Origin: a virus
Length of the DNA stretch: 38,765 nt
Direction: 5' to 3' (one strand)
IMG/VR virus record: IMGVR_UViG_3300042988_002205
Coordinates: 1-38,765 of that record
A program made the position numbers and the translations under genes. This document shows positions 1-38,765 of this stretch, in pieces (position 1 is the first letter of the stretch; each line of letters opens with the position of its first letter). The notes under the pieces are model-generated. The model was not told the origin of the DNA. It saw nothing but the letters and a program-made list of their open reading frames with translations, and made no database searches.

Positions 1-2
1 TG

Positions 3-98
3 GGCGGCTACAACCAGTCGAGTGTGACGTGGAGCATGTGGACAGAAGGGGAAATCGTGGGAAGGCGGGGGAAAGGGGCGGAGGGGCTTTGTAAATGA
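3..98 (+). CDS. Possible 3' end of a gene cut by the window start
   Basis: An open frame enters from the left edge and stops at TGA 96-98, giving 31 residues that begin GGYNQSSVTW and end GLCK. It converges on the minus-strand head gene that ends at 171. The composition is plausible for a real C-terminus, either host or phage, but the piece is too short to assign and may be chance. Confidence 0.25.
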   Translation, partial: GGYNQSSVTWSMWTEGEIVGRRGKGAEGLCK

Positions 99-151
99 AT
101 GGGTTGCGGGGATGGGATGGCGCAACGGGAGGATCGAATGAACGGAGATCG

Positions 152-163
152 CGGAAAAGGGTG
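152..163 (-). repeat. Candidate phage-end motif, left copy
   Basis: CGGAAAAGGGTG matches the reverse complement of CACCCTTTTGCG at 11 of 12 positions. CACCCTTTTGCG occurs twice at the right boundary (38613 and 38634). Inverted matching motifs at the two edges are what transposase-binding sites of a Mu-like phage would look like. A weaker match (10/12) lies at 562-573 inside a gene. The exact phage end was not located. The rest of 99-170 shows nothing else. Confidence 0.3.
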
Positions 164-170
164 GTTTCCC

Positions 171-671
171 TCAGACGATCTGGCCGCCGAGGATGCGACT
201 CAGGGTGCGCTGGCCGGCAGCTAAAAGCAGGCGCGTGGCGGCGGGGGTGAGGCGGCCGTCGGGGGTCATCGGGATCATGGGGCGGGGAGGCATCGTGACG
301 GACTTGACGGTCCACCATTGGCCGCCGCTTTGGAAGCGCAGGCTCTTCTTTTCCTTGGGCCGGATGACGCCGCCGAATTGATGGATCGAGGCGTAGATGG
401 TGGGGTTGTTGATCCGGGCGAAATCGGGGGAGGTGGTGAGGTTCCAGGAGCGCCAGAGGAGGCCACGCTTGCGGAGGGTGCTGGGGGTGCCGTCGCGCTT
501 GGCTTTCCAGACGGCGGCGCGGAGGCTGGCGCCGTGGCTGGAGTGGGTGCCTTTTGTGACGCTTAAAAGGGTGGTGCCGAGGGTCCGCAGGATGCGATGG
601 CGGCCGGCCGGTGTGCCCACCTGGGCGGCCCGGCGGAGGAAGGGCGTGAGGTCGTCGTGGGTGATGGGCAT
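171..671 (-). CDS. Phage virion morphogenesis protein, Mu gpG-like
   Basis: This 166-residue protein resembles the phage virion morphogenesis family (Mu gpG, head completion or tail joining). It has a basic N-terminal half, a central TSPDFARINNPTIYASIHQFGG stretch (the YA..HQ.GG motif is typical of the family) and a conserved MPPRPMIPMTPDG-type segment before a helical C-terminus. It is the last gene of the minus-strand block F-like, G-like and starts 4 bases after the F-like stop, so it is surely co-transcribed. Mu has the same order (portal, F, G), which supports the call. The start ATG at 671 is the first in frame. Family assignment is by motif and context only. Confidence 0.75.
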   Translation of the reverse strand: MPITHDDLTPFLRRAAQVGTPAGRHRILRTLGTTLLSVTKGTHSSHGASLRAAVWKAKRDGTPSTLRKRGLLWRSWNLTTSPDFARINNPTIYASIHQFGGVIRPKEKKSLRFQSGGQWWTVKSVTMPPRPMIPMTPDGRLTPAATRLLLAAGQRTLSRILGGQIV

Positions 672-675
672 GGGG

Positions 676-1500
676 TCAGTTGCCGATGAGCCAATCCCAG
701 ATGGTTTTGCCGGGCTGGATCTCTTGCTTGCGGGCGAAGCGGGCGAAGTCGGCGAAGACGTCGGGGTCGTAGCGGGCTTGGAGGTCGTCGAGGGAGAGGC
801 GCAGGGATCCGGGGCTGGAGCGGAAGGCGTTGGGGCCTTCGCCGGGGCTGACGTTGTAGCGGCGGCCGTCGCGAATAAGGGTGCCGGTGCGGAGCTGGTC
901 GGCGACGGCGCCTTCGATGACGTTGCGGTTCTCGGGGGCGCGTTCCTGGTCGAAGGCGCGCTCCATGTCCACGAGGTCGGGGTTGACGGGGCGGACGGAG
1001 CAGCGGCAGCCCCATTCCCAGGGGGGCGTGTGGGTTTCCCAAAAAGGGTCGTTCTTCGGGAGGATCAGGCCGTTCAAAGCGGCGTGGCTGTCGCGGACGT
1101 TTTCGTCCTCCATGCTGAGATACTGGAGATGGGTGGTGTCTTCGTCGTCGAGGGCGGCCTGGAGGTTGGCGGACTCGAAAGCCTGGTTGCCGTGGGTGCG
1201 GAGGAGGGTTTCGGCGCGGCGTTGGGCGGATTCGTCGTCGAAACCGGCGCCGGCGAGGTCGTCCACGACGCGGGCCTTGACGTCGTCCCAGGTGTTGCCG
1301 TCGCCGCCGATGGCGAGGCCGGCGATCTGGTCGCGGATCCTCTGGATGGTGCTGGCGGATTCAATGCCGGAGACGGTGAAGGCGCGAGCTTTGATCTCGG
1401 GGAGGAGGCGGTCGAAAACGGCGCGGGAGACGGCGGGTTTGCCCTGCAGGAAGGCGAGGGCTTCCTCGTGGGGCTGCGCGAATGTGGCGTCGAGGGGCAC
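676..1500 (-). CDS. Phage head morphogenesis protein, Mu gpF / SPP1 gp7-like minor head protein
   Basis: A 274-residue protein directly downstream of the portal gene. Residues about 110-190 hold the typical minor-head core: a helix rich in A/E/R, then TTHLQYLSMEDENVRDSH, then a proline-rich WETHTPPWEWGCRCSVRPV segment. The W.NP.GCRC-like ending is the hallmark of the SPP1 gp7/Mu F domain. The protein probably sits at or near the portal vertex and takes part in head assembly. It is shorter than Mu F, and its N-terminal half is reduced. A palindromic dispersed repeat lies just upstream, between it and the portal stop. Confidence 0.8.
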   Translation of the reverse strand: MPLDATFAQPHEEALAFLQGKPAVSRAVFDRLLPEIKARAFTVSGIESASTIQRIRDQIAGLAIGGDGNTWDDVKARVVDDLAGAGFDDESAQRRAETLLRTHGNQAFESANLQAALDDEDTTHLQYLSMEDENVRDSHAALNGLILPKNDPFWETHTPPWEWGCRCSVRPVNPDLVDMERAFDQERAPENRNVIEGAVADQLRTGTLIRDGRRYNVSPGEGPNAFRSSPGSLRLSLDDLQARYDPDVFADFARFARKQEIQPGKTIWDWLIGN

Positions 1501-1513
1501 GGAGAGATTGGAT

Positions 1514-1538
1514 GGCGGCGCGGCAGCGCCGCCCTACC
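1514..1538. repeat. GC palindromic dispersed element, copy 1
   Basis: A perfect inverted repeat GGCGGCGC/GCGCCGCC around GGCA, followed by CTACC. The same 25 bases occur at 7630-7654. On the minus strand its TAG supplies the portal stop codon (1534-1536), so the end of the portal reading frame is set by the element. Confidence 0.75.
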
Positions 1539-3177
1539 GGGGGCGGCTGACGCCGTGGGCGGCGCCTTCGGCGGCGGCGATTTGGAGGGCGCGGTCGAGT
1601 TCGGCGGCCAATCGCTCGCCGGGCCAGTCGGCGTAGAGGGCCTTGAGGCGTTCGAGGCAGTCTTCGCGGCTGGTGCTTTCGAGGATGGCTTGCCGGAAGG
1701 GCGCAAGGGCGCCGCGGTAGGCCCGCGCGAGGTCTGCGGAGTGGGTGCGGACGAGCTTTTCGCCGGCATCGGGGGGCTTGGGGATGCCGCGGGCGGCGGC
1801 GGGGAGGAGGACGGAGGACGGAGGACGGAGGACGGAGTCCGCGGAGAAGCCGCCGAAGCCGCCGAAGCCGCCTGCGGGCGCGGGCGCGGGGGCTTTGCGC
1901 TGGAGTTCGAAGCCGATGGATTCGGACAGGCCGGGGAGGGCGGCGTCGGTGGGTTCGAGGCCGGCTTGGGTGACCTGGACCAGGACGGCGGCGGTGGCGG
2001 CAACCTTGGCCTGGCTGACGCCGCCCCAGACAATCCGCGGGGGACGGCCGGGGAGGCCATTGATGCGCAGGAATGGGGCGAAAACCTGCTGCCGGATGGA
2101 CTCGCCAAGCTTTTGCTGGTCCCAGGCGCGGATGTCGGCGCGGACTTCGCTCTGGAGGTCCGCGGTGCCGCTACCGAGGCCGGTGGGCTGGGCCTGGCTG
2201 CTGAGGGTCTGGCCGACGATCAGGAGCGAGATTTCCCGGTTGCAGAGATTGCCGAATTTCTCGTGGGCGTCGGCGCTGCCGGAAAGGGCGATTTCCTGGA
2301 GTTCGAGCCGGGTGGAGTTGCTGACGACCAGGCCGTGGATGCGCTTGTCGGGGCTGAAGGCAGCCTCCAACATCGCAATGCCCGCGGAATCCTGGGGATC
2401 CACGAACGCGGCGGGGTAGGGTTTGCCCCAGGTCTCGATCAGGTGGGCGAACCACTCGCGGCCTTTGAGGCGGAGGAGCCACCAGAAGAGGAGGCCGCGC
2501 ATGGGGCCGCCCCAGTTGTCCCGGACGCCGTGCATGAGGTGTCCGCGATAGACCCAGTGGCGGTCGGGATCGGCGGGCTTGGCTTCGGAGGAGACGGTGC
2601 CGTTTTCGTTGACCTGGTAGAACCAGAGGTCGGGCTCAAACGATTGCGGAGTGAGGATTGCGGAATGCGGATTGCCGGAAGCCGGCTTGAGCCAGCAGTA
2701 GGTGGTGGGGTTGACGGGGACGAATTTGTCGAGTTCGTAGCGGAGGCCGTCGGCGCCGGGGCGGTAGATTTTCTCGCACGTCGCCAGGGGCCAGATGGTG
2801 GCGTCGAGTTGGGCGGCGAGGCCGTCGGACCAGTTGGAGCAGCGTTCGATGAGAACATCGCAGGCTTGGGCGGCGGCGACGTCGGCGGGGCTGGCTTTGT
2901 CGTTGGGGATGATCTGCCAGGGTTCGCAGATGACGGCGAGTTTGCGCTTCTGGAGTTCGGCCTGGACGTGGTTGTCCAGGGCCATGTCGCGGTAGAGGGC
3001 GAACAGGTTGCGGGTGTCGCCGGCCTCGGCGGAGCGGAGGGCGCTCTGGATGCTGGCGGCGGTGACGGTGCTGCTGACGGCGCGGGGCTCGGCCGAGAGG
3101 GAAGGGCGTCGCCACGGGGCGACGGGCAGGCCGGCGGCGGCGGCGAACTTGGCGGCGATCTGCTGGAGGAGGTTCAT
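1534..3177 (-). CDS. Phage portal protein, DUF935 family (Mu gp29-like)
   Basis: A 547-residue portal through which DNA enters the head. The DUF935 signature is clear: an N-terminal RNLFALYRDMALDNHVQAELQKRK stretch (about residues 56-79), a WQI-type segment, HWVYRGHLMH, a W..R.LLFWWLLRLKGREWFAHL region, WGKPYPAAF, and a C-terminal domain shared with MuF regions. It follows the terminase with a 3-base gap and precedes the F-like gene, exactly as in Mu. Two stretches look like inserted dispersed repeats kept in frame: SGNPHSAILTPQSF (about 168-180) and SVLRPPSSVL (about 450-460). The C-terminus ends inside a palindromic element. Confidence 0.92.
   Translation of the reverse strand: MNLLQQIAAKFAAAAGLPVAPWRRPSLSAEPRAVSSTVTAASIQSALRSAEAGDTRNLFALYRDMALDNHVQAELQKRKLAVICEPWQIIPNDKASPADVAAAQACDVLIERCSNWSDGLAAQLDATIWPLATCEKIYRPGADGLRYELDKFVPVNPTTYCWLKPASGNPHSAILTPQSFEPDLWFYQVNENGTVSSEAKPADPDRHWVYRGHLMHGVRDNWGGPMRGLLFWWLLRLKGREWFAHLIETWGKPYPAAFVDPQDSAGIAMLEAAFSPDKRIHGLVVSNSTRLELQEIALSGSADAHEKFGNLCNREISLLIVGQTLSSQAQPTGLGSGTADLQSEVRADIRAWDQQKLGESIRQQVFAPFLRINGLPGRPPRIVWGGVSQAKVAATAAVLVQVTQAGLEPTDAALPGLSESIGFELQRKAPAPAPAGGFGGFGGFSADSVLRPPSSVLLPAAARGIPKPPDAGEKLVRTHSADLARAYRGALAPFRQAILESTSREDCLERLKALYADWPGERLAAELDRALQIAAAEGAAHGVSRPR
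1808..1837. repeat. GAGGACG heptamer tandem repeat inside the portal gene
   Basis: About four tandem copies of the 7-mer GAGGACG. Three units are 21 bases, so copy-number change by threes keeps frame. It encodes SVLRPPSSVL on the portal strand. Related tracts are at 6604-6630 and 7752-7776. Confidence 0.8.
2639..2676. repeat. GCGGATT/GCGGAAT-type short repeats inside the portal gene
   Basis: Degenerate 7-8 base units (ATTGCGGA, GTGAGGATTGCGGA, ATGCGGATTGC) encode NPHSAILTPQS on the portal strand. The unit type is commonly dispersed in environmental planctomycete and verrucomicrobial genomes (general knowledge). Confidence 0.6.
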
Positions 3178-3180
3178 GGG

Positions 3181-5244
3181 TCAGTAGGTGTTGCCGAAGA
3201 TCAAGGGGCGGGCCCAGACGGGGCCGGCCTGGCTGGCGGGGCCGGCGAGCTGCTTGGCGAGGGCGCCGTAGCCGCGGGCGAGGAGGAGATGGTTTTCGAT
3301 GGCGTCGAGGTAGTCGCCGACTTCGCCGGTCTTGGGATCCTTTTCGCGCTGGCTGCCGGCGAGGAGATGGGCGTCGAGGGTTTCAAGGATGCCGGGGGCG
3401 CCGGGGATCATCCGGGGGAGGAGGCAGGCCGGGTGGGCGCGCACTGCGCCGTTGACGACCTCGATGACGTTCTCGGCTGGCGTCAGAAATTCGCGGACGG
3501 CGCGGTCTATGGTCTCGAAGCGGTTGCACTCGATGCAGGGGACGAATTTGGTGACGCCGCTCTCGGAGAACTCCACGGCGGTTTGCTGCAGGCCGCTGCC
3601 GAGCTTGTGCTTGGTGAAGCGCACGACGGCGGCGCGGAGGTTTTTCCAGCGGCGATTGCGGCCATCCCAGGTGAGTCCGCCGGGGAGGCTGACGTAGCAG
3701 TCGGGGGCGTTCCAATCGGGCACGCGCGGCCAGGTGATGCCTTCGAGCTTGTTCAGGAGCAGGACGATGGTGCGGGCTTCGTTGACCAGGGGGCGCTCGT
3801 CCACGAACAGCGCGGAGACGTGGTGCGCGGCGGCGAGGCTGGTGACGCGGGCCACGACGTCGCCGGCGGCGATCTTGTCGGCGCGCAGGACGCGGCTGCC
3901 CTGGGGGCAATCTTCGTTGATGAGGAGCCAGCAGCGGTCGCCCATGTCAAGGCCGGCGAAGCGGGGCAAGTGCGGCGTGGCGCCCATGCCGAAATCGTAG
4001 GGAGCGACGGCGCGCGCGCGGTCGAGGATCTTCGGGGAGAGGGCTTGCGCGGCGGACTTCGGGAGGGCGAGGCGGTCGCAGCAGAAGGAAATCATTTCCT
4101 CGCCGTCGGCCACGGCGCGGGTCCAGTGGGCGACGATTTGCGCGAGGTCAATGGCGGGGATGCCGAGTTGGGAGATGCGCCAGGACCAGCGGCGGAGGGC
4201 GATCCGCTCGGGGCGACGGTGTTCCCAGGTGACGCGGGAGCGGTCGAGGGGGGCGCCGGTTTTCGGGTGGGCGAGGTAGTAGCGGCCTTCGGGGGTGTAG
4301 GTGGCGAGCGGGATGGTGCTGCCAGGGCGTTTGAAATCGCCCTCGAAGGTGAGGCAGGGGTCGGAGGGGGAGGGTTTCGCGCCGAGTTGGCAGCGGCAGA
4401 TTTGGGGCCAGGATTCTTCGGGGTTGATGCCGGCGGGTTCCGATTTGTTCCGACGCGCCGAATTGGAATTCGGCGCTCCGAGGAGCATCACGCCCTGGCT
4501 GCCTTGCTCCCATTGGCGATTCTGGCCGGCGCCGTGGACGCGCTGGGTGCCGACGATCAGTTGGAGGCGAAGCGCGGAGGCGGTCAGACGGCCGCTGAGG
4601 AACTTCGCCTTGTCTCGCGGGATGTCGTCTTCTTCGTCACGCACGACGACATCGAGGCTGAACGACGTGGGCACTCGTTGCAGGCCGCGGAACATGCCGA
4701 CGGCTTTGCGCTGCCCATCCGTCACGAGGAACGCGCCCTTGGTGTTGACGGCGCGGCCGGATTTGTTGACGGCTTTGCCCACCTGCGTCATGCGGGCGAA
4801 CCAGCCGATTTGGTCCACCACGTCGGGACGAAACTTGGTGTCAACGATGCTGTCGGCGAGCTTGTCGTCGGGGAGATAGACACCGGCATTGAGGAACTTG
4901 CAGGCGGTGAGGTAGGCCGCGAGGTTTTGCTCGAGGATGGTTTTGCCGAACTGCGCGCCGCCGGCGATCACGAGGGTGGAGTCTTTGAGGAGTGGGGAAG
5001 AAATTGGGGACGCGGTGGAACGCGTCCCTACCGGGTTTCCGAGGACTTGGTCAATGGTGTCAACGATGGCTTCGAGGGCTTCGCGGCCCTTGAAGGTGTA
5101 GGGTCCATATTCGCCGCCGCCGATGGGGACGCGGGCGTGCTCGGCCAAGAACTCGCGGAAGGTCCGCACGCGGGGCGCGGGAACGGCGCGGGCGTCTTGC
5201 GTGGTCAGTGCGGCGAGCTGGCCAACGGCGGTTTCACGCTTCAT
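3181..5244 (-). CDS. Terminase large subunit (Mu gp28-like packaging ATPase/nuclease)
   Basis: A 687-residue DNA-packaging motor. The Walker A-like motif GGAQFGKT lies at about residues 95-102, and the Walker B segment SLDVVVRDEEDD at about 196-207. The RNase H-like nuclease core opens with FAGLDMGD at about 428-436. It sits between the DUF3486 protein (its presumed small-subunit partner) and the portal, as in Mu. The start ATG at 5244 overlaps the upstream gene by 11 bases. Residues 71-84 (PVGTRSTASPISSP), just before Walker A, come from a palindromic repeat inserted in frame at 5006-5032. If real, this insertion sits in a tolerated surface loop. Confidence 0.9.
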   Translation of the reverse strand: MKRETAVGQLAALTTQDARAVPAPRVRTFREFLAEHARVPIGGGEYGPYTFKGREALEAIVDTIDQVLGNPVGTRSTASPISSPLLKDSTLVIAGGAQFGKTILEQNLAAYLTACKFLNAGVYLPDDKLADSIVDTKFRPDVVDQIGWFARMTQVGKAVNKSGRAVNTKGAFLVTDGQRKAVGMFRGLQRVPTSFSLDVVVRDEEDDIPRDKAKFLSGRLTASALRLQLIVGTQRVHGAGQNRQWEQGSQGVMLLGAPNSNSARRNKSEPAGINPEESWPQICRCQLGAKPSPSDPCLTFEGDFKRPGSTIPLATYTPEGRYYLAHPKTGAPLDRSRVTWEHRRPERIALRRWSWRISQLGIPAIDLAQIVAHWTRAVADGEEMISFCCDRLALPKSAAQALSPKILDRARAVAPYDFGMGATPHLPRFAGLDMGDRCWLLINEDCPQGSRVLRADKIAAGDVVARVTSLAAAHHVSALFVDERPLVNEARTIVLLLNKLEGITWPRVPDWNAPDCYVSLPGGLTWDGRNRRWKNLRAAVVRFTKHKLGSGLQQTAVEFSESGVTKFVPCIECNRFETIDRAVREFLTPAENVIEVVNGAVRAHPACLLPRMIPGAPGILETLDAHLLAGSQREKDPKTGEVGDYLDAIENHLLLARGYGALAKQLAGPASQAGPVWARPLIFGNTY
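5006..5032. repeat. Palindromic GGGACGCG/CGCGTCCC-TACC element, in the terminase gene
   Basis: Arms GGGACGCG and CGCGTCCC flank GTGGAA and are followed by TACC. This is the best-formed copy of a family also found at 9817, 14838, 16041 and 17740. It is preceded by GAAGAAATTG, a flank shared with the 9817 and 16041 copies. Confidence 0.8.
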
Positions 5245-5861
5245 GGACGGCCTTGCTCACGCGCTCTTTGAGCCGCTCGACGAGGGCCTCCGCTTCCTTG
5301 TCGCCCTTGATCTCGTCGTGGATGGCCTGGATGCCGGCTTCGATTTTGGAGCGGAGGCCGGCGACGAATTTCTCGCGGTCGAGGGCGAGGCTTTCGGCGC
5401 TGCGCTTTTCTCGGATGCCGGCGACGAGGCTGCCCCAGAGATCCTTGATCTGGCCGACGCTCTCGGGGTCGAGCTTGGTGGAGTCGGCGAGTTTCATGAC
5501 CAGGGCGCCGATTTTGACGAGGCCGGCCTGCAGGAAGATGTCGCCCTGCGCGCCGGGCATGGAGAGGGTCGCTTGCGCGTCGTTGCGGGCGTCGGTGAGG
5601 AACATGCGCAGATCGCGGCGCTCTTCGAGTTTGGCGCGGCGGGGAGCCCACCAGTCCTGGACCATGCCTTCGGTGACGGGCTTGGCCTTGGACTTGGCGA
5701 GGCGCTTGGGTTTGCCTTTCGCCGCGCTGTAGCCCTGAGTGACGCCGCGCTCGTAAAGCCACGCGGCAACGCGCTTGAGCGTCCAGCCCTGGCCGCCGAG
5801 TTCGGGCTTGGCGAGCAAGCCCTCCAATTCGTCGGCGAGGTGATCGAACTTGTTGATCATG
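5234..5861 (-). CDS. DUF3486 family protein (Mu gp27-like, probable small terminase subunit)
   Basis: A 208-residue helical protein beginning MINKFDHLADELEG. The N-terminal half has a winged-helix-like DNA-binding segment (GWTLKRVAAWLYERGV, then a basic stretch, then VTEGMVQDWW). The rest is long charged helices suited to oligomer formation. DUF3486 proteins lie just before the large terminase in Mu-like phages and are taken as the small subunit that recognises DNA. The ATG at 5861, 6 bases after the previous stop, is preferred over a longer frame from 5989, which would overlap the upstream gene by more than 120 bases. Confidence 0.8.
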
Positions 5862-5867
5862 GGAAAA

Positions 5868-6134
5868 TCAGCGGCGCGGCTGGGTGAGGAGGAGGCCGGC
5901 GCCGTCGTTGGTGAGCCGCCACTCGACGGGGCCGATGGGCGGGCGGAGGCCGACAATCCAGCCCTGCGCCTCGGCGTGGCCGAGGGCATCCTGAAATTCG
6001 CTGCCGAGCGTGGAGGGGCGCAGGCTCATATCCACGGCGGGCTTGAGGACGTTAACGCGGCACTGGCCCTGCGGGCACACGCGGAGCGCGGAGAGGGTTT
6101 CGAGGATGATGGCGTCGCGGCGGTCTTCATTCAT
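5868..6134 (-). CDS. Small winged-helix phage protein (VpaChn25_0724-like, Mu gp26 position)
   Basis: This 88-residue protein begins MNEDRRDAIILETLSAL and has a helix-turn-helix followed by a strand pair ending VEWRLTNDGAGLL, the usual ArsR-like winged-helix layout. Small winged-helix proteins of this size (the VpaChn25_0724 phage family) occupy this slot in many Mu-like phages, just ahead of DUF3486. It overlaps the upstream gene by 8 bases, which suggests coupled translation. The role is unknown; it may bind DNA during packaging or regulate late genes. Confidence 0.6.
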   Translation of the reverse strand: MNEDRRDAIILETLSALRVCPQGQCRVNVLKPAVDMSLRPSTLGSEFQDALGHAEAQGWIVGLRPPIGPVEWRLTNDGAGLLLTQPRR

Positions 6135-6579
6135 TGTCGTTGCTCTTGGCGGGGGCGATGACTCCCATTTTGCCGGCGACGCGGAACAACACGGGGATCA
6201 CGGCGTCGAGGCGCGCGTGGACGTTGCCCATGCCGGTGCGGGTTTCTTTGGCGAGGTCGGAAAGTTTGGCGTCGGTGGATTGGCCCTGGTCGGTGATGGC
6301 GTCGCGCAGGGCGTCGTAGTGGCCTTCAACTTTGGCGAGGCGGGCGAGGATGTTGTTGTGCTCGCGTTCCCATAGCTGGTATTCGACATACTCCTGCGCG
6401 CGGCGGATGCTGAGGGGGTCGGGGGAGATGATGCTCTTCACGGCGCGTCCGCGGGCTTGGTAGGTGAGGATGCCCAGGACGCTCGCAATGATGGTGCCGC
6501 AAAACATGGTCAGGGCGACGCAGGCAAGGATGAGGGATTTGAGGAAATCCGGGGGCACGTCGGCGATTTGGGCGAGCAT
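6127..6579 (-). CDS. Membrane-anchored coiled-coil phage protein (Mu gp25 / DUF2730-like)
   Basis: A 150-residue protein with one N-terminal membrane segment (about residues 12-36, FLKSLILACVALTMFCGTI onward) and a long charged coiled-coil tail (about 60-135). This matches small proteins of the Mu gp25 region (DUF2730-like), whose role is uncertain; an accessory lysis or spanin-like role is possible. It lies directly upstream of the winged-helix gene in the same operon. Confidence 0.55.
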   Translation of the reverse strand: MLAQIADVPPDFLKSLILACVALTMFCGTIIASVLGILTYQARGRAVKSIISPDPLSIRRAQEYVEYQLWEREHNNILARLAKVEGHYDALRDAITDQGQSTDAKLSDLAKETRTGMGNVHARLDAVIPVLFRVAGKMGVIAPAKSNDNE

Positions 6580-6603
6580 GGGGGGGGGGAAGATGTCAGA
6601 GGG

Positions 6604-6630
6604 CAGAGGACAGAGGACAGAGGACAGAGG
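6604..6630. repeat. AGAGGAC heptamer tandem repeat
   Basis: About 3.5 copies of CAGAGGA sit in the short gap between two minus-strand genes, ending exactly where the upstream gene stops. It is the same class as the GAGGACG tracts at 1808 and 7752. Confidence 0.75.
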
Positions 6631-7281
6631 TCATCGGGCGGGGATGGCGCATTGCTTCGGGAGCGGCGGGTTTAAGGCTCGCGTGGCGGGGCCGGTGGGG
6701 CGCGCGAGCGCGCGGGCGAGGCCGTCGCGCGTGCCGAGGGCGACGGCGCGGACGTAGGGGGCGGAGTCGAGCGTGACGAACCCGGTGCCGACGATGTAGA
6801 GGGTGAGGCCGGCATCGAGCAACGCGCCGCTGGCACCGCGTAATTCGGGGATGCCGTTCAAGGCGGCACGAAGGTTTTCAGCGCTGAAGGCTTCGCGGGC
6901 GATGATGGCTTCGAGGGCGAGGACGGAGGCGGCCAGGTGGGGACGGATTTGCGGGTTGTCTTCCAAGGCATAAGCGGCGCCGACGTAGGCGGATTCAGTG
7001 GCGACGGTCTGGACGAGGGTGAGGCGTTGCTCGGTGGTCATGGTCTGGCAGCCGGTGGCGGTGAGGAGCAGGAGCAGGGCGAGGGTGGTGGTGGGCGGGT
7101 AGAGGCTGGGCTTGGGGCGATTGGCCTGGCGCTTCTCCCAGATGGACCAGGCGACGCTGGCAAGGGTGACGAGGGCGCCGAGGATTTGGATGAAACTGTC
7201 GTCGGCGGCGGCAGCGGTCCCGGCGCCGATGGCGGCGGCGGTGTGTCGGGTGAGGGCATTGGGGATCGAGTTAGTGGACAT
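6631..7281 (-). CDS. Two-part membrane protein: holin-like helix joined to a lipoprotein-like domain
   Basis: 216 residues. The first 55 contain one hydrophobic helix (about 30-46, FIQILGALVTLASVAWSIW) followed by EKRQ, as in small phage holins. Residues about 66-82 form a second hydrophobic run ending LTATGC, a perfect lipobox, followed by a helical domain of about 135 residues with no motif I know. In other phages these would be two genes. Here they share one frame, and no ATG was seen before the second part. The lipobox would need an internal start to be processed. The position suggests a lysis role, but no endolysin was recognised in the window. Confidence 0.5.
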   Translation of the reverse strand: MSTNSIPNALTRHTAAAIGAGTAAAADDSFIQILGALVTLASVAWSIWEKRQANRPKPSLYPPTTTLALLLLLTATGCQTMTTEQRLTLVQTVATESAYVGAAYALEDNPQIRPHLAASVLALEAIIAREAFSAENLRAALNGIPELRGASGALLDAGLTLYIVGTGFVTLDSAPYVRAVALGTRDGLARALARPTGPATRALNPPLPKQCAIPAR

Positions 7282-7578
7282 AAGCGGGAAGGCCGGTGGG
7301 CTCTTTGGGAGCGGATTGCTGAACCCTGCGCACTCCGTTTACGCGGAAGCCCGCGCAGATGCCCGGCACACCGCCGGCCCGGTGTTTTAGAAAGCGCAGG
7401 AAAGAGGCCGCCCCCCTCGACGGCTGCGATGCAGTGGCGGCGAGTGGAGCGCGGGGGCGGCAAAATGGGGAACTGCGGCTCACGCGGGGAGCCTAGCAAC
7501 CGGGCGGGAAACGGCCTAACGCGCGGCGGCCTATTTGGAGGGACTCGGGACGGGTGCCGGGGGACGGATTCCGGAAAC
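7282..7578. other. Intergenic gap, likely promoter region of the minus-strand late block
   Basis: About 300 bases without a convincing gene. Because a terminator at 7579-7602 stops transcription from the right, the late minus-strand block (7281 to 171) must start here or read through. I could not pick a confident -10/-35. Short frames such as 7271-7483 have no recognisable features. Confidence 0.4.
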
Positions 7579-7602
7579 AAAAAACCCCCGTTGGAGCGGG
7601 GG
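7579..7602 (-). terminator. Rho-independent terminator, minus strand
   Basis: Read on the minus strand: stem CCCCCG, loop of six, CGGGGG, then six T (plus-strand A79-A84). It separates the lipoprotein gene at 7790-8167 from the head operon. Confidence 0.85.
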
Positions 7603-7789
7603 CGTGAAACGTAAAACGTGAAACGGGAAGGCGGCGCGGCAGCGCCGCCCTACCGGGGCAGGCGGCCCATGCGCAGGAACGCGGTCCAGAGGTGCCAGAG
7701 GAGGGAGCGGTCGGCGGGGTCAACCCGCGCGCGGCGGCGGCGGCGCGGGGCGGAGGACGGAGGACGGAGGACGGATGACGGCGGGCGGT
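7603..7789. repeat. Repeat-rich gap: GC palindrome (7630-7654) and GGACGGA heptamers (7752-7776)
   Basis: A 25-base palindrome identical to 1514-1538 lies at 7630-7654. About 3.5 copies of GGAGGAC follow at 7752-7776. No gene was seen in this stretch. Confidence 0.75.
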
Positions 7790-8167
7790 TCATCGGCGGA
7801 CCTGGATGCCGTGGCGGCGGCGGAGGTCGTCGTCGTGGACTTGGATGCGCTTCATGATTTCGGTGAGGGCTTCGGAGTGGCCCGTGGATTGGCGCGCGAG
7901 TTTGGTGATGTCGGTGTCGTGTTCGAGGTGTCGCTTCAGGACCACCTGCATCTCACCGTAAATGTCCGGGATCGTCGCATCGGCCGCGGGATTGGGGCCG
8001 CGGATGGTGAGCAGCGCGGACTCGGCGGCGGTGAGGCGTTTGGCCAGGGCGGCGACCTCGGCGCGGAGGATCGCAACGTCGGGATCGGTCGCGGGCGCGG
8101 GCGCGGACGGCGGGGCGCAGGCGGTGAGACAGAGGGCGAGGCAGATGACAGAGAGCGTGGTCTTCAC
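7790..8167 (-). CDS. Small lipoprotein with coiled coil
   Basis: 125 residues with a typical lipoprotein signal: MKTTLSVICLALCLTAC, where the lipobox LTAC puts the lipidated Cys at residue 17. A short proline/alanine linker and a heptad-patterned helical region (about 32-55 and 75-118) follow. The layout resembles outer-membrane spanin or accessory lipoproteins of phages, but the length and lack of proline-rich body make that only a guess. It is a single-gene unit ended by the 7579-7602 terminator, so it may also be expressed from the prophage (lysogenic conversion). Confidence 0.6.
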   Translation of the reverse strand: MKTTLSVICLALCLTACAPPSAPAPATDPDVAILRAEVAALAKRLTAAESALLTIRGPNPAADATIPDIYGEMQVVLKRHLEHDTDITKLARQSTGHSEALTEIMKRIQVHDDDLRRRHGIQVRR

Positions 8168-8263
8168 AGGGCTGTTTTAGCTGCCGGTGTCAGAGTGTCA
8201 ACCTTTCGCATGATTCGTGCAGCCGCTTGCCGTCGCGCGCGGGCCGTGGAAAATTCCGGGAGC

Positions 8264-8440
8264 ATGGAAGATGTACCCGATCCGCGGACGCAAGAAGAAC
8301 GGAAGCGATTGGCCGACGCCCACAAGGCGCGCGAGCGAGAGCTGCGCGCTACCCTCGCGGTTTGCGCTTCATGCGACGAGTTGCATCCGTGTCCAGGGCC
8401 TGGTTGCCGGGTGCGGGCGGGGGAGGCGGGGAAGAATTAG
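8264..8440 (+). CDS. Small Cys-rich protein, possible zinc-binding
   Basis: 58 residues starting MEDVPDPRTQEERKRLAD, with a charged helix and then a CASCDELHPCPGPGC cluster, a plausible zinc knuckle (C..C....C...C). The composition is protein-like and the start ATG is clean. It runs head-on into the minus-strand repressor-type gene with about 90 bases of 3' overlap, so one of the two C-termini may be less constrained. Confidence 0.45.
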   Translation: MEDVPDPRTQEERKRLADAHKARERELRATLAVCASCDELHPCPGPGCRVRAGEAGKN

Positions 8441-8657
8441 CGGACTCATTGAGCGACAAGGCGGCCGCTGTCGTGCGGTCTGACTTGGCGAGGCCGCGCG
8501 CCGCTTCGATGACGTGGAGTTTTTCCAGCACGGCGACCCGGTAGAACCCTGAGCGGGTTTTGTACAGCGGCTTTCGCGCGCGATCTATGCGCGGCACCAA
8601 ATCAGCCTCCAACCCGAAGGTCTGGAGCTTCTCGCCGGGACTGTGATTTCTACCCAC
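8349..8657 (-). CDS. Ribbon-helix-helix protein, candidate prophage repressor
   Basis: 102 residues from a GTG start. The segment LEADLVPRIDRARKPLYKTRSGFYRVAVLEKL fits a CopG/Arc-type ribbon-helix-helix: a strand, then a helix with ..RIDRA.., then a turn, then a second helix with S/T-R-S-x-F-x-R. It reads away from the early promoter, across a gap that carries three phased CTCTA motifs. That is the position of the c repressor in transposable phages. The tail after residue 70 is low in complexity and proline-rich, and overlaps a plus-strand small gene. Repressor function is an inference from position. Confidence 0.55.
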   Translation of the reverse strand: MGRNHSPGEKLQTFGLEADLVPRIDRARKPLYKTRSGFYRVAVLEKLHVIEAARGLAKSDRTTAAALSLNESANSSPPPPPAPGNQALDTDATRRMKRKPRG

Positions 8658-8686
8658 GGGCGGAGGCTATTTCATGCGCCGACAAA

Positions 8687-8740
8687 ATTCTCTAAAAAAC
8701 TGTTGACGCCGCTCTAGCGATTCTCTAGAGTTTCGTCGTG
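8687..8740 (+). promoter_or_regulatory. Early promoter and candidate operator with phased CTCTA motifs
   Basis: TTGACG (8703-8708), a 17-base spacer, then TAGAGT (8726-8731) form a good sigma-70-type promoter. Transcription would start about 7 bases on, at the GTG of the first early gene (8738), so the message would be leaderless. CTCTA occurs at 8690, 8712 and 8723, spaced 22 and 11 bases (two and one helical turns). The last copy is part of the palindrome CTCTAGAG (8723-8730), which overlaps the -10. ATTCTCTA is repeated exactly at 8687 and 8720. Confidence 0.65.
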
Positions 8741-8923
8741 CCCCGCACCACGACAAAACCAACCCCACCCCGAGCAACCCGGCTTTCCGGCGGCCCCGCC
8801 TCGGTCTGGATCAGCCGCGAAACCCACGAGCAACTGCGCAAGGCCGCGCAACGCCGCGGGCAGAAATTGCAATGGCTGGCCGACCGGCTGATCGCCGACG
8901 GCATCGCGAGCGGAGCGAACTGA
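8738..8923 (+). CDS. Small DNA-binding-type protein, first gene of the early operon
   Basis: 61 residues from a GTG at the predicted transcription start. After a basic, proline-rich tail, VWISRETHEQLRKAAQRRGQKLQWLADRLI has the strand-helix-helix pattern of CopG-like antitoxin or regulator proteins. This is the slot of Ner/Cro-type regulators in Mu-like phages, so it may turn down the early promoter or the repressor. The next gene starts 2 bases after its stop. Confidence 0.6.
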   Translation: MPRTTTKPTPPRATRLSGGPASVWISRETHEQLRKAAQRRGQKLQWLADRLIADGIASGAN

Positions 8924-8925
8924 AC

Positions 8926-9450
8926 ATGAACCCCGACACGCTTACCCCCGAGCAGCGCGACCTCATTCAGTCCGGGCGCCTCGTCGTCAGGACCAAGCAT
9001 CTTTTCGACCTCAGCAAACGGCACTGCGCCGTCATTGATGCGCTGGTGATGGAGAGCCTGAGCCAGGGGCAGCGGTCGGTGGTGATTCCATCGAACCAGA
9101 CGCTGCACGAACTGTGCGGAGTCCCGGCGCAGCACATCCCGACGGTCGTCGAGGATCTGGAGGCGTGCCGGGTGATCCAGCGCAGCGAGACGCCGGAGGG
9201 GATGCGCCGCTACCGGGTGAATCCGGACGCGGAATCTTGGCGCGTGCGCCCGACCGTGGCGGTCCAGACCAGCCGGGCCGCGCGCGGCCTGGTGGCGCAG
9301 TTGAACGGGCGGGCGGCGGACGATCTGCCGCCGATGATGTCCGTAACCATCCCGGCTTTTGCGGCGCACGAATCGGGCGTCGCCCCATGCGCCGGGGCGT
9401 GCAACGTGACGGAGTTCCCCACGACCCACATGCGGAGGGCGAACGCATGA
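8926..9450 (+). CDS. Winged-helix early protein, possible replication or regulatory role
   Basis: 174 residues. Residues about 30-85 look like a winged helix: VVIPSNQTLHELCGVPAQHIPTVVEDLEACRVIQRSETPEGMRRYRVNP, with a recognition helix followed by a wing. This type of domain is common in phage replication initiators and MarR-like regulators. The C-terminal 80 residues have no recognised motif. The ATG at 8926, just after the preceding stop, is preferred to a longer overlapping frame. Its stop overlaps the next ATG (ATGA). Confidence 0.55.
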   Translation: MNPDTLTPEQRDLIQSGRLVVRTKHLFDLSKRHCAVIDALVMESLSQGQRSVVIPSNQTLHELCGVPAQHIPTVVEDLEACRVIQRSETPEGMRRYRVNPDAESWRVRPTVAVQTSRAARGLVAQLNGRAADDLPPMMSVTIPAFAAHESGVAPCAGACNVTEFPTTHMRRANA

Positions 9451-9629
9451 GCAAGGTCCACCAGCCGACGATCTGCGCGGTGAGCGAGGAGCAACTGCCC
9501 TGGTGGAAAGTGGTCAAGATCCACGGCACGAGCCACATGAGCACGGACGACCGGCGGGATGCGGTGCTGGCGGAGGTCCGGGAGATCGTCCAGACGCAAC
9601 GGCAATTTGAACACCCTGAATTGAACTGA
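9447..9629 (+). CDS. Hypothetical small early protein
   Basis: 60 residues starting MSKVHQPTICAVSEEQLPWWKVVKIHG, with an acidic helical C-terminal half. It is coupled to the previous gene by an ATGA overlap and followed after 2 bases by the next start. No family recognised. Confidence 0.5.
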   Translation: MSKVHQPTICAVSEEQLPWWKVVKIHGTSHMSTDDRRDAVLAEVREIVQTQRQFEHPELN

Positions 9630-9631
9630 AC

Positions 9632-9799
9632 ATGAGCAAACTACCCATTAACACCTGTCCGAAATGCCGGCGCATCATGCGGCGCTGGGCGCTGGATTAC
9701 CGCGGCGCGCGGAGCAACGAACTGAAGACGGTCTGCCTGCTGACGGCGCTGGAATGGCGCAGCGGGCCATGCATCCACGGCGAGAGGAGGATTTCGTGA
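9632..9799 (+). CDS. Small Cys-containing early protein, possible zinc ribbon
   Basis: 55 residues, MSKLPINTCPKCRRIMRRWALDYRG onward, with a CPKC knuckle near the N-terminus and two later Cys (about residues 35 and 47) plus a His. It could fold as a small zinc ribbon. Its TGA overlaps the GTG start of the ParB-like gene (GTGA). Confidence 0.5.
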   Translation: MSKLPINTCPKCRRIMRRWALDYRGARSNELKTVCLLTALEWRSGPCIHGERRIS

Positions 9800-10758
9800 A
9801 CCAAGCCAAGGAAATTGGGGACGGGGTGAAACCCGTCCCTACCAGTCGCGACCCGGCCACACTGCGACCGCACGCGAAGGTCAAACATTTGGTCGGGCGC
9901 TGGGCGAAGGATTCGGACAAGGCGCGGGCCTTGCGCCGCAGCATCAAGGAGCAGGGCATCCAGCAGCCTTTGATCATCACGACGGACGGGGAAATCCTGG
10001 ACGGGGTGACGCGGTGGGAGGCGGCCACGGCGCTGCAACTGGCCGAGGTGCCAGTGGTGGTCCGCGAGGAGGCCGAGGCGCTGGAGGTTTTGCTCGCCAG
10101 CGAGTGCCGGCGGCACATGTCGGCGAGCCAGCGGGCGTTCACTTTTGCCCCATTTGTAAAGGAGGCTTTTGCCCGTCGGGCGGCGATGATGGCCCAAATG
10201 ATCAAGCTGCCGTCCCATGAACGAACGGCGTTCGCGCATACCCCCAACGGGGAGAAAACGGTGGCGGATTACGCCGCGCAGATCGGGGTTTCCGTGCGTT
10301 TGCTGGAGCAGGCCAATGAGTTGCACCGGCTGTTCGAGGCGAATCCGGAACCGCGGGCATGGACGGGCGACGACGCGGTCGCGAACCTGGCTTTGATGGG
10401 GCGGAAGCGCGGGGCCAAGCTCACCTTCGCGGAATACTACGTGCCGATGATCCACCACGACGAGCACGGGATGGGCCTGGGCGCGGTCAAGGCGGGGATC
10501 CAGAGCATTCTGTCGGGCAGCACGGTGACGGTGAATGACATCGGCGCGCCGAAGCAACTGAGGCTCTGGCAGGAGGCCTGGTCGGACGTGGCCACCCGGT
10601 ACGAATACTGGAACAAGTTCGACGACGAGGCGAAGGCGAAGGCGGCGACGGCCATCGGGGACAGCCTGACTCAGGCGCCGGACGATTATCTCGACACGCT
10701 GAGGAAAAAGGTCGCGGCAGAGCTGCGTCGTCGCGAACAGGAGGGCAAGGAGTCGTGA
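9796..10758 (+). CDS. ParB/Srx-fold nuclease-like protein
   Basis: 320 residues. The ParB N-terminal domain is clear: ALRRSIKEQGIQQPLIITTDGEILDGVTRWEAATAL, where D-G-x-x-R is the nucleotide-binding ParB box, followed by ECRRHMSASQRAF, the second conserved box of phage ParB-like proteins. The rest is helical with no recognised motif. Such proteins are frequent in early operons of transposable phages; DNA binding or nuclease activity is likely, partition is not. The GTG at 9796 couples to the preceding stop. Residues about 5-15 (KEIGDGVKPVPTS) come from a palindromic repeat inserted in frame (9817-9843), so the true N-terminus may lie further in. Confidence 0.75.
   Translation: MNQAKEIGDGVKPVPTSRDPATLRPHAKVKHLVGRWAKDSDKARALRRSIKEQGIQQPLIITTDGEILDGVTRWEAATALQLAEVPVVVREEAEALEVLLASECRRHMSASQRAFTFAPFVKEAFARRAAMMAQMIKLPSHERTAFAHTPNGEKTVADYAAQIGVSVRLLEQANELHRLFEANPEPRAWTGDDAVANLALMGRKRGAKLTFAEYYVPMIHHDEHGMGLGAVKAGIQSILSGSTVTVNDIGAPKQLRLWQEAWSDVATRYEYWNKFDDEAKAKAATAIGDSLTQAPDDYLDTLRKKVAAELRRREQEGKES
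9817..9843. repeat. Palindromic GGGACGGG/CCCGTCCC-TACC element in the ParB-like gene
   Basis: Arms GGGACGGG and CCCGTCCC flank GTGAAA, followed by TACC. It keeps compensating base changes in both arms relative to the terminase copy, so the palindrome itself appears conserved. Confidence 0.8.
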
Positions 10759-11219
10759 CCACCGCGGACCTGCCATTGGGTGTGCGCTGGAGCGACCGCG
10801 TGCCGCTGGGGCGCGTGAGTGCGGCGACGTGGCTGGTCCAACGCACGGCGGACGAACTGGCGGCGATGGTGGAAACCGGGGCGCTGCTGTGGGCCTGGGA
10901 TCTGCGGAGCCGCGGGGCGGGGCGGCGCGAGTTGCGGCTGTGGCGTCCGTGCGTGGAGGCGCTGGCGCGCGGGGAGCGGCAGCCGGGCGACGACGAGACG
11001 GCGGTGCTGGCGCATGTGCTGCCCGAGGGGCGTCCGTGGTTCACGGCGCGCGACCTCGGGCTGCGGTGGATGTGCAGCGACCATCACATCATCCAGCTCG
11101 TGGACGATGGCCTGCTGAGTTTGACGGAGGACAGCCCGCGGCGGCGCGGCGCGGGGGGCAGTCCGCGGGTGACGCGCGGGAGCGCTGCGGGGCTGCTGCG
11201 GAAGCGGCGCGTTATTTAA
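10755..11219 (+). CDS. Hypothetical early protein, possible helix-turn-helix
   Basis: 154 residues from a GTG that overlaps the ParB-like stop. It has a small W-rich domain (SAATWLVQRTADELAAMVETGALLWAWDL, about 22-50), which resembles a DNA-binding or excisionase-type helix pair, and a second similar helix pair at about 95-120 (FTARDLGLRWMCSDHHIIQLVDDGLL). The C-terminus is basic. No family name can be given with confidence. Confidence 0.55.
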   Translation: MTTADLPLGVRWSDRVPLGRVSAATWLVQRTADELAAMVETGALLWAWDLRSRGAGRRELRLWRPCVEALARGERQPGDDETAVLAHVLPEGRPWFTARDLGLRWMCSDHHIIQLVDDGLLSLTEDSPRRRGAGGSPRVTRGSAAGLLRKRRVI

Positions 11220-11245
11220 CCACGAAAGACACGAAAGACACGAAA
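11218..11245 (+). repeat. CACGAAA 9-mer repeat before a start codon, copy 1
   Basis: AACCACGAAAGACACGAAAGACACGAAA: three CACGAAA units at 9-base spacing, ending at the ATG of the next gene. It may act as a ribosome-binding leader or be a mobile repeat. Copies also lie at 12577, 14213, 14429 and 19246, with a weak one at 12048-12073. Confidence 0.8.
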
Positions 11246-11503
11246 ATGAAGACTAGAACACAATTCACGGGCGCCGAGTGGCGCGTGCTGGCGGCGGCCT
11301 GCTGGCGGGCGAACAGCGAGGCGCAACTGCGGCGGGTAACGCCGATTGATGGGAGCCCGCGGCTGGCGATCGTGCGCGACGGCGAAGAGCCCGCGCCGTC
11401 GAAGCGGATCCCGGTGTGGCTGCCGTTTGCCTGGATTCTGGGGGCGGGGTTCTGGCTGCTACTGCTGTGCGTGTTCGTGCTGTGCTTGGGGCCGGAACCG
11501 TGA
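11246..11503 (+). CDS. Small membrane protein of the early operon
   Basis: 85 residues starting MKTRTQFTGAEWRVLAAA. The N-terminal 55 residues are soluble, followed by one strong membrane helix (about 58-82, VWLPFAWILGAGFWLLLLCVFV). C-tail of a few residues. Function unknown. Its stop overlaps a following GTG. Confidence 0.5.
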   Translation: MKTRTQFTGAEWRVLAAACWRANSEAQLRRVTPIDGSPRLAIVRDGEEPAPSKRIPVWLPFAWILGAGFWLLLLCVFVLCLGPEP

Positions 11504-11586
11504 GCCTTCACCTCGCCATCTGCGCGGCCTGGGTGGCCGGCAGCGCGCTGTGGGGCGCGAGGGTGGGATTCATTGCGGCGCTTTGA
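11500..11586 (+). CDS. Possible 28-residue membrane peptide
   Basis: GTG start overlapping the previous TGA. It encodes MSLHLAICAAWVAGSALWGARVGFIAAL, nearly all one hydrophobic helix. The overlap and the membrane-type composition suggest a real coupled micro-gene, but it is very short. Confidence 0.35.
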   Translation: MSLHLAICAAWVAGSALWGARVGFIAAL

Positions 11587-11596
11587 ACCAACGACC

Positions 11597-12034
11597 ATGA
11601 ACGAAGAAACACTGGCCCAGATCAAGGCGGAGGCGATGACGGTGGACCAATTGCGCCGGGAGATTGCGCGCATTGACTACGGCATAACGGTCGCGGCGAG
11701 CCCGCGGGTGTTGCCGAGCTATCGGCGCCGCAAAGCGATTTACGAGGCGGAACTGGCGCGGCGGCCGGGCGCGGCGCCCTCGGGCCGGTTGCTGGCGGCG
11801 GCGGTGGCGCTGCCGTTCGTGGCGGCGCCGGTGTTTTTCCTGCTGACGGCGGCGGCATTCCCCGTCGCGCAGGCGGCGCTGACCAGGGAGCACGCGGCGC
11901 AGTACCGGACGAACTGGATTTGCCCGCGGGGCCTGGGTTGCACGAACGCGGACCACCTGAATCTGCTCCGGCGGACGAACTCCGTGGACAACGGCGCGCC
12001 AGTGCAGGGGGCGGTGGGGATACGGGCGCGGTAG
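11597..12034 (+). CDS. Hypothetical membrane protein
   Basis: 145 residues from ATG 11597. The N-terminal 65 residues are charged and helical (MTVDQLRREIARIDYGI...). One long hydrophobic segment spans about 72-102 (LLAAAVALPFVAAPVFFLLTAAAF), and a short tail carries two Cys. It sits among early genes. No family recognised. Confidence 0.5.
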   Translation: MNEETLAQIKAEAMTVDQLRREIARIDYGITVAASPRVLPSYRRRKAIYEAELARRPGAAPSGRLLAAAVALPFVAAPVFFLLTAAAFPVAQAALTREHAAQYRTNWICPRGLGCTNADHLNLLRRTNSVDNGAPVQGAVGIRAR

Positions 12035-12073
12035 GACTGACCTTTTACGGAACCAACAACACACGAACCAAAC

Positions 12074-12577
12074 ATGATCACGATCACAAGCACAGAGACA
12101 TTGGACAGCGCGGCGGGCGACCTGGTCCGCAAACGCATCGCCCTCACGCAGGCCAAGGCGGCGATGGAGGGCGAGATGGCCGGCGTCGAGAAGCGGCACG
12201 AGGAGCGCATCCAGACGATGCTGGACGATTGCGCGACGCTGGAGCGGGCCATCACGGCCTACACGGACGCGCATCGGGCGGAGGTGCTGGGCGAGAAAAA
12301 GAGCCGGGAAACGCCGCTGTGCGTGTTCGGGTTCCGGCTCGCGACGAGCGTCCAGACGGCCACGAAGAAACTGAAGTGGGCCGAGGTCATTGACCGGATG
12401 ATGCGGCACGGCGCGGAGAAGTATCTGCGCTACAAGGAGCCGGCGGTGAACAAGCAGGCGCTGCTGGAGGACAAGGACATGCTGAGCGAAAAGGAGTGCG
12501 AGAAGATGGGCATCCGCTTCGAGACGAGTGACGAGTTTTACCTGACGCCGAAACCAGAAACGGCGCAGAACAACTGA
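12074..12577 (+). CDS. gam: Host-nuclease inhibitor, Mu Gam-like
   Basis: 167 residues, close to Mu Gam (174). The N-terminal half is a long coiled coil (about 15-75), as in Gam dimers that encircle DNA ends. The C-terminal half has the family pattern: FGFRLAT, a W-x-x-V helix (KWAEVIDRMMRHGAEKYLR), then K-E-P-A-V-N-K-Q-A-L-L and a final GIRFETSDEFYLTPK strand pair. Gam coats double-strand ends and blocks exonucleases such as RecBCD during phage growth. In this phage it lies upstream of the transposase, whereas in Mu it follows A and B. Confidence 0.85.
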   Translation: MITITSTETLDSAAGDLVRKRIALTQAKAAMEGEMAGVEKRHEERIQTMLDDCATLERAITAYTDAHRAEVLGEKKSRETPLCVFGFRLATSVQTATKKLKWAEVIDRMMRHGAEKYLRYKEPAVNKQALLEDKDMLSEKECEKMGIRFETSDEFYLTPKPETAQNN

Positions 12578-12604
12578 ACCACGAAACACACGAACCACAC
12601 GAAA
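12577..12604 (+). repeat. CACGAAA 9-mer repeat, copy 2
   Basis: AACCACGAAACACACGAACC followed by ACACGAAA, between the Gam stop and the next ATG at 12617. It begins on the last base of the Gam stop codon. Confidence 0.8.
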
Positions 12605-12616
12605 GGCAAAGAAGAC

Positions 12617-13138
12617 ATGAACCTTACCGAGACAAACCGCGCCCGCGAGATGGCCCTGGCCACGGCGCTGCGCATTGATGACATGATCCGCAAGGGGATC
12701 GAGACACGGGACAACCTGGTCGCGCTGTTCGGGCTGGATGGGCAAATCCCCAGTCCGGCCGGTGAGCAGGCGGCCTGCGAGGTGATCCTGCCGCCGACTC
12801 CGCCGGTGTCGCGCGAAGGGGCGAAGGGGGCGAAGGGGAACAGCCCGCAGGCGACGCTGGACGCGATCAAGCAGCGCATCCCGTCGCCCGCGGGGCAAGA
12901 CCCAGAGACGCATCTGGAGACACTCCCCACCGTTCCACCAGCCAAACCGAAGCGCGTGCGAGGCAATGACGCGGCCCTGCTGTCGAAGCTGGGGAAAACC
13001 TTCACGGTGGCGAAACTGCAGGAGCTATCCGGCCTGAGCGACAAGGGCGCTTACTCGGCAGTGTATCGGATGCGCGCCAAGGGCATGGTGGAAAACATTG
13101 GCGACGGCGTTTGGGTAACCACCGCGGGCAAGGCTTGA
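12617..13138 (+). CDS. Hypothetical early protein with C-terminal winged helix
   Basis: 173 residues. The N-terminal 40 residues are helical, a proline-rich linker spans about 45-120, and the last 55 residues form a winged-helix-like fold (LLSKLGKTFTVAKLQELSGLSDKGAYSAVYRMRAKGMVENIGDGVWV). DNA binding is likely; target unknown. Confidence 0.55.
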   Translation: MNLTETNRAREMALATALRIDDMIRKGIETRDNLVALFGLDGQIPSPAGEQAACEVILPPTPPVSREGAKGAKGNSPQATLDAIKQRIPSPAGQDPETHLETLPTVPPAKPKRVRGNDAALLSKLGKTFTVAKLQELSGLSDKGAYSAVYRMRAKGMVENIGDGVWVTTAGKA

Positions 13139-13141
13139 CCC

Positions 13142-13612
13142 ATGAAGAGCGTGACCACAACGGCGGCGACGGCGGCGGAGGCGGAGGACATCGTCCGGGC
13201 GCTGAGCGAGGGGCGGGTGCGCATCACGCCGCTGCGGGTGGTTAAGCCGTCGGTGGTGGTGCTCACGCCGGCGGCGGAGCGGCTGGTGGCTCCGCCGCCG
13301 CCGCCGGAGCAGTCGCTCGTGGCGGCACTGGTGACGGCGTGCCAGGGCAAGCGGGCGCGGCAGCAGTCGGACCTCGGGACGGCCTTGGACATTTGCTGCA
13401 AACGCGGCGTTTCGTTCGACACGGAGGATCTGCTGGCGGCGATGGAGGGCTGGGCTGACCGCAACGCGATTATGCGGAGGATGGACGCGGCGGAGCTGGC
13501 AGGCCAGGTGGTGAAGTTGCCGCGGGGGGATGCTCGGCGAACCGTCGCTCCGAATGGCAACCGCGCGCGGGCCGTGCAGTGGTTGCCGGTGACGGGGAGG
13601 GCGGCGCAATGA
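13142..13612 (+). CDS. Hypothetical early protein
   Basis: 156 residues. An N-terminal helix/strand region and a PPPPP linker (about 58-62) precede a helical C-terminal domain that ends RARAVQWLPVTG. No family recognised. It starts 3 bases after the previous stop and overlaps the next start (ATGA). Confidence 0.5.
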   Translation: MKSVTTTAATAAEAEDIVRALSEGRVRITPLRVVKPSVVVLTPAAERLVAPPPPPEQSLVAALVTACQGKRARQQSDLGTALDICCKRGVSFDTEDLLAAMEGWADRNAIMRRMDAAELAGQVVKLPRGDARRTVAPNGNRARAVQWLPVTGRAAQ

Positions 13613-14211
13613 CTGAGAACCAACGCAAGCGGCTTTACTTTCCGGCCTGGGGCCGCGCGTTCGCGGCGAACTGGTCGTGGGCCGGCAAGCGGCTCACGCG
13701 CACGGCGCCGGACAGCGAATGGAACACGCTGGTCGAGACCACCGCGGAGCGGCACCTCGGGCCGGAGTGCCGGGCAACGACGCCGGACGACCTGCGCCAC
13801 GCAGCGAATGCACTCGCCGTGGCGCGGGCGTCCGGTCATCGCCGGGAGCCACGGCGCGAAGGGCCGGCGCGGGCGGCGGATTTCGTGGACCGCTACGATC
13901 TGAGCCTGGGGCTGTTCGTGGTGCTGTGCGGGCTGCTGGAGGATCCCGACACGCTGGGCAATTTCCGGCCGCCCTCGGGCCGACTGGCGTGGACGGACCC
14001 CGGCTTGATCGAGCGGCATTACATCCTGGGCAGCATGGAGCGGCGGTGCCGGGAGAGTTACGTGGTGCGGCTGGTGCAGGACATCACGCGGGGCCAGGTG
14101 AGCAGCCCGGACGATCTGGATTTGCCGCGGCTGAAAGCGGTCTGGCGCACGCTGGGGCAACGGGGGAATGCGTGGACGGATGCGGCGCCGGTGGAGGCGA
14201 GGCCGTTTTGA
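13609..14211 (+). CDS. Hypothetical early protein
   Basis: 200 residues from the ATG overlapping the previous stop (an in-frame extension upstream would overlap further). It opens RKRLYFPAWGRAFAANWSWAGKRL, a pattern I have seen in phage early proteins of unknown role. Residues about 100-175 are helical with a conserved-looking RRCRESYVVRLVQDITRG stretch. Function unknown. Confidence 0.55.
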   Translation: MTENQRKRLYFPAWGRAFAANWSWAGKRLTRTAPDSEWNTLVETTAERHLGPECRATTPDDLRHAANALAVARASGHRREPRREGPARAADFVDRYDLSLGLFVVLCGLLEDPDTLGNFRPPSGRLAWTDPGLIERHYILGSMERRCRESYVVRLVQDITRGQVSSPDDLDLPRLKAVWRTLGQRGNAWTDAAPVEARPF

Positions 14212-14212
14212 G

Positions 14213-14240
14213 AACCACGAAACACACGAACCACACGAAA
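14213..14240 (+). repeat. CACGAAA 9-mer repeat, copy 3
   Basis: Near-identical to the 12577 copy. Its last A is the A of the next gene's ATG. Confidence 0.8.
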
Positions 14241-14419
14241 TGAAGAGCAAACGCACACCCGAAGAAATCGCGGCGATTAATGCGCAGTGGGCCAAGGCCC
14301 TGCAAATGCTGCGCGAGGCCGCGGCCATCCACCGCGCGACGGGAAACACGCTGGGCGCGGACATCATCGCGGACTGCATTTCAGATCTCATCTCCCACGG
14401 CTGCGACACGTACGAGTGA
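14240..14419 (+). CDS. Hypothetical small helical protein
   Basis: 59 residues starting MKSKRTPEEIAAINAQWAKAL, with two amphipathic helices and the ending CDTYE. It is flanked on both sides by CACGAAA repeats, as if delivered or expressed as a unit. No family recognised. Confidence 0.5.
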   Translation: MKSKRTPEEIAAINAQWAKALQMLREAAAIHRATGNTLGADIIADCISDLISHGCDTYE

Positions 14420-14428
14420 CCCGAGAAG

Positions 14429-14456
14429 AACCACGAAACACACGAAACACACGGAA
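14429..14456 (+). repeat. CACGAAA 9-mer repeat, copy 4
   Basis: AACCACGAAACACACGAAAC followed by ACACGGAA, 6 bases before the ATG at 14463. Confidence 0.8.
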
Positions 14457-14462
14457 GCCGAC

Positions 14463-14921
14463 ATGCTGACCAACGCACAAATCGAGGAGCTGCACGCGCT
14501 TTATGAGCGGCTGACGGGGCAGTCGGTGGTGCTCACGATCGGGCGGCGGTGCGCGTGGCAGTTGTGGGGCGAGACGGTGGCGGCGTGGATCCGGCACTCG
14601 GGACACAAGCTGGGGATACGGGAGGCGCTGGAACTGGTGGTCAAGCGGCGACGGGCGCAGTGGAAGGACAAGCCGCACACGTGCGCGAGCGTGCTGAAGT
14701 TCACGAATTTGGTGGAGCAGCCGGACAAGTGCGAGGAAGACCTGGCCGCGGCCACGGCGGCGCGGCGGGCGACGCGGGCGCAGGGCGACCCGGCGCGGGC
14801 GGCGGTGTTGCGGGGGACGGGGCGGGCGGAGGCGGCAGGAGACGGCGAGACGCGCGTCTCTACGCCCGATGCAGCGCGGATGCTGGCGACGATTCAGCAA
14901 ATGAAGGAGGCAGCGAAATGA
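14463..14921 (+). CDS. Hypothetical early protein carrying an in-frame palindromic repeat
   Basis: 152 residues. The first 100 residues look like one helical domain (LTNAQIEELHALYERLTG, then WQLWGETVAAWIRHSGHKLGI, then basic RRRAQWKDKP), which could be a small replication or DNA-binding domain. Residues about 125-134 (AGDGETRVSTPD) are encoded by a palindromic element (14838-14864). The stop overlaps the next ATG. Confidence 0.5.
   Translation: MLTNAQIEELHALYERLTGQSVVLTIGRRCAWQLWGETVAAWIRHSGHKLGIREALELVVKRRRAQWKDKPHTCASVLKFTNLVEQPDKCEEDLAAATAARRATRAQGDPARAAVLRGTGRAEAAGDGETRVSTPDAARMLATIQQMKEAAK
14838..14864. repeat. Palindromic GAGACG...CGTCTC-TACG element
   Basis: Arms GAGACG and CGTCTC with a GCGAGACGCG centre. 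It is a diverged member of the GGGACGCG family, inserted near the C-terminus of an early gene. Confidence 0.6.
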
Positions 14922-15295
14922 GCGACAACCTGGACCTGAATTTGAGCCCGGACCCGGTGAAGCGGTTCGGCAGCACAGACCCGGAGGCGGCGGCGCCGTG
15001 GCTGATCGCGATGCTGGAGGGCCGGCAGACGTGGACGACGGCGGCGGACATCCTGCGCGACGGCGGGCTGGCGGTGAGCGAGGACAACAAACGCTGGCTG
15101 CGGGCCGTGCGCGCGGCGACGAACGGCGTGGTGGTGGGCGGGCCGGGGAGTCCGGGCTACCGGCACTTGCGGACGCTGACCTCAGATGAGTTCCGGCACT
15201 TCGACAACCAGGGCCGCAGCCAGATGCGCGAGATGACGCGGACCATGATCCAGACGCGCCGGCTGTGGCACGGATTCCAACTGGAGGCGTTATGA
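14918..15295 (+). CDS. Hypothetical early protein, possible winged helix
   Basis: 125 residues. The segment TWTTAADILRDGGLAVSEDNKRWLRAVRAATNGVVVGGPGSPGYRHLRTLTSDEF reads as helix-turn-helix plus wing. A basic, arginine- and methionine-rich helix follows (SQMREMTRTMIQTRRLWHG). DNA binding is likely. It is coupled at both ends by ATGA overlaps. Confidence 0.5.
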   Translation: MSDNLDLNLSPDPVKRFGSTDPEAAAPWLIAMLEGRQTWTTAADILRDGGLAVSEDNKRWLRAVRAATNGVVVGGPGSPGYRHLRTLTSDEFRHFDNQGRSQMREMTRTMIQTRRLWHGFQLEAL

Positions 15296-15612
15296 CTGAG
15301 GAGCAGAAGGCCAAAAGGCGGGCGCAAAAACGAGCCCAGGAATCAGCCTGGAGGAAGAAACACCCAGAGAAGATACGTGCCCGAATGGATAGGTGGCTCG
15401 CCAACCCAAAAAACGCGGAGAAGCGGCGCGCGTCCAAGGACGCATACAGCGTGCGCTGCGGGCTGTCTTACAAAACTGACATCCCCCCATCTGCATGGCC
15501 TGATGATTTTGTGCAACTGGTAGCCCTCAACCGCAAACTAAAGAGACTATGTCGAAACCAACTAACATCAACGAACTCCGCGACCAACTGCTTGACGCCT
15601 TCGATTGGGTGA
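15292..15612 (+). CDS. Hypothetical basic protein
   Basis: 106 residues with a highly basic, Arg/Lys-rich N-terminal half (about 28-55: WRKKHPEKIRARMDRWLANPKNAEKRRASKD), as in small phage proteins next to HNH-type genes, then a PPSAWPDDFVQLVALNRKLKRLCR helix. The last 21 codons overlap the next gene in another frame, so the functional end may be near residue 85. Confidence 0.45.
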   Translation: MTEEQKAKRRAQKRAQESAWRKKHPEKIRARMDRWLANPKNAEKRRASKDAYSVRCGLSYKTDIPPSAWPDDFVQLVALNRKLKRLCRNQLTSTNSATNCLTPSIG

Positions 15613-15815
15613 AGGCCGATCCGCGCCGCGCCAACCAGGTGAAGGAGATGACGAACGCCGCGGGAAAAATCCTTGGGACCGTGAAGGCGCAGCTCGAATA
15701 CTCACTCATGAAGGGCGAGGAACCAGAGATCCCGTTCATGGGGCCAACCAGCGGCGTCAAGCTGCGCCACGTCCCGAAACTCTCGCCGCCGACGGAACCC
15801 GCGATTGAAGTCTGA
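15549..15815 (+). CDS. Hypothetical small early protein
   Basis: 88 residues starting MSKPTNINELRDQLLDAFDWVKADPRRANQVKEMTNAAGKILGTVKAQLEYSLM, a helical core typical of small conserved phage proteins of unknown role, with a proline-rich tail. It begins inside the 3' end of the previous gene. Confidence 0.6.
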   Translation: MSKPTNINELRDQLLDAFDWVKADPRRANQVKEMTNAAGKILGTVKAQLEYSLMKGEEPEIPFMGPTSGVKLRHVPKLSPPTEPAIEV

Positions 15816-15870
15816 AATAGGCCGCCGCGCGCAAAGAACTAGCGAGCTACTAACCCATGATGAAACTGAT

Positions 15871-17919
15871 ATGACCGCTCCCCGATTCACGTCCGCCGGT
15901 GTGTTGCCGGAAGAGAGTTCCGCTGTGCGTTCTATGGATTGCGCGCAGGCTGGCGTGGAGGGATTCGCCAGTCGCACGGGAGATGTCCCGCATGAAGCAG
16001 AGGCGGGCGTGAGTCGGGGAGCGGTGGAAGGGGAGAAATTGGGGACGGCGTGGAAGCCATCCCTACCGGGGAATGGAGAAGTCCCGGCCTTCACGGCGGC
16101 GGACATGGAGGCCGGTGCGCGGCGCGTGGCGCTGGTGCGCCGGGCGCGGGAACTCCGGGCACAGGGGATGTCATGGGCGGCCACGGCGGCGGCGATGGAC
16201 CTGCCGATGGGGAGTATTTTCAAATTGTGCGAGCGGGCGGCGCATTTGTCCGACCCGACGGCTTGCGACATGGCCACGCGGAGCAGCCGGACCGCGGCGC
16301 GGCGCGAGGCGCACGCGACGGCGCTCTCGGCGAACCAGGTGGCGGCGGTGCGGCGGTGGTTGCTGCTGTCGAATCGCGATTGGAAATCCGGCAGCATGGC
16401 CGAGGCGGTGCGGCAGGCGATTCGCGCGGGCGATCTGCCGGCGGACCTCGGCGAGCGGATGCTGGCACGCGAGGCGGATGGGCTGCCTATTCTTACTCAG
16501 GCGCAGCGGAACCAGTTGCGCATCGGCGAGGCGACGACGCGCTCCTTCCGCAACGGTCGCGAGGCTTGGCTGGACTACATCGAGTCTCCGGGCAGCCTCA
16601 TGCTGTGGACGGACCCAGAGACGGGCGAGGAGCGGCCCATCGAACCCGGCGAGGTGTGGACGCTGGATGACGGCACAATCAATCTCGTTTGCTGCGTGCC
16701 CACCGACGATCCGCAGTGGCCGCACAAGGTGATGCCGGGCCGGTTCCAGTTTTTGTTGTTGGTGGACCACCGCTCGCAGTTCATCCCCGGCTTTTCCTAC
16801 ACGGCGCGGCCGCGGGACTCCTACCGGGCCGAGGATCTGGTGGCGACGATTGATATCGCGGCGCGCGAACACGGGCTGCCGCGGCGGATGGTGCTGGAGA
16901 AGGGCGTGAGCGCGTCCACGGCACTGACGCGGTGCCTCGGGCTGGCCGGGGTGCAGATCATTCGGGCGAACTCGCCGCACGAGAAGGTCGTCGAGGGAGT
17001 GTTCAACCAACTCTGGACGCGGCTGTCGTTTCTGCCGGGCCAGGTGGGGCGCTATCGCGGCGAGGAGGAGCGGGTGACGGCCCTGCTGCAATCCTGCCGG
17101 GCTGGCGCAACGGACCCGCGGCGGCATTTTATGATGCTGGCGGACGTGCTGCGGGAGATCCGCGGAGTGATCGCAGAGCACAACGACCATTGGATCAACG
17201 GCAGCCGATACGGTCGGTGGCAGCCGGGCGAGTTTTTCGCTCGCGAGGCGGGCAAACACTTGCGGCGCGTGGCGGCGGAAGATCGCTGGCTGTTCGCGCC
17301 GTTCGTGAGCGACCCGTTGAAGGTGAGGAAACTTCTGCTGCAAACGACCGTGCCGCTGGCGGAGGGATTTTCGGAGCGGTTTTCGTTCGCGGCGACGTGG
17401 CTGGTGGACTGGCTCGGGGCCTCGGTGCGGCTGCATTGGAATCCATTCGCGGCGGACGAATACGCGACGGCGACGCTGGCGGGCGCTTTCGGCGGTCACC
17501 GGGACGGCGCAGTGCTGGGCCGGCTGGAGATGACCGACCGGCACGCGCGCTGGACGCGGCGGGCGTGGGGCTACAGCGACGCGGCAGACGCGGGCACCGG
17601 CCCGGTGCGTCGGGCGGCCCAGGCGCTGCACCGGAGCGCGGAGGCGATTCGGCCGGATGGCAAGCCGGGCGTCCGCGAGGCGACGGTGCGGAGTGGCACC
17701 GGGGAAGGGGCGACGATTTCGACGGGCGAGCAAAATGATGGGGACGCGGTGGAACGCATCCCTACCAGGGCCATCCCGGCGCCGCGCCGGGCGCTGGACA
17801 ACGCGCCTCGGCGCGATCTGAGCCAATTCGATCCCGGTGACTTGCTGGGGTCCGACAATAAAACCGAAACCCTGCAGCGATGCCGCGTCGAGGAATTCGA
17901 TGCCGCGGCGCTGCTTTAA
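15871..17919 (+). CDS. MuA-like transposase (DDE recombinase)
   Basis: 682 residues (Mu A is 663). An N-terminal helix-turn-helix (about 90-120: ARELRAQGMSWAATAAAMDLPMGSI) binds phage ends. The rve catalytic core follows: FLLLVDHRSQ (D299), LEKGVSAS where the second acidic residue appears to be Glu (E343), and EKVVEGVFNQLW (E375). A mu-type C-terminal beta-barrel and a basic tail come next. It catalyses strand transfer and replicative transposition. The start ATG 15871 is chosen; TTG 15805 and ATG 16105 are alternatives. Two palindromic repeats are inserted in frame (16041 and 17740), both outside the core. Confidence 0.88.
   Translation: MTAPRFTSAGVLPEESSAVRSMDCAQAGVEGFASRTGDVPHEAEAGVSRGAVEGEKLGTAWKPSLPGNGEVPAFTAADMEAGARRVALVRRARELRAQGMSWAATAAAMDLPMGSIFKLCERAAHLSDPTACDMATRSSRTAARREAHATALSANQVAAVRRWLLLSNRDWKSGSMAEAVRQAIRAGDLPADLGERMLAREADGLPILTQAQRNQLRIGEATTRSFRNGREAWLDYIESPGSLMLWTDPETGEERPIEPGEVWTLDDGTINLVCCVPTDDPQWPHKVMPGRFQFLLLVDHRSQFIPGFSYTARPRDSYRAEDLVATIDIAAREHGLPRRMVLEKGVSASTALTRCLGLAGVQIIRANSPHEKVVEGVFNQLWTRLSFLPGQVGRYRGEEERVTALLQSCRAGATDPRRHFMMLADVLREIRGVIAEHNDHWINGSRYGRWQPGEFFAREAGKHLRRVAAEDRWLFAPFVSDPLKVRKLLLQTTVPLAEGFSERFSFAATWLVDWLGASVRLHWNPFAADEYATATLAGAFGGHRDGAVLGRLEMTDRHARWTRRAWGYSDAADAGTGPVRRAAQALHRSAEAIRPDGKPGVREATVRSGTGEGATISTGEQNDGDAVERIPTRAIPAPRRALDNAPRRDLSQFDPGDLLGSDNKTETLQRCRVEEFDAAALL
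16041..16067. repeat. Palindromic element in the transposase N-terminal region
   Basis: GGGGACGGCGTGGAAGCCAT followed by CCCTACC, with one mismatch between arms. It is preceded by GAGAAATTG, as in the copies at 5006 and 9817. Confidence 0.7.
17740..17766. repeat. Palindromic element in the transposase C-terminal tail
   Basis: GGGGACGCGGTGGAACGCAT followed by CCCTACC, one base from the terminase copy. It encodes DGDAVERIPTR. Confidence 0.75.
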
Positions 17920-17930
17920 TTGGAGCAAAC

Positions 17931-19070
17931 ATGAAAACGGAGCCAACTGAATCGCCTGAAATTACCGACCCGAACGCGCGCATGGTCCAGCCAGTGCGCG
18001 CCACCTGGCCATTCAGCAGTGACACGCTGCTGGAGAATATGGCCACCTACACCGAGGAGACGCGCGAGACCATGCTCGCCTGCTTCCGCTGGTGCATTGA
18101 TCCCAAGCACCTGGTCAGCCGGCAGGAATTCGCCCGGCGGGTGGACTATCACGAGACGAACGTGTGGAAGTTTTTCGCCGGGCGCTACCTGCACCCGGAA
18201 ACCAAGGTCCCGGAACCGCCACCGGAGAAGTTCCTGCGGGCCGCCCGGCAATTTCTCAAGCTTGAGCGCGAGCGTTACGAGGGCGGGAGGACGGTGTTTG
18301 TGGCCACCCAGACCAGCCAGCGCATCAACACCTTTTTTGACCTGGTGCGGGAGAGCAGGAGCATGGGCGTGATGTGGGGGCCGAGTCATGTGGGCAAGAC
18401 GTGGGCGGCGGAGGAATATCGCCAGGGCAACAATCACGGCCGCACCATTTACGTGCGGATGCACGCGGCCAGCGGACTGGGCGGCATGGTGCGCCGGATC
18501 GCGGACTGCCTGGGAATCAGCGACAACGCAAACACGGCCGCCCTGGTGGAGCGCATCAAGCGGGGACTGACGGTGGACACGCTGTTGATTCTCGACGAGT
18601 GCCACCTGCTGGCCAACACCTACCGGGCGAACAGCTTTTTCGCCTGCATCGAGGTGATTCGTGAAATCCACGATGAATCTGGCTGCGGGATGGTGTTGAT
18701 CTGGACGCGCATTGACTCGCTCAAGCAGGCCAGCGGGCGCGAGCTGCAGCAGGTTTGGCGGCGGGGCGTCCACAAGCTGTCCCTGCCCCCCAGCCCCACT
18801 AGGGCGGATGTGGCCGCCGTCCTGGCCGCCTCGGGTTTGCGGTTCCCGGAAAAAGGCTCGCGGGTCAAAGTAGGCAAAGTCGAGGAGGATCCTGCCGCCG
18901 TGCTGGCGCAGGTGGCCAAAGGAGAGGGATTGAAGGCGATCACCGAGCGGTTGCGCTATGCCCGAAAGCTGGCCAACAAGGGCAGCGGGGTGCTGACCTG
19001 GGAGGATTTCATCAAAGCGCACCTGACGATCTTGAGCCAAGCAACGCCGCCCGAAGACGACTGGGCCTAG
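17931..19070 (+). CDS. MuB-like AAA+ ATPase, transposition target selector
   Basis: 379 residues. The N-terminal helix-turn-helix (about 58-85: LVSRQEFARRVDYHETNVWKFFAGRY) precedes a AAA+ domain with Walker A GPSHVGKT (about 150-157) and Walker B LLILDECHLL (about 218-227). The C-terminal helical domain ends GSGVLTWEDFIKAHL. MuB-type ATPases coat target DNA, activate MuA and give target immunity. It starts 11 bases after the transposase stop, the usual A-B operon order. It is somewhat longer than Mu B (312). Confidence 0.88.
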   Translation: MKTEPTESPEITDPNARMVQPVRATWPFSSDTLLENMATYTEETRETMLACFRWCIDPKHLVSRQEFARRVDYHETNVWKFFAGRYLHPETKVPEPPPEKFLRAARQFLKLERERYEGGRTVFVATQTSQRINTFFDLVRESRSMGVMWGPSHVGKTWAAEEYRQGNNHGRTIYVRMHAASGLGGMVRRIADCLGISDNANTAALVERIKRGLTVDTLLILDECHLLANTYRANSFFACIEVIREIHDESGCGMVLIWTRIDSLKQASGRELQQVWRRGVHKLSLPPSPTRADVAAVLAASGLRFPEKGSRVKVGKVEEDPAAVLAQVAKGEGLKAITERLRYARKLANKGSGVLTWEDFIKAHLTILSQATPPEDDWA

Positions 19071-19271
19071 AAAGCCCCAGGACGTGCCAAGAAACCTGGA
19101 CCGCAAAAAGCACCGCCCGCGCTGGAAACGTCGCTTGCAAACGAATTGCAAGGGTACAGCGGGGCAGCGGCCGGGACAACCCGCCGCCGGACGCGGTGCA
19201 GAAGAGTGTGGAGCGGCTGGCAGGAGCGGCGCCGACGGAGAATTGAACCACGGAACACACGAAAGGCACGA
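19071..19271. other. Gap between MuB and the attC array
   Basis: About 200 bases with no confident gene. One open frame ends NPPPDAVQKSVERLAGAAPTEN before TGA 19243-19245 and looks protein-like, but no good start was found; it may be a decayed gene. A CACGAAA repeat closes the gap. Confidence 0.4.
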
Positions 19272-19273
19272 AA
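19246..19273 (+). repeat. CACGAAA 9-mer repeat, copy 5, abutting the attC array
   Basis: AACCACGGAACACACGAAAG followed by GCACGAAA. Its last bases run into the R'' box of the first attC site, so the left edge of the array is at or inside this repeat. Confidence 0.75.
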
Positions 19274-19363
19274 AGAACGAATCAAGATGAGCCACGGCGC
19301 ACACACTGACCCCAGCCCCGCTGGCAACGGCCCCGAGCCGTTGGCTCCATCGCCTGGTTCGGC
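19272..19363 (+). other. attC site A (integron cassette recombination site, first of array)
   Basis: A 92-base site ending in R' GTTCGGC (19357-19363). Inner arms GATGAGCCACGGC (19286 on) and GCCGTTGGCTCCATC pair as a hairpin with two unpaired bases on one arm (the extra G and A). These are the extrahelical bases diagnostic of attC. Its outer R'' box is AAAGAAC rather than the GCCGAAC expected to pair with GTTCGGC, so this first site is imperfect. Confidence 0.75.
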
Positions 19364-19493
19364 GCACGGGAAGGCGCTCGAAACATTCGCCATTCTGGCA
19401 GACTTCTATCAAGAGGCGACACGCCGCTACCTGGCAGAGCTAGAGCGCGAGGAAAAAAGCAAAACTCCGAGTGCGCCGAACGACAAAAGCTGA
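19287..19493 (+). CDS. Cassette 1 ORF, start inside attC-A
   Basis: 68 residues. The first 24 or so (MSHGAHTDPSPAGNGPEPLAPSP) are encoded by the attC site and the rest (ETFAILADFYQEATRRYLAELEREEKSK) by the cassette. The cassette part is one charged helix. The stop lies in attC-B. Function unknown; the cassette size is about 118 bases. Confidence 0.5.
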   Translation: MSHGAHTDPSPAGNGPEPLAPSPGSAHGKALETFAILADFYQEATRRYLAELEREEKSKTPSAPNDKS

Positions 19494-19566
19494 GCGACCG
19501 GCGCAGACAAACCTATGAACAACACGACAAACGCCCCCGCCGGTTCGCTCCAGCGACTTGTTCGGC
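19475..19566 (+). other. attC site B
   Basis: 92 bases with R'' GCCGAAC (19475-19481) and R' GTTCGGC (19560-19566) exactly complementary. Arms GCTGAGCGACCGGCG and CGCCGGTTCGCTCCAGC pair with two extrahelical bases (G and A). The loop holds an ATG (19515). Almost identical to attC-C. Confidence 0.85.
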
Positions 19567-19571
19567 GATGA
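19515..19571 (+). CDS. attC-encoded 18-residue leader peptide
   Basis: MNNTTNAPAGSLQRLVRR is encoded wholly by attC-B. Its TGA (19569-19571) overlaps the ATG of the cassette 2 ORF as ATGA, the typical arrangement for translational coupling. The same peptide is encoded in attC-C. There is no direct proof of translation. Confidence 0.45.
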   Translation: MNNTTNAPAGSLQRLVRR

Positions 19572-19846
19572 GACTCAAACCAACAGCGGGCCAACGGTGG
19601 CGCGTGAGTGTGTATCCTCCCGGAGTGACAGACAACCTGCCGGCAGAATACCCACTGGCCCACAAGGCCAGCCGCGAGCAGGCGACCGCCCAGACACACT
19701 TCGACCGCTTCGCGGCGCAGATCGGCGGGGGAAAGGTAGGGCGCGTCATCATGCACCAGGGCAAGCTCTACTCGGGATGCTCGCAATACCTGCACAACGA
19801 CACGCAATGGTGGCCGGACCGGTATTCACCGAACGACCAAAGCTGA
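19568..19846 (+). CDS. Cassette 2 ORF, hypothetical protein
   Basis: 92 residues starting 2 bases after the R' box of attC-B. The sequence MRLKPTAGQRWRVSVYPPGVTD, then KASREQATAQTHFDRFAAQIGGGKVGRVIMHQGKLYSG reads as a small alpha/beta fold. No family recognised. It ends in attC-C, so it is a textbook cassette: one promoterless gene plus one attC. Confidence 0.7.
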   Translation: MRLKPTAGQRWRVSVYPPGVTDNLPAEYPLAHKASREQATAQTHFDRFAAQIGGGKVGRVIMHQGKLYSGCSQYLHNDTQWWPDRYSPNDQS

Positions 19847-19919
19847 GCGACCGGCGCAGAAAAACCTATGAACAACACGACAAACGCACCCGCCGGTTCG
19901 CTCCAGCGCCTTGTTCGGC
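19828..19919 (+). other. attC site C
   Basis: 92 bases. R'' is ACCGAAC (19828-19834) and R' is GTTCGGC (19913-19919), with the same arms as attC-B and both extrahelical bases. ATG at 19868 in the loop. Confidence 0.85.
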
Positions 19920-20035
19920 GTTTCTTCTTTCGCTGCCACCGATGCCACCGGATCAAATTTGGTTTCAGGCTGCGGCTTTGGAACAGCGGAGCCTGGCGGG
20001 TCTGCAAACCATGCGACGATGAGACCCCGTTTTGA
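19868..20035 (+). CDS. Cassette 3 ORF, small zinc-ribbon-like protein with attC-encoded N-terminus
   Basis: 55 residues. The first 18 (MNNTTNAPAGSLQRLVRR) come from attC-C; the cassette adds FFFRCHRCHRIKFGFRL then VCKPCDDETPF. The CHRC ... CKPC pair is a four-Cys zinc ribbon with a short basic and aromatic middle. The cassette is only about 130 bases, among the smallest possible. The stop falls just before attC-D. Function unknown; a nucleic-acid-binding zinc ribbon is plausible. Confidence 0.6.
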   Translation: MNNTTNAPAGSLQRLVRRFFFRCHRCHRIKFGFRLRLWNSGAWRVCKPCDDETPF

Positions 20036-20036
20036 C

Positions 20037-20128
20037 GCCGAACGACAAAAGATGAGCCACGGCGCACACACTGACTCTAGCCTCGCTGGCAACGGCTCCG
20101 CGCCGTTGGCTCCATCGCATGGTTCGGC
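20037..20128 (+). other. attC site D
   Basis: 92 bases. R'' GCCGAAC (20037-20043) and R' GTTCGGC (20122-20128). Arms GATGAGCCACGGCGC and GCGCCGTTGGCTCCATC pair with two extrahelical bases. It is the same type as attC-A, but with an intact R''. Confidence 0.85.
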
Positions 20129-20303
20129 GACACGGCTGCAATACAGAGTCGTCTCACGATATGCAACCCGCATCAGCCGTTTGGAAGGCCCGTACGATTT
20201 CAGGGCGGCACTGGAGCTGGCGGCTGGACGCATACTCATGGGCGACACCAGCGTGACAATCGAAGAAATCGAAGGTTCGCCGAACGAGAAAGGTCAGCGA
20301 TGA
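20052..20303 (+). CDS. Cassette 4 ORF, start inside attC-D
   Basis: 83 residues. About 25 N-terminal residues (MSHGAHTDSSLAGNGSAPLAP) come from the attC, then the cassette adds LQYRVVSRYATRISRLEGPYDFRAALELAAGRILMGD and TSVTIEEIEGSP, a compact beta-alpha-beta pattern. Function unknown. The stop lies in attC-E. Confidence 0.6.
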   Translation: MSHGAHTDSSLAGNGSAPLAPSHGSATRLQYRVVSRYATRISRLEGPYDFRAALELAAGRILMGDTSVTIEEIEGSPNEKGQR

Positions 20304-20391
20304 GCCGAGAATTACCACCATGCGACCATGACGAGTGCCCGCCCACGCACTGCAAGCGCCCCGGCTCATTCGCTGAACCGTCTTGTTCTAC
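20279..20391 (+). other. attC site E
   Basis: 113 bases. R'' GCCGAAC (20279-20285) and R' GTTCTAC (20385-20391). Arms GGTCAGCGATGAGCCG and CGGCTCATTCGCTGAACC pair with two extrahelical bases (T and A). ATG at 20300 within the arm. Confidence 0.8.
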
Positions 20392-20530
20392 AGCACCAGG
20401 CCAACGCCGCGAGATCGAAGTGGAGTGGCAACATGATGAGACAGGGGCGCGGTTCACAAAACGAATCCCCGAAGGTGAGGCCATCCCGGCATTTAGTCGG
20501 CGGTCCATTATCGCATGGCGGGTGCTGTAG
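20300..20530 (+). CDS. Cassette 5 ORF, start inside attC-E
   Basis: 76 residues. About 30 come from the attC (MSRELPPCDHDECPPTHC...), then the cassette adds GQRREIEVEWQHDETGARFTKRIPEGEAIPAFSRR, a small beta-rich domain. The TAG stop lies inside the R'' box GTAGAAC of attC-F. Function unknown. Confidence 0.55.
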   Translation: MSRELPPCDHDECPPTHCKRPGSFAEPSCSTAPGQRREIEVEWQHDETGARFTKRIPEGEAIPAFSRRSIIAWRVL

Positions 20531-20634
20531 AACGATGAAAGCTGAGCGACAGCCCACAGCGCCGCAGGAGACGCCGCCCTTGCCGATGACGCAACTCGGC
20601 GCTGTGGGCTGTTCGCTCCAGCGCATGGTTAGCC
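20527..20634 (+). other. attC site F
   Basis: 108 bases. R'' GTAGAAC (20527-20533) pairs with the R' of the previous site (GTTCTAC), as a cassette should. R' is GTTAGCC (20628-20634), a good GTTRRRY consensus match. Arms GCTGAGCGACAGCCCACAGC and GCTGTGGGCTGTTCGCTCCAGC form the longest stem of the array, again with two extrahelical bases (G and A). Confidence 0.88.
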
Positions 20635-21254
20635 GTCCGTCGAATGTCCTGAACCTCTATGCCGGAGTCGGCGGAAACCGGAAACTCTGGCAAGACGTGA
20701 ACGTGTCCGCCGTGGAGAACGATCCGAAAATCGCGGCGGTATATCAACGGCTGAACTCGGCTGACACCGTGATAATCGGGGACGCGCACGCCTACCTCCT
20801 GGAGAACTACCACCGCTTTGACTTTATCTGGACAAGTCCGCCGTGCCAGACGCACTCGAAGACGGCGAAGGCCACGCGGCACGCGCTGAAACGCTACCCG
20901 GACATGAGCCTCTATCAGCAAATCATCTTCCTGCGAACCTACGCAAAATGTCCGTGGGTCGTGGAAAACGTCGTGCCCTATTACACGCCGCTGATACCGC
21001 CAACGAAGCAAATCGGGCGGCATCTGTTCTGGTCGAACTTCGATTTCGAGGCGTCGGAAGTGCCAACGCCTCCGAACTTCATCAACAGGTGCAATGTGGT
21101 GGGCAAGCTGGCGATGCAAGACTGGCTCGGCATCCGCTACCCGGAAAACATCTACTACGGCAGCAACCACTGCCCCGCGCAAATACTCCGCAACTGCGTC
21201 CACCCGCTGCTAGGCGCGCAAATACTGGCAGCGGCGAGGACGGCTAACAGATGA
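20625..21254 (+). CDS. Cassette 6: DNA (cytosine-5) methyltransferase
   Basis: 209 residues. C5 methyltransferase motifs are in order: motif I LNLYAGVGG (9-17) for AdoMet, the acidic EN at 31-32, motif IV SPPCQ with catalytic Cys at about 74, motif VI ENV (114-116), and a reduced motif VIII GRHLFWSNF (131-139). It is short for the family (usually over 300), as in compact phage methylases, with a small recognition domain. The likely role is protection from host restriction. ATG 20625 spans the R' box of attC-F; an in-frame ATG at 20535 would add 30 attC-encoded residues. Confidence 0.85.
   Translation: MVSRPSNVLNLYAGVGGNRKLWQDVNVSAVENDPKIAAVYQRLNSADTVIIGDAHAYLLENYHRFDFIWTSPPCQTHSKTAKATRHALKRYPDMSLYQQIIFLRTYAKCPWVVENVVPYYTPLIPPTKQIGRHLFWSNFDFEASEVPTPPNFINRCNVVGKLAMQDWLGIRYPENIYYGSNHCPAQILRNCVHPLLGAQILAAARTANR
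21242..21248 (+). other. Terminal R'' box GGCTAAC of the array
   Basis: The exact complement of R' GTTAGCC in attC-F, so it marks the end of the last cassette. No inner arms or R' box follow within about 150 bases. The last attC is therefore truncated, and this is the right edge of the array. Confidence 0.6.
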
Positions 21255-21565
21255 GTATGGCGAAGCGTACGCATTCGCGGCGGGTCTGTAGCAAGATCCG
21301 GCTTGCGACGCTGGCGCGAATGCGCGAGGCGAAGGCGCGGCGACGGGAGGCGCGGATCGCAGCGGGCTGGACACCGGAGCCGAAGTTCGCGCGGTGGTTC
21401 CCAATGGAAATCGGGTTTCGCGACCGGAGCAGCGGCGAGGTCGCATGGACGGAGTTGCGGAGCGTCCGGCAGGCGGCCCGGCTGTCGAGCCGGATGCTGC
21501 GGGAGTGGTCCGCGACGCCGGCGCAGTGGCGCCGCAGGGGCGCGGCAGAGAGCGCGCACAAATAG
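21251..21565 (+). CDS. Hypothetical basic protein after the array
   Basis: 104 residues, rich in Arg and Ala (RLATLARMREAKARRREARIAAGW), then EVAWTELRSVRQAARLSSRMLREW, which could be a helix-turn-helix. It overlaps the methyltransferase stop by 4 bases (ATGA). It may be the start of the phage backbone after the array, or part of the last cassette. No family recognised. Confidence 0.45.
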   Translation: MSMAKRTHSRRVCSKIRLATLARMREAKARRREARIAAGWTPEPKFARWFPMEIGFRDRSSGEVAWTELRSVRQAARLSSRMLREWSATPAQWRRRGAAESAHK

Positions 21566-21612
21566 GCCGCCGCGCCTTAACGGGATTCTGGGGCGGCTGG
21601 TAGCGTCTCCGC

Positions 21613-22638
21613 GTGACCCCTAATTCCGTCTCCCTCCGCACCACCGCCGGCCAGGCATCGCCGGCCAGGGGCGCGGACGCGCTGCCCGAGCGGCTCAAGC
21701 TGCTGGCCTGGGGTGCGAATGATTCCATCTACGGGACGATCACGCTGGACGCGGAATCAGTAGCGGCCTTTGCGGCGAAACAGCGCAGCATCGGGCGCGA
21801 ACGCATCGCCCTCGATTTCGAGCACAACACCGTCGAGGGGACGCCGGAATGGCAGAACTCTGAGGAGCCGCGGAAGATCGCCGCCCAGGGGACGCCGGTG
21901 CTCGTGCCGGGCGAGGGGCTGTTCCTGGAGAATCTGACCTGGACGGAAACCGGCCGCGCCTCGGCCAAGGACTTTGAGGATCTGAGCCCGGCCGTCTTCC
22001 TCGACGGCGAGGGGCGCGTGCTGGCGATCCACTCCGCCGCATTGACCCGCACCGGCGCCGTTCACGGCCTGACGGTGCAACCGCTGAGCAGCTCCCTCGC
22101 TCGCGAACTCACGACGCTTTCCGCCGGGATCCCGGCAACAACCACACCCACGAAATCTATGGACGAACCGAAACCGGCAGCGGCCCCCGATATGGCCGAC
22201 ATCATCAAGCGCATCGAGGCCCTCGAAGGGCTGATCAATTCGCTCAAGGCCCCGACCGACGCCGGGGAAATCAAGGCGCTTTCCGCCCAGGTGGCCGAAC
22301 TCGTGACCGCCCGCAAGGCTGCCGAGGCGACCACCGAGCAGACCCAGCGCGAGAACCTCATCGCCCAGGCGAGCCGCGAGGGGAAGGTGATCCCGCTCTC
22401 CGCCGCTGCTTTGGCTATCACGCCGCTCCTGGTGCTGACCGACCTGGTCGGGCAGCTCAAGCCCGGTGTGGTCCCGCTGAGCGCGACGGCCAAGCCCGCC
22501 GGCGCCCCGAGCACGTTCTCGGCTGCCGTCACGGACAAAATGAAAGCCGGCCTGTCGAAGGCGAAGGCGGTCGCGGTCTGCGTGGCCGAGATGCCGGATG
22601 CCTACAAGGACTGGCTCAAAAACGACGGCAAAATCTAA
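21613..22638 (+). CDS. Prohead protease with C-terminal scaffold (Mu gpI/Z-like)
   Basis: 341 residues (Mu I is 361). The N-terminal protease half has the U35-type pattern: LKLLAWGAND, RIALDFEHNTVEGTPEW (His and Glu near residue 75), G.P.LVPGEGLF.ENLTWT, and a final DLSPAVFLD.EGRVLAIHSAALTRTGAVHGL with the conserved S/H. The C-terminal half is a coiled-coil scaffold ending AMPDAYKDWLK-like (EMPDAYKDWLKNDGK). GTG start. An in-frame ATG at 22159 probably gives a separate scaffold, as Mu Z does within I. Confidence 0.85.
   Translation: MTPNSVSLRTTAGQASPARGADALPERLKLLAWGANDSIYGTITLDAESVAAFAAKQRSIGRERIALDFEHNTVEGTPEWQNSEEPRKIAAQGTPVLVPGEGLFLENLTWTETGRASAKDFEDLSPAVFLDGEGRVLAIHSAALTRTGAVHGLTVQPLSSSLARELTTLSAGIPATTTPTKSMDEPKPAAAPDMADIIKRIEALEGLINSLKAPTDAGEIKALSAQVAELVTARKAAEATTEQTQRENLIAQASREGKVIPLSAAALAITPLLVLTDLVGQLKPGVVPLSATAKPAGAPSTFSAAVTDKMKAGLSKAKAVAVCVAEMPDAYKDWLKNDGKI
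22159..22638 (+). CDS. Probable internal scaffold protein (Z-like), nested in the protease gene
   Basis: An in-frame ATG at the protease-scaffold junction gives a 159-residue protein starting MDEPKPAAAPDMADIIKRIEAL with a coiled coil. In Mu the scaffold is made from an internal start in I. The sequence shows only that the start is possible. Confidence 0.5.
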   Translation: MDEPKPAAAPDMADIIKRIEALEGLINSLKAPTDAGEIKALSAQVAELVTARKAAEATTEQTQRENLIAQASREGKVIPLSAAALAITPLLVLTDLVGQLKPGVVPLSATAKPAGAPSTFSAAVTDKMKAGLSKAKAVAVCVAEMPDAYKDWLKNDGKI

Positions 22639-22679
22639 GCCGCTCACCCACAACCACCATTCTGATCTGAGTCAAATAT

Positions 22680-23378
22680 ATGGCTACCACTTCAACCAAT
22701 GAGTCCGGCTACCGGGCTTTCCAGGCGACCGCGGTCGCCCTTGAACAATTCGTCCGCGTCACTGTGGACAGCGCCGGCCTGATCTCCGTCGCCGGCGAAT
22801 CCGACCTCGGCGTCGGCGTCACCCAGGAGGCGGTCGCCGCCTCCGGCTGGGGCACGGTCAAACTCTGGTCCGCGCCCGGCACGTTCCACGTCCAGGCTGG
22901 CGGCCCCGTCACCCGCGGCGCGCAACTCTACGCCGCGGCCAGTGGCGAGGTGGACGACAGCGGCACCTACAAGCTCCGCCTGGTCGCCCTCGAAGCCGCC
23001 GCCGCGCAGGGCGACGTGATCGAGGTCGCCGTCGTGCAGGACGCCACCTACGGCAGCGGCAACTACGTCAGCACCGACGTGGCCGCCCTGACGGCCACCG
23101 GCAGCGCCATCGGCAACGCCGCTCAAATCGTGGCCAAGGTCAGCTACGCCACCGGCGACGACACGGTCGGGGTCAAGCTGCCCAACGCCGTCGCGGGCTT
23201 GGTGTACGAGGTGTACAACCTCGCCGCCACGGCCGGGCTCAAGGTGTATCCCGCCGCCAACGATGACATCAACGACGGCACGACCAACGCCGCGGTGGTT
23301 CTAGAAGGCAAGACCCTCGGCCGGTTTGTTGCCCTCGATGGCGTCACCTGGGCCGCGCAGTTCACCGCGAACAGCTAA
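22680..23378 (+). CDS. Capsid decoration protein, DUF2190-like with extra C-terminal domain
   Basis: 232 residues. Residues 1-125 follow the DUF2190 decoration pattern (a beta-tulip: AVALEQFVRVTVDSAGLISVAGESDLGVGVTQEAV, then TVQ-like APGTFHVQAGGPVTRG, then VIEVAVV). Residues about 140-230 are a separate beta domain (VGVKLPNAVAGLVYEVYNLA, then GLKVYPAANDDINDG, then GVTWAAQF) found on many phage head surface proteins. It sits between scaffold and major capsid. It presumably binds capsid trimers and may display a surface domain. Confidence 0.75.
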   Translation: MATTSTNESGYRAFQATAVALEQFVRVTVDSAGLISVAGESDLGVGVTQEAVAASGWGTVKLWSAPGTFHVQAGGPVTRGAQLYAAASGEVDDSGTYKLRLVALEAAAAQGDVIEVAVVQDATYGSGNYVSTDVAALTATGSAIGNAAQIVAKVSYATGDDTVGVKLPNAVAGLVYEVYNLAATAGLKVYPAANDDINDGTTNAAVVLEGKTLGRFVALDGVTWAAQFTANS

Positions 23379-23387
23379 CCAACTCCC

Positions 23388-23414
23388 GGCCAGGCGGGCT
23401 GGTCCCGCCCGGCC
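23388..23414 (+). other. Strong hairpin between decoration and major capsid genes
   Basis: GGCC-A-GGCGGG pairs with CCCGCC-C-GGCC around a 5-base loop, with no T-run after it. It probably protects or separates the very abundant messages rather than ending them. Confidence 0.5.
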
Positions 23415-23440
23415 ACTTTCCAACTTTTCCCAACTAAAAA

Positions 23441-24409
23441 ATGAGTTTTTCACCTACCTCTGGCGCTACCATCCGTAGCGACCTCAATGTGCTCGTGCAG
23501 GAAGCTGCGAGCGCGGACAAGTTCTTCATCGGCTTGCAGGCCATGCCGGACTTCGGCGTGGATGGCAAATCCGGCACCTATCCCAAGCTGCAGCTCGCCG
23601 CGGGCGGCCTGCTGGACAACATCGCCACCGAACGCACCAGCACGGGCACCTATGGCCGCGTGACCCGCCAGTGGACCACCGACACCTACGACACCATTGA
23701 CCGCGGCCTGGAGGAGCTGGTCGGCGACACCGACGCGGCTGATACGGCGCGGTTCTTCGACGCCGAGGCCACGGCCGCGAAGCTCTGCCTCCGCAACGTC
23801 ATGCTGGCGCACGAGGTCCGAGCCGCCACGGCGCTGATCAACGCCACCACGTTCGGCGCGGGCACCAACAGCGCTGTCGCGTACACCGAGGCCAACATCG
23901 CCACGATCTCCTTCGTGGCGGACGTGCTGGCCGCCATCGAACGCGTGCGCGACAACGGGCACAACCCCAACACGGTCATCCTGAACAGCACGGTTTACAA
24001 CCGCATCCGCCGGGCCACCCCGGTGACGGCCTTTGTGGCCGGCCAGGTGGGCAAGGGCGCGAGTGTCACGCAGTCCTCGCTCGCGCAGGCGTTCGCGGAC
24101 GAGGGCATCAGCCAGGTGCTCGTGGGCCGCGCCCGCTACAACAGCGCGAAGAAGGGCCAGACCTTTAGCGCGGCCAGCGTGTGGGGTGTCACTTACGTCT
24201 GGGTGGGCGTCTGCAATCCCAGCGCGGCCACCATGCAGGACGGCGGCGCCGGCTTCACGCTCCGCTGGAATGCCGAAGGCGGCATCTGGGTGAGCGAGTC
24301 CTACCGGGACGACAGCCGCCGGAGCAACGTGGTGCGCGTGCGCCAGAACACCGCGGAGAAGGTGGTGGACTCCACCGCCGGCACGCTGATCACCACGCAG
24401 TACGCCTGA
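23441..24409 (+). CDS. Major capsid protein (Mu gpT-like position)
   Basis: 322 residues, close to Mu T (305). It follows protease/scaffold and decoration genes and is followed by a strong terminator, as expected for the most abundant virion protein. Motifs consistent with an HK97-type capsid: the N-terminal helix ATIRSDLNVLVQEA, an E-loop-like GTYPKLQLAAGGLLDNIATER, a long spine helix AATAAKLCLRNVMLAHEVR, PNTVILNSTVYNRIRR, and a final P-domain strand set ending WVSESYRDDSRRSNVVRVRQ. Codon use is more C-rich at third positions than in neighbours, in line with high expression. Confidence 0.85.
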   Translation: MSFSPTSGATIRSDLNVLVQEAASADKFFIGLQAMPDFGVDGKSGTYPKLQLAAGGLLDNIATERTSTGTYGRVTRQWTTDTYDTIDRGLEELVGDTDAADTARFFDAEATAAKLCLRNVMLAHEVRAATALINATTFGAGTNSAVAYTEANIATISFVADVLAAIERVRDNGHNPNTVILNSTVYNRIRRATPVTAFVAGQVGKGASVTQSSLAQAFADEGISQVLVGRARYNSAKKGQTFSAASVWGVTYVWVGVCNPSAATMQDGGAGFTLRWNAEGGIWVSESYRDDSRRSNVVRVRQNTAEKVVDSTAGTLITTQYA

Positions 24410-24423
24410 CCCTGACCTTTCAC

Positions 24424-24456
24424 GGGCGCGGCGGGTCACTCCGCCGCGCCCTTTTT
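24424..24456 (+). terminator. Strong rho-independent terminator after the major capsid gene
   Basis: An 11-bp perfect stem GGGCGCGGCGG / CCGCCGCGCCC, loop of six, then TTTTT. It ends only 4 bases before the next ATG, so downstream genes depend on read-through or another promoter. Confidence 0.9.
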
Positions 24457-24460
24457 CACA

Positions 24461-25213
24461 ATGGCAACGAACCTACCACCTGACATCCAGGTCGCATTGA
24501 TCTCCTACAAGGGGGTGCATGAGCAGACGCTGCTCATGTATATGGGCCTGGTCGAAGCGTTCCTCCGCCGCGGCGGAGGTAATATAGTACCCATCTGGAA
24601 CGATGCGCTGATCTGCCGGTCGCGCTCGCGCGTCGTCTCCGGCCTGCTGCCTGATCTCATTGGCGCGGGCGACCAGCGCGGCGGCGATGTGATGGTGTTT
24701 CTGGACCATGACGTCGAGGTCAGCCCCGAGGACGTTTTGAAGCTGGGGGAAATGGCGGTCGAACAGGACGCGATTATCGGCATCCCTTACGCCCTGCGGG
24801 ATCCGTTGCGGCGGCGATGGGCCGGGCGCATCGAAGGCGGCAAGATGCCGTGCGTGGGGCAGGACGTGGTGATTGACGCGCACCTGATCCCGACGCTTAT
24901 GGCCGTGCCCGCTCGGGCGCTGCGGCAGATTTGGGGCGCGTGCTCGATCAGTCGCGACCCGGCGCTGAAGGTCACGCGGTGCAAGGACAACGCGGTGCCA
25001 GGCTGGACGCATTTCGTGGATTTCTTCCGGCCCATGCCGGTGCAAAGCCCGGAGGGGGATTGGGAATATCTGAGCGAGGAATGGGCCTTCTGCCATCGGG
25101 CTCGGGCGGCCGGCGTCCCGGTCAGGCTGTGGCTGAAGCCGACGGTAAGGCACCACGGAAGCTACCCCTACACGATGCCCGAGGTGCCACCCGCAACGGA
25201 GGCAAAGCCGTGA
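24461..25213 (+). CDS. GT-A type glycosyltransferase in the head module
   Basis: 250 residues. The N-terminal half reads like a GT2/GT-A nucleotide-sugar fold: VALISYKGVHEQT, an RSRVVSGLLPDLI helix, then VMVFLDHDVEVSP with the D-x-D metal motif (about residues 81-85). The C-terminal YLSEEWAFCHRARAAGVPVRLWLKP.VRHHGSY is the usual acceptor-side ending of phage-borne glycosyltransferases (S-E-E-W/D-x-x-F). It could modify capsid or fibre proteins, or the host surface. There is no room for a ribosome-binding site after the terminator, so its start or regulation is unusual. Confidence 0.7.
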   Translation: MATNLPPDIQVALISYKGVHEQTLLMYMGLVEAFLRRGGGNIVPIWNDALICRSRSRVVSGLLPDLIGAGDQRGGDVMVFLDHDVEVSPEDVLKLGEMAVEQDAIIGIPYALRDPLRRRWAGRIEGGKMPCVGQDVVIDAHLIPTLMAVPARALRQIWGACSISRDPALKVTRCKDNAVPGWTHFVDFFRPMPVQSPEGDWEYLSEEWAFCHRARAAGVPVRLWLKPTVRHHGSYPYTMPEVPPATEAKP

Positions 25214-25260
25214 AGCCGAATTCTCGAAACCATTTGCTGCGCGCGAGGGTAGGTCTTCTC

Positions 25261-25287
25261 CCCAGGACCGTTGCCCCTGGGTCTTTT
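25261..25287 (+). terminator. Rho-independent terminator after the glycosyltransferase
   Basis: Stem CCCAGG / CCTGGG around a 9-base loop, then TCTTTT. Together with the 24424 terminator it isolates the glycosyltransferase as its own unit. Confidence 0.75.
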
Positions 25288-25315
25288 ACCGCTCCGCGCG
25301 CAGTTCCTTTCTGAC

Positions 25316-25693
25316 ATGACTCCCGACGACCTCCAACTCACTCCCCGGCTGCAGGAGCAACTGCAGGGCGGGCTGGCGTCCGCGGGGATCCCGAACGGGC
25401 TGGAGCAGTGCATCACCGAATGCGCGGCCACCGTCGCCCGCTACGTCGTGGGACACACGTTCACGGCGACGGAGACGGATGGCTGGACGCGGACGCTGGC
25501 CGTCCACATGGCGTTCGTGCGGGCGCACTTCGGCGTGCCGAAGGAAAAGGCGGACGCGGCGGAGGCGGTGATGACGGAACTCCGGGCGATCCGGGACGGT
25601 AAATTCCGGCTGGCTGAATCCACGGAATCCCCGGCCCGGCTGCCGGGCGCGGCCGTGACGGAGGACTCTGATCTGGACGGGGCTTTGCGATGA
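25316..25693 (+). CDS. Head-tail connector protein, Mu gp36-like (DUF1320 type)
   Basis: 125 residues, mainly helical, starting MTPDDLQLTPRLQEQLQGG, with a helical segment CITECAATVARYVVGHTFT and then WTRTLAVHMAFVRAHFGVP. Length, helical pattern and position right after the head genes match the DUF1320 connector or gp6-like family. An earlier frame start at 25271 is disfavoured because it would run through the terminator. ATGA overlap with the next gene. Confidence 0.65.
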   Translation: MTPDDLQLTPRLQEQLQGGLASAGIPNGLEQCITECAATVARYVVGHTFTATETDGWTRTLAVHMAFVRAHFGVPKEKADAAEAVMTELRAIRDGKFRLAESTESPARLPGAAVTEDSDLDGALR

Positions 25694-26157
25694 CGATCCG
25701 CGAACAAATCGAGGCGTTGCAGGCGGGCCTGGCCGATTGGGTCACGGCCTACAACGTCCAGCTTTCCGTGGCGGCCTCGTCGGCGGATTTGCAGGCGTCG
25801 CTGGCGTCGGACCCGACGGGGCTCCAGGGGGCGCTGCTGTTCATCTCCGAGCGGCAGGACGAGGCGGGCGCGGACGCGGGTGTGGTGTGGCGATCCTTCC
25901 GGCTGGCGATCGCGCGGGGGCACGGGTGGACGGGCATCCGCAGCGAGAACCTCACGACGGAATCGCACGTGGGCGCGGCGTTGCTGGACGTGATCGAGGA
26001 CGCGCGGACGGCGCTGCTGAACGTGGATTTCGGGCTGGGCTACGAATACAAGCCGAGGTTGCAGGACGTGAGCATGGAGGACACCGGGGACGCGCCGGTG
26101 GACCTGTGGGTGGTGGAGATTTTGTGCGGGTCGAAACTGATTTACCCCGAAGCATGA
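25690..26157 (+). CDS. Probable tail-terminator or head-tail joining protein (Mu gp37-like position)
   Basis: 155 residues. It opens MTIREQIEALQAGLADWV, then an alpha/beta body, and ends YEYKPRLQDVSMEDTGDAPVDLWVVEILCGSKLIY. The final strand is typical of tail terminator proteins that cap the tail tube. Context (after DUF1320) fits Mu gp37 (DUF1834-like). Coupled by ATGA to the fibre gene that follows, which is unusual, since in Mu the tail sheath or tube comes next. Confidence 0.6.
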   Translation: MTIREQIEALQAGLADWVTAYNVQLSVAASSADLQASLASDPTGLQGALLFISERQDEAGADAGVVWRSFRLAIARGHGWTGIRSENLTTESHVGAALLDVIEDARTALLNVDFGLGYEYKPRLQDVSMEDTGDAPVDLWVVEILCGSKLIYPEA

Positions 26158-29100
26158 GGAACCGAATCACATGGCTGGTGGTGTGGGTGTGCCTGGTGCT
26201 GCTGGCGCCGGCCGCGGACGTGATTGTGACGCCGACGGATTTCCAACTTTCCTCGGCAACGGGGCGGCGGGTGACGCTCACGCCCACGGGCTCGCGGACG
26301 GATGGCTCGGTGATCACGACCATCGAGCCGCGGAGCCTGACGGTGACGAATGCAAGCGTGACCTTCAGCAACACCTTCGCGGGCACCTACAAACTGGACA
26401 TCTCGGGCGCGCCGCCGACGGCGCTGCGCATCCTGGTGCCGGATACCAACGGTGCGGTGAATGCGGCGACGGTGCTGGTGACGGCGACGAATGCGACAGA
26501 GGATGCCGCCGGCGCGGCGTGGAGCGCAGCGGCCAGCGACGCGCGATTCCAGATGGCGGCTGCCAACCTGACCAATTGGGCCGCACTCTCCACGAATGTG
26601 ATCGTGAGCGGCGGTCTGTCCTACATCCCGCAGGCCGGCTCGGCCAACCTCACCAACTGGTCCGCGCTACCCACCAACGCACTCGGCTCCGGCGGCGTAG
26701 CCATCGCAGCGGGCACGAACATGGTCGCCTCCACCAATGCCGGAGTGGTCACGCTGGGGACGCCATACGGCTGGGGTTATCAAGGCGCGAACACATGGAT
26801 TTGGTACGGACCGGAGACGAATGAAATCCTTGAGACCCGGCCAGCCGGCCCCCTGACTGGTCCAGTGCTCTACTTCAACCCGCTGCACATTTACGAGGCC
26901 ATTTCCTTCCAGGCGAAGGACTGGGGCGGAGTGGGCTACAAGCCCCGCATCACGTTGCAGATCGCCACGAACACGTGGCGCTTCTACGAGAAGCACCTGG
27001 AGGACGACCTTGGCAACCACCTGCTGCGCTACGAGACCAATAAAAACATGTGGCTGGGTGAGACCAACAGCACCGGGACCATCACCGCGCAAGGCACGCT
27101 GGCCACCACGGTCGGCGTGAAATCCCCGGCGCTTGAATTGCAGGAGTCAGGAGTGACCAAGATGAAGCTGACCAGCGCAGGCGATACGCTGACCATCGAG
27201 GACGGCGACGGCAATTACGTCGCGCTGGCAAACACCAACTCCTGGCAAAGCATCGTAAACTTTGCAGCACCGCTGGTTGTGGCTGACACATTTTCCGGCA
27301 GCGGAAGCGGTCTGACAAACCTCAGCATTCCGGGCCTTCCGACCGGCACCCCGGTTGAAACCCCAGCCGGATTCACCTTTCCGGTCAGCGTCATGGTATC
27401 GAACTGGTATGGGTTCTACGTCCCGTCCATTTCCGCGCTGGACTACCGGGACGCGGCGCGGGCGCAGACGTTTTTCATGTCCACGACCGGCAGCGACGCG
27501 GCCGACGGACTGACCGTTTCGACGCCGAAGGCAACGCTATCTAACGTAGTTGCGACGGCGACGGCGAGCTTCCGGGTCTATATCGCGGCGGGTGCTTACG
27601 CGACGGTGCCAGCGTCGGAGACTAACCTAGTGACCATCACCACAAACGCGACGCTGCTGTGCACGAATGGCTTTGCGACGCTTGGTCCGATTGAATCTAC
27701 AAACTCGCTGCACGTTGAGAACTGCACGTTCATCAGCGGAATTCGCAACGCGCTTCGCTGGACGAACGCCGACGCGGACGCCCGCCTGTCGGTCTATCGC
27801 TGCACGTTCGGGCCGTCAACGGAGGATGGGTTTGCGGTGTTGGCCGATGCTGGACTTGTCGTAGCGGAGGAAAGCATGGCAAGTAGCAACCGACTGGACG
27901 GTTTCAACTACCACAAGTCCGGCGCCAGCACGTTAGCTGGTGCGATTGAAATTCGATGCGTTGGGATGCGCAACGGCACGACCGGAGGCACTGCGAATAA
28001 CGGCAGCACAATTCACGATGGGTTCAGGATCATTCGCGTCAACGGGCAGTATTTTGAGAATGAAAACCGCAACATTCACGACATCGGCGCCGGAGGGATG
28101 TCATGGAATCTGGGCTGCGTAGCAGGCGCGTCGCTGTTGCCGGGTGCGGATTCTGACGTTGGGTTCGCGGTTGGCGTCGGGGCCGACAACACCATGATGT
28201 GGTTGCAGGACTGCGGAGTGGTTGGAGGTTCGGTGCGGACCTACAACTACGGGGACGGCAGCGCAACGCTGACCGACTGGCTTCCGCGCGCTCCTGGCCT
28301 GACGCTGTTTCCGAACGTCGCGCAACTGACGGTGAGCAGCAACGTGACGCTGGGCACTATGAGCCTGCTGGCGGCGGACACCTACACCTCAATGCAGGCG
28401 GAGGTATATCGCACGCGGTTGGGTTATCGCGCCGGACAATCCACCGGAACCAGCAACAACGCTGTTCAGTTGGGCGGCTACGCAGGACAAAATTCCACAA
28501 CCGCAATCGGCGCCGTTCAGGTCGGTGCGCTGGCCGGTCAGTATTCAAGCACGGCAAACAGTGCCGTGCAGGTGGGTTACGAGGCCGGCATCCGATCCAC
28601 TACCGCAACCGGAGCCGTGCAGGTTGGGCAGCGTGCCGGGCAATACCAGACCGCGGGAACATACGCGGTGGCTGTCGGCTTTGAGGCTGCGGCGCAGGCG
28701 AGCAATTCCACCTACTCCGTGAATGTGGGCTACCGCGCAGGGCTGGATGCAACACCTACAACTGGCAGCGTGTTCATCGGAGCGAACGCAGACGGGCCTT
28801 CCAACGCGACGGCAACCAACGCCATTGCGATTGGCCACAACGCGGCGGTCACCAACAACAACCAGACCGTCATTGGCAACGCAAACACAACCCAGACCGT
28901 GATGCATGGTGTCGTGACGGGAAACGGCAGCGGGCTGACCGGACTACTCGCAAGCGATGGCTACGGGGTAGCGTCCAGCAATTGGGTGCTCGGCCAGATT
29001 GCCAGCATCGGGACGCACATTTACAGCTCCGGCGTGACGAATCCGGCTGCGCTGTGGGATGGCGCCGCGAACAAGACCAACATCTTTTACGGCAGCAACT

Positions 29101-30293
29101 CTCCAATCGCGACGGCGACGACGAACACCATTCCGACGATGCCGGCCAACAGCTACATCCGGCATGTGAAATCCTCCGTGGAATTTTCGCGCATCGCCGG
29201 CGGGCCGGTGACAGTGAAGGCGTATCTGGCAAAGGACGTTGCGCGAACCGTCAGCGTAGCGCCGGAGTTTTATTTCCTGCTGGGCGGAACGAACCTGGTA
29301 GAGATTGCCGCAGGACTTCCGCAGGCAGTGGCGAGCACAACCCCGACGCTGATGGAGTGGAGCGTATCAATCACCGAAACCAACCTGCCGGCGGCATCGT
29401 CGCTGGTCTGGGCGTGGAAAGTCAGCAGTTCAAGCGGAAGCGGGAATCTGTATTTCGTTTCCGGCGGGGCCTATGACGCGCACACCGCGCTGGTGCAGGA
29501 CCTCGGGACGGCGCAGCTTTCGGCGGAACAGATCACGAGCGGCACGCTTTCGCCCGCTAGGATGGCCACAAACGCCGCGAGCGACGGGCAGATGCTCTAT
29601 GCGACCAGCGCGACAACGGCAACCTGGGATCATGCTCCTAGCGGCACGGTCAATCTGGCAATCTCAAATGCCTACAACGGGAGCTTTGAGGGTAACGGCA
29701 ACGCGCTCACCAACCTGCCAAGCCCGAGCAACGTCACGAACGCCATCGTTTATGCCGGCGCAACGGCTGTTCTGTCGGTGAACAACGATACCCCCGGCGT
29801 AGTGAGCGGGCAGGGTAGCTGGCAACTCGCACAGGTAACGGCAACGAATTTCGTTGGGAACGCTGGAAACCTCACCAACATCCCAGCCGGAAACCTCGCC
29901 AGCGGGACGAACGCGGCGAACGTGGGTTTTGGGTCCGTTTCTGGGGATGGCACCGGGCTTACGAACCTCTTTCCGGTCAACTTCAATCGCACTGCCAGCG
30001 CGTCATTCGCCCCGGTCAGCCTTGCTGCGATGGGCACAAACATCTGGCTTACGGCCACAAACGGACCAGTTCAGAAATACACTCTCACGAACTCGACGTG
30101 GTTCACCGTGCTGGACAGCAACACCAACAACATCGAGACGATCCGCCTCGAACTCACCGGCTCAAATTACGTCTCGTTCGCAACCACATACCTGAGCAAC
30201 GCGGTTGTCTGTTACCCGACGAACGGCATCACCGTTTTGCTGTTTGATCGTTCTGCCGGGACAAATCTTTGGTGGGCTTCACGTCTCCGCTAA
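26154..30293 (+). CDS. Very large fibre or surface protein with signal-like N-terminus
   Basis: 1379 residues from the ATG overlapping the previous stop. A hydrophobic N-terminus (WLVVWVCLVLLAPAADV) looks like a signal peptide. Residues about 430-715 resemble a right-handed beta-helix (MSTTGSDAADGLTVSTPKATLSN...). Residues about 759-915 carry YadA/Hia-type head repeats (NAVQLGGYAGQ, GAVQVGALAGQ, SAVQVGYEAG, GAVQVGQRAG, IAIGHNA), indicating a trimer. Five G-x-G-x-x-L-T-N-L-like motifs mark junctions. Likely a receptor-binding tail fibre. A secretion signal on a virion protein is odd. Confidence 0.7.
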   Translation: MRNRITWLVVWVCLVLLAPAADVIVTPTDFQLSSATGRRVTLTPTGSRTDGSVITTIEPRSLTVTNASVTFSNTFAGTYKLDISGAPPTALRILVPDTNGAVNAATVLVTATNATEDAAGAAWSAAASDARFQMAAANLTNWAALSTNVIVSGGLSYIPQAGSANLTNWSALPTNALGSGGVAIAAGTNMVASTNAGVVTLGTPYGWGYQGANTWIWYGPETNEILETRPAGPLTGPVLYFNPLHIYEAISFQAKDWGGVGYKPRITLQIATNTWRFYEKHLEDDLGNHLLRYETNKNMWLGETNSTGTITAQGTLATTVGVKSPALELQESGVTKMKLTSAGDTLTIEDGDGNYVALANTNSWQSIVNFAAPLVVADTFSGSGSGLTNLSIPGLPTGTPVETPAGFTFPVSVMVSNWYGFYVPSISALDYRDAARAQTFFMSTTGSDAADGLTVSTPKATLSNVVATATASFRVYIAAGAYATVPASETNLVTITTNATLLCTNGFATLGPIESTNSLHVENCTFISGIRNALRWTNADADARLSVYRCTFGPSTEDGFAVLADAGLVVAEESMASSNRLDGFNYHKSGASTLAGAIEIRCVGMRNGTTGGTANNGSTIHDGFRIIRVNGQYFENENRNIHDIGAGGMSWNLGCVAGASLLPGADSDVGFAVGVGADNTMMWLQDCGVVGGSVRTYNYGDGSATLTDWLPRAPGLTLFPNVAQLTVSSNVTLGTMSLLAADTYTSMQAEVYRTRLGYRAGQSTGTSNNAVQLGGYAGQNSTTAIGAVQVGALAGQYSSTANSAVQVGYEAGIRSTTATGAVQVGQRAGQYQTAGTYAVAVGFEAAAQASNSTYSVNVGYRAGLDATPTTGSVFIGANADGPSNATATNAIAIGHNAAVTNNNQTVIGNANTTQTVMHGVVTGNGSGLTGLLASDGYGVASSNWVLGQIASIGTHIYSSGVTNPAALWDGAANKTNIFYGSNSPIATATTNTIPTMPANSYIRHVKSSVEFSRIAGGPVTVKAYLAKDVARTVSVAPEFYFLLGGTNLVEIAAGLPQAVASTTPTLMEWSVSITETNLPAASSLVWAWKVSSSSGSGNLYFVSGGAYDAHTALVQDLGTAQLSAEQITSGTLSPARMATNAASDGQMLYATSATTATWDHAPSGTVNLAISNAYNGSFEGNGNALTNLPSPSNVTNAIVYAGATAVLSVNNDTPGVVSGQGSWQLAQVTATNFVGNAGNLTNIPAGNLASGTNAANVGFGSVSGDGTGLTNLFPVNFNRTASASFAPVSLAAMGTNIWLTATNGPVQKYTLTNSTWFTVLDSNTNNIETIRLELTGSNYVSFATTYLSNAVVCYPTNGITVLLFDRSAGTNLWWASRLR

Positions 30294-30297
30294 TCCC

Positions 30298-30735
30298 ATG
30301 AAATTCGCAAACATCCTGACAAACCAGATCGTTGAACAGGCACAACTGCCGCGCTCTGTCGAAATCAACGGGCAACTCACAACGACCCCTGGACCGGAAG
30401 ATTTCGCGGCCATCGGATGGCGGCGCGTGGTAAATGAGGAAGCACCGGCTGCCGGAATTGTTGTGACGGGCTGGACCATAACGGAAACCGGGCCGCTCAC
30501 GTGTGACCTGACGATAGCAACCAGCGTCACGCAGGCATCGCTGGACGCTGCCGCAGTGGCCAAGCAGAAAGCTGAAGCCCGCGCGTTGCTGGACAGCACT
30601 GACGGACTCGGCAGGCTGTTGTTCACGCTGGGCGACCAGTTGCGCATCCTAATCAATGTGGAACGCTCGCGGCATTCGGCAGCGGCAATCACGTCCCAGC
30701 AGATGGTAGACACATTGCGGGCTGCGCTCCAATGA
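30298..30735 (+). CDS. Hypothetical fibre-associated protein
   Basis: 145 residues. MKFANILTNQIVEQAQLPRSVEINGQ, then GPEDFAAIGWRRVV, then a C-terminal helical segment (AKQKAEARALLDSTDGLGRLLFTLGDQLRILINVER). The layout recalls phage proteins that follow fibre genes and act as fibre tail pieces or chaperones. It is linked to the LamG gene by an ATGA overlap. Confidence 0.6.
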   Translation: MKFANILTNQIVEQAQLPRSVEINGQLTTTPGPEDFAAIGWRRVVNEEAPAAGIVVTGWTITETGPLTCDLTIATSVTQASLDAAAVAKQKAEARALLDSTDGLGRLLFTLGDQLRILINVERSRHSAAAITSQQMVDTLRAALQ

Positions 30736-31496
30736 AGGCTTTTCTGCTTTTACTTTGCTTGGCCTGCTCCGCGTGCGCGCAGTCGCGGATGGTGCAAGAC
30801 ATGTGGCTGCAGGCGGCGCGGCCAACGGCATCGGCATTCACTCCGCCAACTGATGCGCTGGTCGCGTGGTGGAAATTTGACGACGGAACAGGGACCACAG
30901 CAACGGACTCTAGCGGAAATGGAAACACTGGATATTTAACGAACGTAGTGTGGGCAACTCGTGGAGGTTCTGGGTGCGTCAATTTTGCTGGCGGTTCAAC
31001 GAATAGCATTGGGGTTCCAAATCCAGGAGCAGTGTTTGACGGAACAAACATTTCCGTTACGGCATGGGTTAATCGCACGAATATCGGCAGCCTGTATTCA
31101 AGGGTATTGGATAGGGCCTTCAATGGACAGTTTGCATTTTACATTACAGACAGCGAGGCGCCGTCGTTCAAACTTGTTCTGAACGGAGGTTCATTGGACG
31201 TTCCAACCCCTTCACCAACCGGGGGAGCCCCATCAAACACATGGGTGCACATTGCCTGGGTTTTCGATTATACAAAGACAAACCTGCTGGTCTATACCAA
31301 CGGGTCTGTAAATATCAGCAATTACAACCCCACACTGCGCTTGCCGATTGCAAATTCCACATCGGCGATGCGCATTGCAAACCGGGTTGACGTTGGGACC
31401 ACAAGGGAGCTATGCGGGCAGATTGATGAACTGATGGTCTATTCGCGAGCACTGACCGCCGCGGAGGTCCGAACCATTTACAACGGAACGAAATGA
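30732..31496 (+). CDS. Secreted LamG/concanavalin-like lectin domain protein
   Basis: 254 residues. A signal peptide MKAFLLLLCLACSACAQS (AxA-type cleavage likely) is followed by one LamG domain (about 40-250): LVAWWKFDDGTGTTATDSSGNGNTG, VNFAGGSTNSI, ISVTAWVNRTN, WVHIAWVFDYTKTNLLVYTNG, and the closing GQIDELMVYSRALTAAEVRTIYNG, the hallmark ending of the family. Base composition is clearly more AT-rich than its neighbours, a sign of separate origin. It may be a carbohydrate-binding virion tip or a host-type surface protein. Confidence 0.8.
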   Translation: MKAFLLLLCLACSACAQSRMVQDMWLQAARPTASAFTPPTDALVAWWKFDDGTGTTATDSSGNGNTGYLTNVVWATRGGSGCVNFAGGSTNSIGVPNPGAVFDGTNISVTAWVNRTNIGSLYSRVLDRAFNGQFAFYITDSEAPSFKLVLNGGSLDVPTPSPTGGAPSNTWVHIAWVFDYTKTNLLVYTNGSVNISNYNPTLRLPIANSTSAMRIANRVDVGTTRELCGQIDELMVYSRALTAAEVRTIYNGTK

Positions 31497-31529
31497 CCCG
31501 CCTCCAAAAATGGCAGAGCCTCCTCACGT

Positions 31530-31552
31530 CGGCGGCTACGACTTTTTTTTGA
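31530..31552 (+). terminator. Probable terminator after the LamG gene
   Basis: A short stem GTCG / CGAC around a 7-base loop, followed by eight T. The stem is weak but the T-run is long. It separates the fibre/LamG unit from the tail tube genes. Confidence 0.55.
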
Positions 31553-31570
31553 ACTGAACCAATTAACTTT

Positions 31571-31957
31571 ATGGCCACGAACTACATCACGGCAGTTTAC
31601 ACCACCGGCAGCGAAACCTTCACGAAGGTTGACACCTACACGGACGACACGGCGATCGTCATTGACGCCGATCTGACGGCCTCGACGCCGGACACCTGGG
31701 CGGGGGCGATTGATGTCTCCCAACTGGCCTGCCTCATGATCGAGGTGACGGGCGGGGCGGTCACCGTCAAGGCCACGAACTCGGGCGGCGCGACGCTGTT
31801 CGGCGGCGCGGAACTGGCCGCGGGCACCACGCTGATCTACGGCACGCAGGCGCTGGCGGCGGCGGCGCTGGGCGGGTCGGATATCACTGCGCTCTACTTC
31901 GCACCGGGCGCGGCCAACGCGACGGTGAAGATCCGTGGCATCACCAACCTGCTGTGA
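31571..31957 (+). CDS. Hypothetical phage structural protein
   Basis: 128 residues, beta-rich: MATNYITAVYTTGSETFTKVDTYTDDTAIVIDADLTASTPDTWAGAIDV, then LMIEVTGGAVTVKATNSGG, then IRGITNLL. The size, strand pattern and place before the tail tube suggest a small virion component such as a decoration or tail protein. No named family. Confidence 0.5.
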   Translation: MATNYITAVYTTGSETFTKVDTYTDDTAIVIDADLTASTPDTWAGAIDVSQLACLMIEVTGGAVTVKATNSGGATLFGGAELAAGTTLIYGTQALAAAALGGSDITALYFAPGAANATVKIRGITNLL

Positions 31958-31989
31958 ACTGATTTCCCAACCTCGACCCAAGGAATACT

Positions 31990-32430
31990 ATGGCTACGCT
32001 CGTTTCTCCCCGGCTCCCGACTGGTTACGGCACGATGGTCTGGAGCATCCCGTCCTTCACGGAGGGCACCACGTCAATGGGTGCCGCCGTCATTGATTCG
32101 ATCTCCCTCGATGGCGAACCGGAGTTCATCGAGGTGGTCGGCAACCAGGGCCTGGTGGTCGGCCTGCAGCCGCTGCTGGCAACCTCGAACGGCGGGGGCG
32201 GCACGAAGCGGGACGATGAGATGCTGACCGTGACCTGCAAGGCCGGGGCGCTGACGGGCAAGTCCTGGCCGGCGCCGAACACGGTGGTGACGATCTCGGG
32301 AGCGCCGGCCCCGTGGGATCGCATCAATACGAACTGGCTGTGCATGAGCGACCCGCTGAGCGCGACGCAAAAGGCGCACGGGACGATTACGCTCAAGTTC
32401 AAACGCTATTGCGAGATCACCCTGGCCTGA
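31990..32430 (+). CDS. Probable tail tube protein
   Basis: 146 residues starting MATLVSPRLPTGYGTMVWSIPSF. Beta-rich with AVIDSISLDGEPEFIEVVGNQG and a terminal GTITLKFKRYCEIT strand. It sits directly before the tail-chaperone pair and the tape measure, which is the tail tube slot. No sheath gene was seen, so the tail is probably non-contractile. Confidence 0.6.
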   Translation: MATLVSPRLPTGYGTMVWSIPSFTEGTTSMGAAVIDSISLDGEPEFIEVVGNQGLVVGLQPLLATSNGGGGTKRDDEMLTVTCKAGALTGKSWPAPNTVVTISGAPAPWDRINTNWLCMSDPLSATQKAHGTITLKFKRYCEITLA

Positions 32431-32433
32431 CCT

Positions 32434-33060
32434 ATGACCGGCAACGAAGACACGCAGGCGGCAGAGGCAATCGCGGCGGCCCACGCCCGGCACGCTGACC
32501 TCACGCGGGACATCCGCAAGGCCCACGCAAACCCGACGCCGGGGGCGCTGGGGAAGGCGTTCGACATCCCCGCGCCGGATCCGCGCGCGGGGGCGGCGGT
32601 GTTGAAGCGGTTGGGCCGCGAGCTGCGGCCGGTGGTGGCGAGCGATTTCCTGGTGCTGAAGTTGCTGGATTCGCCGCTGCTGAAACAGGCTCAGGGCGCC
32701 GGCCCGGAATCGGCCATCACCGCGGAGGAAATGGCGGCGATGGTCTGGCAGTTCACGACGCCGATCCGAACGGTGCGGGAGATGGCGCACCGGGCCGGGC
32801 GGGCGGGCGTGGAGGAGGCGGCCACGGAGGCGATCCTGGACGCGGTGGCGCCGATGGAATTGCCGGCGATGTTCACGACGTTGCTGGAACATTTCGCGGC
32901 AGCGGCGGCGACGAGCTTGCGCCACGAGGAACCACCCAAGGAGGGTGAGCAGAGGGGAAATTTTCCCCAGACGATCCCGGCGCCGAGGACGGCCTCGGGT
33001 GGTGGCTCAGTTACCTCTGCCGACTCTGCCGGGATTACGGGTTTACTCCGGACTTTGTGA
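32434..33060 (+). CDS. Tail assembly chaperone, zero-frame product (gpG-type)
   Basis: 208 residues. Mostly helical: a basic and helical N-terminus, then RELRPVVASDFLVLKLLDSPLLKQ and ITAEEMAAMVWQFTTPIRTVREM, matching tail chaperones that bind the tape measure. The final 31 residues (after codon 177) read past the slippery site and are low in complexity, whereas the -1 frame there encodes clear protein. This is the shorter product of a G/GT-type pair. Confidence 0.8.
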   Translation: MTGNEDTQAAEAIAAAHARHADLTRDIRKAHANPTPGALGKAFDIPAPDPRAGAAVLKRLGRELRPVVASDFLVLKLLDSPLLKQAQGAGPESAITAEEMAAMVWQFTTPIRTVREMAHRAGRAGVEEAATEAILDAVAPMELPAMFTTLLEHFAAAAATSLRHEEPPKEGEQRGNFPQTIPAPRTASGGGSVTSADSAGITGLLRTL

Positions 33061-33197
33061 TGCACGATCTGCCGCTCAATCAGGGGTTCGCGATGATCGC
33101 CTGGGCCGTCGAGAATGACACGATGGCGCCGGCGCAACGGGTGGGCCTGGGCTACCTGGGGCAGGAACTGGAGCTGATTCGCAAAGGTGCGCAATGA
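32434..33197 (+). CDS. Tail assembly chaperone fusion by -1 frameshift (gpGT-type)
   Basis: The zero frame is read to the slippery site at 32958-32964, then the -1 frame to TGA 33195-33197, giving 254 residues. The -1 segment (EDGLGWWLSYLCRLCRDYGFTPDFVMHDLPLNQGF... ending LGQELELIRKGAQ) is clearly real coding sequence. It ends in an ATGA overlap with the tape measure, as in lambda-like tails. G and GT chaperones guide tail tube assembly around the tape measure. Confidence 0.8.
32958..32964 (+). promoter_or_regulatory. -1 ribosomal frameshift site A_AAT_TTT
   Basis: AAATTTT in the zero frame as A AAT TTT, a textbook X XXY YYZ heptamer. A GC hairpin follows (CCGAGG ACGG CCTCGG, 32983-32998), about 18 bases downstream. 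The -1 frame then opens into 77 codons of protein-like sequence up to the tape-measure start. Confidence 0.82.
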
Positions 33198-34408
33198 ATG
33201 ACCTGACGTTCACGCTGGGGCTGAATCACGCGGCGTTCCTCGCGCGGATGCAGCAGGCGACGCGGTCGCTGTTCGCGTTCACGGCGGCGACGGTGGGCGT
33301 GGGGAGCGCGTTCCGGGCGATGCAGGCGGCAGTGGACAACGGGGGCCGGCTGTTCGACGTGAGCAAGCGGGTTGGCAGCAGCGTGGGGGCGCTGTACCAG
33401 ATGGAGCAGGCGCTCACGCAGGTGGGGCAATCTGCGGAGTCGGCAGGGTCGCTGATCATGCGGATGCAACGACTGGCCGGCGACCCGGACGCGGCGAAAA
33501 AACTGCGGCGGATCGGCATTGATCCCGAGGCGTTCGGCAGGGCGGACGCGGGCACGCAGACGCAGGTGGCGGCGCGGGCGCTCGCGAAGCTGGGGGCGTC
33601 CCAACAGGCCGCGATGGCGTTCTCGATTTTCGGGCGGGAGGGGGCGGCAGGGATTCTGGCGATCACGCGGTCGCTGGACGATTTCAACGCTTCGATGGAG
33701 CAGACGAAAGAGGATGCGGCGGTGTGGGAAAAGAACGCGGCGCGGTTCGATGAATTGGGGGACAAGCTGAAGGCGCTGCAGGCAAACGTGGGGACGTTCT
33801 TCGCGCAGGTTGCCGGGGGGCTGTTTGACGTGTTCGACGTGGCGAGCAACGCGATCAATGCGGGGAGCTATTTTGAGTTGCTGGCGGAGGGGTTCAAGGG
33901 GCTTTGGAACTACGTCATCGATCTGGGGGTGGCAGCGGCGGCGGCGGTGGGCGAGGCGTTTTACGCGCAGGTGGCTCAGATGGGTGAGCAGTTGATGCGA
34001 CTGGTCCAGGCGGCCAAGGCGATCCCGATCATCGGCAACGGTGCATACGCGGCGGAGGCGTTGCTAAAGAATGCGGGCGCCCGGTCGGAGACGTTTGGCA
34101 AGGTGAAGGACGCGGCGCTGGCGAATAGCAGCACGGCGTTCGATGCGTTCAAGGCGATGTTCGAGAGTTTCAAAAGCCCGGCAGCGGTGGCAGCGGCCAG
34201 CGCGGCGGGCGGGACGGGGGAGTTGGGCTCAGATAAGGCGGAGAAGCGCGTGCAGGTGACGGACCTGGAGCGGATGGGTTTCGTCATGGGCGGGGGCGGA
34301 AACCCGATGCTGGACACGTCGCGGCGGACAGCGAAGGCAACCGAACGCACGGCCAAGGCGGTGGAGCAACTCCTCCAGCGCGGCGGCGGGGAACCGGTGA
34401 ACGTCTGA
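33194..34408 (+). CDS. Tape measure protein (short)
   Basis: 404 residues. A helical N-terminus (MNDLTFTLGLNHAAFLARMQQATRSLFAF) leads to LFDVSKRVGSSVGALYQMEQALTQVGQSAESAGSLIMRMQR, the usual tape-measure motif near the N-terminus. Hydrophobic helical stretches at about 195-260 fit membrane insertion at injection. Using the general rule of about 0.15 nm of tail per residue, the tail would be near 60 nm (inference). ATGA overlap with the GT end. It is short compared with Mu-like siphoviruses. Confidence 0.8.
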   Translation: MNDLTFTLGLNHAAFLARMQQATRSLFAFTAATVGVGSAFRAMQAAVDNGGRLFDVSKRVGSSVGALYQMEQALTQVGQSAESAGSLIMRMQRLAGDPDAAKKLRRIGIDPEAFGRADAGTQTQVAARALAKLGASQQAAMAFSIFGREGAAGILAITRSLDDFNASMEQTKEDAAVWEKNAARFDELGDKLKALQANVGTFFAQVAGGLFDVFDVASNAINAGSYFELLAEGFKGLWNYVIDLGVAAAAAVGEAFYAQVAQMGEQLMRLVQAAKAIPIIGNGAYAAEALLKNAGARSETFGKVKDAALANSSTAFDAFKAMFESFKSPAAVAAASAAGGTGELGSDKAEKRVQVTDLERMGFVMGGGGNPMLDTSRRTAKATERTAKAVEQLLQRGGGEPVNV

Positions 34409-34411
34409 CCT

Positions 34412-35128
34412 ATGGCCACGCTTGCCTCATATCGCGGGACGGATTTCGTGGAGCTGCCGGACAGCCCGACCTATCACTTCGGGGAGCGGCCGACGCTGAC
34501 GCGGCGCTGGCATGGCACCTACACGCAGATCCTCGCGCAGATGCCGACCATCGGCGCGGTGGATGGCTCGTGGACGGTGCGGTCGGTGGATCCGCAGAAG
34601 CAGCCGGGGGATCAGGGGATCGTGACGGTGATTTACGAGGGGACGGGGTCGGGCATCGGGGACAACACTTTGCCGAGCGACGAGGCGGACTTGCAGGGGA
34701 GCGACATGAGCCCGCGGATCGAGCGGCACGAGAACTACGCGGCGCTAACCGACGCAGCGCGTGCGCTGGTTCGGACGGCGGTGGATTCGCCGGAGGAAGC
34801 GGCCCGGACGGCGGCGCTGGCGGACCTGGCGGCAAACGCGGTTGCGCTGGAGCTGGTGGCGAAGTTGCTGAAGGGGATCGAGACGTTTTACCGGGCGAGC
34901 TACACGTACACCTGGACCTCGTTTTACTGGTCGTTCCCGCCGGCCACAGTGGGGGGCGCCCGGCAGTCGCCGCAAGGGCCTTACGCGGCCTACCTGGCGA
35001 CGCTGACGGGGTTCGAGTGGCTGCGGACGGCGGACAGCATTTCCGGGGTGGGGATGTACCGCATCACGCGCACTTGGATGGGGGCGCCGGGCGGGCATTG
35101 GGACGCGGACATCTACCCTGCGCTGTGA
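34412..35128 (+). CDS. Probable tail protein
   Basis: 238 residues starting MATLASYRGTDFVELPDSPTYHFGERPTLTRRWHGTYTQIL, with beta-rich N-terminal and helical middle parts and GVGMYRITRTWMGAPGGHWDADIYPAL at the end. It follows the tape measure within 3 bases, a typical distal-tail position. No motif that fixes the role. Confidence 0.55.
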   Translation: MATLASYRGTDFVELPDSPTYHFGERPTLTRRWHGTYTQILAQMPTIGAVDGSWTVRSVDPQKQPGDQGIVTVIYEGTGSGIGDNTLPSDEADLQGSDMSPRIERHENYAALTDAARALVRTAVDSPEEAARTAALADLAANAVALELVAKLLKGIETFYRASYTYTWTSFYWSFPPATVGGARQSPQGPYAAYLATLTGFEWLRTADSISGVGMYRITRTWMGAPGGHWDADIYPAL

Positions 35129-35129
35129 C

Positions 35130-35606
35130 ATGGGCAAGCCTTTGATCACGGTCCCGCAGAAGGGGGAAAAGGTTTCATCGCTCTGGCGGCATGTCGCGGC
35201 GAACGCGCGGGCGCAGGCGGCCTCGGCATCGGAACTGGCCGCCTTGACTGGCACGCGCCAGCCGCGGAGGCCAATGGATGTCACGGGGAGCGGCGCGGTG
35301 CGGTGGGTGGAAATTGACGGGATCGCGGACCTCGGGAGCGACAAGGTTTCCGTGGAGCTGGATGGCGAGAGCGTGGACGCGGCGATCCCTTACCTGCTGC
35401 GGACGGCGCCGACGGCGAATCATTTTCGGATGCCGGAATTTGCGGCGGGGCAGTGGGTGGCGATCGTGCAGCCGGTGGAGGGCACGGGGATCGTCGGGGT
35501 GACCTGGCTGGTGCTGGAGGAGGGGCGGAATTGGGCGGCGACGCTGGAGATCTGCGATGGGCTTTACGCGGATTTCGTGATGTCGCCGACGAGGGAGACG
35601 CCGTGA
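35130..35606 (+). CDS. Hypothetical tail-tip protein
   Basis: 158 residues. A helical N-terminus (VSSLWRHVAANARAQAASASELAALTG), then a beta-rich body (AVRWVEIDGIADLGSDKVSVELDGESVDAAIPYLL). It starts 1 base after the previous stop and overlaps the methyltransferase GTG. The role is guessed from position only. Confidence 0.5.
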   Translation: MGKPLITVPQKGEKVSSLWRHVAANARAQAASASELAALTGTRQPRRPMDVTGSGAVRWVEIDGIADLGSDKVSVELDGESVDAAIPYLLRTAPTANHFRMPEFAAGQWVAIVQPVEGTGIVGVTWLVLEEGRNWAATLEICDGLYADFVMSPTRETP

Positions 35607-36949
35607 GCCGGTGGGAGATCATTGAGGGGGACTGCATGGACGGGATGGACCGCATGGACGCGGGGAGTGTGGATGCCGTCGTGTGTGATCCGCCCTATGG
35701 GCTGTCGTTCATGGGGAAGAATTGGGATCATGGGGTGCCGGGGCCGGCGTTCTGGACGGCGGCGCTGCGGGTGGCGAAACCGGGGGCGCATCTGCTGGCG
35801 TTCGGGGGGACACGGACTTTCCACCGGCTGGCCTGCGCCATCGAGGACGCGGGGTGGGAGATTCGGGACACGCTGGGGTGGCTGTACGGAAGCGGGTTTC
35901 CGAAGTCGCTGGATGTGGGGAAGGCAATTGACAAGGCGGCGGGGGCGGAGAGGAAGATCGTTGGCCGGCGAGTCTATGGCGACGGGCGGGAGTCGCGAAT
36001 TGACGCGGAGGCCAACGCGCTGCGCAATGATGGTTACTCCCGGCCTTGGCGAGACGATCCCGAGGCCGTGGCGAGAAACCACAGCGAAACCGCACCAGCA
36101 ACAAAGGAGGCTTGCAAGTGGGATGGTTGGGGCACTGCTCTCAAACCGGCTTGGGAGCCGATCATCCTGGCGCGCAAACCGCTAGCGGGCACGGTCGCGG
36201 AAAATGTCCTTGCCCACGGGACGGGCGGGATCAATGTGGATGGGGGACGGGTGGGGCTGAATGGCTGGAAAAGGCAAGGCGGGGCGGCCGGAAAAGGTTT
36301 CAAAACCGGAAAGTTCATGGGGGCGATGGGCGCCGGGGAACCAACTTTGAAATTCGCCTTTTCATCCTCCGCCAAAGGCCGGTGGCCGGCGAATGTTTTG
36401 CACGACGGGAGCGCGGAGGTGCTGGGGGTGTTTCCGAAGACGAAAAGCGGGGCCAGAAACCCTGGGCGCAGTGCGAAAGTTTCAACTGAACACTGGCGCA
36501 TGGGTGTTGCCGGGTCAGCCGCCAGCGAAGGCTCGGCGGCGCGGTTTTTTTACTGTGCGAAGGCGAGCAAGGCGGACCGCGATGCGGGGTGCGAGGGAGG
36601 CCACGATTTCACGGAAAGCGATGGACACCTGTGCATCGGCCACCCTGGGGCGCCGACATTCTGCAAGAAGTGCGGCATTCTCGAAGTCGAGGCCGGCGGA
36701 AAACCGTGCGGCCCGAACCCCAATCGCCGCAACCATCACCCGACCGTCAAGCCGACCACATTGATGCGTTACCTGTGCCGGCTCATCACCCCGCCGGGCG
36801 GGTTGATCCTGGACCCATTCGCGGGGTCAGGGTCCACGGGGAAGGCGGCGCTGCTGGAGGGGTTCCGGTTCGTGGGGATCGAGCGGGAGGCGGAGTATTG
36901 CGGCATCGCGGGGGCGCGGCTGGCGGCGGCAGAAGGGGAGGGGAACTGA
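35603..36949 (+). CDS. DNA methyltransferase, N6-adenine/N4-cytosine type, beta class
   Basis: 448 residues from GTG 35603. Catalytic motif IV DPPY (about 30-33, CDPPYGLSFMGKNWD) comes first and AdoMet motif I LILDPFAGSGSTG (about 409-421) last, the beta-class order. The middle holds a long recognition region with a Cys/His cluster (CIGHPGAPTFCKKC, about 350-365) that may bind zinc. TLGWLYGSGFPKSLDV is the usual motif after the DPPY. It likely modifies phage DNA against restriction. A methylase inside the tail module is unusual. Translation couples to the previous gene by GTGA. Confidence 0.88.
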   Translation: MSRWEIIEGDCMDGMDRMDAGSVDAVVCDPPYGLSFMGKNWDHGVPGPAFWTAALRVAKPGAHLLAFGGTRTFHRLACAIEDAGWEIRDTLGWLYGSGFPKSLDVGKAIDKAAGAERKIVGRRVYGDGRESRIDAEANALRNDGYSRPWRDDPEAVARNHSETAPATKEACKWDGWGTALKPAWEPIILARKPLAGTVAENVLAHGTGGINVDGGRVGLNGWKRQGGAAGKGFKTGKFMGAMGAGEPTLKFAFSSSAKGRWPANVLHDGSAEVLGVFPKTKSGARNPGRSAKVSTEHWRMGVAGSAASEGSAARFFYCAKASKADRDAGCEGGHDFTESDGHLCIGHPGAPTFCKKCGILEVEAGGKPCGPNPNRRNHHPTVKPTTLMRYLCRLITPPGGLILDPFAGSGSTGKAALLEGFRFVGIEREAEYCGIAGARLAAAEGEGN

Positions 36950-36950
36950 C

Positions 36951-38342
36951 ATGGGGACGCCCATCGGAAAAATCGGGCCGTGCTGCTGCGCGGACATCGG
37001 AGAGTGCTCGCTGCTGCGGGTTTCGGCGGCTTTGCGGTGGGCCGGGTGGACGGCGTTTAACCTGAATCCGGCGTCGGACGTTGTTACGGTGCGTTACCGC
37101 AATGTGGTGGTGACGGATGTTTTGCAGGTGGTGGGGGATTACGAGGCGTTCATTTTCACGCGTCCGCCCACGCAGGAGGAGATTGACGCCGGCTACTACG
37201 AGATCCCCGACCGCGTGGGCATGTCTTCATGGACCTCTTCGGCGACGGAATACCCGATGTTCAACGATGAGTTCGGGGTGGGGATCAACTGGATTTACGG
37301 GCACTTCGAGGTCGAGCGGGAAATCACGGGTCGGCTCTGGGGGGACACAGCGACTACGGCCTGGCGACCCATCGGGCCATCGAGCTATTGCTACCTGTCG
37401 AACGGGGATGGCTACGCGGATACGATCTGGCCAACTGAGGGCTTGCAGACGGGCTTCGGGTGTTCGCCGTTCGTGCCGCCGCAGTTCGTCCGCATGGATG
37501 CGCATTGTGTGGCGCCGTTTTACGAGCTGCTGAGCACGCAACTGACGGGGTGCGATTGCCCGTCGGATTGCGAGGGGACGGTGACGGATTGGCTGGCGGT
37601 GGATGGCAGCGGGTTCCTCACGATGGGGGTGGGGTGCCCGGCAGGGACTCCGACTTACCCGAATCCGTGGGAGTTGGATGGGGCCGGCAGCGGGAACTGG
37701 AAAACGAATTTGAGCAAGGTGGCTTACGACACCCTTTTTGCCGGGCTGGCGGCGGGGACGCCGGACGTGGGCTATCCGCAGGTGAGCGAGGACGGGCTGA
37801 CGATGGTGTGCCGGTGGACGGGGTCGAGCCCGGCGGATGTGCTGACGCGGACGTGGGTGCTGTCGGAACCGTGGACGTTGGAGGAGGCGGAGGCGGCTTG
37901 CCGGGCGCTGCTGCTGAAGGTGCCGCTGGTGGCGGGGGGGGAGTTCTACGCTTGCGACGGGTCAACGATCACGCTGGGCTGCGGGGAGGGTGAGACGGAT
38001 CGGGTGGGCGTGACGGAGGACCCGGTTTGCGTGGACGGGACGGTGGTGCAGGAGTTCACGGTGGGGCCGGAGTCGGATGCGTGGGGGGCGACGCTGGGGG
38101 ACGAGTTTCTTTCTGCCCGTACACGGGTGCCGGCGGCGGGGCCGGGGTGCGGGGCTTACATCATTTTGACCAAGTCGGTGGCAGACCTGGGGGCAGGGGA
38201 CATCTGCGAAGTGGAACACACTTGGACGGATGACGTGAGCGAGGCGACGGAGGGGGCGCCGGATTGCGCAGCGGTGCTGGCTGGGGTGCTGACATCGAGC
38301 CCGCCGTCCACCTGGTGGGGGCATACTTACTGGCAGGCTTGA
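36951..38342 (+). CDS. Cys-rich phage protein, probable tail component
   Basis: 463 residues with an unusual number of Cys (GPCCCADIGECSL near the start, GCDCPSDCEG, GCGEG and more). Repeated W/Y-rich segments and DGSGFLTMG-type turns suggest several small beta domains. No family recognised. It is adjacent to the methyltransferase and near the end of the late operon, so a virion tail-tip or fibre role is likely. Many Cys pairs could hold disulfides or zinc. Confidence 0.5.
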   Translation: MGTPIGKIGPCCCADIGECSLLRVSAALRWAGWTAFNLNPASDVVTVRYRNVVVTDVLQVVGDYEAFIFTRPPTQEEIDAGYYEIPDRVGMSSWTSSATEYPMFNDEFGVGINWIYGHFEVEREITGRLWGDTATTAWRPIGPSSYCYLSNGDGYADTIWPTEGLQTGFGCSPFVPPQFVRMDAHCVAPFYELLSTQLTGCDCPSDCEGTVTDWLAVDGSGFLTMGVGCPAGTPTYPNPWELDGAGSGNWKTNLSKVAYDTLFAGLAAGTPDVGYPQVSEDGLTMVCRWTGSSPADVLTRTWVLSEPWTLEEAEAACRALLLKVPLVAGGEFYACDGSTITLGCGEGETDRVGVTEDPVCVDGTVVQEFTVGPESDAWGATLGDEFLSARTRVPAAGPGCGAYIILTKSVADLGAGDICEVEHTWTDDVSEATEGAPDCAAVLAGVLTSSPPSTWWGHTYWQA

Positions 38343-38343
38343 T

Positions 38344-38604
38344 ATGAGGCTGCCGCTGGGTCCACGCGGGGAGGTTGCGGGGCGGTCGCAAGGGCTGCGC
38401 AGGGGGGCGGCAGGGCGCCGGCAGGAGGGCCTTGGGGACGCGGTGGAGCGGTGGCTCAGGCCGGCGGTGCGATGGTCAGACCGGAGGCTGGGGACACGGC
38501 TGACGGGGTGCGCTGGGTGCCGGATGCGGAAGGCGCGGCTGAATGCGGCTGGGGGGTGGGTGCGGAGGTGGTTAGCGTGGCTTTGGAGTGCATTGCGCGG
38601 GTAG
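38344..38604 (+). CDS. Small CxxC protein of the late operon end
   Basis: 86 residues. It contains GLGDAVERWLRP and, later, TGCAGCRMRKARLN, the pattern C-x-x-C-x-x-R-x-x-x-L-N of small phage proteins that follow tail genes. Very Arg/Trp rich. The role is unknown. Last plus-strand gene of the prophage, about 10 bases before the end repeats. Confidence 0.55.
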   Translation: MRLPLGPRGEVAGRSQGLRRGAAGRRQEGLGDAVERWLRPAVRWSDRRLGTRLTGCAGCRMRKARLNAAGGWVRRWLAWLWSALRG

Positions 38605-38612
38605 GGCTACGG

Positions 38613-38645
38613 CACCCTTTTGCGGCTGGCTGCCACCCTTTTGCG
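38613..38645. repeat. Direct repeat CACCCTTTTGCG x2, candidate right-end transposase sites
   Basis: Two exact 12-base copies (38613-38624 and 38634-38645) at 21-base spacing, about two helical turns, like adjacent R1/R2 sites of Mu. The inverted left match is at 152-163. They lie between the last phage gene and a host-type gene end. Confidence 0.5.
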
Positions 38646-38650
38646 CGAGC

Positions 38651-38765
38651 TTAGCGCGGCCCCGGCGGCGGCGCGGGCACCCGGCTGAGGTAACCGCGGG
38701 CCACGAGTTCCTCTACCGACTGCGGCACACGCTGTTGCTCGGCCGCGAACTTGCGCGCGACCTGC
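38651..38765 (-). CDS. Partial host gene, C-terminal end
   Basis: A minus-strand frame enters from the right edge and stops at TAA (38651-38653). The last 37 residues include FAAEQQRVPQSVEELVARGYLSRVPAPPPGPR, which resembles the C-terminal end of small secreted or pilin-like verrucomicrobial proteins (L-x-x-L-V-x-x-G-Y-L-x-x-x-P-x-P-P-P). It marks the host side of the right phage boundary. If the phage inserted here, the gene's last codons may come from phage DNA. Confidence 0.55.
   Translation of the reverse strand, partial: QVARKFAAEQQRVPQSVEELVARGYLSRVPAPPPGPR

Follow-up and report, generated by a model that had tools for sequence, protein, structure and literature searches.

A six-cassette integron array of reversed polarity in a Mu-like phage of Verrucomicrobiota, probably one of a recurring phage-borne type

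We analysed a viral DNA stretch of 38,765 nucleotides (IMG/VR record IMGVR_UViG_3300042988_002205, positions 1 to 38,765; hereafter the window), in which six attC sites and their short genes lie between the MuB gene and the prohead protease gene, where a sequence-only reading had placed them (Table 1). Integrons are gene-collecting systems usual in bacterial chromosomes and plasmids, and are regarded as bacterial (and archaeal) platforms that are occasionally acquired by phages. The window carries MuA, MuB, and Mu-type head genes (phrog_310, phrog_296, PF10123, and phrog_1005), which identify it as a Mu-like transposable phage. It shares MuA, MuB, the Mu I-type protease, and the major head protein with phage Mu and Mu-like prophages, but differs from Mu in having terminase and portal genes at the left on the opposite strand and an integron array between MuB and the protease. 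Host flanks were not recognised in the record. As that reading had also noted, intI is missing: TIGR02249 found no integron integrase in any frame of the whole 38.8-kb record, and the attI-like motif seen at phage intI genes was not clearly recognisable from 21249 onward in the window.

Table 1. Features of the array and its flanking phage genes (window coordinates; CM R1, covariance model R1).
Feature	Position	Strand	Evidence and remarks
MuA-type transposase	15805..17919	+	phrog_310 3.1e-12
MuB-type transposition protein	17880..19070	+	phrog_296 2.8e-27, AAA_22; relatives 39-54% identical
attC1	19272..19363	-	CM R1 52.9 bits, E 1.7e-12; rule finder; far end of array
Cassette 1	19278..19480	+	attC1 + ORF1 19287-19493, 68 aa, start within attC1, stop within attC2 (translation); unit limits deduced from core boxes
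attC2	19475..19566	-	CM R1 72.6 bits, E 5.8e-18; hairpin z -2.9
Cassette 2	19481..19833	+	attC2 + ORF2 19568-19846, 92 aa (translation)
attC3	19828..19919	-	CM R1 73.9 bits, E 2.6e-18; repeat pair, 96% identical to attC2
Cassette 3	19834..20042	+	attC3 + ORF3 19868-20035, 55 aa (translation)
attC4	20037..20128	-	CM R1 61.3 bits, E 8.1e-15; repeat pair, 90% identical to attC1
Cassette 4	20043..20284	+	attC4 + ORF4 20052-20303, 83 aa (translation)
attC5	20279..20391	-	CM R1 45.3 bits, E 2.1e-10; hairpin z -4.0
Cassette 5	20285..20532	+	attC5 + ORF5 20300-20530, 76 aa
attC6	20527..20634	-	CM R1 46.6 bits, E 9.8e-11; hairpin z -5.0
Cassette 6	20533..21247	+	attC6 + C5-cytosine DNA methyltransferase, Pfam DNA_methylase 6.2e-9; candidate starts 20535, 20586 or 20625, end 21254
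intI/attI-proximal core box GGCTAAC	21242..21248	-	GTTAGCC on minus strand; 7/7 complementary to 20628 box, other end of methyltransferase cassette
104-aa ORF	21251-21565		between array and protease
Mu I-type prohead protease	21613..22638	+	PF10123 1.7e-14, phrog_328; next phage gene after array

A covariance model (R1) built from 26 attCs of contigs other than the window recovered exactly six sites in the whole window, all on the minus strand, at E-values of 2.1e-10 to 2.6e-18 (45-74 bits); its next-best match elsewhere in the window was at E 0.07. A rule-based finder demanding R boxes, an L stem, and two single extrahelical bases separated by 5-6 bp reported exactly six sites, again all on the minus strand, against one match in ten order-1 Markov windows of equal size. 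All six sites proposed from the sequence alone are present, at the coordinates given there. The 100% inner pairing of the training attCs (alignment A3) is partly by construction, because the rule by which they were chosen requires an inner stem. The Rfam scan gave nothing relevant, Rfam holding no attC model, and searches with the consensus GTTRRRY/RYYYAAC gave no matches; most cores here read GTTCGGC, which is outside that consensus. The expected hairpin forms on the plus strand (the attC bottom strand) in five of the six sites; the fold of attC1 is weaker, and its outer box (AAAGAAC) is mismatched, contrary to the complementary outer boxes previously described for each site. Two attCs clustered within a few kb, each with a variable loop, extrahelical bases, and R and L boxes, suffice for a CALIN, an integron cassette array that has no integrase; the array, with six, falls within this definition.

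Outer boxes pair better between the two ends of a cassette than within a hairpin. Across the six cassettes of the window 41 of 42 bases are complementary, versus 33 of 42 within the hairpins; at seven loci in six phage contigs, the outer four bases match at 182/192 positions across cassettes versus 151/220 within (p 2e-12). This is a hallmark of circular cassettes. The boxes GTAGAAC and GTTCTAC, formerly assigned to one hairpin, actually come from opposite ends of a single cassette (20385-20391 and 20527-20533), and the same holds for GTTAGCC and GGCTAAC (20628 and 21242). The core box at 21242..21248 is followed by no hairpin and is also the right end of the homology with a cassette of a T7-like phage (see below).

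The two extra bases noticed earlier on one arm are indeed present, but they lie on the 3′ arm of the plus strand, so the attCs are conventionally read on the minus strand, against the ORFs, a polarity that the sequence-only reading had overlooked. Genes run against their attC in five of the six window cassettes, in 11 of 15 cassettes of Mu-like phages, and in 16 of 17 at further IntI-bearing phage loci, whereas in chromosomal arrays of Verrucomicrobiota 126/136 cassettes are co-oriented with attC and 10/136 are against it; the window alone differs from the chromosomal arrays at p 4e-5. Exceptions are two cassettes of relative G021 that read with attC (by longest ORF) and the mixed contig G008; the AT-rich contig G013, which has ordinary-direction cassettes, was left out of the reversed set. 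The usual layout, a co-oriented gene with attC at its 3′ end, is thus not that of the window, and the reversed polarity is a variant feature that makes the array a variant CALIN rather than a typical member. Since genes oppose attC, the 5′ end of each gene is where its attC lies, in most cases with the start codon inside it, and the units are attC-then-gene. The ORFs do follow phage transcription in one direction as described, but the methyltransferase, which had been called the last gene, belongs to the intI-proximal first cassette. A start codon within the attC occurs in 67/78 phage attCs versus 61/112 chromosomal ones. ORF1-5 are all short. An 18-aa leader ORF (19515-19571; translation) begins within the loop of attC2 and shares an ATGA overlap with ORF2; the start of ORF5 overlaps the stop of ORF4 in the same manner. 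ORF3 has two CxxC motifs and no Pfam match, and ORF5 is the weakest call, lacking a clear coding signal in both directions.

The array is not the isolated case it had appeared to be: attCs, all inverted, follow MuA/MuB in no fewer than ten related Mu-like phages or prophages, including a prophage within a 274-kb genomic contig. Several relatives have the layout MuA-(MuB)-inverted attC array-intI with intI amid phage genes. An intI is present in G006 and G021 (275.5 and 274.7 bits against TIGR02249, NCBIfam cut-off 265), where genes of the Mu-like clade lie on both sides, and in L194, L196, and L202, which have the same layout. The best solved structure for the G006 IntI is the integron integrase 2a3v (1.9e-43, residues 8-315), and the IntIs of these relatives have the IntI-specific insert, with the RKHRHY catalytic residues conserved by eye (alignment A4). 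An attI-like motif lies just upstream of intI in four intI-bearing phage contigs. The phage IntI clades have about 60-89% internal identity, versus 44-47% to the nearest sampled chromosomal IntIs. Two other contigs showed no phage hallmark among the proteins tested, G011 and G025; the latter has attCs and intI and was not counted as a proven phage.

The methyltransferase unit (attC plus gene) recurs in a T7-like phage contig with 90% identity over 715 bp, and the homology stops at the predicted core boxes, matching the limits of cassette 6. The single cassette of this phage has its attC on the upstream side of the gene and, beside it on the downstream side, an attI-like motif, which indicates that attC and the gene behind it move as one unit. 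Other pieces are common to different arrays. As for the host, prophages of the MuB clade were found in 51/388 Verrucomicrobiota genomes (five above 360 bits), whereas the 553 genomes examined from two other phyla gave no match above 30 bits, which places the Mu-like phage family in Verrucomicrobiota.

We considered whether the cassettes could be ordinary forward ones, each a gene followed by its attC with the extra-base arm incidental, as was assumed earlier. The start of ORF2 a few bases beyond a core box is usual for ordinary cassettes, and several ORFs end within the next attC; nevertheless, a model trained on other attCs scores every site on the minus strand only, this polarity agrees with gene direction in 126 of the 136 chromosomal cassettes counted above, and the T7-like phage has its attC before the gene and the attI-like motif after it, which makes this arrangement very unlikely. 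It is also unlikely, though less so, that the array is a fragment of a host chromosomal integron acquired by chance and decaying in the phage. The lack of intI in the window and the arrays with this attC type in 64/289 Verrucomicrobiota genomes would suit such a passenger, but the gene direction is opposite to that of chromosomal arrays, the locus recurs with a single polarity in many relatives, and the phage IntIs are closer to others of their clade than to the nearest sampled chromosomal ones.

Hairpins that are no longer recombination sites and instead space short phage genes, acting as RNA or translation elements, would fit the start codons and ATGA overlaps within attCs and their frequency in phages. 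The better box match across cassettes is not expected of a translation role, and the recurrence of the methyltransferase unit in an unrelated phage and of other pieces among arrays also renders such a role highly improbable. Joining of a chromosomal array to a phage during assembly has a very slight probability. Side and strand of the protease-to-tail block are the reverse of those in relative G010, so that a rearrangement or misjoin of the contig at 21.25-21.6 kb is conceivable; in L196, however, the protease is likewise downstream of the array on the plus strand, and the other contigs and the prophage in the 274-kb contig have attCs after MuA/MuB with the same polarity. Palindromic misassembly was sought, and no inverted repeat was found at the join.

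Our preferred reading, which we hold to be probable, is that the window contains a six-cassette reversed integron array of a Mu-like Verrucomicrobiota phage, belonging to a recurring phage-borne type. The sequence-only observation of an attC array in a Mu-like phage is confirmed, and its interpretation is partly supported. Phage-borne integrons and CALINs, temperate phages included, have already been published (Qi et al. 2023, PMC9892861), with recombination with attI1 observed for five of the six phage attCs assayed; the kind itself is thus known. The published cases resemble the window in having phage attC arrays with or without intI and methyltransferase cassettes. The earlier reading, which knew of no described example in a transposable phage, had not mentioned these cases; the main text of Qi et al. 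2023 details no transposable phage, the Shewanella M16-3 element being P2-like, nor does it report the reversed polarity, the recurrent post-MuA/MuB locus, or a phage IntI clade. In the literature, with Qi et al. 2023 covered by its main text, we found no description of an integron family of transposable phages whose cassettes are reversed. The published TJE1 phage CALIN and Virus Rctr41k, which has an IntI-like gene, gave no match to the attC model and were hence not scored for polarity.

Sedentary chromosomal integrons of Verrucomicrobiota share with the phages the attC type and consensus and an intI diverging from the attC array, but differ in gene direction. In Treponema-type inverted integrons (PMC3607928) intI is transcribed toward attI, whereas the phage arrays keep the ordinary divergence of intI and attC polarity, the genes inside the cassettes being the only part turned round. 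As with ORF-11/ORF-17 of class 1 attI1 (review PMC8876359), the recombination site encodes a short ORF and may couple translation to the next gene; in the window, however, every cassette has this coding within its own attC, where it runs antisense to the attC.

We propose a type layout of MuA, MuB, an inverted-polarity attC array, intI, and then more phage genes, from which the window copy would have lost intI, or it may never have had one. The mobile unit would be an attC followed by a gene against attC polarity, with the 5′ end of that gene formed by the attC, which in most cases gives the start codon and often encodes the N-terminus. An IntI from a relative or the host could fold and recombine the attC bottom strand (the phage plus strand), with cassettes presumably inserted beside an attI adjoining intI. 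Cassette genes would be read from the phage operon through MuA/MuB and not from an integron Pc promoter, and the methyltransferase payload could shield phage DNA from host restriction. The cassettes come from a pool on which unrelated phages, and occasionally the host chromosomal integron, also draw. We lean slightly towards the wider view that tailed phages of Verrucomicrobiota, Mu-like and others, run an integron of their own, with phage-clade IntI, an attI of the phages, and reversed cassettes whose genes have attC as their 5′ leader, trading among themselves methyltransferases and other accessory genes that are transcribed in phage operons; with polarity fixed in this way, the attC bottom strand may come to lie on the template for lagging-strand synthesis in Mu-type replication. 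If so, a family of transposable phages equipped with integrases of its own and with reversed cassettes would make phages an active integron habitat, a mobile source of cassettes able to enter many chromosomal sites, and a system for testing cassette-gene expression without the usual Pc promoter. Such a family would also have a plausible route for exchanging anti-restriction genes fast.

The sequence-only reading had proposed a cassette array without an integrase between MuB and the prohead protease of a Mu-like prophage. A rule-based search for AAC...GTT boxes flanking a stem interrupted by two isolated extra bases, both on the same arm, returned precisely six sites in the window, all on the minus strand, against 0.1 per randomised window. 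A covariance model trained on 26 attCs from contigs other than the window, selected by a rule requiring the stem, recovered them at identical coordinates and strand with E-values (rough, given the short calibration) of 2.1e-10 to 2.6e-18. The six proposed attC sites were thus borne out by both approaches; an Rfam scan returned nothing relevant.

Features of the window, a complete IMG/VR record of 38,765 bases
Feature	Coordinates	Strand
Portal and large terminase	left part of window (1-5244)	minus
Near-identical 30-bp direct repeats (three), upstream of MuA	12576-12605, 14211-14240, 14427-14457	
MuA-type transposase	15805-17919	+
MuB	17880-19070	+
attC1 to attC6 (starts)	19272, 19475, 19828, 20037, 20279, 20527	minus
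Mu I-type protease	21613-22638	+
Protease-to-tail genes	21613-38604	+
Major head protein	23441-24409	
Further DNA methyltransferase gene (N6/N4 type), not part of the array	35453-36949	

The six hairpin sites lie between MuB and the protease. The portal and terminase genes and the protease-to-tail genes occupy opposite strands at opposite ends of the window, whereas in the relative G010 they are grouped on one strand; among these metagenomic contigs, the difference may reflect a real rearrangement or a misjoin, in either case to the right of the array. The repeats upstream of MuA may be operators or binding sites for the transposase.

An attC conventionally carries its extra bases on the R''-L'' arm. 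In the window this is the right-hand arm, which puts the attCs on the minus strand, opposite to the ORFs on the plus strand. When gene direction was scored by the longest ORF per cassette, one window cassette ran with its attC and five against; for the window plus four other Mu-like phages the counts were 4 and 11 (p 2e-8), and in eight further integrase-carrying loci 1 and 16. The positive control, 15 array stretches in Verrucomicrobiota genomes, gave 126 with and 10 against. The reversal is absent from G021, where both cassettes follow their attC, and phage G008 is mixed. In a third exception, the AT-rich viral contig G013 (L015/L055), cassettes in ordinary gene direction adjoin a DNA polymerase III-like gene. 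The reversed layout makes each unit an attC followed by a gene. The start codons of ORF1, ORF3, ORF4, and ORF5 lie in the attC of their own cassette, as do two of the three candidate starts of the methyltransferase, and ORF2 is preceded by an 18-aa leader that begins in attC2 and overlaps the ORF2 start by ATGA.

Both end boxes of one cassette derive from one circle and should hence match even where the boxes within a hairpin differ. In the window, the outer boxes matched at 7, 6, 7, 7, 7, and 7 of 7 positions across cassettes and at 4, 7, 6, 7, 5, and 4 within hairpins, the clearest across-cassette pairs being GTTCTAC (20385)/GTAGAAC (20527) and GTTAGCC (20628)/GGCTAAC (21242). At the four variable outer positions, pooled over seven loci on six phage contigs, 182/192 comparisons matched across versus 151/220 within (p 2e-12). 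Since the match is better across cassettes than within hairpins, the phage arrays must have been assembled from cassettes.

Cassettes are also shared between elements. The 7.9-kb contig L005 carries an RNA polymerase and an endonuclease of T7 type, together with a Gp2.5-like single-strand binding protein, and is therefore a T7-like phage. The C5 methyltransferase of the window recurs in it with 90% identity over 715 bases; the homology begins just inside the attC6 left box and ends two bases past the box at 21242-21248. By its boundaries, this is the attC-plus-gene unit predicted by the polarity, in a phage unrelated to the window. Pieces are likewise common to phage G009 and the Mu-like L194. 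IMG/VR contig G011 and phage contig L188 share pieces with one reversed methyltransferase cassette of a Verrucomicrobiales chromosomal integron; the three proteins have an attC-encoded leader in common, yet are only ~45% identical overall, which makes this link looser. A Verrucomicrobiales MAG (L022, 4454-5212, adjoining a chromosomal intI) holds one reversed methyltransferase cassette amid ordinary ones, with an attC-encoded leader near-identical to that of L005.

Among 13 IMG/VR loci found with a MuB profile, most had no attC in the DNA scanned; four (G006, G019, G020, and G021) did. In these, in the MuA-bearing G007 and G010, and in G237, a prophage in a Verrucomicrobiota genome, the attCs lie downstream of MuA/MuB in the same inverted polarity. 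G006 and G021 encode integron integrases above the NCBIfam cut-off of 265 (275.5 and 274.7 bits), and genes conserved in the Mu-like clade flank intI on either side, placing it inside the phage. Searches with these integrases found MuA, then attCs, then intI in L194, L196/L197, and L202, with MuB also present in L194 and L202. Across the 17 loci scanned, all attCs lay on the strand opposite to intI. An attI-like motif, AACAGT...CAA...GGTT, lies just upstream of intI in L194, L196, L199, and L202, and adjoins the single cassette of L005; seven were found against 1.3 expected by chance in 2 Mb, one being unrelated and two coming from the near-duplicates L196/L197. The phage integrases fall into two types (~60-89% identical within, ~33% between), at most 44-47% identical to those of sampled Verrucomicrobiota genomes and in two separate places in the tree, G021 on a long branch.

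Arrays of ~11-17 attCs were found in three tailed phages in which no MuA was detected: G008 (L039-L040; terminase, head protein, helicase), G012 (L042; terminase, helicase, tail fibre), and G009 (L044; head protein, helicase). Cassettes of G009 and G012 are mostly reversed. In G008 the array is flanked by a connector gene on one side and the major head protein on the other. The annotated phage record KX853513 (Virus Rctr41k) has an IntI-like gene annotated xerD (4680-5678) and no attC of the window type anywhere in the record. Qi et al. (2023; PMC9892861) reported phage-borne integrons as well as 17 phage CALINs; among them were functional attCs and cassettes encoding methyltransferases. Within an open-access library, including the main text of that study, we found no description of a Mu-like phage carrying an integron, nor of arrays whose genes are opposed to their attCs; one of the CALINs unlisted there may belong to a transposable phage.

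The MuB profile matched 51/388 Verrucomicrobiota genomes, five exceeding 360 bits, and its best match was 30 bits across two other phyla, those of a Bacteroidetes MAG (277 genomes) and of an Actinomycetes MAG (276 genomes). The attC model matched 64/289 Verrucomicrobiota genomes. By these matches, Verrucomicrobiota is well supported as the host phylum of the Mu-like phages, and we infer the same for the window itself. Verrucomicrobiota chromosomes (L148-L162) hold large arrays of the window attC type, e.g., more than 30 attCs in L149.

The integrase would recombine the folded attC bottom strand, which in the window is the phage + strand. Mu replication proceeds rightwards from the MuA side; if the same holds here, the + strand would be the lagging-strand template. 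Recombination is favoured when the attC bottom strand is on that template (PMC5371416), which could explain the fixed attC polarity. Cassette genes would then have to be reversed within their cassettes for the MuA-MuB transcript to carry them in sense orientation. Reversed cassettes carry methyltransferases in the window and L005 (C5), G008 (MT-A70), L188 (N6/N4), and G012 (C5-like, slightly below the Pfam cut-off), and this recurrence suggests that the cassettes may serve in defence against restriction.
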